A DNA stretch of 64,000 nt from Saururus chinensis (taxonomy: Eukaryota > Streptophyta > Magnoliopsida > Piperales > Saururaceae), in assembly GCA_035235625.1 (NCBI GenBank), contig CP141142.1:40031644-40095643 (forward strand). Direction: 5' to 3'. The position numbers and the translations under genes are program-made. Position 1 is the first letter of the stretch. Each line of letters begins with the position of its first letter. The notes under the pieces are model-generated. The model was not told the DNA's origin, searched no databases, and saw only the letters and a list, made by a program, of their open reading frames with translations. Positions 1-64,000 of this stretch are shown piece after piece.

Positions 1-361
1 ATTGGGTATTGATAAGGATAGCCTGTTTTCCTTTAGGTCATGGGTCCTGTAACCCTTTTTTGCTAATATGTAAACTTTTTTAAACAATACAAAAAAGACT
101 TCTTAATTGTCAATGTGCCACTATTTACTGTTTATTTTAGTTAACGACAATCACTCTCTTTTCTTCTTCCTCCTTCGTACCTCATCCTCTAGTCCTGTCC
201 TATCGTTGCTGCTGCAATTGTTTTTGGGATGATCGGTTCAATTTTGGCCATGGCTAGTCTCCCCTTGCTAGCAGGCTACAACCAGCCCCTAGTCACCATT
301 TATAGCTTTAGAGCCAAGTCTTTTTCCTTGACCCTGACTTGATCTAAGGTCATCTTCTCGG
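1..361. other. Gene-free DNA left of the transposon nest
   Basis: No coding region or recognisable repeat is seen. Its last five bases (357-361, CTCGG) are the left target-site duplication of the family-A LTR that follows. Confidence 0.5.
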
Positions 362-3300
362 TGTAATATCTTAAATTTTGTTAGGTTTCTAAACATATAG
401 AAAATAGTATATTGACCCCTCATATTCTTAGTTTAAAAAAATCTACAGTATATGGAATTTAAGATTGAAATGTATGTGGTTAGAAAATAGACAAAAAGAA
501 TTTTGAAACGCCACAAAAATGCATGAACTGGAGTTTAGATGAGGGAGTTATGACTGTTTAAAATTGAACATATTGTACATGACCTGTTTACCTGATTTAG
601 ATGTGTATTTGAGCCGTTTAAGTCATTTTGTGGGCCAAGTTATTTATAGTGATAGAAATTATTAAAATATAGCACCTTAGCCCAACTTCTAAAGGGATTA
701 GGGTTCCTAATCCCCATGTTTATAAAAAGGCCACCTAGGGCTTATTTTGGGGAAGCGTTTGGCCCTAAGGCGGGGAAGAGAGAGAAGAGTGTCGCTTGAG
801 AAGTTTCGGCAAGTCTAGTCAGGGACAGGCCGATGGCAAGGAGGAGTGAGATAGAAGATCAGCAGTGGATCAACGACAACCCAACGTTTGAGGTAGGATC
901 GTTGAATTGTCCTTGAGTTTAGTGTATAGTTAGTTTGGTTGTTAAAAACCAATTATTTATTAATAATTAATGAGAGGAATAGTGCAAAAGAAGGGGAGCC
1001 GAATTGCCAGCCCACCTCCATCAGGTGACCAACTTTCTATTGCCGGTTGGACACTCTACCCAGGTTGCCGGTAATTAATAATATGATTTTTTTTATATCA
1101 GGGAGGAACACACAAGTTTTTCCTCAATATGCTCTTTTTCGGCCGAAAGGTATAGGATGGTCACAGATCCGGCGAGTAGAGCTAGATTTTTGGCTCTGCT
1201 CTCATGACGATCATTGCATGATAGCTGACCACCATGAATGGTGTTTCCTCTAGCAAGATTTGAAAATAGACATCAATGAGGCAACATAAGGAGGAACAGA
1301 ACGTGAGTGGAGAAGATAGTCATGCGGGTTTGGATTTGGATTTGGATTCAGGCTAGCAACAGGATTTGGACTTCCAGATTGGCCGTGTGATGGCAATCCG
1401 GTTGAGCCCGCCCCTCGCTAGACTGTGATAGGCAATTAGCAACATCCTTTGATAAATCTCACGAAAAAAATAGAAAGGGATGCCCTTTGGCCCTCGACCG
1501 GCGACCAGACGACAGCGGGGCTAGGGTCGTTGGTTTCGCCACGCACATGTGGTCCAACTAGGCAAAGCCCTCACTCTGTCATTGTGGCTAGTAGGCCTCT
1601 GGCCGGCTGTAAGGGAGACGACCTAAGATGTGGGTTGTCGGGCCCAGGTCCGAGTTAGGTAACCCAATCCGTTTTGGTGAGAGCTAGGTACAGTCCAAAC
1701 TAACAAAATAAACTAAACTGGGTCTGGTTCATTGAGTTAAAATAGTAAAAGAAAATTGAAAAAAATTACAAATGACCGTGAGAGCATGTAGAGTATCTTG
1801 ACCAAGCTTCAAACTGGGGAAAAATCCTAGAGGATTTGAAATGACTAATTATGTAAGAGTTGAATCATAAATTTTTTTAATAACCCGATTTAGGGGCTCC
1901 GAGCCTTATGAGTAGGTTTAAAAAATTAAAAAAAAATCATTGATAGGTGCATGTACCCTAATTATAGACCAATGCACAACCTAGGAAAAAATCCCAATAA
2001 ATGATAAGTGACTATATTACCCCTAGGGTTAAGGTAAAATTGTTAAATAAACCAAGGTTAGTTCAAAGGGTTTACAACCCCGTTAAACGGAAAGAAAATT
2101 ACCTCAGGTCCATAACATCAAGGAGTATCCCTGAGATTAGTTTTGGACTTATTAGGATTTAGAGATGCCCTAAACAAAACGATAGACATATCCCTATGAG
2201 TGAACTAACCCACATTCGTGTGAATGGAATTAACAGGCAAAGTTCATATTGAAACCTCTTGAAAGGTCAAAGACTGACCCAAAAATGGAGAGGACCACAT
2301 CCAATATGGAAAAATTATCATAATGCCCTCATGTGCATTGTAACCTATTTTCATGAAAATACTATCTCCTAACTCAAAGAGAGTTAGGGCATGAGAATAC
2401 AGATATTTTTAGTGCTATAATTGAGTTTGGGCCTTAGTATTATGATTCATTTAGACCTGTGTGGGTCTGTATTATTTATGCTTTCATTTTCTTTAATATT
2501 TGCTATTGTTGTCACGATAGTAATTTATCACTAGCTTAATATTAATGAATGGGATTATATGGCTTTGGATTGGGTGAGAACACCTAATCAAAATAAATAC
2601 TAAAATACCCTCAAAAGGGTTTTGGACTAATTCATAGAGTGAACAAGGCCTTTGATCTGACGATTTGCCTTAGTTAATGAACTGACGACATTTTGAGTTT
2701 TAACCATAGTCTAGATGAGACTGATAGGGTTTGAGATAATCATTCAGAATCCTTACTTATTGATGAGCAGGATAGAAAATGGTTTTTCCAAGTCTTAGCT
2801 CTGTTGAGGAGCTATTGATTTGGCTCTGAAGTTGCACATCCCCATTGGAGGGAGCTTTGCATGAGCTTGGCTTACCACCAATTTATTCATAATCGTTTAG
2901 TGTACACATATTTAGATAAACTCACATCCTGTTGGTTGGCTTTTCCTGCCACTTCTATTCATGTGCAGTTGTAGGTCATGTTCTTCCACACCGGTCAAGT
3001 CCTTATGGAATAGGTTGGGTTATGGCACTTCCTAGTTGTCATGCCCAGCACACGCCACCCCCGAGCCAAACCTAATCCAAGGAGGAAGCGGCACGCGGCG
3101 AAGTATAGTTGGATTGAGAAAGACTTAACCTATCCTAGGGTAGAACACACTTCGGAGTTGCGCATGTATTCTTTGTACAAAAACAAAATGAGAAATAAAA
3201 TGACTACTAATTAAAATATTAATCCACTCATACCTATATACTTAGTCATAAATAAGCCAACACATGGCTAAAATAAGTCTAAGCCAACAATCGCTATATA

Positions 3301-5154
3301 GAAGTGTGAAGTATAGTTAAGTATATATAGATCTCAACATAACATAAACAAGCTATCATAAAACCTAACATCTTCATGAATCCCCTCTTAATGATCGGCG
3401 TCATCCACAAGCTCAACATAGAGTTCATCCAAATAACCTATATGGCACGACATGCAGCCCCAAAACAAAACACAAAAACAAAGTGGGGTGAGCTAAAGAT
3501 CAGTAAGAGTTTTAATTTGGAAAGTAAATTCATAATGAAAACACATACATGATCAACATAACATTCACTACATAATCAAACACTATGCCCATTCATCAAG
3601 GAATAATCACATGTACTTGTGCCACCTATGCATCATGTTATAATTTACATCCCATAAGCATCTACTCTTGCTACCTGCATATCATGCTATCTAAAATATA
3701 TTTCATCAACACATAGTCATATCACATACATATCATGCTATATATAACATATCCCATCAACTCATAGTCATGCCACCTGCATATCATGCTATATATAATA
3801 TATTTCATTAACACATAGTCTTGCCACCTGCATATCATGCTATATATAACATATTTCATTAATATATAGTCATGCTACAAACCATATTCCATAAGCACAT
3901 ATTATGCCACCTGTGCATCATGGGTTTATCCATAGCTCATAACACATATACACCTTATGTGTAAACATATGAAACTCATTATCATAATCACATCCTATAT
4001 GAATCATTCTCAACACAAACATATCATGCATATTCATTTCTCAATAAAAACATTCACCATGTAACATCAAGTGCATCAACTGTACACCATCCTACATATT
4101 CATGCAAATCATACCATAATCACATGTATAAAATAAGCTTCATTGTTCCTACACAAATTGTGCCAATGAGCGTTATCTCCCACACACATGCAATAAATCA
4201 ATGATAAATATCTTTCAATTGAGAAAAACTATCAACCTGCTCACTGAGGACAATCTCTAGCTAGGAAGGGCAGAATTCGTATAAAATGAAAACTAGTGCG
4301 GTTTAGGTAGGTTCCATGACTAAAAAGGTACTTCCTGCTCACCCAAGATAATTGTTAGCGGGGAAGGTCCGAATTCTAAAAAGGAAAATTGGAGCAGCCT
4401 GCTCACCCAGAAATAACCTTGCAAGGGAGAGTCTGAATTCCTTAAAAGGAAAACTAGAGCAATCGTGGTAAGCCGGTGCACACGAACATATCATTCTAAA
4501 TTCTCGGGGTCCAAATAACTCATCAAATAAACTCAAATAGGTAAACTGCTTCATCTCAACCTGGGGAGGCACCACATTCTCGAAGGAACATAAAATAAAA
4601 AATATGTCCTTTGGACCCAAAACCAATTCAATAAGCCTCCAAACGATTAATTGGGCATCCCATGGCATCCAAATACATCCAATCATTTAATCACGGCTAA
4701 TCATGATTATTCTTATTTACAAATTATTTTAATGATGCAGGCAACATAGTACACACGCGAGTAAAAAATAAATGAGTCTAAGTGTAAGTAAATATACTCA
4801 AAGTCCATATGTTTATGAAACATGATCCATTTGTGTCACACTAAAGCATATAAGTCTATGCAATAGTGTACATAAGTGGCAGTGTTCAAAACCTAAGCTA
4901 AAATATGTGAAGCATGGTCAAGCTATAATCAATGGTAAATATTCAAACACTTATAATATATCATAGTCCTATCTAACTGAAATCATGGAGTAAATATATA
5001 GAAAACATCGAAATAAGAGTTCAAAATAAATATAATATCATGCTAGTCCTAGACAAGTATAATATATCCATGTTTAAGCTAAAACAGGTGAAACATGAGT
5101 CACCCTAAATCAATATAACATAAGCAAGCATATATACATAAGCATGGTCAAAAC

Positions 5155-6561
5155 TGTAACGCCCTGACCCAAGCCGGGGCCCAAATAATCTCTAATAAGA
5201 ATTTTTCTTTCCTTAAGGCAGGAATCATCATCTGTGTGCGAGAGGTACAACGTTCATCTACGCACTATGAAGCTTCAAGGCTTCCTTATACGTAGACTCA
5301 GGTTGTAACGATCATATACACACAACGAAGCTTCATAGTTTGTTGCATGTAAATTAGAATAAAACTTATTATTATAATTATTTGGATTGGGCCAACGTTG
5401 CCATGTAGTTAGTTGCCTAAGTACGTATTAGATATTATTCCAATACGATTGCATTCGAACATAGTTCTACCTAACGGCTATTACATACCTCAAGCAACAC
5501 AAAATCACATACATTAAAATACGTATATACTGATATCCAATCAAAATCATACTAAAATTTGTAATCTACTGGAGTCAAGCAGAAGATTGCTTCTCTCGTT
5601 GTGACCTAGCAACTGCAAAAAGAACCTCATCTTATTCGTGACCCATTTTTCTTTCTCTGGCGCTCAAAGATGATGGGTAGGGCCTCTCCTTATATTAGGG
5701 CATTTCCTCCTCATATAGTCTTCAACTGAAGAAATGATCACTCTATTACGTAGAGCATGCTCAATTTAGTCAATAATAGCTCTTGAACAGACTAAATCGG
5801 AGCTAGGATGCTCAGAAACGGAGAAAAAAAAGTTTGTTAGTGCTCGAAGACAACGGGCAGAACCACTCCTTCTCTTGGGGTGTTTCCTCATACGGTCTCC
5901 AACTCAAATAAAAGAACACTCCATTGCGTAGAGCACACTTGATTTACTTAAGAATGCCTCTTGAACGGCCTTAATCGGACTCAGAACGCTCATAAATAGA
6001 GGGAAATGAGCTCTAGTCTCAAAATGGAGGAGAATGAGGTATTTATAGCCCCCGAGCCGCTATTTTAAACCACGGCGCTGCAAAACCGCGGCGCCCGTCG
6101 TTTCAAGCCCCGTGCGCGCTCGATGCATCACCTGTACATCGCGGCCATGCAATACGCGCGCTGCAGGCACACGTGCTGCCCGCGCATCTGTCGCGCACGC
6201 CTTATTTTATTTTATTTTATTTTTAAAACACATCTTCAAATGCGTGTAACTTCCTACCCCAGATTCACATGTTCTTGGTACCGTTGGACTCGTATCAACA
6301 ACCCCTTTGATACTAACCTACTTAAAGCAGTATATCTTGCTCTTTTCAAGTGGGTTTTGCCTATTTTCCATGCTTTTCGAGGTCATAAATTTCAGTCCCG
6401 ACCTCCGTTTAGCCCGTTCTTTGATTCATTACGCTCATTTCTTCGAGCACTACTCATATACGAAGGTTTAAACCTCTAAAACTCTCTATAATTTATCAAA
6501 AAAATCTACTAATTACCTCTAACCCCCATGGCTAAACATAATTAGAAAAGCGGGGTGTTAA
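5155..6561 (+). mobile_element. Solo LTR, family C, nested in the family-B LTR
   Basis: This 1.4-kb LTR starts TGTAACGCCCTGACCCAAGC and ends ...GCGGGGTGTTAA; the expected terminal TTACA is decayed. Perfect 5-bp flanks AAAAC occur at 5150-5154 and 6562-6566. It carries the motif ttgcctaagtacgta near 5415, shared with families A and D. No internal coding region or second LTR is present. Confidence 0.75.
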
Positions 6562-7984
6562 AAAACCTACTAGAATCATCAAATGAATTATAAAGAAGTC
6601 ATCAAACATGGATGTAAAACAAGGAGGATATCATACTAAATTAAAAAAGTATAATCCTAATCATGTTTGAGTTAAATCATAATTTAAAGAAGGTTATCAT
6701 ACAGTCACAGTAGCAATATAGGTAATACTAACTCATTTTAGTAAAAAAGAATTAGATTTATTAGATTTATGAGAAGAGAACAAGAAATGACCAAAACACA
6801 CAAAACTAGACTAAGGCACCAAAACTGCCATTTAGCCATTCGAACACCCTGTCGGGCCATTCAAATGCCAGGCTAATTGATCGGCGAGATTGTAAGGACC
6901 TTCATCTCTAAACCAGTTTTTGGTTTCATTTAATTATTAATTATCGTGAGACTTACGCATTTTCTAATTTATTCGGCGATTTCGTGAATAAATAGTGTTT
7001 GTGATGGTTTTAACCAAAATTAACTTTAATATTAGTGATTTGAAAATAAATGTGAATTTTTGGGATTTTTTTGAATTTTTACTATTTTTTCAAAAATTAG
7101 GGTTTTGGCGGGACCCCTCTGGGCCCCACAGTCGAAATTTCGGTTTTTGGGTCAAATGAATCCAGATGTCTACCTAAGGTTATACAAAAATTTTTAGAAT
7201 TTTATTAGGCTTAATTAGTGCTTAAATTTGTAAAATACTCATTTTTAGCCTACTTTTCCTATTTTCACCCCATAACTTAACCATACATACCCCAACCCTT
7301 GCTATAAAAGGGCAAACCTGAGCCATTTTCATTTTTGGGAATCGGCTAAGGAGGGAGGGCTGGCCTAATCCCTAATTAGGCCCAAATTAGAAGCCGATTA
7401 AGTTAAGCTTACTCTAATTAAGCACTAAACCCTACTTTCTTCTTAATCTCTTCCAAAATCTACCATTTTCCCCTTGTTTCAATTCGTTTTTGGACATCAA
7501 AAACTACTGATTTGTGTTTTACTACAAACCCTAAGATTCAAAATTCGATTTTTACTATCAACAAGCCCTAGATCTAAGATTTAATTAGGAATTTCTTGGG
7601 TAAATCAATTTTTAATAGAGTTTAATTCAAACTCATTGTGTTTTCAAGGATTTCAAGAAGGGTGACTCTCCAATCCGAGCTTAATCAAATGCTGAGGTAA
7701 TGGGTCTTCGAAATCTCAGTTTATCCATGGTAAAATTCTTAATTTTTGGCTTATTTCAAATGGAGTTGCTTGATTTGGTGTGTTAATGTAATATTAGAAA
7801 ATAGAATTATTTAATCCCAATTTCTTAGGGTTTTACATTATTATGATATGGTTTAACTTTCTGGAAGTCAAGAAGGACTTTTGATGATGATTAGGGTGTT
7901 AGATGTGGATTTGAAGTGTTATCAATGGTGTTTCGGTTTGGATTTGCAAAAGGAAGAAGATGATTCAGTTCTGCCTTGTTGGCA

Positions 7985-8147
7985 TTCGAACGGCCCTTCT
8001 GGGCGTTCGAACGGCAACACTGTCAAAATGACAGTTTTTCAGTTCAGCCGATCGAACGGCCTGCTAGGCGTTCGAATGGCCAAACTGTGAATTTCAAATT
8101 TTTACATTTAACTGATCGAAAGGCCTGAAGGGCATTTGAACGGCTAC
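7985..8147. repeat. Three imperfect palindromes of the type GAACGGCC...GGCGTTCGAA
   Basis: Blocks at about 7985-8011, 8051-8077 and 8113-8140 each contain a forward TTCGAACGGCC-like arm, a 4-6 base loop and the reverse arm. Degenerate single arms also occur in the host LTR at about 6838-6872 and 10365-10393. They lie within the minus-strand family-B LTR and its host copy. Confidence 0.6.
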
Positions 8148-9383
8148 ACAACAGATTGGTATTCTAATGCATGATGTTTATTTCGATGATTCTACTTTAA
8201 CTTGCCAATTTTATATGAATGTGGAGTGTTTTGAGCCATATTATGCTACTGAAAATGCATGTTATTGAGGTTGTGAAGTTGGGATATATGCTTAGAGATT
8301 TATCGAATGACTTATGTTTTATGGCATGATGTTGGAATTGTCATCTTGAAATTGTGAATGGTTGATTTCCTATGGTTGAGCATATTTTCAGTAGGACTAC
8401 AACCTATTATTGGACTGATTTGTCATGATAGAGTGTGGTTAGTTGGTGTGTGGATGTTGGTGAATACCATGACTCAATGATGAAATAAGTGATGTTATAT
8501 GTGTTTAGCCTTTGTGGTTGAGTTTTGAATTGGGATACGATTTCAACGATTCTTCTTCTATGATTTCCGTTGGAATTCATGTTTAGATGGAAATTCACAT
8601 GTGTAGTGTGGTAGTGAGTCTAATTTCAAGCATATTGGCATGCATTGTGTGGAATGCTTCTACTAGTTACACACACACACATGTGGGGGTTAAATGATGA
8701 TGTTGAAGCTTGATATTGTGATTATGAATGATGCATTAGAGGCTGATGAGAGCACTTATCATGGATTAGGATTCATGTATGCCTTGTCCACGTATGTATC
8801 ATGCTGCATGCATCATGAAAATAGATTTCCAATTGATGCTTCATCGAGGTTAATCGAATTTGACCGATTGGATGCAATGTGGTTAAATTATGTGCCGGAT
8901 TGATCGGTCGTGGATTAATCGTAAGTTGATTGGTCCGAAAGGACATGTTTTGATTTGAGTTCTTGTGTGGAACGAGTGCACTCCCCAGGTTGAATCTAAT
9001 TAAATGGGATTACGTGGGGACGAGTTGTGTACTTGTCTTGCGGATTATGAGAATGTTATTATGAGTGTCATCTGGACCCTGAGAATCCAATGTGGTACGC
9101 CGTGTGCACCCCGCTACCACGTGTTCTAGGGTTCTCTGTGTGAGAACTCGGGCTCTTCCCTCTGCAGGAGATGTCCCTGGGCGAACACCCCTGCTCTAGA
9201 TTCTCTGTGTGAGAATGGGACATCCTTGGCCAGGATCGTCTAGGGCGAGCAGTTTCATTAGGGATTGACAACCCCGATCTTTCTTGAATTCTTGTGTAGA
9301 ATTTTGGACCATGACACGCCTTCGTGGCCTTGTCTATGCTCCCATCTGTGTGACACCAAATTTGTGATTACTCCTTGATGGAG

Positions 9384-9717
9384 GTTGTTATGATATAATG
9401 CATGTGGGAATATGTATGTTAGAAATACATCTATGAAGGTTGATTATGATATGATGCATGTGGGAATATGTATGTTAGAGATACATCCATGCAGGTTGAT
9501 TTTGATATGATGCATGTGGGAATATGTATGTTAGAGATACATCCATGCAGGTTGATTATGATATGATGCATGTGGGAATATGTATGTTAGAGATACATCC
9601 ATGCAGGTTGATTTTGATATGATGCATGTGTGAATATGTATTTTAGAGATACATCCATGCAGGTTGTTATGATATAATGCATGTGGGAATATGTATATTA
9701 AATATACATCCATGCAG
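9384..9717. repeat. Minisatellite, six units of 55-56 bp
   Basis: Units start at 9384, 9439, 9495, 9551, 9607 and 9663, each opening with GTTG(A)TTATGATAT and containing gcatgtgggaatatgta. The four middle units are nearly identical and the outer ones are diverged. It is internal to the family-B LTR at 6891-10354. A long antisense open frame here is a by-product of a period not divisible by three. Confidence 0.92.
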
Positions 9718-12098
9718 GTTGATTATGCACCATGATGTAGTGTTAGGTGATATGTATGTGTGATCAAAAAATGATGCATCATGTAAATCTTTGATCTAAA
9801 CGACTATATTGCTATGCTATTGTATTTTTCAATGTTGCTAGTGATATTAAAAACCATTGCAGAGTTTGTTAAACTCACCCCTCTTTCTTGTGTTTTGATT
9901 TGGGGCTGCGTGGTGCGACATGCAGACGGACAAGATCTCCTCTTTGAGGAAAGGTCGGAGATGGCTTGGATGTGATCTTGGAGATTGTTGTGTGACTTAT
10001 CTTCTTTGGTCTTATGTTTTATGTTAGAACCTTTGTGTAGGGTTCTTTGTTTTGGATTTATGTCACATTTTACAGTTGTTATGCTTATGACTTATTTTGA
10101 GCCGGTGTGGGCTTTACTTAACTAAGCATGTGAGTTTGAGATTATTTGTTTACTTTGTGATAAGCAACACTCTTTCTTCCCTTTTATTTACTCTTGCTCA
10201 AAGGATTGTGCGTACTCCATATTTCTGTTAATCGCCCATGGTTAGGGTTAAGTCTTCCGCTAGATCATTTCTCAATCTTCCTTCGTCGCCCCCGCGCGCT
10301 TGATCGGCCCTTGGACTGGGTTCGGCTCGGGTCGGGCATCGCCGGGGCGTGGCACAGATAGTTCATTCAAATACCTATTAGGCCATTCAAATGCCCTTAA
10401 CAATTCATTTTTTGCCCATTTACTGGTTCGTATTTAACCTTCTAAAATTCAAACAAAAAGTATTCCAAAATTCAAGATAAATTCCAAAATTACTATAAAA
10501 TATCATAATATCAAAATATAACCCTAGAACATGATAGATCTAATCATTTTCATGCTTAAATCACGAGAACCCACATAAACTTACAAGCATGCAATCCAAT
10601 GGATAAAACCACACAAAATGAAATTTCCTTACCTCTATGAAGTTCTTAGATCTATAAAAAAGCTTGAATCCTCAAGAAATCCTACCCAAAATTAGGGTTT
10701 TTATTAAAATTTACTAAAAGTCAACTGATTTGGTTAAGTAAAATTAAAAATAGGTCGATCTAGAGTATCATTTGGTTAAAAATAAAAATCACCCATTTAG
10801 GGTTTTAAATTGAAATTAAAAATAAGATTTTTTTAATGGAAGAAATTAAGAATCCATTTGGAGGAAATGAAGATAAGAAGAATTAAGACCAAAATCGGAA
10901 GATTATGATGATTAGGGCAGGAAACTCACATAAATTGGATTTTCCTCTTTAGGAAATAGGGGTAGAGCACCTCCTTCTCCCTTGCACAGCCCTTCCCAAA
11001 ATAGGCAAGTGGCTAAGTTTTTCCTGAAATAGTAAGGTTTGGGCTACGTTTACAAACTATTGAGCAGTAAAATAGGGTAAAATGCCCAAAGTGGTTAATT
11101 AAGGTTATTTTATGGCTAAAAACGAGTTTAATCAATCCAAAACATACTGATATAAATAGTTAAAGTTTAGGAGTCATGTGGGTGGGTCACACTCTATCTA
11201 AGGTGGGCTTAGGGCCCATGGCGGGGTCCACACCCATAATTAAGGGGAAAATACCATAAAATTTATAAAATTCTTAAAAATTAGATAAATCAAGTTTGAT
11301 ATTATAACTTATAAAATAAAATTAAACCTTATTAAAACCATAATTACTAACTCTTAACTAGAGGCGTTAACGAGCTTAGTTGAGCTGAGTATTAGGCTAT
11401 TACGGCTCGAGCTCGAATTGTTGAAGCTCGGCTCGAAGCTCGAATAAGCTATAACCTTTCAGCTCGAGTTTGGATTGAATTAGAAATCCAAAGCTTGACT
11501 CAAGCTCGAGCTCGAACTTGAATAAGTGAATCATGAGCTTAGTCTTGAACTGGGCTCAAACTAAAAAAATAAAAATAATCTACATATAAATCTAAAGTAT
11601 ATAAAGTATCACACATACTAATATGCTTTTAGTAGTAAATATTAATAAATATACTTCAACAAGTATTATGATTGCACCTTGAACATCTAATTATAGTCAC
11701 TATGAAAGAAGAAAACTATGACAAATAAGTTTTAGTTACATATGCTCAAAAAATGCAACATTACTATTTTCCACTCTTTATGTGCATATAATCACTAAAA
11801 AAGATGTAAAAATAAAAAATCATTTAGGCAACATTGTTATCTACTTCTTCGTGTTTTCTTTTCTTTACATGTTTATAAATCACTAATAAAAAAGCTATTA
11901 TTTAGCCTTAGTGTGCCTCTAAAAAATTCTAAAGTTACATGTAAAAAGATATACATTTTGTAAGATGAGGACGGTCCCAGAATCATGCTTCAACTTTTAA
12001 AAAAATATATAATCATTCTTTTATAAACTAAAGTTGGTCCACAAATGTCATGCTTCTTTTACAAGTATTTTTAAGTATATTAGTGTGATATCATGTTG

Positions 12099-12198
12099 AC
12101 CCTCTGTCATATACTTATAGCTCCATTTGGTTTTTGAATTGAACTATTTAGTTCATCTTCAAGAATTAAATAAAGCTATTAATTTGGGACAAAAGGAG
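12099..12198. mobile_element. Stowaway-like MITE, decayed
   Basis: The left end reads ccctctgtcatatacttata and the right end ttaatttgggacaaaaggag followed by TA; they are approximate inverted repeats around 'agctccatttgg'. The left TA is lost. Confidence 0.5.
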
Positions 12199-12926
12199 TA
12201 TATTAGTGTTTCTGCTGCTAATTTTTTTATTTTATAAAATATATATAATATATAAAAATGATATATACATTACAATTTAACAAGGATATATATCATTGTA
12301 ATGCCCGTGATTTTTCATACATTTTCCTCAAAATTCATGAAAAATTTTGCAATATAACTGCTATAAATCGGGAAAAATGACGAATATGAAACCTGTGAAA
12401 ATAATTTTTTTAATTTAAAACATAACACATCAGTTTTCCCATTTAAATTGTTACTCATTCGATCAAACATCATACGGCCAAACTAAACATACACAGGCGC
12501 TACTCGAAAACAAATGTACAAATAAATTGCTATGATCATAGACTTTAAATACAAATCTCTCCCAGGCATCCCTGAGTGCAAGTCCCATAACAGTCCACAG
12601 TCTGATCCAAACTAAAAGTCCAGAATACATACACATCTTAATTCACATCTCACTCAATACATCAGATCGTAGCACAAATAATAGCCGTAGTAAGTCAAGT
12701 GTATATTTGAGTCCAAGGGAATAAATCCATTGCGGAAGGAAGCATCCATCTCTAGGAGCTCTTAGACACAAACCTACAAAAGCCTCCCGAATAACGGGGC
12801 TAAAAAATAGGGTAATGAGTACTTTCATATTCAGTAGAAAAATACCCAATAGGAGAGTTTTAAATAGTGAACTCAGCAAATCCATACATAGATGCGTTCA
12901 TGCAACTCAAACATGAACAAACAGGC

Positions 12927-14552
12927 TGTAATAACCCTATTTTTTTGACACGTTATTTTATAAATTTTATTATTTAAGAATTTCCTAAGTCTGGTCATAA
13001 CAGACAAGAGTAATAAGTCAAAAATAAAAAAATTGGAGACCAGGAACAAAAGTTATGGCCTCGGGAAGCGTGCTCTAAAAACTAGCGGGACCCACTTCTA
13101 AAATATGGGTAAACCAGTCCATAAGTGGTCTAGTCTCGTAGGGCTCGTGAATACGAGCTCAAAGGTACCTAGAACGTGCAAAACAAAGTTCGAGATAGGA
13201 AGTTACATTTATTTGAAAGTTAAAAAAAAAATTCGGCTCATCGGCTCGATGCAGCACTCAGCTCAGCCGCGTGGCGCTCGAATGCGCGTGTCACGCGTGT
13301 GACGAACATGCATGTGATGAATGCGCATGTGAAAAACGTGTGTTCATCATGTGCACCCGTCGTTTCGGTGGCGGCGCCGCCGTTTTTGGCAGCGCCCGCC
13401 AGAAACCACCGCCGCCGTTTTTGGCAGTGCCCGCCAGAAACCACCGCCTTCATCCCTATTTAATCCCCTTCTTCGGCCAATTCTTCACCCACACTCCATT
13501 TCTTACCCTCTCACTATTTTTACCATTCCCTACCCATTTTAAGTCCGAATTACATGATCCAAGACCCGTTTCCTACTAAATCGAGGGTGCTCTACGCACC
13601 GGAAGGGTTATTTTCTTGAGGTGACCTCTCTAAAATCCAGAAAACCCTACCACATCCCTAATCCTCCCCTTTCTCCTTTTTACTGTTTCTGGACCATTTC
13701 AAACCCTTTTCAGCCCGTTCAAAAGCTATACCCCACTAAATCGAAGGTGTTCTACATGTTGGGACCATTATTTTGCCAAATTTCCTGCTCGAAGGAAGGA
13801 TCTTCTTTATATTCTACGAGGGGATTTCTTATACTCCACACGCATTATAGGTAGGCGGCTTTAAATTCTAATCGTATGTTGAGATTTTGACTCGCCAAAG
13901 CCTTGCTAAGGATTTTTTGAAAAGAAACTCTATCTTTAAAAACTTCTCCTCTTTCCAAAAAATTCTCCAAGTTTTGGGTAATCGTACCCTCTGGATAGTT
14001 CTTGGTTTCTTGAAACTAAGGATTATTATGATAATTTTGGATACCGCCAAATTTGGCTTCCAGTGCACACAAGACTGGGATATCATGGGAAATTCTCTTT
14101 CCTTCCGTCTCTCATTGCCCCATGAGCACGGGTGTAAGTCGTCTGGTATCGCGACATTCTGTGATGATGTTTTCAAACTTGTATCATTTTGTTTAAAAGA
14201 TTTTGAAAGAAAGATGACACAATATTTTTACATGCATATTTTTAGAAGTTAACTCAGCCTACTGGGTATAAATTTACTCACCCACCCTCAGATTATGTAG
14301 GTGTGTGTTTCGAATCTGTAGAAGCCGATGAAGAGCTTTTTTTTTTAAATTACAGTTTTGTACTTTTTTTGTATTTTTTGTAATTTTGGTATTGACTAAT
14401 GTATAAAGGCATGTTATGCCCAATTTTGGAAATCTTTATATAATAATACAAAGTATGTTGTAATTACTCTTTTGGTACACAGTGATCCTTGGCAATTGTA
14501 TTTAAAATTCGTTATATTTTCAAAAATCATTATGAATATGAGGGGTGTTACA
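12927..14552 (-). mobile_element. Solo LTR, family D, innermost element of the nest
   Basis: Boundaries are TGTAATAACCC... at 12927 and ...AGGGGTGTTACA at 14552; on the minus strand it starts TGTAACACCCCTCATATTC. Flanks CAGGC and CGGAC match at only three of five positions (two transitions). Stretches such as 'cgggacccact' and 'gggctcgtgaatacgag' (about 13085-13160) match the family-D LTR at 61051-62781 in the same order, and lengths agree (1.63 and 1.73 kb). Short frames at 13271-14252 are not recognised genes. Confidence 0.72.
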
Positions 14553-15150
14553 CGGACATACCATAATCATGCTCATATGCATACAAACATGTCAAACAAA
14601 CCATCGAATCAAACTTACACAAACACCCTTATTTAGGGTCGTACAAACTTACTCATACCACCGTACACTTACTCAAACAACTTACACATACCTGTACGAC
14701 CTTACTCGTACAATCAAATTTTTACTCATATAACTTACACATACTTGCACGACCTTACTCGTACAATCTTACTCGTATAGTCTTCCTCAAAATCATACAC
14801 TTACTGTCTTACTCAGAAACATACTCTTACAGTCATACTCATACTCATACTCTTATAGTCTTACTCATACTCATACTCTTATAGTCGTGCTCATACACGT
14901 ACTCTTACAGTCGTGCTCATACTCATAATCGTACACATACTATCGATCACTAAAATTTATTACAACTAATAAGCTTCAGCGTCAAAATGGAAAAGAATGT
15001 CACTTGGGCATTACCTTAACTTCTGGGGAGTGACTAGATGCCATGAACTTTTCCAAAGGTAAGGCACACCAATGCTCATGGAGCACAGGATCAAACAGGT
15101 AAGAGCAGGTCCATGATACTACTTACCTGAGCACGCAAATATAAACACCC

Positions 15151-15250
15151 ACCATAATGAGTCTTATAGTGCCATAGAATTGCCCACCATAATGGGTCTT
15201 ATAGTGTCATAGAATTGCCCACCATTAAGGGTCTTATAGTGCCAGTGCCA
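15151..15250. repeat. Tandem repeat, three units of 35 bp
   Basis: Units start at 15151, 15186 and 15221, each opening ACCATAATG(A/G)GTCTTATAG or a close variant. They lie inside the family-E LTR. Confidence 0.85.
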
Positions 15251-15347
15251 CTCTTGGGCAGAAAACATATAGTGCCACTTGGGCAGAAACAATAGTGTCA
15301 CTCTTGGGCGAAATCATATAATGCCACTCTTGGGCTAAAATCATACA

Positions 15348-15611
15348 ACGCTCTCAATAGAGCATCAAATATCTGGGCTTAATACAACACACAGACCAAA
15401 TTGAAAACATATGTCGCTCTCAATAGAGCATCAGATGTCTCAACTTCATTCAGCACATGGACTAAATTGGAAATATACATCGCTCTCAACAGAGCATCAA
15501 ACGTCTAGGCTTCAAATAGCACACAGACTAAATCGGAAATATACATCGCTCTCAACAGAGCATCAGACATCCAATGCTCTATACAACACACAAACAATAT
15601 CCCGCAAGATA
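15348..15611. repeat. Tandem repeat, four units of 66 bp
   Basis: The string CGCTCTCAA(T/C)AGAGCATCA recurs at a spacing of exactly 66 bp (about 15348, 15414, 15480, 15546). Because 66 is a multiple of three, the array stays open in one frame and gives a spurious repetitive peptide. It lies inside the family-E LTR. Confidence 0.85.
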
Positions 15612-16307
15612 AACACCATAACAAGACATGAGAAATGCTCAGCCAACTCATTATCAGCTAGCTCAAACACGGAACTTAATTTGTCAAACCCTCAAGTTTC
15701 AAACCCACAACGCTATCATTAGCTTTCTTATAATTCAAGTTTGAATTAAGTACATTATGCAGTATAATTATGCCAAACAAACTCACAATCCTCGACTGAT
15801 CAAACAGAAGCTGAGCCCAATAGAAACCCTAGTTTGTCAGGGCAGCAGACTTCACTTAACCAGTCCAAATCATGATCAACTCATCGTACATCAAATCCTT
15901 ACAGTCTTACATACTCTGTCATCCACCTTATGGCCAAAACATCTTACACAAATGTCATCAAACTAAGCTCTTCAGAGCCAAACCCAGTTATCACCCTCTT
16001 ACTTATACCTCACTTATTATGCTTACTTTTTACTTCATAATCTGTACGTTATGCTTATACAATTATATACACTCTTATTGTCTGACAATCCCCAAACATA
16101 CGCTCTGAGCCAAAACAATCCACTCCAATCCTCGATGTCATACACATATCCTCTGTCACTTCTTACCATCCATAGCCCATACCTCTGCCCACATGCACAT
16201 ACACATATCCATAGCATAGGCAAATAGCCATCATACATATGTATGTCCATCACACATACATATAACACACATACTTTCATACATACATAGCTTACCAACA
16301 AACTCAC

Positions 16308-16625
16308 TAGCCATCACTGGCGCATACATACACATTTATACATACTTCAAACATACACACTAGCCATCACTAGCACATGCATATGCATCCATACATACTT
16401 CAAACATGCACGCTAGCCATCACTAGCACATGCATAATCCATACATACTTCAAACATGCACGTTAGCCATCACTAGTACATGCATAATCCATATTTGTAG
16501 AAACATCCTCGCCAGCCATCACTAGCGCATATGTAATCCACATATGTAGAAACATACTTGCTAGCCATCACTAGCACATACATACACATACGAAGCTTAC
16601 CAACAAACACACTAGCCATCATGAT
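16308..16625. repeat. Tandem repeat, seven units of 49-53 bp
   Basis: TAGCCATCACTAGCACATGC or a variant recurs at about 16308, 16361, 16414, 16464, 16513, 16562 and 16613, with 'catacttcaaacat' between several of them. It lies inside the family-E LTR. Confidence 0.85.
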
Positions 16626-18723
16626 CATACATGTCATATGCATTTCAACATGACATAATTCATCCTCTTACATCATGCAAACGGATCATAATCTAACATC
16701 CATAGCATTCAATTATATAGTCCTAACAAGATGCTACTCATTCAAAGCATGCTATTATGAAATTACGAGTTCAAAGTTCCCCTACCTTGTAATCATGACG
16801 TTTGATGGCAAGCACACGATGGTGGAGGCGTCGGCGGCGGAGTTGGCGGCCAAAAGCTTTGCCAAGTTGAGAGAGTTGATGTCCTGAATATTTTAGGAAG
16901 TGCCGAAAACAATCACAACCAAACGTGGTGTCAGAAGTCAATGCGAAAAAATGCACGACCAACGGCGGCACACTAGGGCGGCCGGGAGAAAGGTCAAGCT
17001 AACATAAGTGGCGGTGTGACCGGATGTCGAGGGTGTTACTCATTGAAGGTTGGTCGGCAGCTGAGAAGTACTCGGTTGACCACAAGACGTCAAAATCGAT
17101 CGTGGATAGCACCCAACGGCGTCGATTTCGCATCAACAAGGGCCCACATAAGTGCAAAGAGTGTGGGGCAATGCTCGAGGACAAAGGAGAGGTGGTGGAG
17201 GACTCCGATGTCAACTCCATTCGGTGGTAGAGCCAACCGATGGTCAGGCGGCACAAATACAGTGCCTAAACCCAAAAGTACACTCGTGGCCACATACACA
17301 TGCGGCCAAAAAGTGTCAATCTAAGGGGAGATGGGTCGGATGGTAGTGGCCCAAGGCCCACAAAGGGGCAACTGAGCTATGACTAGGATGTGGTGGCCGA
17401 TCGAAGCGGCGACAATGCCAATCGCCACCCACAACTAACACATTTGGTGTGGGCAGCTGTGCATCTCGCAGGTATAGGGCAAAGGCAAGCGGCCCATTCC
17501 AAGCAGAGGTATAATCAGGCTAAATGGGGCTGACCCTCATTGTCGTTGAGCCGGGGCAGAGCCCACGATGGCCAAATGGCCCACAACTCGCCGATGACAA
17601 TGACCCGATATGCACCCAAAGCGTCTAATAGGGTGTAGCAAGATAATAGGGGCGAAGCGGGGTCAAAAACGGTAACCCCCTACCTACACTAGGTCAATGT
17701 AGGCTAGACAGAGTCCATCCGGTGGCCGGACGACCACTGGAAACACCGGCATCTCAAAAATATACTCTGGACAGTGAGATGCAAATGTAACCAAAACCCG
17801 ACCAAAGTATTGGTAGCTCATAGCGGAGCGAAGAAAGCATGGCAGCAGCTCTAGATAGTGCCTATGGGTTCCTAGCAGCCAATCAAACATAAGTCTAGTT
17901 GAGGGCGGCCGCAAACGACATCAAAATCGCACCCCCACGGCTCAAAAACGAGATTTGAAGGAGGGAAAAACCGAAAAAAAGTTTGGTACCTCGTGGAGGA
18001 GCGAATAGGCCATGGCAGTGATCATAGTCGGTACCTACGGACTCGTGGCAGTGAAGCAACCGGAATCCAATGACGGAGGAGGGAGAATGGAACAACCGGA
18101 ATATCACTCGGGTTTCTCTCCCAACTCACTAGAGATGAAAAACTTACTGGATGTAAGTTTTCTGGAATCTAATCTTTGGATTCCTGATTTATATACTCTT
18201 TTTATTTTTACATTTATATCCCCAATATGCGTTCACCTCCCGATTATGCGTTGTAGCTCCAAAATTTGCACTGTAAGTGCGCAGTGAATCCTACGGCCCA
18301 CGACTAAGCCCCACACCTGACTCTACAGGTATAAATATTGGAAAAAATATACAAATACGAATACTCCGAAACATCACATTTTTCCGCCGAAAATGACAAG
18401 AATAATAGCAGGAAAATTATAGAAAAATTAGGGACCTTACAATCATGAAAAAAAATTTATATAAGTTTAGGCTTACGTATGTCAGCGTGAGCCAAGGCAT
18501 CATGGGCCATCATATCAAGATCCAAGGGTGTAAGAAGACATAAACTAATCTGCCTCTTGAGTTATGTGTGTTGTTGGATCATAATATGAGGATGCATGAC
18601 ATCGATGCTCACGCAGTCGTGAGTGAGCCTTGGCTCATATAAAAGAGTCTCATATATCATATATGATACATAGTATATGTATATGTGTATGTGTGTGTGT
18701 GTGATTATATATCGCTTTATATA

Positions 18724-18806
18724 TTCCATTCGTCCTAGATTAATAGCTCCATTAGATTTTTCAAAATGAACTAATCAAATAGAGCTATTAATCTAGAATG
18801 AAGGGA
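18724..18806. mobile_element. Small Stowaway-like MITE
   Basis: An 83-bp inverted repeat: left arm TTCCATTCGTCCTAGATTAA, right arm its near-perfect complement ending GAATGAAGGGA, bounded by TA on both sides. It sits in the right part of the hAT element. Confidence 0.72.
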
Positions 18807-20005
18807 TATATATTTAAATTAATAATTATATTTATATAAAATATGTATATATATGTATTATTTATTTTATATATATATTATTTATATATAATTTTAAAAT
18901 TATATTCAAGTTCGAGCCGAGTAGCATCGAGTTCGAGTTTATTAAAGCCGAGTCAAGGAGGAATCTGCTCGAACTTGGCTTGAACTTATTCTAGCTTGAA
19001 TTGAGTTTGAGTAAAGCCTGATTAGAGTCAAGCTTAATTCGAGCCAAGCTGTGCCTGCTCAACAAGGCTGCTTGGATCGTTAACAACCCTACTCTTAACC
19101 CCAAAATCAAGTGAAACTGGCAACTAAGTAATCACATAATTAAATAGAATGAAACTGGGTTAAAGTTAGAAATCTTACAATAGTGGATTCAAGTGTTGCA
19201 CTATGGATGGTCCCTTTTTAAGGATGGTCCATAGTGGTTGTATCATTTGTCACTTAGGTTGACATTTAATGAGTTTGCCTATCTTTTTTATTAGATGGAT
19301 ATATTAATTATCGAACAATGGTTCGAGAGATAATTAATAATATTGTTTGATATTGTTTGTTTAAATAGAACAAGTGGAACGATTAAAGAACTTGCATAAA
19401 ATATAAGTTGGTTGAAAATACTTACGTATTGCATGTGTGATGATACGCTTCGTGAGGTGATGTAGTTTCTAGGCAAAACCACATCTAAATCCGATCTTGT
19501 TAAAAATATTGGAGATGTTGTTTGATGAGTACGTAGGCAACTAATATTGGGTAGTTTTGGCATAATATGAAAAACATTAGTTAATACTTTTATTCTTTTG
19601 AAAACACTCCTCCAAGGGGAGGACATGTTTCGTTGCAGGTTCTTCATGTGAGGATTTGCGAGATCAAGATATGGATAGAAGATTGATGATGACATTGCAC
19701 TAGTGAGATATAGTTTCTTACTTCTAAAATTTTATAAATAATTATAATTACTGGTGTGAGAGCTAACTTTACTTGGTTATTTATTTTTAGACGGATGATA
19801 GACTTGTACTTAGAAGGTTTGCTTGCTATTTATCAAATTTTGATACATGTAATAATATCATGACTTAGATATTTAATCGGATAATTTATTTTGCATTTAA
19901 GAAAAAAATTTGTTATAATTCATCACATGTCTTTTATTTAAAAAAAGGTTAATGAAAATCCGGGTTGTGACACTCGGGCTCCGGTTCATCTTCTCTAGCT
20001 CCCTA

Positions 20006-23000
20006 TGTCACGACCCGGATTTTTAAAAGCATTTTTAAATAGCTTGTATGGTAAGTAAATTTTTTTTTTCTTTAAATACAAAACAAACCATTCGATTAAA
20101 TATCCAGGTCATGATAACTGGGGTTCACAAATACGAATATCAAATCATATGATATTATTTAACATCTGAAAATTCATAAAGCCCAGCTCATCCATCTAAG
20201 TACAAGTCTGTCACCCGTCTGAAAATAAATAACAAGTTGACTCTCACGTTTAAGGTACACTTACGTATCGGAGTTTCAAAAATGCGGAAACCTCTTGAGA
20301 TCGCCTGTCTTGGTCTCACTTGTCGTCGCTTGGAGAATCTGCAACATAGCAAACAAAACAACCACAACCACAATGGAGCATCTCCGCCTTTAGGAGAAGA
20401 GCTTCCAATGGACAAAAGGTTTTATTAGTATTTTTCGGATCGGGCCAACATCACCCGATGTTAGTTGCCTACGTACTCATCAGACAACATCTCCAATGTT
20501 TCCAACAAGATCGGATCCAGACGTAGTTCTGCCTAGAAACTACACTATACTAAGAAGCATAGCATCACCCATGCAATGCTTAAGTATTTTCAAGCAACCT
20601 ACATTTTATGCAAGTCCTTTAATCGTTCCACTTGTTCTAATTAAACAAGCAATATCAATCAATGTTATTAATTATTTCTCGAACCATTGTTCGATAACTA
20701 ATATTCTCGTCTAATCCCAAAGACAGACGGACACATCGAGATGTCAACCTAAGTGACAAATGATAAGAAACACCACAGAATCCACCAGGCCCACGGAATC
20801 CACCAGAATTGCCATCTCCCAACCTAGCCCATAAGGACCTGACCGGAGTGGAAGGGCATGGCCCACAACCGCACACGAGGAAGTGGTCGAGACGCCAACC
20901 AAGCGGGATGTCAGCGACCCTAATTGCGTGTACACTAAAAGATCCTCAATAGATCTGCGGTGAGCCCGGCTCACAGAGAACTCCCTCCAATGGGGAGGTG
21001 CAACTACACGGTCAAATCAGCAGCTCCTCAATAGAGCTAAAACTTAGGAAACCATTCTGAACCCTATCTTGCTCATCTATAAGCCAGGATTCCGAATGAC
21101 TATCCCAAACCCTATTAGTCCCTTCTAGACTAAGGTTTACAACTCGAGACATGCCATCAGTTCATCAACCAAGGCAAATCGTCAGGTCAAAGGCTTTGTT
21201 CACTGTATGAACTAGTCCCAGACCCCTCTGAGGTATTTTAGTCTTTATCTTGATTAGGTGTTCTTGCCCAATCCAAAGCTATCAAACCTCAAACAATTAT
21301 TCTTTCAATAATTGAAAGATAGTGATAAACTACTATCACAACATCAATATCAAAAATTGAAATAAAGAACAATATAAACCACAAGAACTACACAGGTCTA
21401 AGCCTATCATAATATCAATAATAAAATTCATTAATGATATAAGAATTATTCGAGCACTCATGCCCTAACCCTCCTTGAGTTATCTTAATAAATCTTTATT
21501 AAACTGGTAGAAATGCACCTAAGGGCATTAGAGTAATTATCCAACATTGGATACAATCCTCTCCGCGCTCGGGTAAGTCTTTAACCTCTAAAAAGGTTTC
21601 AGTATCACATTGGCCCATTAATAACATTCACGCGAATGCGGGCCAGTTCTCATAGGGGTATTTCTGTCATTTGGTTTAAAGACTTAATGACATCTAATGG
21701 GTCTAAGATTGAACTCAAGCATACTACTTAACTTCATGGACTCTGTGTAATTTTCCTAGCATGTGACGGGGTTGTGAACCCCTTGATCCGACCCAGGTTG
21801 ACTTAACAGATTACGATTAACCCTAGGGCCAAAACAGTCAATTACCCACTCATTGGGATTTTTCCTCACTAAGTGGTTTGGCCTATAATTAATTTACACA
21901 TTAAACTCTCACTGAGAATTTTTCCAAGTTTTACACCAATTCATAGGCCCCTGAACCGGAGCCCCGAAGTCGGGTAAATGATTTTCACGCGATGATTTAA
22001 CTACTAGGGGTAAAAAGGTCATTTTAGAGACTCTGGGATTTTTACCGGTCCTGAAACTTGGTCAGGACACTCGCAACCCTCTCAAAGTCTATGGGTAATA
22101 TTTTCTAAATTTTTAGAGCAAGTAAAGACCCTTGAACCGGACCCGGTTCGATCCCCCTTTTCTCTTTTTTTTTTTTTTTTAGACCGTGGGCCCTAAAACC
22201 CGGTCCACTGGCCCGGTTTCGGTCCGGGTCGCTATCTGAAAATACAAACCGGCAAACCGGCTTTCTGCTTCATCTTCAACCTCTCGACCCTTTCTTTTTA
22301 TTTAATTTTTTTCCGACGGGAAGTTTTTTACAGGGCACGCCGGCGAGGCTCCGGCCGGAACACGCCGGCCTGCTCTAGATCCACCTGAAACAAAGGAGGC
22401 AGAAGATTGGAGTGGCCGGTTGCCGTCAGTCGGCAACCGCCGCCGCTCCCTTCTCAATCTCTCTTCAACGAAAATAACAGCTGCGGCCGGGAGTAACTAC
22501 GGTCGACCAGGATTACGCACAACAAGGCTCCAGTCCGACGGCGGCGAGATCTGCCGGAGTGGGACGAGAGCAGATGGCAGAAGGCGCATAGCATCGTCCC
22601 GCCCGTCCATCCTGCAGCCGCTTCACTGTAACCCACAGTAAAAAACTAAATTGGGGAGCGATTCTCCGCCGGAAACCACATGGTCAAAGCGGCCGGCGGA
22701 AATCTTCGTCTCACGCATGTAAAGCCAGCAACTTGGCTTCTAATATCAGTGAGAAGATTTCAATCCGGCCAAAAACTCATTGCCGGAGAAAAACAGATCT
22801 GGCCGGAAAAGCTTCGCGTTCATCTCTCTCATTTTTGCTGTTTTTCCCCCGGCGATTGGACACACCGGTCGGTCCTTCCGTCGGCCGGGTTTTTTTTTTT
22901 TTGGCCGGAAGAGATCAGTGGACCATCCGGTAAAAGGACTGGACGGCCGACCGGCGGCAGTCAAGAAAAGCTGCAGATTCACTGTTCTATGTAATTACGA

Positions 23001-23643
23001 AAACAGTGACTCTGCAGAGATTACTGTTCATACTAAATACCTAAACAATTCGTATTAATCACACAATAATAAATTACATAGATCTCTAATCATATAATTT
23101 ATATTATTATTTACTCAATAAAATATTCGAGAACAATCCTACCTTAATCGCCGGTTTGTTGTCGATTCACTGTCACCAAAGCTTCGCCGGAAAAATCTAA
23201 TGCCGCTCGTTCTCCTTCGCTCTAAAAATCCCCATCCTCTGATTAGGCAAAAAGCCCCCCAAAAACTCCAATTAATCCTATTTATAGGCATGGGATTAGG
23301 AGCCCTAATCCCAAGAGAAATTGAGTCCCAAAAACCTAATTTCGGAATGCTAAATAATTGGGCCCTCAAACGACTTAAACGGCCCAATTGCACGTTTAAT
23401 TCGGGTAAACGGGCCCTGCACGATATGTTCAACTTCAGACGGTCGTTTCTCCCTCATCCGGACTCCGATTCGCGCATTCTTGGTGGCGTTTCGAAGCTCT
23501 TTCCATGTACTTTCCAATAGAATTAGTTTCAGCCCTAAATTCTATCTAGGGAGAAAGTTATTCTAATAAAAATATCAATATGTCAAACACCATAATTTCC
23601 ACGTATTTAAATTTCGAAACCCGGGAAAATTAGGGATATTACA
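20006..23643 (+). mobile_element. Solo LTR, family A, plus strand, uninterrupted
   Basis: It begins TGTCACGACCCGGATTTTTA at 20006 and ends ...TTAGGGATATTACA at 23643, with perfect 5-bp flanks CCCTA (20001-20005 and 23644-23648). At 3638 bp it is the reference copy for family A. It carries ttgcctacgtactcatc near 20465, a GC-rich stretch at about 22140-22960, and an end region (23390-23520) resembling the family-A fragment at 36060-38180. The overlapping frames at 22420-23058 show no domain. No second LTR, primer-binding site or pol is present. Confidence 0.9.
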
Positions 23644-23648
23644 CCCTA

Positions 23649-26330
23649 TCTAGGCAAAGCCTTGCCTAACATGACATTAATACTCATTATATATTAAGAG
23701 AGTAAATATTAATTATATTTTTTATTCAATATTAATTATCTCTGGATATAATAAAAATAGTAGATACATGTTATATTGTTCACAATGAAAATAATAAATA
23801 TATAATGTCAATATTTATCGGGTAGTAAATATTTGTTTAAGTGATTCAACGGCCCTGAGGACTATAGTGGCTCGGAGAAAGAGTGGGTTGAAGGATGGAG
23901 ATAAGGCCATTTTCATCATTTAAAAATATTTATGCTTATAGCATATGAAATATGGATTTCATCTATCCCTCATTAAGCAATGTTTAATGTCCTTATCCCT
24001 CAATCCCCTTAATAATAATAATATTAATGAAATTAATATATACATAAGCATATACTTGCATGTGAGTCAAGGACTTTTCGCCTAATTCCCTTTTCATCAT
24101 TTTTTTGGGTTCTCTTTTTTAGTCAGTAAAATTAAGTAAGTCTCTTTGAGATACTTCTCCAACCCTGATCCTTACTGTCAATATTTTATCATCTAAATGT
24201 GGACAAGTTGTATCAATCATTGCATTTTATTGAACAAAATCAAATGAACAGGGAAAAGAAATAATATAAAATTTTAGAATAAAGTTAAATAGATTGTAAT
24301 ATTGGAATTGACTATAGAAAGTAATTAAGGTTGATGAAGCTAAGGTTTCTCTTAGAAATTGAATTAGAATAGGAAAAAGTTTGTATGAGCCAAGGCTCAC
24401 GCCCATTGGATAAAAATTTGATGATGCAACTCTGAGTTATGTGCAACGACAAATCAAAATCAGATAGCACACAATGCCCGAACTTATAAAAATACGCATT
24501 ATGCCAGGATCATATAAATCGGTCCTATAAAATATGATGATTAGGACAATTTATGCTGGAATTTGAATCATCACATTGGCACCTAATGATGCCAACTATG
24601 GCAGTGCCTGGTGTATGAATTTTATTTTCTCTCACACGCGCTTGGAATTTCCTTTATAATCTCACGGCCCAAAGTAGGTTGCAAATACATCCTTCAAAGT
24701 TTGGATGATTTCCATTAAAATTGGATGAATCTATTTTGAAATTGTGGCTAGCGGTATGTTAGTACAATTAGTATGTAGTTAACTATAACATAGTAAATAC
24801 ATAATTTTTTAATGAACTAGTAGAATCAATTGCTAAGTTGTGTGCTTTATAAAGTCTATTTTGTCCATTTAATACATCATCCAACCAACTTAACTATCAG
24901 TCTTTAGGTGATTTTGAATTTGATGTTCTTTTGGTTTGTAATTTCACTGCCCATGTAACAAATATTACTTTTCTTTCTTTAGAGTTCGAATAATCTTAAC
25001 CTAAAAAATGAATAATTTTTTTCTAAAACTGCAGGTACTTCTTTGTTAATGTAGATAATATTTGGTATTTGGTAGTATGCTTATTTTGCTTTTTTTCCAT
25101 ATGTTTTACTCAGATGGTTTAAAAAAATTGCAGTTTTTTTGTTATTCTCCGAGAAAAGTTACAATTGACAATGAAATCCTTACATTTGATCCTTATATCT
25201 GGTTAGTTTATAGTTATTTATGGTAATGAGAAATGAGTTTATTAGTTCACATATTTATTTTCTTAACAATTTGACTTCCTCATTTCACTTGCTCCCCTCT
25301 TCCTTGTATGCCATGCTCCCCTCCATCTGCCTTCTTCCTACCTACTATCAACGAACAAGTTATTGCCCACACAAAGTTTTAAACTTTGCATAGAACTGAA
25401 AATAGACTTACACTTCCGAAATTTCAATATTTTAATCTCATTCATTTCTACCCTAATTCAAGCATCCCAGAAGGAAAATAACTACCAGCACCAAATAGAA
25501 AAAAATGATAAATTTATATAGCATTTTCCTTAAAAAATAAGAAAATATGGGATAATCATGTCTGTAAAACCATAAAGTGGATTAAGTAAAATTACTAAGA
25601 CAAACATCAATCATAATAAGGGATGAGGCTCTAATGACAAAAAAGACATGCATTTGAGGCACTTAATTGCACATTAAAGGATATTTTAGATTCATCTAAA
25701 TTATTTGGTGGAAAGTGCATCAACTACAAAATTTATCAAGGTAAAAACACACAAAAACCAATCAATTATTCTTTTTTGCTACTTTTTTTTATATTTTTTA
25801 TTTTATTTATATAAATGTAAAAAACACGGGAGAAGTAGTTACCAATGACAAACAAACTCTTTGAGAGCTTCAAGTTTACAGTAGTATTTATTTAATTTAT
25901 TATTAATAAAGAACTATAGGATCAAGGTCTTGATTAATAAGAAAACACTAAGTTTTGTTACTTATTTAAATTATTAATAATATATATATATATATATATA
26001 TGTGTTTATTTGCATGACATGATTTTATTCATTAAGACTTAAATATATTTGTACTACAATTTTTAATTTTTAACACATGTTATCCAACATAAAAATTTAG
26101 AATACGTAGTAAAAAAATATCTCTGTTACACGTGCGAAACGTAGTAGCATTGAAGCAATAATCTTGGGGGTGGATAGCCTTGACTACCAAGAAAACTCAA
26201 GCCGCCATTTGGTGAATTTAAGAGCCGCCGAATTGGCCATTTCTGAAGAGGGAGGGTATTCTTGTATATATTTGCAAATACAGGGGCATTTATTTTTACT
26301 ATGACCACCTAACTGCAGCCTGTTTTAAAT
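23649..26330. other. AT-rich intergenic DNA upstream of the PAH1-like gene
   Basis: No gene is seen. There is a palindromic ATGAGCCAAGGCTCACG near 24387, related to strings at 18490 and 18635, and an AT dinucleotide run at 25979-26001. The 200-300 bases before 26330 may hold the core promoter of the next gene, but no element could be fixed. Confidence 0.5.
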
Positions 26331-26339
26331 CTCCCCCGG

Positions 26340-27460
26340 GCCCGGCCATCCCTGCCCGGTCCGGTTAGTCGTCGTCATCCAACTCCCAAATCCCCGATAT
26401 CTGGAACATCCACGGCGAAGATTTGGAATCCAAGCGAGATAAATTCCGACTGTTAGGCAGATATCCGGGCAAGTCTCAGGCTCAGTCAGCTAGCTCTCAG
26501 GTCAGGTATGCTGTGATTTTTTTCCTGTAATTAGCACGACATTCATGGAGTGTCTGCCTCTTGGCGTGGTGACCCACTTGAATTTCAATGCGTCTTGGGC
26601 GTTTCTGGGTTCGATTGGTAGAATGGAAACTGGGTTCATGTGGGTTTTCTTCGAAATGGTGATTTAGTTGATAATTGCTGGGTTTTCTTGTTTTTTTTGT
26701 AAAGATAGAAAATTGGTTGAATTTGTTGAGAACATTGCTGACTTTTGATCGATCGAGAATCAAAGTGAAATGTGTAGTTTAGTGTTTTATTGTTTGGTGT
26801 TGCAGCTGCTTTTTGGCTGAAATTTATAGCTGGTGAGTCCTGCATGTATTGAATTTAGTTGATTCCTTTTTCTTTTTCCATTGCCCTGCCACCCTTTTGG
26901 AAAAAAATTATGGATTTTGCTGTGTCACTTGTAGAACAGAACATTTATGTGCTGACTTTGATGCTTCTCAATCAGTAGCAGTGATTGTAGATGTGAGAGA
27001 TATTGTTTTTATTTAAAACTAGAAAGGATAAAGAAAAATGTTTCGTGGATGTTCTCTTTATGTCACCGATGATACTGTCTTAATCTTTACTGGCTGAAAT
27101 TAGAAGACTCTGAAGGTTGTATTTTATACTGAAGTGCAACTTTGCCGTTATATTTATGTCTTGGTCAATTAATTTTCTTTTTTAGGCCCATAGGGTCAGA
27201 GTGCTGTTAATTATAGGTTTACGAATATCTTATTTCTTTTCTTTGGCGTTTTGCAGAATTCACCGCAAGAGCAGTTAAAAATTTGGGAATAAAACGATTA
27301 CAGTGCCTGCACTTTTAGGTTCTTGGAATGACTTGTATTAACCTATGTCCTGGCATTTTCTTCAAACCTTCTTCACGGTTATGAATTATTTAGGATGAAT
27401 TTTATAGTGCATCCTCTGGACCATCTTCTGCCTTATTAATTACCTGGCTGATAAGGCAGG
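26340..27460 (+). promoter_or_regulatory. Probable transcribed 5' leader of the PAH1-like gene, with intron(s)
   Basis: A non-AT-rich stretch at about 26340-26505 ends with TCAG/GTATGC, a good donor. Acceptors follow at 27256 (TTTTGCAG) and possibly 27459 (AAGGCAG), just before the ATG. The first leader exon holds no ATG in the part I read. Transcription start and exact exon borders cannot be set without transcripts. Confidence 0.4.
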
Positions 27461-30400
27461 ATGAATGTGGTAGGTAGAGTTGGGAGTCTTATTTCACAGG
27501 GGGTTTATACTGTTGCCACTCCTTTTCATCCCTTTGGTGGAGCAGTTGATATCATTGTAGTTGAGCAACAAGATGGAACCTACAGAAGTACACCTTGGTA
27601 TGTTCGTTTTGGAAAATTTCAGGGTGTTCTTAAAGGTGCTGAGAAAATAGTACGCATCTCAGTCAATGGCGTAGAAGCAGACTTTCACATGTATCTGGAC
27701 AACTCTGGAGAAGCTTATTTCACCAGAGAGGTTGAATCTGGCAATGATAACGAAAGCAATCAGGATTTGAAGTGCTCTGATGAGTTTCCCACAGCAGAAG
27801 ATCACAATGTTTGTGTTGAAAATAGTATTGAAAATGAGGCTTCTTATTCAGAAGGTTCTGATGCCTCAAATAGGAATGATATCTTAAATACACACCAAAA
27901 CGGCAGTATGGAATTTCATGACAATCAATCTCGAACAAGTTCTTGTGAATCTCCACGATATGGGGCTTATCGTTACGAAAGCTTGGACCACGTGGAGGAT
28001 TTAGTGAATTCTCAGGGTTCAGATGCAGAAGTGGTCTTAGTGAGTGGAGATGGTCATGTGCTACTTGCACCTATTTCTTCTTCTGATGGCAATGCTGATA
28101 ATTTGCAGTTAAGTACTCCCCTTTTTGAGTTATACCCTGGTGAAGGTGGAGAGGAAACTATTGAGCACCTGGGAAACTCTGCAGAATTTAGTAGGCATAC
28201 TGTAGACTTGAAAACAGATGAACATACATGGGATGTTGGTATACAAAGTGATGGTGTTGGCCCATCAAGTAGCCTAACTGAAGGTGTTGATGCTGTATGT
28301 GGGTCTAACAGGGGGTTTGGATATAAAAATGAAGAAGATTTTATTAATGGGAATAATGCAGACAATTCAAGTGTTCATAGCAGTCAGGATGATGTTGATT
28401 CTACAATTAATAGAGTGGAGGTGTTCAAAAGCTGCTTGGAATTGTCACAACTAACATCTGAAATGGAAGCTGACAATATGCAAGATGATGAGACAGCATC
28501 TGTTAGATTGGTAGCAGATAACACAACACATAATGTACAGGAACAGTGTCCGTCCAATTCCATGGTAATGGACAAAGAGGAAGCTGGAAGTCCTCTTGAA
28601 GCTGAAACAAGTGTTTGTATATCCATTTCGTGCACCCGCAGTTCTGTCACTGAACAAGTCCAGGTGTTCAATTCTGAAGATAATGCTTTGTTTAATGAGA
28701 AGACTGAATTTGGAGGGTTTGAAACTGAGCCAATTGACAACGTCCATGATAATTTGAACCAAAAGGATGAAGATATTAAAGCTCCTGGTGGTTGCCAAGA
28801 ACCTGCCTCTATAGAAGTATGCGAGGACGTAGATTGCCAAACAGGTGTCTCACAAAGATCTGGTTCAGGTTTAGGTAGGGATGTTTTTATATTTGTTCTC
28901 ATTAATTTATTTACTGTCAAGGATTTAAAATTTTCCTTTTTGATCCACATATTTTCTTTTGCAGGTTTTGAGATCTCTCTTTGTGGGAACTTACTTCATG
29001 CTGGCATGGGGGTTGATTCTGCCAACACAGCCTTTAATGCAAACCGTATAACGGAAGAGGAATTCAAAGTCTCTGGAGCTACAATCATAAAAAATGAAAA
29101 CCTTGTTGTCAGATTTAGAGATAGGTATTTCTTATGGAACAAAGCAGCTCCCATCATTCTTGGATTGGCTGCATTTGGTCTTGATTTAACTGCTGAAGTG
29201 CAAGATGCTATTCCTATCGAACAGGATAAGAAAGTAAGGATTGTTGAAGAGAGTAATTCTGGATTGTCTTCAACTCCTAGCCGCAGATGGAGACTCTGGC
29301 CTAATCCATTTAGGCGAACCAAACCTCTTCAACATACTAGCAGTAATACCTCTAATGAGGATGATTTTGTTGATACTGAATCCTGCTCCCCAATCCCAGA
29401 CACGGGATCACCTGATGCTAGCTTAGAACCTTCTAAAAAGCAAATACTCCGAACAAATATCCCAACTAGTGAGCAGATTGCATCATTGAGCTTGAGGGAT
29501 GGCCAAAACAAGGTTGCCTTCAGGTTTTCAACTAGGGTGCTGGGAGAACAACAGGTAGGCATGTGATATTCATCTTACAATTTTGTGTATTGTTTAATGC
29601 TTCGGTTTATATTAAAGATCAGTAATAACCTGCATATAACTTTTTTTAACAGGTGGATGCACATATTTATTTATGGAAATGGAATGCTCGCATAGTCATC
29701 TCAGATGTTGATGGTACCATCACAAAGTAATGCTTCATGATTATGTTTTTAAGATGGAAAAAACATATATTAGTAGTTTTCATTTTTTTCCTCCTTTGGG
29801 CTTGAAATATCTTGAAAAGTTACTTCCAGTTTATGTTGTCGAAAAAGGTTAAACTCCTTGTTGGTACAGAAATCACATAGTTATTTGCATTGAATTTTAA
29901 GTGGTTCTAGTTATTGCTTTTAGTGTATAGACAAAGCCTTTTGGTGACCAGTTAGTACTGGGTAGTTTTTTCACCATGATAACATAAGAATGCCAATTAT
30001 GTTTGTAGAACTTGAAATTTCATTGTATGAGGTTTAAGGATAGGATGTTAATGTTAACCTGAAATAGAAGGCTTGCTGACAAGAAATAGAATGAGAGATT
30101 GTGTGAGTCTGCCTATCAGAAAAAAGAAAAAAGTAAGTGTTCCGCCTTGGGTAGCTTCAGATGTAATTTATGTATGGCTGGTATCAGACTCGTCTGACAC
30201 AAAGTCAGCTGTGTAGAACTGGATATCATAATTGTTTCCAACCTCAAGAGGCAACACTATCCTTGAGATCTATAGACATCTTTCTTAAATTTTAATAGAA
30301 ACAAACTGTTCCAATTATGGGCCTGATAAGACTGTTGGTTTGAGAATATTGTGATCCCCTTGTTCAATCTTAGGGAAATAGAAAGTTTTCTGAAATTATT

Positions 30401-32935
30401 TGGTGTTATGTGTTGAACTTCTGGGTTATTAAATCACAATAATCGGAAATCTCATTGGTGTTTGTGGTCCTGTGAATAGATCTTATGTATAAAGATTATG
30501 CTTCCTTTTTGTTTTCTATATAGGTTAAATTGAAATTGACCTTTTGTCAATTATTTTTTAGATCTGATGTTTTAGGCCAGTTTATGCCATTGTTGGGAAA
30601 AGATTGGACACAGTCTGGGGTGGCACGTCTTTTCTGTGCAATCAAGGTATGTCTCACGTTTAGTTGCTTTATCTGCTTCCAGCAATGTTGTATTGTTTCT
30701 TTGTGAACATTTCATTGCATTTGCTGATCTATAAATGTCTGGTCGCTTGGTTTTTCGAACTGTTTGGATATTTTTGCAAAATTAAAATATTTAAAATCCT
30801 ATTACATTGTGAAGTCTAATGTTTGTGTACCCTATTAGAATTTTCTCTGGCATGGTTAATTCCCATGAAGAAATTAGCATATTTTCTAGATTTATTCACT
30901 ATAAAATATTATTGGAATGAGAGATGAGTTTCACATAGTATTCTAGTTATCAAGTATCTGTTTATTTCAACTATGACTTAATTGTAAAATCCCCTATCAT
31001 AAGTGGTTATTGCGATAAAATAAAGTTTCTTATTTAGATTTGTTGTTATTTGGCAGCAAGCAATGGAATTCTTATGATTTTGACATGAAGTGGCTGGTTT
31101 ATGTAGGATGATCTGAGATTTAAATTTAATGCAGGAAAATGGTTATCAGCTTTTGTTTCTGAGTGCTCGTGCAATTGTTCAGGCATATCTGACAAGAAGT
31201 TTTCTGTTAAACCTCAAACAGGTATTTCAATGCGATTATATTGTATTTTTTAGCTGCAGTGGGACTGCAGAGTTGTAAGCACGACCTCAGGTTGTATATT
31301 AGGCATTAATCATAATTTGACTGCTTATTTTTTGTCCTTTTGCAGGATGGTAAAGCATTACCCAATGGGCCAGTTGTCATTTCTCCAGATGGTTTATTTC
31401 CCTCACTGTATCGTGAAGGTAATGTATTAACTAAATCTACATTTTTGGAGTAGACAACTCTTTTTATTTTTGCCTTTGGTAGTATAGTGGGGAAGTACCT
31501 TCTGATTTCCAAACTCCAATCAAGAATTGATTTGAAAGAAGCCGCAGGTTGGAAAAGGAAATGTGCGATCTTTCTGCCTGCTAATTGATAAAAAAAAGTC
31601 GCTTTAGTAGAAAGATGACCATGGGAATTTTAACCATGAATCAGCTTGGATGATGCATCGGATCCATGCATGTTCATATTTATCATTTTTCATTCTCAGA
31701 TCATCAAATATACAGATCTTGTGCCAATTGGTAGTTTTAGAAGTGTTGACTGTAATGAGTAATCTGAGTCTTTTATACATTACAAGATTGAAAACCATAA
31801 CTTGTGATTGTGATGTGGATAATGTGGTGAAATAATGTTATAATGATATATGAGAAAGGATCCGAAGGTATTATGATTATGAACTGTTATATTTCAATTT
31901 GCTTTTCTTTTTTGTTTTCTGAAAGGTGTCGCAAAGGGAAAACAAATTTAATTCATTCGTGCTGAAGTTCTTCCTGAGCTTCAACAAGCGTTTAAGTTGA
32001 ATGGTTTGCACGAGAGAATGTCAAAGCAAACAAGTAGCCTTAATTAAGAATTTTCTCACTTTTTGCATTCTGGATTAGCATTTTTTTTTTCATCTGGAAA
32101 GTTATAGACATACATTTTAAGTGAAATATTTGCTTCATTGAATTCTGCTTAGTTATTTGTAGAGAATACTGCTGCATATCTCCAGTATAAATGGATTAAC
32201 CACCTGATACATCATCCAGCAAAATTCGTGTTTCTGTTGCATTGAGCACTTATATATCCTTCGCTTCTTTGATGTTGACAGTTATACTAAGAAGACCTCA
32301 TGAGTTCAAGATTGCATGTTTGGAGGTATATTATCTTAGACAGTGTAAATTATGTTTTGCCATTATATGTTTCATAACCTTTCTTCTGCATATTCTCACT
32401 AACTGCCTTTGCAACATTTGTTTGAACAGGATATACGTGCTCTTTTCCCCTCTGACTACAATCCATTTTATGCTGGATTTGGGAACAGAGAAACTGATGA
32501 ACTTAGTTATAGGAAGATAGGAATTCCAAAAGGAAAAATTTTTATCATTAATCCAAAGGTAGGCTTGCTTTAAATCATTTTCTATTTTCATGTGAAATTA
32601 GACCGGGCGAGCCTTTTTATAGTCTTATCCAAATTAAAATGAAACTTTGTGCACAGGGTGAGGTGGCCATTCACCGATGCATAGATGCCAAATCATACAC
32701 ATCCTTACACACACTCGTCAATGACATGTTTCCACCCACTTCATTGGCAGAACCAGTAAGTGTTTGCTCCAACGTTTTTTTTTGTTCTTTATGATTTTTT
32801 ATATAATTTTTTTTTTCATTTTTGTGGGGTTGCAACTACAAGGTAAAAACTGCACGTTTTGATGTCTTTCTTCTACAGGAAGATTTCAACTCGTGGAATT
32901 ACTGGAAAGTGCCATTACCAAACATTGACTGCTAG
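27461..32935 (+). CDS. PAH1: Phosphatidate phosphatase, lipin family (PAH1-like)
   Basis: Coding exons: 27461-28874, 28965-29554, 29653-29726, 30562-30646, 31135-31221, 31346-31418, 32282-32325, 32430-32558, 32657-32755, 32879-32935; 2652 nt, 883 aa, all GT-AG with consistent phases. Length fits plant lipins (about 900 aa). The N-LIP domain spans residues 1-110 and opens [19 protein letters not shown], nearer PAH1 than PAH2, with the invariant glycine at 83. A low-complexity acidic, serine-rich middle follows. The C-terminal HAD-like catalytic domain (about 660-840) has DVDGT at 686-690 (Asp686 and Asp688 catalytic), Ser731 in LSARA, Lys784 in HEFKIACLE and GFGNRETD at 805-812. Family knowledge: Mg-dependent dephosphorylation of phosphatidate to diacylglycerol by a soluble enzyme that binds ER membrane, governing galactolipid supply and phospholipid synthesis. 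The start follows an in-frame TAA at 27452. All catalytic residues are intact. The PAH1/PAH2 choice is inference. Confidence 0.93.
28875..28964 (+). other. 90-bp intron 1 of PAH1-like gene, in frame and without stop
   Basis: The donor TTTAG/GTAGGG and acceptor TTTTGCAG/GTTTTG are good, and splicing gives [13 protein letters not shown] as expected for lipins. The intron is a multiple of three with no stop, so an unspliced message stays open and inserts 30 mostly hydrophobic residues. A second possible donor lies 6 bp upstream (28869). Confidence 0.8.
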
Positions 32936-33708
32936 TTTAGGAATTGCGTACTCACACGCTGTCAGGGTCCAAGCTCGGCAAGGATGACTCACTTGTAATT
33001 TTGAGAGGGGATGTTGTCTTCCTGTGAGCAACCTGACTTTATATGTATATTCCTCATTTTTTTCCATTATTTAATGGCTGTAATTTGTACTAAAAACATT
33101 GATGTTATCCCCCAGTAATATAAGAAATTAGAAAAAAGTTATGCCTACAAGGTCGTGAATGCTAACTATTCACGCTTTCAGTGCAAAAGCAACTACAAAA
33201 ATGTCAGAAAGAAGAAAGTGACATACATGCCAAGATCATGAGCTATTTAGCTGAAGAATATATGCGGGAAAGGATAAAACAAACTCCTTTTGTTTAATAT
33301 TAAGTGTCTTATTTAATTTTTTTAAAATTAACTATTTAGGTGTCTTATTTAGTTTTTTAAAATAAACTACTAAATGATACACTTTTAATATAATTTTTAA
33401 AATAACTTTATTCAACAGCATTGGACAAGGCTTGTCAGCTTCCAAAAGTGGGTGGACACGTATTTGTGGATAAGGCTTTTAATGGGAAATCGTAACGGCG
33501 GCAAAATAAAAAAAAACTATGACAAGCACATAAGATGATTATGTTGCATTCATCCTGATGGAAACCACGAAATAGTTTTTTATTTTAAAAATTTACATTA
33601 ATCTTCTATTAATCAAATTACTGAATTGTGTTGTAGAGATACACTTAATCCAAAGAAAATTCACAAGTTCAAGCAACCTATCTCTTTAAGAGCTTAAATT
33701 ATAAAATA
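32936..33708. other. 3' end of the PAH1-like gene and intergenic DNA
   Basis: The 3' UTR probably ends near 33115-33130 (spaced AATATAAG). At 33291-33400 there is a decayed Stowaway-like fragment (left arm actccttttgtttaatatta). Nothing else is recognised. Confidence 0.4.
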
Positions 33709-33899
33709 TTCCCTCTATCCTACATTAATAGTTATATTTAAAAAAATGATAATTTTTATTAAATAGTGATAAGAAAAGAAAAATTAAGTTTATGATACTC
33801 TTTTTAAGTACTCAACTATTTAGAATTTAACAAAATGAAGCTATGAATATAGAACAAACTTTTTTATCAAATGGAACTATTAATTTAGGACAAAGAGAG
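33709..33899. mobile_element. Stowaway-like MITE
   Basis: 191 bp with left arm TTCCCTCTATCCTACATTAA and right arm ...TTAATTTAGGACAAAGAGAG as approximate inverted repeats, flanked by TA at 33707-33708 and 33900-33901. It resembles the copy at 48588-48788, including the internal 'actcaactatttagaattt'. Confidence 0.75.
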
Positions 33900-34560
33900 T
33901 ATAAGCAAACCTTATCATAAGCCTTCCTTCGAGCCACCTTGATGCTGCTTTGGACCATTTTTTCATAAAATTTTTTAATGAGTTGGTGCCCTAATATAAT
34001 TTCTCATAGATGTTTCTACTATTGAGAAAGGTAACCTAGTGTTAACCAATGATTGACAAATGAAGTCGCTTGTTTCTACTTTAGAATGAAGGCTATATTT
34101 AGTAACACTTTAAAAGTAAAGAAAAAACCCTTAAAATACTTTCCTTTGCAACCCTCCTCTTAGTGAAGGTTATTTTTTAAAATAACTTTTCTTATGATGT
34201 GATATTTTACACTCATAAGGAATTTATTTTCCTTTTCAACATAGTTGCCAAATGTAGCCAAAGAGAAATAAGGTCTCATCTTTTTTACATTCATGCACTA
34301 GTAAAAAAAACTACACTCATGTGGTCATTACCAAAAATGTCTTAGCATTTGGGTGAAAAACTCTTTGGTAAATTCATCATGCACTACTCGAGGGAGAATC
34401 AGCCATATCGTCTATATCTCATCTGAGTTAATGGGAGAGGTAAGAGTCACCAATGAACTATTACAAGTCATAGTTTACTTGTAATAGACTGTCCATTTAA
34501 CAAATTTTGCCATTTCACCACCACATAGTGAATGCTGCATAAGACAATATTTAATTATTA

Positions 34561-34651
34561 CTCTCTTTGTCCACGTTAGCTCTATTTAGTTTTTTCTAAT
34601 AAATTTATTTTAAAAAATTAAATAGAGTTACTAATGTAAGAAGGGAGAAAG
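34561..34651. mobile_element. Small Stowaway-like MITE
   Basis: 91 bp with left arm CTCTCTTTGTCCACGTTAG and right arm CTAATGTAAGAAGGGAGAAAG, flanked by TA on both sides. Interior is AT-rich. Confidence 0.7.
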
Positions 34652-34860
34652 TATGAAACAAAACTTATCACCAGTGAACAAGTATAATTTAATCTATAAC
34701 TATATAAGCTAAAGTTACAATAAGACCCACCAGTGATATCTACTGCAATGCTCATTTGCACTTGTGGAGTCTACAACTCTTGCATTTGTTCCTTTTTGTA
34801 GAACTTCTTAGACCTCATTCATATTTTAAACATTTGTTTCAACCAATCCATGTCCCACTT

Positions 34861-35010
34861 GTCATATCTCAAATCTAAAATTGAAGAGCACTTGTCATAC
34901 CTCAAATCTAAATTGAGTCATGCTGGTATAAGCCCGTCATATCTCAAATCTAAAATTGAAGAGCACTTGTCATACCTCAAATCTAAATTGAGTCATGCTG
35001 GTATAAGCCC
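34861..35010. repeat. Perfect tandem duplication, two units of 75 bp
   Basis: 34861-34935 and 34936-35010 are identical as far as I can read. Each unit also contains two related half-units opening GTCATA(T/C)CTCAAATCTAA. No element ends were found. Confidence 0.92.
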
Positions 35011-35271
35011 TATTGCTCACACGCATTAGCTTGAGCTCGGACATAACGGGCTATCAAAATGTTCATTTGACGACACATGGGGGCAAAAATACTTAATTAC
35101 TTGCCCGTCGTTTCTATTAATACACGATATTGGATATGGACTTGGACAACTCATAAGGCCAAGTTTAGTGCACTCGAGGTCATGTTGGCTTGGATTTTAA
35201 CATTTCCTTTTGTATACATTAAAAAAAGCTCAACATATCCCTGCCCTTGCTATGATCTGAAAGCGAAAGCG

Positions 35272-35556
35272 AGGGGCTTCTACTCGCCAGCCAAAGTTGA
35301 CTAAGACAACCTCCAAAGAAAAACTAGAACGAGAGGGCACAAATTTCATACACGTAGTTTTATCCTTGATATGTCCCTTATATTCATTAGCCAAGTGAAG
35401 GATAAAATGCAATTAACGCCTAATCAATAAGAAATAAACACCGGTTCTAGTACGGGCTTAATAAATGTTGTTATCGAAAATGGGACCGAAATGTGAGGGA
35501 AGCTCAAACCGCCTTATTCCCTATTTTTAGAGAGACTCCATTGACCGGTCCCTTTT
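35272..35556. repeat. Upstream copy of the coiled-coil gene's promoter-proximal segment
   Basis: This 285-bp block matches 38222-38526 in direct orientation. Shared runs include gaacgagagggcacaaattt, gtgaaggataaaatgcaatt and agggaagctcaaaccgcc. It has no gene behind it and has drifted; the downstream copy precedes the ATG at 38662. Confidence 0.88.
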
Positions 35557-36059
35557 ATGTTAAATCCTACTTTATTTTATGAACCGGTTTCAAATTTTAT
35601 TGAAGGTATTTTAATTTTTATTTTAATTAGATATTTTTCTTAATTTAAAGTTAAATAAATTTTTTTATTAATTTTTACTAATCTCATTGTAGCAATACAA
35701 TACTAACAAATTAACATCAAAAGCATGTTTGAGAGTAAGTAAACATAAATAATATAGGCTTATATAAGTCTTAACGTACAACACTAACATGATTTAAGCC
35801 CATTAGTCATAAATAGAAGCCCATTGTATTCATTTGCAAGGCTACGACTAGACAAATTTAAGCCTATAAATGTAAGTAACTCAAATGCATTATACGAGTT
35901 ATGTATATATTACCTTATTAAATTGATGCTCTGTGTTGTATACATGTGTGATACACTACCTTAAACTTTGAGAAATAAGATATTCCCCTTGTTTCCTATG
36001 ACACTGTTGACCTGTAAAGGTCTTTGTGTCACCTACTAGTTACACTTCTTTCATTTTAA
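35557..36059. other. AT-rich spacer between promoter copy and LTR fragment
   Basis: No gene or clear repeat is recognised. It may contain the unrecognised 5' part of the old LTR that follows. Confidence 0.35.
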
Positions 36060-38180
36060 GTTATCTAACATCATTATAGGGTATCCTAACTCTTTGTTAG
36101 CTAGGTTATCCGTTTCAGTAAAAACAGAATAGATTACCTCTAAGGGCATTATGGTTATTATATTACCTGGGGTATGGTACTCTCCATAGGGTTATTCTAG
36201 TCATCTTACTGTCATTCTATTGATTTTGAGTCATTCACTTCTCTCAAGGCTTCACTCTCAAATCGACTTGCGCTTCTATTCATACGAATGTGAGTGGTCT
36301 ACTCATAGGGGTGTTTTAAGCATTTTGTTCAAAGCCTTCTTGACATTCAATGAGTCCAAAATTAGGCTCAAGGGTACTGCTTGACGTCATGAACCCAGGG
36401 TAATTTTCCTAGCATTTGATGGGGTCGTAAACCCTTGAACCGTCCCTGATGGTTTACCCTAAATCCTAGGCACAAAATAGTTAATTATCCACTTATTGGT
36501 ATTTTTCCTCAGTATGCGTTTTGGTCTATATTTAGGGTATATATTAAACTCTCACTAAATTTTTTTACAATTTTTAGATCCACTTATAATCCCTTGAACC
36601 GGAGCCCCTAAGTCAGGTAAGTGAACCATAACTTAGCTACAAGGGTCAAATATTCATTTCATTGTTTGCAGAATTTTTCCCTGGCCTTGAAACTTGGTCA
36701 AAACCCTCTCAAGGTTTATTGGAAATTTTTCTAGTTTTTTTAGGCATTTAAACCCTCTTGAACTAAACCCAGTTCATTCCCCCTTTTATTTCTCCCTTTT
36801 TTTAAACCGGACCGGGATCTTCTTCCTCGCAAAGACGGCAGTGGATATGGCCATGGCAGTGCTCCACCTCCGGTAGACCCCCTCCTTGGCCTCCCCGAGC
36901 CAAAATCTCACCACCATTACCCAATATGGCTTCCAGCGGTGTTTGGGTAGTGGTGGAAGAGGCTTCCGGTGGCCACCACCTCCTCCCTCTCCCTAAGGTC
37001 CTCTCTTATTAGAGCCCCGCCAGGCTCTTTCTTCCTTGGACAATCAATGCGAGAGGCCAAGGCGGCCTCCCACGAACTCAAGGTGGCGAGGGAGGAACCC
37101 GCTGTGCTACCATTACGTCCATCTCTCCCTAGACCTTGGATTTTGCGAGGTGATGCGTAGTGAAAAACAGAGGCTTGCGGGATGGTACCAAGGCAAGCCG
37201 GTGGTGGGTCTCTACTAATCCAATTGGGGTGAAGGCTGGCTAGTCTTTGTTGATCCAATTGGACCGAAGGATGGTGGAAAGCGATGGCATACCCGACTGC
37301 CATGAACTGCCCCTCTCTGCCACCCATTCTGCCAACAGAGAAGAGTGAAGTGAAATTAAGCTGTTGATAGCTTCCGACATTGTGATTGCTTACTCGTCGA
37401 AAAGTGGAGAAGAGAGAGATGAAAAAGTAGACTCTTCAACCTCACCATCTTCTATTTTCCCGACCGGACTTAGAACCATTGGCAATTCCGACCGGACTTA
37501 GAACCATTGGCAATTGGCGGTGGGCTGATGAGCCCACCCCTTTACCGTAAAGTTTTTCTCTTTAATTAATGGAGTTCAACTATAACCTTAATATTAATTA
37601 AAATAGAATTAATTTCCGTGTCCTCGAGGAAAATTAACTTATTTAACGATCCTACCTTGTCAATACTCCAATCTTTGTGTACGCTCTTATCTGACTTTAT
37701 TGCTGGCCACCTTTACCGAAAAACTTTCATGGAGACTTATTTTCTCCCCTCCCCTCTAGGCTAAAAAGCTCCTCCTAAAGACCCTAATTAGCCTTTTATA
37801 TAATAAAGAGATTAGGGTTCCTAATTTCCCAAGAAGCTTGAGCCAACTCAACCTCTCTTAAGTAACCTAATTAGGTCTCTTAAACTAATTTTTGTCTCTT
37901 TAGTTAACTAATCCATAGAGTGACTTAAGCGATTAATTTACACGTTCGATTCAAGTAAATGAGCTTTGCACAATATATTCAACTTTGGACAGTTATAACT
38001 CACTCATTTAATCTGATTTACATGTTCTTGGTGGCGTTTTGAAGCTCTTTTTGTCTACTTTATATATATATAGGTCTCAACCACCCATTTTAATTATTAT
38101 GTAAGATATTCTCATAAGAAAGTTAAGGGGTTAAATACTCTATTTTTTACGTAGCAACTTTGGAAATTTTAAACGTTACA
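36060..38180 (+). mobile_element. 5'-truncated, diverged family-A LTR
   Basis: It aligns in order with about 21480-23643 of the family-A LTR: 'gggtaattttcctagcat', 'gaaccggagccc', 'aaacttggtca', and near the end 'cttggtggcgttttgaagct'. It ends ...AAACGTTACA at 38180. Length (2.12 kb) matches the corresponding 2.16 kb of the reference. The 5' part and any duplication were not found. The open frames at 36917-37327 lie in its GC-rich part and are not genes. Confidence 0.75.
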
Positions 38181-38221
38181 TGGGGCAGATCGTTACCTTT
38201 ACCATGATTTAACACAAAAAT

Positions 38222-38526
38222 GAGCTTTTACTCACTAGCCAACGCTGACTACACGTACTCCAAAGAAAAAACTAGAACGAGAGGGCACAAATTTCATACA
38301 CTAAGTTTTGTCCTCGATATGTCACTTATATTCATTGGCCAAGTGAAGGATAAAATGCAATTAACGCCTGATCCAGTTTGAAATAAACACCGGTTCCGGT
38401 ACCGGCAACATATCGATCATTTAATAAATGCTGTTATCGGAAATCGGACTCGGACCCGAAATGTTAGGGAAGCTCAAACCGCCCGATTCCCCATTTCCAG
38501 AGAGACTCCGCTGACCGGGCCCTTTC
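38222..38526 (+). promoter_or_regulatory. Promoter-proximal/5' UTR segment of the coiled-coil gene (downstream duplicate)
   Basis: It lies 136 bp before the ATG at 38662 and is the better preserved, more GC-rich copy of 35272-35556. The transcription start probably lies at or after its end, where CT-rich sequence begins. No TATA box could be fixed. Confidence 0.5.
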
Positions 38527-38661
38527 TTCCCCGTTCGCCCCTCCCTCAGCGGAAATCTGATCTCTCTTTATTCTTTTGTTTCATCTGGCAGTGTGAATAG
38601 ATCAACCCAATTTGTTTTGCTGTATTTGGGACTGAGGTGGGGAATTTGCGGAGTGAAGTAA

Positions 38662-41600
38662 ATGTCGTGGCTGAGGTCGGCGGTGAGTAAGGCGGTGGAG
38701 GTGGGGGGCAAGAACAACCTCACCCGCACCGTCAAGAACTATGCCGACTCCGTCGGCCACGTCGTCGTCGAGGGCGCCAAGATCTTGCAGGATCGCATGG
38801 TGATTTTGCATCTCCTTCACATATTGTTTTAATGATTGTTTTTTGTTGTTGTATTGTAAATGCTTTTTGGTTTGCAGTGAATTTTGCTTCTTGAGTCTAT
38901 ACTTAAGTCTCTAGTTGATTCTTGAGCAATACAGCTTAAGCTTTTTGACTATTGACGAGTTGTTATAAGAATGGAGCTTGGAGTTGAAGTTCATGTATCA
39001 CCCGTTTTTCATATATATCAAAATCTGGTTGGCGAAATGTATGACATATCCTCCTATCTTAACTTCTTGCTACGGTTGTGCTTGAGCGCATGGAGAAGAA
39101 AGATGCCTCATTTTTGTGCTACATTTATTCTTATAACTAGCAACGATAATACAAGTGAAAACAATTAAACTACCTGTTTGATGTTCATGATGTTCGCCAT
39201 CAGATTAAATAATCATTGAGTTCCTGAACATGTGATAACAACGTTTGAACTTACTTGGTAGTCCATACAATGGTTGCAAAATGTTATCATTTTAAAGGTC
39301 ATAGGAAACTTGACAGGGTACATGAGTCCGGGGCTTTTGGCATATTTATTAATTCTTTAACAATTTGAATTCCAGCCATTTCCTCATTCTGGGTTCAATC
39401 TCCAATAGGGCGACCTGTAGAGAGGACAACCTAGACCTGGAGGAAGAGCTGCTATGAGCTAGAGTGATAGCAATCAGTGTGAAGCCACTGAAATATGAAG
39501 AGAGGTTCAATCAGAAAGGACTATGCAGAGGTGGAAAGACTAAAGTTGAGGCTAAAGACTTAATGTAACATGAAATCTCATTTATAGCATAGTATCCCTT
39601 CAAATCAAATAATGAACAAGAAAACAGTAGCATTTCCAATCACAAAGTAGCTTGTACATCCAGTTGTTGCTTCATATGTTCGAGATTAAAAAAACTGAAA
39701 AATAATGTTAAAGATAAAATTTTGACTTATGGATGGTTACAATGAAATCTGACTGGACGATCTCAAAGTAGTTGGTTTGTGACACTTAAAGCTATCTTAT
39801 ATACTGTGACATTTTTTAAATAGTGATTATAATATTTTGATCTCCTCTTCTGACTATAAAAGTGCAATTCTTTAAAATAATTTGTAGGCTGTGCGTGGTT
39901 ACAAAAGTTACAGACATACTGTGAAGAGGTTGGAAGAAGCTGCTGTGTCCTGCAGGGGACTTGAAAGAATTCAATTACTGAGAAGATGGTTAGTTGCCCT
40001 GAAAGAAATTGAAAGAATTTTTGGAGGCAAAGCTGACAATGACAAAGAAGAACCCAATACTTCTGAAGATATTAAAGCTTCTTTGGTGGGTCAAACCACT
40101 CCTTTAGTCTCCTCCAATTACACTATTGAATTTGGACATATATGCTTCCCTCTGAAAGGCTGAAAATTGTGGTAGTCTATAGAAGATCATTTGATTCGCA
40201 TATCTTTTAACTTATCATTCTGGTTTTTAACACAATAGTTTCTCTGCTGAATCAAAATTAGTGAATGCATTTTCATGGAGTTGTGCTACATTAGTTGAAT
40301 TGTTGAAGAGTAGTTTTATTTGTTAGAGTCTGCCTAGCCTGTGCAATGAATGGCCTTCGGGTAGGATGGTGAGGCCCCTCACCCCGCCAAGGTAACCCCA
40401 AACTCCTTATCCATCCCCGGCGCCAGAAAAGGTGCTGGCAATGCCCTTGCATGCAAAAGCCCATGTTATCGCACTACTAGTTTATTCTATTTGTAATGTA
40501 GATGATTGTTCATCAATTAGTTGTACTAAATGTCTTTTAGCCTAAGCTGCCTAGAAACAAAGGCCTTTGTTTCTAGCTCCAACCGTGCAGTTTGATTCCT
40601 GTGGCTTACCCAAGCTTTTTTTTTATTCAAAATAAGTTTACTTAAGCACAAAAGAAGTGAATGTAAGGTTGATAATGACGAGTTTTATGCTTCATCATTC
40701 GTTTGTGCTGTATGGAATGTTGAAGGGGTGCATCACAGCCAGATGTGAAAATAGTGCATGTAAGGCATATGCTTCATTGCTTGAGGTCGAGGCGTTACTC
40801 AGTCTATACAACCTAGTCATTTCATTTTCATTAATAGAAAATGTTGTCTGTGACTCATTATTGCTCCATTTCTTCTAATTTTCTTTGTTTTTCACTCTTA
40901 ATTTACCTTTTAAGATTATATTATTCAGCTCATACTTTGCAGATCTTTTTTTCTTCTCTTGTTTCACTTTTACACATACCAGAATAATAGTAAGGCAAGC
41001 TTTAATTCACACTTCTCTGGAAGGAAAATGATTTGAGGCTAGTAAACACTATTTTTGTCATTGCTCCTTTTTTGAACTATCCAGTGGTGATAAGATTTAC
41101 ATTACTGTTAGAAGACTGTTGCTAATCTACATCTTTCAGTTGGGTGCTAATTTTTGCGTTTCATTTATGTGTACAGGTGCTATTTTCTGACCCTGACCTG
41201 GAGGGTGAGCCCATGAACTTTCGTGATGTCTTCCTTCATAGTCAAGCTTTGGAAGGCATAACATTATCAATGGTAGCTATATATTCTCCTCCCTTTTGCA
41301 TTATATGACTATCATATTTTTTACCAATGATGAAACAAAGAAATGTTGGGCACCAAAGAAAAGACATATAAATAAACTAAATGTAGCTGAAATGAGGATG
41401 TTAAGGTGGATGTGTGGAATAACTAGGAAAGATACGATTAGAAATGAGTATATATGTGAGAACTTATGGCTAACACCTTTAGGGGAGAAGTTAAAGGAGT
41501 GTAGGTTGTGTTGGCACGGGAATGTATAAAGAAAGACGAATGGATGCCCTGGTAAGAAGGTTAGAAGGGTTTTATGTAAATGATACCAAAAGAGGGGACC

Positions 41601-44600
41601 TAAGAGAACTTGAATGGAATTAATAAGGAAGGATATGACGACGCTATTTCTTATGAAAGAGTTGGCTTAAAACAGGCTAGAATAGAGGCGTAAGATCCAT
41701 GTCACTGACCCCAAATTGTTGGGAAAAGGCACTACGTGATTGTGATTATGATATGATGAAACAAAGAGATTTGACGTGTGCTGCATAGGTTATTTGGAAG
41801 GGATGCGAATTTGAATTGGCTGATATTGATCTGACAGCCACTTTTGTTTTTTTGTTTTTTTCACTCTTTGTCTTGTAAACACTTATTTAATTGAAGTTTT
41901 CGTTCTTTGGATGATTTCAGGTCCTTTTGTTTTTCTTGTGTACCCTTACTTGAAGTAATTTCGTGTTACCAAAAAATGGTACTTTGTCTTTCAATGCCAC
42001 TGTTGAATTTTGTTGGGTTGTGAAAAATTTGGCTCCTACTCCATCTTATAGACTCTGAGTCTGCCAAGCTCCAACTCTGACTCTGCCCCATTAAAATTTT
42101 TTACAAGTTTTTAAATGAAGACTATAATGTGTTTATAAGATCAAACATTTGATAGCATTAGTCCTTTTTCTAGAAGATCAATGTTGTAGTGGATGATCAA
42201 ATAAATCAAGTAAACAAGCCATACTAACACAACCATTTTATTGTCTGATATATGTCAATGAAATTAATTTACTGGAATATGTTGTATTTGCAGGTCATGT
42301 TTTGCTATAAGTTAATTATTTGTTCTATTTCAGATTCTAGAAGCACCAAACGAGGAAGAAGTTTCTCTACTGCTGGAGGTTTTTGGGTATGTTTCTAATA
42401 CCTATTTTGTGTTTGCTTCCTGAAAACTAATTCTTGAAATTCAGCAGTATACATTTTTTCTTTGCTGCTATCCTAGAGAGTACACTATGTAATTCATTGT
42501 CTTTTTCTAATGTGACGACAACAAAGATGGAGAAATATTTCATTAGATATTGTTTGTTGGAGAACTTTTTATGTTGTGAAATTTGGAGAACGAAGATTAC
42601 TAGTTTGTTAAAACAGAGAACTGGCCATTTGCTTCTCTCATTGAGTCCTTTAAACTTAAAGCCTGGAAACAACTTGTAGAAGGAGCAACTTCAAGTAGAA
42701 TTTTCAAAGCAAAGCAATTATTCCCTTTGTTAAACTGGAAGCTGGCATATTTCTTAGAACTTGTTTTGTTTATGTGTAATCTATTGGTTGACTTTGGGGA
42801 TATAATTAATATCCTTAGGACTTGTTACTTCCTTCATTAGATCTAGTGATGCCTAATGGGATAACGTGAGAAAACCAGATTGTTATCCGTTTTGTTTGGT
42901 CAAAAAGTTTGTACACCGCATCAGCTCCACAACATCCAGGAGTCTTGAAACAATTGAACGAAGGAAATAATCTGTGCTAGTGGCTCACTTATGTGATATA
43001 AAAGTTGACTGACCCCTGTTAAGCAGTCTTTCTGTTGTTATATAAAAGGCAAACATGTGTGTTAATTGGAGCTTCAGTAAGGAAAACCTTTTGGTTCATT
43101 GAGGCTATCTATATATTCATCTATAGAATGGTTTCAATGTGAAAATTTTGCAAAATGGATTGGTGAGCTGGTGTGTCTGGAAGATTTAGTCTTGTAATGT
43201 TCGACTCTTCAATGGAGTGTGCTTATCATCTATGATGAAACACAAAGAGGGATGTAGACAGGTTGTCTACACTAATGTCTCTTCCTCTCTCTCATTTTTT
43301 TGTTTGTTTGCAGGCTTTGTTTAACTGGCGGGAAGGAAGTTCATAATGCTATTGTCAGTAGTGTACAAGACTTGGCAAATTCATTCTCAGGATATCAAGA
43401 TGAAGTGCTGGTATGGGCATCATCCACTTAACTATTTTTTTTGTCGTCACCAGACTCACCACCACCATCAATACCACTATCACATCCCAATTGGGGCTGG
43501 CAATGTGGATCTTATTCATGGGCTATTTGGGGCAATTAACTGACTGTAGAATCATATTTTTTCTTTTTCCAATTCTTTTTGGTTAAGAGCGATAAAAAAT
43601 CTGTTAGTGAACCTTTCTTTTCCCTGAAAAAAAGGTTTAAATTTCTATTCCAGGACAATATGTTTCTCAGTTTGAAAATAGTGTTTCTCTTTTCATAGGA
43701 AAACGGGTTTTCTCCTAGAAATGCCTTTTTTGTTTCTGTTGAGCATATTGAGATATTTGTGCCTGATGAGAGCTATAAGTTTATTATTATGTTTAGGTGA
43801 AGCGGGAAGAATTACTCCAGTTTGCGCAAGTTGCAATAACAGGGTTGAAAGTAAATGCTGATCTTTCAAGGTGCCTGATATTCTTTTGTTTATGCCTAAT
43901 TTAAATGGATTTGATTCTGGTTCATGTAAATATGTACACTATATGTGCTTTAGCTTAAAGTGAGTTTTGTATATTCTCTTTTTCTTGTATTTTTTTCTGT
44001 TTTAAGGCTGAATTCTAGCTTTGTTTAGTAGTCAAAGCATCACTCTCAACAATTTTGGATTTGCAACATGATCTTGCACCTTGGCACTAGCCTGTTTTAT
44101 CCCAACTCTAGCTTTGTTTAATAAGCATGTTTTTTAAATATTTTAGTGATAAGTAATAAATTTGTCAAAAGAACATATAACAGGATGCTAAGAGTTAGTG
44201 ATACTCCCTCCGTGGCTCCGTCCTATATTAATAGCTCCATTTGGCTCAATTAAAGTGGCTGGGTACTAAAAAGCCCCTCTTAGAAGCTATTTTCCACTCT
44301 CTTAGTTGTGGGTCCCATCATTTAATGAACTATATTCCAAATGGTGCTATTGATAGGGGACTGAGGGAGTATCATTTTGTATGTGCTAGAGAGGAAGGGG
44401 GTTACAAAGGATTATCTTGATGTCATTAAAGACATATTTGGAGGTGCTATAACTGTTGGTGGAATGTCTCAAGAATCTTTAGTAAATTTAGGTTTGCATC
44501 AGGAATCAACTTTAAGTCCTTGTCTCCTTGCAGTGACAGTTGACGAACGAACAAGTCATTTGTAAGAAGATGCCCTTTCTTGTTTTTTGCCAGGGATATA

Positions 44601-47600
44601 ACTAATAGACACATTTAAAAAATGAGTTACTGGGAAGTTGGAATATGTGGAGGGAAGCATTCAACTCTAATGGTTTTAAGATTAGTGGAACTAAGACAGC
44701 ATATTGAATGCAAATTAAATACTAAGATTGCTACAAATGAATCATCTGCTAAATTATATGGGAAGAAATATGAAAGCGTGAGCAACTTAGATATTTTTCT
44801 TAGTGATCAATGCAAACAAAGAAGTAGAAGAAGATGTTGCTCATATGATTGGGGGTGGGTTGTTTAAAGTGGAGAGCAACTTCAGGATTATTTTGTGTAA
44901 AGTGTGTTGGATAAGTTGTCTGTCTATTTCCATAGGTCGGGACATCCGTCGGTTTCGGCTGGTCTGGGCTTGATATACATTGTTGGGCTGTCCCTTTACA
45001 GCTTCTTGAAGTAGATTGGTTTTTGACATGGTATTAGAGCTAGGAGGTCCGGGTTTTAATCCCCTGTCTCTGTATTCTGTGTGCAAGGGGAGCGTGTTGG
45101 ATAGTCTTTAATTCTGCATGTCTGTTTGGGTTGGTCTGGGCTTGATATAAATTGTTGGATCATTCCTTAACAATGCGAGCTCTTGAGGCAACTTGGTTTC
45201 TAACAAAGTGCATCACTAATAAAGTAAAAATGGAAACCTGTATAGTGTAACAATAAGACCCGCGTTGTTATGTGGCAGAGAATCTTGGGCAATAAAGAGA
45301 AGATATATAGACAAGATGAAGACGAGAATGTTGAAGTTGATGAGCTGGAAACCTATTAAGGGTTGAATTAAAGACAATGTTTTGAAACCTAGGCCAGCCA
45401 CCAACCCGGATTGGTGACTGTGCTGTGTCAACCTGGTTCAACTGCAGGTTAATCCATTTTAACCAGTTAGTGACATAAGCAATCAGAATAAATAAATCCC
45501 TTCATAAAATTGTAACTTATGGACAGTTTGGTAAGAAATATACCACAAGTTAATGATAGCCCATTTGGTAGAAGGCCCATGTGTTGAGGTTGAGAGGACA
45601 GGTTCAAATCTCCCCACTGCTCACAAAATTTTTGTAGCATAAATCAGGTGCACAAGTCTGAACCAGACCGACCTGGTTCTGCAGGTCACCTGTTCAACCG
45701 GCTGGGCCAGTGTGATCTGGCCAGGTCAAACTGGCCTGGAAACCCAGTTGAACTGGGCCCGTTTTATAGGTTGGGTCCAGTTGAACCCAGTCCGACTGAC
45801 CGGCCGATCCGGGTTTTAAAACACTGATTAGAGATGACCACAGCAGGAAGAGCTTAGAAGTAACCCCAGTTAGCTTATAGGGACTGCTAAAAAAAAAAAG
45901 AGAACGGCCCAAAATAACTTGAATTAGTGAGAAAAGACTTGGCGATGTAGGACTTGGATGTTGAAGCAATATATGATAGGGCTGAGAGTTTGTGTCACAT
46001 ACCCCAAACGAATGGGATAAGGTGTTGACAGTGACGAATAAATTTCATACAAAGCAAAGGAGGAAGTTCAAGATCCCTGAAATGCGAGAAATACACTACA
46101 AGAACTAAATAGAGAGAAAATTACAAATCTCATCTCATATAATTGGATTGGAGGTTGAGAGATCAAAGCCCTTCTTAAGCACTCTATCTTTAGCAAATAA
46201 ATGAGCCAGGTAATCTTAGTATATATTTTCTTCTTTCTTCAAGACTAATTAGTTTGCCATAAGTATGATGTTATTCTCAGTTTTTAAGACTAGCAGGTTC
46301 ACTAAAATTAGAATATAATTTCTTTTTAACATGATGGTTCCTTGAATTTATTTGTTAACAGAGTAGATGCTGAAGCCTCATCACTGCAGCTCAAACTTGA
46401 TGCAGCAAAAGAAAAGGAAATGCCCAAGAGTGTAGGCCAGGAAGGATCCGAAAGAACTATAGCGGTGAGCTGACTTATCATATGAATGTTGCAATTGTAA
46501 GCCAGTTCTAATTCATTTATCATTTTTGCATGATATGTATCTTTTCTTTGGGCCTGTTACCATGCACCTCCATGACACTTGTAGATCTTCTCTGTTTTTC
46601 ATTTTATCTACGGATATGAAAGCTTATCAGCATTGGTCTCACGTTTTGTGTTCATGAGGATTGCTTTTTTTATCTTATAAACTTGTGCATTTTTGTGTTG
46701 ACATATCTAGGAATTGAAGGAGGCGCTTGCTGAAGTTCGGCTATGTTCCAGACTAGAAGCATTGTTGCTAAAAAAGAAGCACATTACAAGTGGAGATTCA
46801 CCTGAGAGTCATTCTCAAAAGGCATGCCCAACACACATGCAAACAAATACAAATGACTTAATACTGAGTTTTGAGAGGCTGGGAAGCGTGATTATTGGAC
46901 GAGGGAATAGATTGAGACAAGCACAATGGGGGAGCAGAACCAACATGTATAGGACATAAGGTGTATAATGATGATGGTGATGTTAGCCATTGTTATAGTG
47001 AATTGAACAAAGAAAGGGAACTTGTCAGGAGGCATGTTTTCTGCAGGAAATATAAATCTTTCTACACTTTGTTTTTCAAGTATGCACCTAGCTTAGAAGC
47101 TTTTTAAAATCTCTGGAGCTTTCTCATCATATTAGATAGGGTGAAGCCTCCTGACATAAGGGATGTAGTAAGATGAGTGCTTTTGGTGTAGAATATGGTT
47201 CATTCCAAGTGATGCATTAGGGGCTGCAATGCTCAAGTCTCTTTAGAACAAAATTGGCCAGGCTTATTGACCTTTGTCACCGTGAACAAAGTTAGATGAA
47301 TGTTCATTTCATCCTAGAGCTCTTTGAGAATATAGTAATTTTTGTGCTAAATCTGATGCAGGTTGATAAATTAAAAGTTCTGGCAGAATCTCTTACTAGC
47401 TCCACCACGAAGGCAGAGAAGAGAATTTCAGATCATAGGTTTTGCACATCTTTTACAAGTGCCTAATATTTTGAGCTGTTTCTAGAGCTGTCTTTCAAGA
47501 AATTTTTTTTTTTGTCTTTTGCATTTTATCATGTTCTGCATGAAGTTATATCTGATACAAACTGGGAGGTCTCTGTAGCCTAGCTATGTCCCATGGCTTA

Positions 47601-50600
47601 CGCATGGAGTCATGGTTCTTGCATTCTTCTGGTGTAGATAATCTGTCAAGGCAGATCTCTTCACATTTCATCATCTAAGATTTGATGAATGACTTTATGT
47701 TTGATGCAGGCATCAAAAAGAAGAGGCACTCAATTTTCGTGCTGCAAAAGCCAATGAAGTGAGGGAAGCTGAGAAGGTATTACTTCTCTACCAACATAAA
47801 CTACTTGTATCTGAGTTTACTAAAGCTATACCCGTACTTAGAGGTGGCAAAGGCATAGGGCCGGGCCTTATGACTGGGCCCATGATATATGGCTTGGAGC
47901 CTAAATCAGTCTGGCCCGGTCATGGGCTAGGCCCCAATCAGGCCCAATAGAGGCCCACGGCCCGGCCCTCAGGCCGATCGATCGGACCTACTTGTGGGGC
48001 CTTGGGCCTTATGGGCATGTTCCATAAGGCTTTATGGGCCTCCATAAAGCCTGATGGGTCAACCCCATGAGGCCTTATGGGCCTTTTTTTTTTGACCGGG
48101 CCCAAGGGCAGGCCCGGCCCTCATGTGGGCCTCCAAAGGGCCCGGCCCATTGCCACCTCTACCTGTACTGCTTGCTAATGTGTTGCATCTTACAGGAATT
48201 TGCTGCTGAGATTTCGGAACTGGAGAAGAAAAGAGATGAGCTTGAGGCTCAGTTAAAGAAGGTATTAAGATAAAATTTTTAGGATGTACATTCTGTCAAT
48301 CTTTATCTTTCAAAAGGATTATTTCATTCTTTGGTTTTTTTATCTACCACCTCTATTGCCGATTGGGTTATCCAAATGGTTTAGTTGAAGTTTTTATTCT
48401 GGCCTTTTCCATGAACCTTGAGCATTTATACTGATAACCCAAGTTATAGACTCATTATGTTATCACTAATTGGATGGCTACTGTGGTTGAAACATTGCTT
48501 TTGCAGTGAGGGCAGGCTTTGTTTGCCTTTATGACTTTAGCTTAATACCCCTATTGGTTTATAGTATCTTGCAGAGTAAAAATTATAATTCCTCCGTCCA
48601 ATATTAATACCTACATTTAGAAAAATAGTGTTTTTTATTGAATGGTGAAACCCACATCTAAAAGAAGGGAAAATAAGCTGATGATACTCTTTCTTAAGTA
48701 CCCGACTACTTAAATTTAACAAAATGGAGCTATTAATATGGAACAATTTTTTCTGCCAAATGGAGCTATTAATCTAGGATGGAGGGAGTACTAATTATTT
48801 TGTTTGGAAGTTATTGCTAAAATTGTCATTCTACTTATGTTTAATGTGATTTTTCATATGTAGGTTAATGCCTCTTTGTCAGCTGCACTTGCACGCCTTC
48901 ACAATACTCGAGAAGAAAGAGAACAATTTGATGAAGCTAGCAATCAAATTGTATTGCATTTGAAATCAAAGGTATAAATTTTATTCACTTTAGGTTTCAC
49001 CATTTAGTATTAATAATTTCAAACTATGCGTCACATTGTTCTTCAATTATATTTGCAGGAAGATGAATTATTAAGATCTATAGATTCCTGTAAGGCAGAA
49101 TCTGCTGTTGTACAGACATGGATCAACTTTTTAGAAGATGCATGGATCCTTCAGTCTGAGTACACAGAACAACAAGACAAGCGGACCACGTATGCGATTA
49201 CATATGATTTCTTTTTCTAGTCTGCAACAAATTGTTACACATTAATTACACTCATTTGGCAGCGTCTTGGCATTGGGCTTCTGGGGCTTTTAGCTTTTAG
49301 GAAGTCAAAAAGTCTGTTAAGGTTTAAAACGGTAGGGCTTCCAGAGAAGTGGATGCTAGAAGAGATCCTGAAGTCGAAGCAGATTAGGCATCCTTCCAGC
49401 TTTGGATCTGGCTTTGATTTTCATGGAAGTGATGCCAAATGCAATTCTAGTTTGAGCTGTTAAAAGCAAGCTGTTGAACTGGATTTTAATTAGCCCTGTT
49501 GGATCTAGATGACTGCTGTGCGAACTTGGTTGAAGCTGTTTATGCTAATGGTCACTAATTAAACAACAAATAAAGCCTTTTATGGGGTGGGTAGGAGCAA
49601 TGCGCATGTTTGCTTGTCAAATCCCTGCTACTTGTCATGGACTTAACGAAAGAGTCCTGGCATGAATGAAACCCCAAATAAGAATGCTGTAGACCAGTCT
49701 GTGAGTGGATTATTTTCATATGTATTGACCAAACGTGTGAACAATTACTTAATAGAAAAAAAAGGTTTCTTAAGGAGGAATTATCTTTAGCCGGTAATGA
49801 TTGCAAATAAGCCTGTTGAGAGGGGGGTTGCAGCTGGTGATAATGAGCAGACCTGCCAGGCAGCTTTCCAGCAGAGGCAGGTTACTGGCAGTGGAAGTGT
49901 ACAGTGACTGGCAATATTGCATGGTCTTGCTGATGTCGGCAATAAGGGAGTTTTCCTTGAGAAAGTAGTTTAAGTAGGAAATTTGTTATCATAGGGTTGG
50001 GAAATCTGAAAACCTGAACCCTTTGTTATCTTGTTATTACATATTATTTATAAAAATTCTACTTGCCCATAGTAATGAAAACTGGCTCAGTCATCTATTG
50101 AAAAAAAGTTGACTGCAGTTGCATAGCTATGTACTTATTTTGATGGATAGCTAACCAGGTACTTGATTCAATCAAAACCGAAACTATGTATAATCTGTTC
50201 TTTTAGGCCAATTGGATTCTTCATTTCTGGTGGACCCGAATTGAACCATTTAGTTCGGTTAAGTTTTTAAAATATTTCTTTAAAACAAAGAGGAGCTAAG
50301 GGTTTTGGCTTCTTATATTTAGTCACATGCTGTTGAGGTTTTGAATTTATGTGCGTTTTTCTTGCATGTTTTATAAGTGATGAGTTGGAGAAATGTGGAC
50401 ATTATTTTGCTGGTATTGTCACTGGTTACCTTTCTGCTTACAAGGTATTGCTTGTTTTGAAAACTTTCACTTTTCCTCTTATTTGAATTGACATGATTTG
50501 CGTATCAGCTTTTATCCATGTTATTATGATCTCCAATCCCTCTCTGTTTTATTAAACTTGGCAGGAGCAGTTGGTGCCTCATATCAGTCATATCCGGAAA

Positions 50601-50645
50601 CTAGTAGATAACTTGAAGACCATTGGTGATAGGTATGGCTGCGTT

Positions 50646-50704
<59 letters not shown>

Positions 50705-51500
50705 TGATTTTTATTATAGAAATGGTTGAGTTTTGCAATTTTGATGTCTATTAATGCCCTTTCACAACAGTTCAGAGATTAATTCGAATCCAGATGGAGA
50801 AATCTTGAATCAGCGGAAAATTTTTGAAGAAGACTATCTGCAAACTGAGGCAAAGGTAGTTTCACCATGCTTCAAAGATATCATTAATGATTTTCGAGCG
50901 CTTTTATGTTGAGACTTCAAACACTGCATATTGTATATTTTTCAGATTGTAACAATGTTTAGTGTAGCGGACACCATAAAAGAGCAGTTTTATGCAGAAG
51001 ATGGAAACGTTTTTAGGTTTGTCCTTTGTCATTCTCTTTTTTTCCATCTTGTCGTTCACCTTGATCACCTTGTACATTTGGTCAATTGGAGTATGCTCAT
51101 GTTTATGTATTCTTGTCATTGTAGAAGAGATGACCCTAAGATTAAAGAATTGTTTGATGCCATTCAACTCGCAAGAGAAGAATTTGATTCTATTGAGAGG
51201 CCAGCTCTTGAAATCGAAATTCCATCACCTAAAGGTGATACTCACTCCGTGCAATCACCACGTACTCCCACTAATGCCACACAGACCATCGAGTCATTGT
51301 TATCTAGACCGGTTGAGTCACCAGTGGCGGCTCCACTAATAATGGCAGACCAACCCCTAGATGCTGAAGCTGAACTGGCTAAGCTCGAGTCAGAATTTGG
51401 TAGTGTGACCAAAGATTACTCAACGGAGGAGATTGGTGGATGGGAGTTTGATGAGCTTGAGCAAGAATTGTCATCTGGAAGATCTGGAGAAACTAATTAG
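38662..51500 (+). CDS. Plant coiled-coil protein of unknown function (18 exons)
   Basis: Coding exons: 38662-38799, 39888-40085, 41177-41272, 42334-42386, 43314-43410, 43797-43870, 46362-46464, 46711-46821, 47362-47438, 47710-47776, 48196-48261, 48864-48971, 49059-49189, 50378-50444, 50565-50632, 50771-50855, 50946-51016, 51125-51500; 1986 nt, 661 aa, all phases compatible. An in-frame TAA abuts the ATG, fixing the start. The N terminus [20 protein letters not shown] is short and basic. A conserved block [20 protein letters not shown] lies at about 122-141 and [12 protein letters not shown] at about 163-174. Residues 245-420 are heptad-rich ([14 protein letters not shown]), and the acidic tail ends with [15 protein letters not shown]. 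It resembles a conserved plant family usually labelled only SMC-like or myosin/golgin-like; there is no ATPase head, so it is not a true SMC. Intron 8 uses a GC donor. Introns 3, 6, 10, 11 and 13 carry transposons. Confidence 0.88.
41342..41752 (+). mobile_element. 5'-truncated RTE-type LINE in intron 3
   Basis: Translation includes [20 protein letters not shown] followed by [17 protein letters not shown], the C-terminal end of plant RTE reverse transcriptases, then frameshifts and ends in an ATG/GAT-rich tail. Flanks carry a 15-bp duplication ATGATGAAACAAAGA (41327-41341 and 41753-41767). It is a dead insertion in the gene's sense orientation. Confidence 0.85.
44204..44369. mobile_element. 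Stowaway MITE inside the intron-6 LINE
   Basis: 166 bp, with CTCCCTCCGT at the left and ACTGAGGGAG at the right as inverted termini, flanked by TA (44202-44203, 44370-44371). Removing it rejoins the LINE reading frame. Confidence 0.9.
44905..45205 (+). mobile_element. Complete TRIM (miniature LTR retrotransposon)
   Basis: The left LTR (44905-45028, 124 bp) and right LTR (45095-45205, 111 bp) both start TGTTGGATA and end TAACA or GACA, sharing 'ggtctgggcttgatata'. Between them are a primer-binding site TGGTATTAGAGC (45029-45040, initiator-Met tRNA type) and a purine tract GCAAGGGGAGCG before the right LTR. The internal region is only 66 bp and codes for nothing. Perfect 5-bp flanks AAGTG occur at 44900-44904 and 45206-45210. 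The primer site suggests a Copia-type TRIM, mobilised in trans. Confidence 0.9.
45375..45826. mobile_element. hAT-type MITE with tRNA-like interior
   Basis: Inverted termini are CAATGTTTTGAAACC and GGGTTTTAAAACACTG, with 8-bp flanks ATTAAAGA and ATTAGAGA (one mismatch). Subterminal sequence is rich in CAACCTGGTTCAAC/CCGG strings. It sits in the intron-6 LINE. Confidence 0.82.
45557..45611 (+). other. tRNA-like Pol III promoter boxes within the hAT MITE
   Basis: TAGCCCATTTGGTA (45557-45570) resembles an A box and GGTTCAAATCT (45601-45611) a B box, at tRNA-like spacing. The cloverleaf is not intact, so it is a tRNA relic or SINE head, not a tRNA gene. Confidence 0.55.
47839..48161. mobile_element. 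hAT-type MITE in intron 10
   Basis: 323 bp with inverted termini TAGAGGTGGCAA and TTGCCACCTCTA and GGCCC-rich interior. Flanks CCCGTACT (47831-47838) and CCTGTACT (48162-48169) differ at one of eight bases. It ends 34 bp before exon 11. Confidence 0.88.
48588..48788. mobile_element. Stowaway-like MITE in intron 11
   Basis: 201 bp with left end ATTCCTCCGTCCAATATTAA and right end ...ATTAATCTAGGATGGAGGGAG, flanked by TA. It is the same family as 33709-33899. Confidence 0.85.
49253..49441. mobile_element. Possible MITE in intron 13
   Basis: A perfect 9-bp inverted pair, CATTTGGCA at 49253-49261 and TGCCAAATG at 49433-49441, brackets 189 bp. No flanking duplication was found, so the call is weak. 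Confidence 0.35.
50649..50699. repeat. AT dinucleotide microsatellite in intron 15
   Basis: About 25 uninterrupted TA units starting 17 bp after the exon 15 donor. Confidence 0.95.
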
Positions 51501-51915
51501 GCATAATTCTCTTCATGTAGTGAATATATATTCTCTCATGTAATTAAGGAAGTGAGCTCCTATAAGAATGTTAATATCTGAATTCATGTGATGTCTACAT
51601 TTGAATTTAGTTGTTACAAAGACGGAATCCCCAAAATGGAATTCTACTCAAATGTGAAGCAGTATGTCTAAGTTCTTTCATTGGTTGTAAATCTTTTGGA
51701 CTCGCAATGTAATTATATGAATCATTTAATCAAAGATTCAGTTTTTTTTTTATGACATAAATTTTGCCCTTTGGTTTTGTACATATCAATTCCCATCCTC
51801 ATCCAACATCCTTGAATAATAAATTTGCAGGTAATGCTAAATTTGAGTGAGAAGGAATAGATATTTTTGGATGGGGACGTGGGGTTCCATGGTTGTTCTG
51901 TGTCTTGCTTGCAGG

Positions 51916-52275
51916 TAGGGATGCCACTCGGGTCGGGTTAATGGTAAACCCGACCCGACCCGACCCTAATGGGTCAGGTTTGAGTTTCAAAAATAACCCT
52001 AATGGGTCGGGTCGGATTTTAGTAATCCAACCCGACCCGCCCCGAATATAAATATAAATATAAAACTTATATTTTTTATATATTTTTAATATTATTTTTT
52101 AAAAAAAATTGAAAAAAATAAAAAAAATAATATAAAAATTATTTTTTTAATCTATTCGGGTCAAACGGGTCGGGTTCGGGTTCGGGTCGGGTCGGGTTGG
52201 GTCGAGTTCGGGTCACAGTTTTGTGATGTGGGTTCGGGTTCGGGTTTGGCGAAACCCGACCCGGTGGCATCGCTA
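51916..52275. mobile_element. hAT-type MITE downstream of the coiled-coil gene
   Basis: 360 bp with inverted termini TAGGGATGCCACTCGGGTCGG and CCCGACCCGGTGGCATCGCTA. Perfect 8-bp flanks CTTGCAGG occur at 51908-51915 and 52276-52283. Interior is ACCCG/CGGGT-rich and AT-rich in the centre, with no coding sequence. Confidence 0.93.
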
Positions 52276-52283
52276 CTTGCAGG

Positions 52284-54470
52284 TAGTGAAGTGGCCTACC
52301 TGACACTGAAATGTCTGAGGTGGGGTTCTTCCAAAGCGTCTGCACGCCATTAGAAGAACATGAGGGTGCTGGAAAAACACCTACGCAGATTTCAAGCCAC
52401 AATTTTGATTCATGTCTCACCCACAAGTAGGACTTAGAAAGGTTCCCACTTATTACACTTGATACTTGTTGGCCATCTACAGGGGCACCATCATTATGTG
52501 AGGGCTTTCATGTTTTGGTCTCAAGAAACAAAACCAAGTGGGCGTAACATACTTTCTAAGAAGCAATCAAGGAGCCCACAAAATGAGCCTCAAATCTTCA
52601 CATACCTATGGGACATCCTTGTTAGCTTTGGAACCCAAATCTTGGTTTGGCAAGGGGTCCATCTGTCATTCCCATGACTGTTTCTATAAATGTAACCATC
52701 TCAGAACCCTACTTTTGAGCAAATCTTATTGCATGTATGATTATTTTCCGGGTGAGTACTCCTCAAATGTCCCCTTCCACGGATTATACAACTAATTTCC
52801 TTGATATCCAAACAAGTAGCGCCAAGAAGAAGTTACGCATCAACTGTTTTTGTTTTAGTTTTTTATAAAAATACAAGCAACTCTTGATCTAACTTATTTA
52901 GCACTCTATTAAAAGGAAAAAGAAATCTTAGAAATGGTAGAGCTATGTCAGAAAAGCTCTTATTATAGCGGGGGGGAGAGAGAGAGGACAAAGAAAACCT
53001 CGAGCATCGCACATATTGGCTTAATGTTGCCCACAACCAGGTGTGGGATGCAAAAGCCACAGTGAAATAAAATAAGCTGTCCAACACTTGCAGAACATAT
53101 AAGCCCTCACCACCTTTTCTCTGGTTGGGCAAGTCAAAGGAAGACAATAAAGAACTCAAAGCTTCAGACACTTAAAAAAGTAAAGCCAGGATTTCAGTAA
53201 GATAGTAACAAGAAAGAAGTGATAAAAGAGTCATTCTGAGCTCGTAGAACTTTTCTCCACTTCAACTTTAAGCCTTTTCTATATGATAATACATGCAGTA
53301 GCATGTCTGCTTACTTCAAGTGTTAAACATGCGTAAGCAAAAAAGGTAAATTGGCTCAGTTACAAAAGTAGGCAAGCAACATCCATTGTAAAATAGTACA
53401 ATTGTTATTATTTTCCTGTTAGAGCACGGAAATCCAGAATTTTTTGAGATATGGGCTGCGTTCAGATTCATACTTTGCTGTCTTGTAGTGGGAGTAGGGG
53501 GTGTTGCATGTAGACTGTCTCAGATACTAAAAAGAAGAGGATATATGTTTCCTGACAGTACAATGACGGCAAGGGTCTGTTGTTGTGATAATGATCATAT
53601 TTCATATATGATATAGTGCATCCTTGGTAATCCTGGCTTAATTGCCCTTAGTATAATAGGCATCGGATCAAAATCCGATGGCTCGCATCACGCGTGAGCC
53701 CGGCCCACCTAAACGGGCCTCGTGTTGCATTATTTGTTCTTAGTTATCTCCATTATATGCAATTTGCATCACTGTTTTGCAAAAGACATGAATGGTCTAA
53801 GTAATATTTTGAGGTTTATTGTTTTCTGTCTATGAATTGCTAAATTGTGTTTGTATCAGAACTAGCTAAAATTTTTTAACTCAGAAAAACTAAGCTAATT
53901 AATAATACTGTAATGTTTATTCTAAAATTGCTCCACCAAATCACAGTAGAGATGAATGCCCTGGCACCCATTTTCAGTTCTTTGAGTTTTTATTGTCAAG
54001 GATTTAAAATGAGCTTTTTACTTATACAGATTTATGACGCTAATACGTTTAATCTTGATAAAATGAGCTTATTCATTTCTTTGCTAAATGTGGATAATGC
54101 ATGTTTTTTTATGTCAGCCGGGGCATTACGCGTTATCGAATCGCACATTATTTTAAGGGGCAACTGGTTTTAATCACACATTACTTAAGGGGCAACCGGT
54201 TTTAATCACCCGCCAGCCCCTCTCTTAATGCGTAACAAGGCTCACGATGCCCGAGCCCATGTTTACTTTATCCTTAAGAAAGATCATTTGGACATGAACC
54301 GCAGAATTAGATTGAGAGATAATGATGTAAAGACGTGAAATGAAAATTCCAAGTTATTAAACAGAAGGAAGCTGGCCCACCAGAAATACTCCCCTCTATA
54401 ATTTTCTGGATTCTGATATTTGGCAGCACTCTCTACTTCTGACAGTTTCCATATATTAGCCATTTTTCTC
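52284..54470. other. Intergenic DNA between the coiled-coil and MAKR genes
   Basis: No gene is recognised. 53678-53705 holds GGCTCGCATCACGCGTGAGCC and 54235-54262 an approximate complement (GGCTCACGATGCCCGAGCC), possibly the ends of a small DNA element. A 33-bp tandem pair (aaggggcaac(t/c)ggttttaat) lies at 54144-54208. Confidence 0.45.
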
Positions 54471-54592
54471 TGGTTTGGCTCCATCCTACTTTAAAAGACG
54501 CTTGCCTCCCACCTCTCTCCCCTCAGTCCTCACCCAAGCTTCCCCACCAAGAGGCTCAGAGGGAGTAGTGGGTGATCTTACACAAGAAAACA

Positions 54593-54595
<3 letters not shown>

Positions 54596-54626
<31 letters not shown>
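54596..54626 (+). repeat. CT microsatellite in the 5' leader of the MAKR gene
   Basis: About 15 CT units ending 15 bp before the ATG at 54642. CT runs are common in plant 5' UTRs and may influence expression; no specific role is shown. Confidence 0.9.
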
Positions 54627-54629
<3 letters not shown>

Positions 54630-54641
54630 CTCTCACAGGAC

Positions 54642-55586
54642 ATGGCGAGGGATGTGCAGCCCTGTGACCAAACAGAGGACTACATAGACATGGACATCAG
54701 TTCCTCCACCTTCTTCTGCTACTCCCCTCAGTCAAGAGAATTTGAGTTCCACATGTCCACCAACCTCCATGAAAGAGAGACTGCCACCTCCCCTGCTGAT
54801 GAACTCTTCTACAAGGGCAAGCTGCTTCCTCTCCACCTACCCCCACGCCTGCAGATGGTTCAGAAGCTCCTCCATAGTCCCAGTAGCATCCATGACCAGG
54901 ACCTGGACTTCCCTGAGCAGAACTACATTACTGCTGCCACCACCCCATATGCATCTTGCAACATCTCACCTTCTGATTCTTGTCCAGTGAGCAGGGAGCT
55001 CAAGCCAGAGGACTACTTCATTGACCACCCCAAGACGTCCTGGTCCAAGAAGATCAAGCTTATTAAGCAGTCCACTTTGGGACATAAGCTAAAAGCTTCT
55101 AGAGCTTACCTCAAGTCCCTTTTCACCAAGTCCGGCTGCTCAGCTGAGTCTTGCACGGATGCGGCCGAGAACATGCAAAGATTTGCTGCTTCAAGGCCTA
55201 AGGTGGCGAAGAAGAACCCATTTGCCCAAATCTACAAGGAGAAGGCTGGTGATGAGAATGGAGCACACAGGCGATCCTTCTCGGGCGCAATTCAGAGAAA
55301 TTTGGGGGTGAAGTCCTCATCATCATCATCTTCTTCGCTGTCCAGCTCTTGTTCTAGCTTTTCCAGTGGAAGTTCAAATGGTTTTAGTAGCCCCCAGCTG
55401 CTTAGAAGAAGCGGCAGTGCAAATTCAGAGGTGGAGAGCTCAATTCAGGGGGCCATTGCTCACTGCAAAAAGTCCCAGCAGCTGTGCTATGCAAGGAAGA
55501 GTGTAAGTGATGTTGGGCTTTGCTCCTTGTCGGCCTCTGTGTTTGCTTCTTGTGACAAAGAGATACCAGGAATGTGTAGGGGATGA
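54642..55586 (+). CDS. Membrane-associated kinase regulator, MAKR3/MAKR4-like
   Basis: A single-exon gene of 314 aa. Residues 13-38 (DYIDMDISSSTFFCYSP...FEFHMS) are the N-terminal MAKR signature, and 53-77 (ADELFYKGKLLPLHLPPRLQ...) is the second conserved block. Residues 131-165 (KTSWSKKIKLIKQSTLGHKL onward) form a lysine-rich segment expected to bind anionic plasma-membrane lipids. A serine tract covers 225-249, and SIQGAIAHCKKSQQ (267-280) matches the C-terminal kinase-interacting motif shared with BKI1. Family knowledge: MAKR proteins are unstructured, membrane-bound modulators of receptor-like kinases; MAKR4 acts in lateral-root spacing. There is no signal peptide or transmembrane helix. 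A CT-rich leader precedes it. The MAKR3 versus MAKR4 choice is not resolved. Confidence 0.92.
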   Translation: MARDVQPCDQTEDYIDMDISSSTFFCYSPQSREFEFHMSTNLHERETATSPADELFYKGKLLPLHLPPRLQMVQKLLHSPSSIHDQDLDFPEQNYITAATTPYASCNISPSDSCPVSRELKPEDYFIDHPKTSWSKKIKLIKQSTLGHKLKASRAYLKSLFTKSGCSAESCTDAAENMQRFAASRPKVAKKNPFAQIYKEKAGDENGAHRRSFSGAIQRNLGVKSSSSSSSSLSSSCSSFSSGSSNGFSSPQLLRRSGSANSEVESSIQGAIAHCKKSQQLCYARKSVSDVGLCSLSASVFASCDKEIPGMCRG

Positions 55587-56757
55587 AGCTCAGAGAGTAG
55601 CATATTGGGAGGGAAATGATTGTTATATCTTGTATGGTAGTTTGATGCTTTGGTTCCATTTAATCATTGCATATTGTTTTTCTGCTTTTAGTTGATCCAG
55701 ACCAAGCAACTCAGTCGATGTTTGATCTTGTCAGTATCAATTCCTACTTCGTAAAGTACTTATTTAAAAATGTAGATAATAAATTGTTGTTTTTATATCT
55801 TGTTTTGCTTCTTAAGTTCATGGAAAAATCAATTATATCTCTTCAATGGGGGGATTGCTTGTGCATATACTAATACTAATATGCCTAAACTTGAATTATG
55901 AGTGTATATTATTTGTACGTTAATGACTGTTTGACCCAGAATCACATATGCACAAATTTTAGACCATTTTTTTTAAATGAAAGTTAAGGCACTGTTTGGA
56001 TGGGAATATAAAGCGGTTTTAAAGAGTAAATCTCTTTGTGAGAATCAAAGAGGCTTCAAAACCGATCAAATGTTTTGTTTAGCACTAATGATGTGACGTT
56101 AAAGCCGCTTTGTTTTAGTCCTGATCTGCTTAAGGGCACGTTTCAGTACCTCTTTAATAAACTTAACCCTCCTCATGAAGAGAAGATCAGCCATTTAAGC
56201 CATTTTCCTTTCCCATCTAAACTGACCCTAAAAGAAGAAGAAAAGAAAAGTTGTATCATCTACAACAAGACTTTGCTGACATCCAAAATTCCATATGGAA
56301 TGCAGTGAATGTCATGAAATCTATTTGTCTTTTGGATTGTTCTATACCTACTGTTTCTGTCTAGACTGAAGTACATTGTCTACAGTTACAGGCTTGGGGT
56401 ACTCCAAGCATCCTATATAACATCAGGTCAAATTTAGTTATCTAACCCAAGGACAAGTACTAAAGCGACTTTGTGATTGTGACCTACCCACATCCTTCCA
56501 TCATATTTGATTAACGGATTGTCCGTAAAAAACTTATCACAATAAAGTACATCGCCTTTGGGCCTGCCCCATGAGGTTAACCTATCCCCTTTCGTATCTA
56601 TCTAGTGGAACCGTTCTACCCTGTGCCTCCGAATACGTCATTTATTTTCTAAAAGGTAAATTTATAAAGTTAACATATGAAATTATTCATGTTCAGACAT
56701 ACAGAAAATGTTAAAACATATTAATAAGTGAAGAAGGGACCTATGCACTATGTGGCT

Positions 56758-56758
<1 letters not shown>
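55587..56758. other. 3' flank of the MAKR gene and intergenic DNA
   Basis: No further gene. An imperfect hairpin-like stretch at about 55990-56070 (aagcggttttaaag / cttcaaaaccgat) may be a MITE remnant. Confidence 0.4.

Positions 56759-56822
<64 letters not shown>
56759..56822. repeat. AT dinucleotide microsatellite
   Basis: About 31 uninterrupted TA units in intergenic DNA. Confidence 0.95.
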
Positions 56823-56825
<3 letters not shown>

Positions 56826-57008
56826 TATACCTCCATAGATAAAATAAGAAAATAACTAATACATAAGATTTTCTACGTATCTCCTACTTCATTATAGATT
56901 TAGGCACCTTAGAGCTGGGGACAAGTATTGTTTTTACTTTGTGATGGATTACTGTATGAGTTAGAGAATCACGTGTTAATGTAGGCGGCCTGTCATGGGT
57001 GATGGGCC

Positions 57009-57224
57009 CTAGCATCTCTCATCCACAAGAAGGATTTGTTGTCTCTTCCCAAATAATGTAGACGATAGAATAGCAATAGCGAAGAAGTATCCCGGGTACT
57101 CTCCCTGCAGGAGGCCCCGCCCGGTGGCTGTTAGGATGGAGTGCAGATGCCGGCCAGCAGGCCGGTGCACGACAAAGGACAGGGCAGAGCAGCCGACGGC
57201 CAACCCCACGAAAAATAACAACAA
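57009..57224 (-). pseudogene. Unidentified coding-like fragment
   Basis: A minus-strand frame of about 70 residues is locally GC-rich, unlike its surroundings, and reads like a membrane-protein C terminus (VGLAVGCSALSFVVHRPAG, then GEYPGYFFAIAILSS) ending LLVDERC and a stop. There is no ATG: a stop lies just upstream and the frame opens at TTG. It could be a last exon or a gene relic. I do not recognise the family. Confidence 0.3.
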
Positions 57225-58650
57225 CTATTAATCATAATCATGCTTTCATTTTATTTACTTAGCCTGGCCATGGTACTATAAGCAACTTAACAAGGGAAAG
57301 AACTAGGCAATACATTTAAGTTGCAGGTTGCCCACTTTTATTATAAAGAAAGTTAGTGTTGTGCGGGTTGTACGTATCTCAGCGTGCTCCCGGTGCATCG
57401 TGTGCTGACAGATTAAGATTGATGGTCTTACACCACCTCCTGTGTAACATGCGCCATATGATCAAAATTGTGTGGCCCAAATGCATCTGATAAACCAACA
57501 CGTGTTCCATGAACATACTAACAGGACTTAGAAATGGACTATATTAATATTTAGATAAATTACACTTAACTTTTGTAATTAAAAAAATTACACATGACAT
57601 CTGTCACCTAATTGACAAACTAAACTTATTGCCAATTGCTTTTGTATTCTACACGTTGTTTGTCATGACGCTTACTTCCTTGCCTTCTTTCATTACGGAC
57701 ATGGTACGAGTCCCTAGCTCCTTTCTAGTTGCAACTAATTAATAAGCCCTGAATGAGCAGCAATAACAAAGAGAGCAATCTTTTCTATGGAGAAACCTTG
57801 TCATTCTTACTTCTTTCACTCCTTGTGAATCTTCATTTTGAAATGTTATCGTAGTTTAATTTGACAGTTAATCTTTGTCATAAGAAAGTAATTTCATCTC
57901 TAAATAATTTTTAATGAAACATTTGCCCTTAAATCAGCTAATCTTAAACAGATTAGGGTCATAAATAGGAATCGATGACAATATAGGCTTATCCAGCGGA
58001 GCAAAAAACTTGGGCTTATCCGTTAGTGTGAGTAGGGAGCACGCATTTGCACACATCAGCATAAGCCTAGGCAATGCAAGTTGTAGATTTGAATATTACA
58101 TTGCACATTATTTTGGGGGCGGTGGGCGCCCGTCCTCTTTATTAACTTGTGTCATCAGATCTCGATCCAACAGCTCGTGATGCCCCCTTTAGGTTTTCGT
58201 ACTCATGTTAACTTTTTTGTATTAATAAATACAAAGCCTATAACTAGGTTAAAATTATAACCGGGCCACCAATCATTTTGTTGGAAGCTCATTTTTTCAC
58301 TCTTCCTTGTTTTAGGGATAGTTGGAAGCTCACTCTAAATTAGTTGTACGAAATGTTGCAGAACAAACTAAGATCTACTCAAGTGCCTTATCAAACTTCT
58401 GTGTCTGTTGATAGTTTTCTTCTCCAACATGTGAAAAACCATAATCTTTAGAAGTACATTAAGAAGCCAGTGAAAGGCATGACAAGTGTCTTGACAATGT
58501 AGCATTAAATAATAATTTCAAAACAAAACCCCACTTATCTTGTTGGAGACTTTTCAGTGCAAACAACCACCCAACAAAGTCCTGGGCTCCCCCAAAAGCT
58601 GAAAGCAAGGGAGGCCATGCTTTGATTTATTTATTTGCTTTCCATCTTAA
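57225..58650. other. Intergenic DNA
   Basis: No gene recognised. Short inverted strings such as ataggcttatcc / cagcataagccta (about 57985-58072) suggest an old small DNA element, but no flanking duplication was found. Confidence 0.35.
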
Positions 58651-59218
58651 GGGCTGTTTGGATAGCAAATCAACATGGAATTCTAATGTTGATTCGGCTG
58701 AATTAATTTAGGCAGAATGATTAAGAATCAGAATTATGTTTTGTAATGAAATTTAAGATTTTAAATTTCAACTAAATACTATTTGGATAGCATATTATTG
58801 GGTCGACTGAATCATAATACTTTTGCCTAAACTGACTAAAATACCTATAATTTGTTCCATCCCATACCCAAGTTAAGCAAATATGAGCCGTTGGACCTTA
58901 ACCTACTGGCTCATCATCCTAAAACACTTGAGCTTGGCATATTACTCCTTATGTCTTACATTAATAGCTCTATTTGTTTTTTTCAAAATGAACTAAAGTT
59001 AATTCATTTTGAAAAAAACAAATGGAGTTATTAATATGGGAAGAAGAGAGTACATAAATACTCATGAATTAAATAAAATGACCTCAGTTGATTCTAATTT
59101 TTGTCCTTTCTGACCTCCTCCATTACACGTCTTATATTCCAATCCGCATAAGCAAGGATTAAAATGCTTGACTAATTCATAATGCTTAATGCCACCGTTT
59201 TCTTAATCGAACATGGCC
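58651..59218. mobile_element. Possible degraded TIR element hosting a Stowaway-like MITE
   Basis: The left end GGGCTGTTTGGATAG and right end CGAACATGGCC are weakly complementary, and both subterminal regions are rich in GATT/AATC strings. No clear duplication is present. Confidence 0.35.
58945..59050. mobile_element. Stowaway-like MITE, near-perfect hairpin
   Basis: 106 bp with left arm CTCCTTATGTCTTACATTAA and right arm ...TTAATATGGGAAGAAGAGAG; the central arms ttttttcaaaatgaact and its complement pair closely. TA flanks both sides. Confidence 0.82.
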
Positions 59219-61045
59219 TATAGCATCACAAAAAATCAGTCATAAGGGTATCCCAAATTAATTTAATTTAAAAGCGAATAATAGTTATTTTCTTTTTTGT
59301 AACGTTTATTACTTTTTTCTTGAAATCAGACATGTAAATGCACATTTGATCGCACATAAGCATGCTCGCCTAATTACAACACTTACATTTAACTTGAGAT
59401 TTTATATGCTTTCGACTAAAACAATGACTCTTGAAAGTGAAAATTTCAGTTTTTAGGGTTCACCAGACAACTGATAGTTCTCCCAAACAGTGATATAAAC
59501 TACAAATTTTTTAGCATGGACTATTTCTTGCCTTAATCCAATTTCCAACTTCTCAATATTAGTTTATTTCAAGAACAAACGACGAATCAATTACTGTTTT
59601 CCTCGCCATTTATGCACTCCTAGCATCAATTTCTCATTCTCTACTTGAACAGTTTTGCACCAAAAAGAGATATGATATGAGGAAGTACTTCAAGGAGACA
59701 CCAGTGATGTTCCTCTTGGTGTCAATTCCTCATTCTCAACTTATAACAGGTTAGCACAAAACTAAAATATGATATGAGGTACCACTTCGAAGGAGACAAG
59801 GACACACACAGGATTAGCATGTGGGGTTGTCAGGAGAGTTGCAGTGGGTCTTTTTCCTCCCCTCATTTGGAGGTAAAGAGCTTTCGGATGCAGACTTTTT
59901 TCCGGCCAAAGTAGATGCCATGCTGTTTAACATCTTTATTCACAGTGCACATCCCTTCAGAGAAATAGTAGTCACTCTGGGTTTTGCGGGGCTGGGCCGC
60001 AGTATGCAAAGAGAAGATAAGCAAACAGAGATTCCTTCACTTTCTCTGTTTCTTACCTCTCGCTTTCCACTTTTTTTACTAACCTGCGAGGAAGTTTCAT
60101 CTGCACAGATTACTAAGGAAAGTTCATATTCACCACCAGGATTGATTTATGTACATGCTTATCTTTTTCGTGGGAAGAGTTTATCTGCATCACACGCATG
60201 CTTCAAAATCACCGGGGCTTCCAATTCTTCACAATGGAGATGATCATGTGAAGCAGATATAGTTGCATTCAGCAGTCGATCTCCCAGTTTCTATGCGGTC
60301 TCAACTGACCCAGAAAAAGAAAAGAAAAAAACAATAGAACAAGATAATGAACAATTCAAATGTGTTAGCTGGACTATGAGTGTGCTGTTGTGCTCTATAA
60401 AGCAGCAACTTCTACTGCAACAGGAAAGGCAGTGCAATGAAATCACAATCGTGCACGAACACCCACATGGTACCTCTCATTGTGACAAGCATTCACCTAC
60501 AATTAACAGCTTTCAGATGAATGAGCTGCATGGGCCCAACTCTGGTAACTGCAATCTGACTACGATCTGCCATCAACAGTTGAATTATGCAGGTGCTTTG
60601 TCCTTCAGTTTCAAAACAAAGACCTTGCACACGAAATATGATACCTTAGTTTTTTTCATTATTATTACCAGCATACTTAGTTTTCATCATGACCAACGTC
60701 ATCAAATAATCTCTTATTAGTCAGGAGTTCATTGCTCGCCCATCAATGTTCTGCTGTGCTCTCAAGGAAAGGTTCAAAACCTGTAATCTTCCAAAGAATG
60801 AGCTCTTGCACATATTATCGGGCATACAAGATTTAAGTAAAAGTTTAAACGAAGGATTTGAAGAGAAAGTAATAAAAGGGGATGTAAGAGGAGTGAGAAG
60901 ATAAATAACCTCCACTATTATAGTATAAAAATAGTGGGCGAATTTTTGTGCTCAAGAGGTAGGATGGCTTAACCTCCACTTTATAGTACAAAAATATCAT
61001 GATTAGTATGCTAGAAGATAAATAAATTAAGGATAAGAAATCTCC
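59219..61045. other. Intergenic DNA, no convincing gene
   Basis: Frames of 140 aa (59821-60243, GTG start) and 114 aa (60376-60720) exist but show no domain, no splice context and ordinary base composition. I treat them as chance frames. Confidence 0.45.
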
Positions 61046-61050
61046 TACCC

Positions 61051-62781
61051 TGTAACGACCCATTTTCCGGTTACGCTTAACCCGGGTGGGTTAAGGGTAA
61101 TTTAGTAATTTGAGGTTAGTATTAAGGGGTTTCATTAGGTGAAATCCCCGTATTCGGGTAGAGCTCGGAGTAACGAGTGTAACGAATCGAAGAACACACG
61201 AAACGGAGTTCGAGAACGAAAGTTACGACCTCGGAAAAAATGCCACATGGGCGGGACCCACTTTAAAAATGCGGGATAACCTACCCATGTGTGGTCTAGT
61301 TTCGAAGGGCTCGTCGATACGAGTCTATCGGTAGTAAGAACGCACGATTCCGACCTCGGGAAAAAATGTCATATGGGCGGGACCCACTTTGAAAGTGCGG
61401 GATGACCTACCCATGTTTTGGTCTTATTTCGAAGGGCTCGTTGACACGAGTCCATCGGTATCAAAAGCGTGCAATTCCAACATCAAGGTTGGAAGTTATC
61501 GCGTTTTGAGGTTAAGATATTATTTGAATAAAATAATATCTTTATGGATAGGATTGTCGACGCAGTGGATAAGACTGACGACAAAGCGGATAGGATTGAT
61601 AGTGGATAGGATTGTTGACAAAGCGGATAGGATTGATAGTGGATAGGATTGCTGACAAAGCGGATAGGATCGATAGTGGATAGGCTTGCTGACAAAGCGG
61701 ATAGGATCGATAGTGGATAGGATTGCTGACAAAGCGGATAGGATTGACACGTGTCAACCTCACATCTATCCAATTCTTCTATAAATAGCATCCTTCACAT
61801 CCAGAAAAAAGAAAGGAGGGGAAAGAGAAATCTCTCCCACGTTTTCCTATTTCTCTCCTACGTTCAGAAACTTCTATTCTTCGTTTCTCACTCATTTTAA
61901 GTCCGATTCGAGTCATTCTTGAGGCGTTCCTAGCTAATTCGAGGGTGATCTACGCAATGGCATAGTCCATCCCTCAAGTTGGCACTCCTAGAAGAGAGGA
62001 ACGAACCGGGGCAAGAGGAGGCTATGTCCGTCTCCTAAGGGAGGACGCCCAGAAAGGAGCATCCCGAATACCGCTACCTCGTGAGACATCAGGGGAGTAA
62101 GAGTTTCTTACCTTCTATTTAATTATGGAATGACATGTGTTAGTTGTGGTGTGTGCCGTCTCACTCTGGATTAGAGAGAGACGGGTTGTGCGTGTGTTAT
62201 ATTATGATATGTGTTGCTTATATGCATGATGTGTGCCGTCTCGCTTTGGGTTAGAGCGAGACGGGTTGTGTGTGTGTTCGTTCTCGGCTCAGTGTTGGAG
62301 CGAGACATGTGAATGTGATGCATCCGCTCTGGAATAGAGCGAGGTATGTTGTGGTGGTCGTGTGGTGCTCGTCTCTATGATAGAGCGAGATGTGTGTTGC
62401 CGGTGTTTTATCGGGTTTTTGTATAACTCCGATTAAATATTTGGAGATACGTATTTTCTACGTATGTGTTTTTGGTATGCCAGTTGTATGTAGTAGCCAA
62501 TAGGCAGAACTACGTCCGGATCCGATCGTATCGAAGTAACATCGTGGATGTTATCCGATATGTACGTAGGCAACCAACGGCAATGCAACGTTGGCCCGGT
62601 CCGAATTAGTTATATAATTAGGCCAGTTCTTGCCTACGCGCAATAGAGCGCTAAAGTTTTGTAGCGCGTAGAGGAATGAAAAGACTCTCACACTCAGAGT
62701 GTGCCGCTCATGGTTCTGGGTTTGGTTTTCATCCGTTTTCAGACCCCCAGCCCGGGTCGGTTTGCGGGTTGGGGCGCCACA
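61051..62781 (-). mobile_element. Solo LTR, family D
   Basis: On the minus strand it starts TGTGGCGCCCCAACCCGC at 62781 and ends ...ATGGGTCGTTACA at 61051. Perfect 5-bp flanks TACCC occur at 61046-61050 and 62782-62786. At 1731 bp it matches the family-D copy at 12927-14552. It carries gtacgtaggcaaccaac near 62565, the motif shared with families A and C. It has a 37-bp tandem array (61545-61745) and GTCTCGC/GAGCGAGAC inverted strings at 62155-62400. No internal region is present. Confidence 0.9.
61545..61745. repeat. Tandem repeat, about five units of 37-38 bp
   Basis: ACAAAGCGGATAGGAT recurs at spacings of 38, 37, 37 and 37 bp (AAGCGG at 61583, 61621, 61658, 61695, 61732). Antisense frames through it give repetitive peptides that are not genes. 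Confidence 0.9.
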
Positions 62782-62786
62782 TACCC

Positions 62787-64000
62787 CCTTAGCAACCACC
62801 CCACCCCCAATAACACACCATTAACACAATAAATAAATATCTACCCTATGTATATATGTGGGCTGGCTGGCTAAAATAGGGGGTGATAGATTTTTTGTCC
62901 ATAAATTAATCTTCTATGTATGGTTTTATGATATGAGTATATATATGGTCATGAAAAGATACGGGTGTGTATCAACCGATGGAGGTGCATATTGATCGAT
63001 ATGCATATGTGTCGATGATGACCGATATGACATAAAGGTGGTACACCCCCACACAAAAGTGGATATGTATTGGTCATAACGTATCGATACTAAATTTCTC
63101 GACTTTATTACCTAAAATTTTAAAAAAATCTAAAAAAACACAATTCAAACCTAATTTCTTTGGAGGTTTAAAGTTAACAATATTTTTGTTATATTGAACA
63201 TATATTTTTTAAAATTTACATGAGATTAATATGGGTGAGTGCATACAATTTACAAAAATTATTTTCTAAACATAGTACTTCACAATTATGTATTTACTTA
63301 CACATCTAATTTAAAGATTTCTCTATAATATTATTTTAGCTCATATTAAATATCTTATTTAGTTTTTAAATAAATTAATTTTAGAACACTTAATATAAGA
63401 CAGAGGGAGTAATAGTTTGTATGACCCATATTTTTAATCACAATTATGATGAGCCTAATAAACTACATAAAAAGTTAGCCTACATTTGAGTTTTTTTTAA
63501 CATTGACTCATCTAATCTAAGAATTTTATGAAGAGTTTATCATCTAAGAATTACATACTTAACCCCTCTCCTAGTTAATATGTGTTACTAATGTTGTTTT
63601 TATATGTTCACTTATAACTTTTCTTTATTATTATGCCTTTAAGGGAATTGTTATAATTATACCTTATAAATTTTAATATTTTTTAATATGTATGAGTGGT
63701 TTGTAGCCGTTTTTAGGCATATCAAGCATATTGTCAATGTATACCCATAACTATAGTCATCAATACCGATACAACTTTCTTATATATGTGGTGCATTAAA
63801 TAGTATCAAATATTGTGGTCAAGGCTTAATTAGTGGTTCGAAGTCATGAGTTTGTTGTAACCTCAGTATGAATTAATACCAGCAACACAAGAGGAATACT
63901 ATAAATATTTGTAGAGCTTAACAATGAGAATTTCATGTAATTCACCTAATGATTGATGTTTGGTACAATCTATAAGGGTGCAAAGTGGCCCTAGTATATG
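62787..64000. other. AT-rich intergenic DNA
   Basis: No gene seen. A decayed Stowaway-like element ends at about 63409 (ATAAGACAGAGGGAG then TA), with a poor left arm near 63330. Repeated gatcgatatg/accgatatg strings at 62985-63085 form no clear unit. Confidence 0.45.

Follow-up and report, generated by a model that had tools for sequence, protein, structure and literature searches.

Nested and solo LTRs have already been described in plants, where a survey of fifteen species covered 4126 nested/original pairs as well as solo LTRs (PMC7251063), and a passage of the same survey refers to Du et al. on a relation of the share of solo copies to the length of the LTR. For the Del/Tekay lineage of Ty3/Gypsy, LTRs of 1143-4831 bp are given in a passage of PMC4029996. 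We analyzed a 64,000-nucleotide stretch of the Saururus chinensis genome (the window, C3:40031644-40095643), with searches run on the 516-Mb, 11-contig genome, and found that positions 362-19972 hold a 19.6-kb stack of transposable-element remnants, five deep. With a probability of about 93%, we read this nest as the product of a serial insertion of long-LTR retrotransposons and of one hAT-like transposon, followed by collapse to solo LTRs. To judge from the survey passages on nested and solo LTRs (PMC7251063), such a nest is ordinary plant DNA and known biology. Its layers, together with the neighboring unit A2, are as follows, with coordinates counted within the window.

357-361, no strand: left target-site duplication (TSD) of A, CTCGG; the right copy, at 19973-19977, is identical.
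362-19972, plus strand: A, a solo LTR split by B, with its own pieces at 362-3036 and 19185-19972.
3037-19179, minus strand: B, a solo LTR inside A, with TSD copies CTAGT (3032-3036) and ATAGT (19180-19184).
5155-6561, no strand: C, an LTR-like unit of 1407 bp inside B, with the TSD AAAAC present twice.
6891-10354, plus strand: B2, a solo LTR of the same kind as B, within which it lies in inverted orientation, with TSD copies GAGAT and CAGAT.
11359-19091, no strand: a hAT-like non-autonomous transposon inside B, with the 8-bp TSD CTCTTAAC present twice.
12109-12203, no strand: a MITE-like palindrome, located in the left arm of the hAT-like transposon; limits approximate.
12297-18441, minus strand (assigned by analogy, from the end motif): E, an LTR-like unit inside the hAT-like transposon, with the TSD ATCAT present twice.
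12927-14552, plus strand: D, a solo LTR inside E and the innermost layer, with a decayed TSD, CAGGC and CGGAC.
18719-18813, no strand: a second MITE-like unit, in the right arm of the hAT-like transposon, inverted relative to the first; limits approximate.
20006-23643, minus strand: A2, a young solo LTR of A's kind adjoining the nest, with the TSD CCCTA at 20001-20005 and 23644-23648.

To establish what the units are, we compared them with their relatives elsewhere in the genome. The reassembled lengths that the initial annotation gave for A and B are right (3463 bp and 3521 bp, respectively, without their inserts); it had also taken the agreement in length with separate copies as the mark of whole elements, but pairs of copies in the genome show these units to be single LTRs. 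Three copies of A2 at 99% identity occur in the genome; two of them lie on C9 in the same orientation, 1.0 kb apart. This pair spans 8,284 bp, that is, two 3.64-kb LTRs around an inner 1.0 kb that (i) starts with a primer-binding site (PBS) of the initiator-Met type and (ii) ends with a polypurine tract (PPT), and GTTCC stands on both of its outer sides. Since a PBS and a PPT lie between the paired copies, the unit of 3.64 kb is one LTR; A2 is therefore a solo LTR, and so is the third 99% copy, which is located on C6 with CTTAT on both sides. A is collinear with A2: its two pieces, aligned piecewise without splicing, fall on 1-2842 and 2843-3638 of the reverse-complemented A2. The first scores 1449 (five shuffles gave at most 137) and the second 652 (five shuffles, at most 103); over the aligned columns, the identities are 75.8% and 80.2%, respectively, values that are flattered by many gap columns. 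Among ORFs of at least 90 aa from two flanking internal-side stretches of the A family, five were scanned with Pfam (all three of one stretch and two of the four of the other) and gave no match, and only the PBS and the PPT were seen; the A family may be non-autonomous, or the copies examined may be degenerate. A2 itself lies at most 23 bp from the TSD of A.

The B family is paired on C5 (33112740-33124214, 11,475 bp), where two B2-family copies enclose gag-pol pieces, a PBS with one mismatch follows the first LTR, and CAACG is present on both outer sides. Separate ORF pieces of the C5 interior gave Pfam matches to gag, protease, reverse transcriptase, RNase H, integrase, and chromodomain, with E-values of 3.6e-32 for RVP_2, 5.1e-18 for RVT_1, 2.7e-33 for RT_RNaseH, and 1.4e-20 for SH3_Tf2-1; one match to Integrase_H2C2 (1.5e-5) and those to rve (4e-6) and Chromo (1.6e-4) fall below Pfam's own cut-offs. 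With a pol that combines reverse transcriptase, RNase H, and integrase with a chromodomain at the C-terminus, the B family is a Ty3/Gypsy chromovirus. The end-to-end alignment of B with B2 that had been anticipated holds for the most part: four pieces of B lie in order and strand on the reverse-complemented B2 (1-2127, 1977-2314, 2336-3371, and 3369-3464) and are 75-79% identical, again over aligned columns and flattered by many gap columns. Three of the pieces, with scores of 665, 343, and 43, exceed their shuffles, which reach no more than 252, 138, and 32, respectively, but the piece at 6567-6890, with a score of 76, stays at the shuffled level (56-78).

Same-strand pairs of the D family occur on C8 (29199728-29209024, 9,297 bp), C4, and C10, and one internal stretch of this family matches SH3_Tf2-1 and Integrase_H2C2 in Pfam. 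The 1.73-kb copy that had been set beside D for its similar length, which by our reading is 61051-62781, proved to be a distant relative at best, with a score of 94.5 where eight shuffles gave at most 4 and the reverse strand gave -24. Given the paired copies on C9, C5, and C8, each of the units A, A2, B, B2, and D is a solo LTR from a family whose full elements measure ~8-12 kb; A and B are tied to these pairs because they align with A2, B2, and the family copies. The assignment to Ty3/Gypsy, which the initial annotation had offered as an inference, gains support from coding matches in the B and D families, and for the A family only a PBS and a PPT were found.

C and E belong to families in which single units alone were seen among the examined copies. 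The C-family unit measures 2,028-2,105 bp in five copies, all of which have TSDs within one mismatch; compared with these, the C of the window is shorter by 600-679 bp, with the gap at 5584|5585. The E-family unit measures ~4.5 kb (4514 bp for E itself, once D is removed) and has a perfect 5-bp TSD in six of eight copies. A PBS adjoined none of the five C-family copies and none of the eight E-family copies, and one C-family copy has a purine-rich upstream flank. By analogy only, C would be an LTR, and by the same kind of analogy, judged from its end motif, so would E.

We sampled twenty copies in each of three families, and a solo LTR whose TSD copies differ at no more than one position was found in 16 of 20 B copies, 16 of 20 A copies, and 8 of 20 D copies, shares that rest on these sixty copies and are not unbiased, because the sampled copies are mostly high-scoring and fairly complete. 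A PBS came after the unit, beside the U5 end, in one B, one A, and five D copies, and a PPT stood before it, beside the U3 end, in three A copies; our script assigned no class to 3 of 20 B copies and to 7 of 20 D copies. When inspected by eye, the seven D copies comprised five with a PPT-like upstream flank, one with a damaged PBS, and one with neither. Each search scored 40 candidates (38 for E), the window's own copy included, and the copies taken from them were 20 of the 39 others for B2, 20 of 39 for D, 5 of 39 for B, 5 for C, and the ends of 8 for E; for A2, they were 20 of 36 at 89-92% identity, plus the ends and inner region of the 99% copies.

An alternative reading takes the same units for short non-autonomous elements (LARD-like, TRIM-like, or of another type) that are complete, having inserted at 1.4-4.5 kb with nothing lost since, as the prevalence of single units with TSDs among the sampled copies and the exclusively single units of C and E would lead one to expect. 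We regard this as very improbable, because A2, B2, and D each have two copies around an internal region with a PBS and/or a PPT at the expected ends, and because the B and D families carry gag-pol matches. For A, B, and D, this pairing around an internal region already refutes the short-element interpretation, and we rejected it.

The one layer of a different kind, the hAT-like transposon, measures 1583 bp once its inserts are removed. It has the 8-bp TSD and the short terminal inverted repeats of hAT elements, in that the two TSD copies match at 8 of 8 positions and its 14-bp ends are alike at 11 of 14 (three mismatches). No hAT transposase was matched by Pfam among the ORFs of the nest; moreover, none of the nine stop-to-stop ORFs of at least 100 aa that lie wholly inside 362-19972 had any Pfam match at an E-value of 0.001. 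The two MITE-like palindromes in its arms resemble each other in inverted orientation, and their family and TIR may be Stowaway-like.

The nesting of these layers is real and well resolved, and we confirmed that they are transposable-element remnants lying inside one another. Their order of insertion is A, then B, then C, B2, and the hAT-like transposon, then E, and finally D. This is the order given by the initial annotation, whose termini and TSDs were located exactly in the sequence and whose stacking of five elements at the innermost point is upheld. The TSD copies match at 5 of 5 positions for both A and A2, at 4 of 5 for B and for B2, and at 3 of 5 for D, and overall, six of the seven junctions show matching TSDs (4 of 5 or better) at matching termini. 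For random k-mers drawn from 1-24000 of the window, the chance of an equal or better match between two of them is 0.0017 for 5 of 5 and 0.021 for 4 of 5; it is 0.00009 for the 8 of 8 of the hAT-like transposon and 0.12 for the 3 of 5 of D.

Further, copies elsewhere in the genome provide related empty sites, for which the initial annotation had proposed to search, for B in A, C in B, D in E, and the hAT-like transposon in B, but B2 in B lacks a clean signature. At the site of B in A, exactly 5 bp net are missing in 25 of 28 copies, the other three missing 0, 3, and 7. For the insertions into B, we used the nearer B relatives, the B2-type copies being too distant to be informative: 4-6 bp are missing at the site of C in all five relatives, and 6-8 bp at the site of the hAT-like transposon in four of five, the fifth scoring 60, within the shuffled range of 50-69. 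At the site of B2, which lies in a variable repeat, all five copies have at most 12 extra bases and show no clean 5-bp signature; since none has more than these few bases, none holds the 3.4-kb B2 insert. D had been given no TSD in the initial annotation. At its junction, seven of eight E copies show a 5-bp gap (the eighth, poorly aligned, shows a 4-bp gap), so the flanks CAGGC and CGGAC most likely represent a 5-bp duplication whose two copies have decayed, and we rejected the reading that D is without a TSD. The rival view that a misassembly, or else recombination with shuffling of segments, produced the mosaic instead of serial insertion could draw on the B2 junction and on the imperfect TSDs, but is made extremely unlikely by the TSDs that match at six of seven junctions and by the related empty sites at four.

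The identities to the nearest relatives, which are the best among the matches listed and are not ages, are 83% for A (a 601-bp segment), 81% for the left piece of B, 80-85% for the right piece of E, depending on the part covered, and 84% for D over its length, compared with 92% for B2 and 99% for A2. These values agree with a frame that is old, a B2 that is younger, and, next to the nest, an A2 that is recent. D and E seem to match A and B in age, so those layers could not be put in order from similarity by itself.

We therefore propose for the serial-insertion reading the following history. Long-LTR retrotransposons would have inserted one inside another, each with a 5-bp target duplication, and one hAT-like transposon would also have inserted, with an 8-bp duplication. 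Recombination between the two LTRs of an element would then have removed one LTR together with the internal region, leaving a solo LTR with its TSD kept; in the B family, judged from the C5 pair, ~8 kb would have been lost each time. Both this recombination step and its timing relative to the next insertion are part of what we infer. The retrotransposons would be of the Ty3/Gypsy chromodomain type wherever this could be tested, and are probably Del/Tekay. A broader proposition is that long-LTR chromodomain elements prefer LTRs of their own kind, or adjoining sites, as targets, and that their long LTRs collapse routinely, so that coding-free stacks of solo LTRs would result from targeting and collapse instead of from chance landings; we hold this to be doubtful. 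The own-kind examples behind targeted insertion are B2 inside B and A2 within 23 bp of the TSD of A.

The nest leaves the picture of plant genomes unchanged. With an insertion order that is fixed by the nesting, and with related empty sites that allow a check of most layers, it offers a clean worked example, and it should be useful for testing annotation methods that mistake solo LTRs for whole elements.

In summary, the locus compares with three known systems. With the non-autonomous members of the hAT superfamily, the hAT-like transposon shares an 8-bp TSD and short imperfect inverted ends, and the copy in the window is without a transposase. With the Del/Tekay lineage, the retrotransposon layers share (i) LTR length, (ii) TG..CA ends and a GGG at -8 to -10 of the U5 end of D, and (iii) a chromodomain match in the B family, but the A-family stretches examined are without a pol match; the Del/Tekay label itself is suggested by LTR length and end motif, as set against the passage on this lineage in PMC4029996. 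Finally, like the solo and nested LTRs described in plants, each solo layer is a single LTR with a TSD and no internal region, and we see no difference in kind, except that here several of them are stacked in one locus.

A, the solo LTR that forms the outermost layer of the nest, and A2, the solo LTR adjoining it, belong to one family and lie in opposite orientations, with only 23 bp of host DNA separating their target-site duplications (TSDs; 19973-20005 with both TSDs included). Despite this spacing, A2 looks far younger than A. A lipin-type gene (Lipin_N match) begins at 27464 on the + strand, ∼4 kb past A2, and an apparent gene start lies near 38662, just downstream of an A-family fragment and its flanking direct repeat. 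Further features of the window are as follows:

36274-38061, A-family LTR fragment, between copies of a direct repeat
35276-35555 and 38224-38525, the direct repeat, roughly 300 bp, 81% identical
61051-62781, LTR-like unit, perfect TSD TACCC (61046-61050 and 62782-62786)
3669-3875, 9378-9727, 14770-14935, 15338-15565, and 16282-16621, tandem arrays (units of 26-66 bp) in the nested B, B2, and E elements

The unit at 61 kb is probably the 1.73-kb copy with which the initial annotation had paired D, the innermost solo LTR, to which it shows only distant similarity. A short segment is common to this unit (62416-62621), A2 (20434-20535), and C (5365-5557), an LTR-like unit within B, at 70.5-77% identity, and is perhaps an LTR segment conserved across families.

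In the A2-family element on contig C9, the 1.0-kb internal region (in the stretch L009, G000:C9:8795300-8796700) contains, in addition to the PPT, two inner purine-rich tracts followed by LTR-start-like sequence, as if recombined ends had served as its building blocks.
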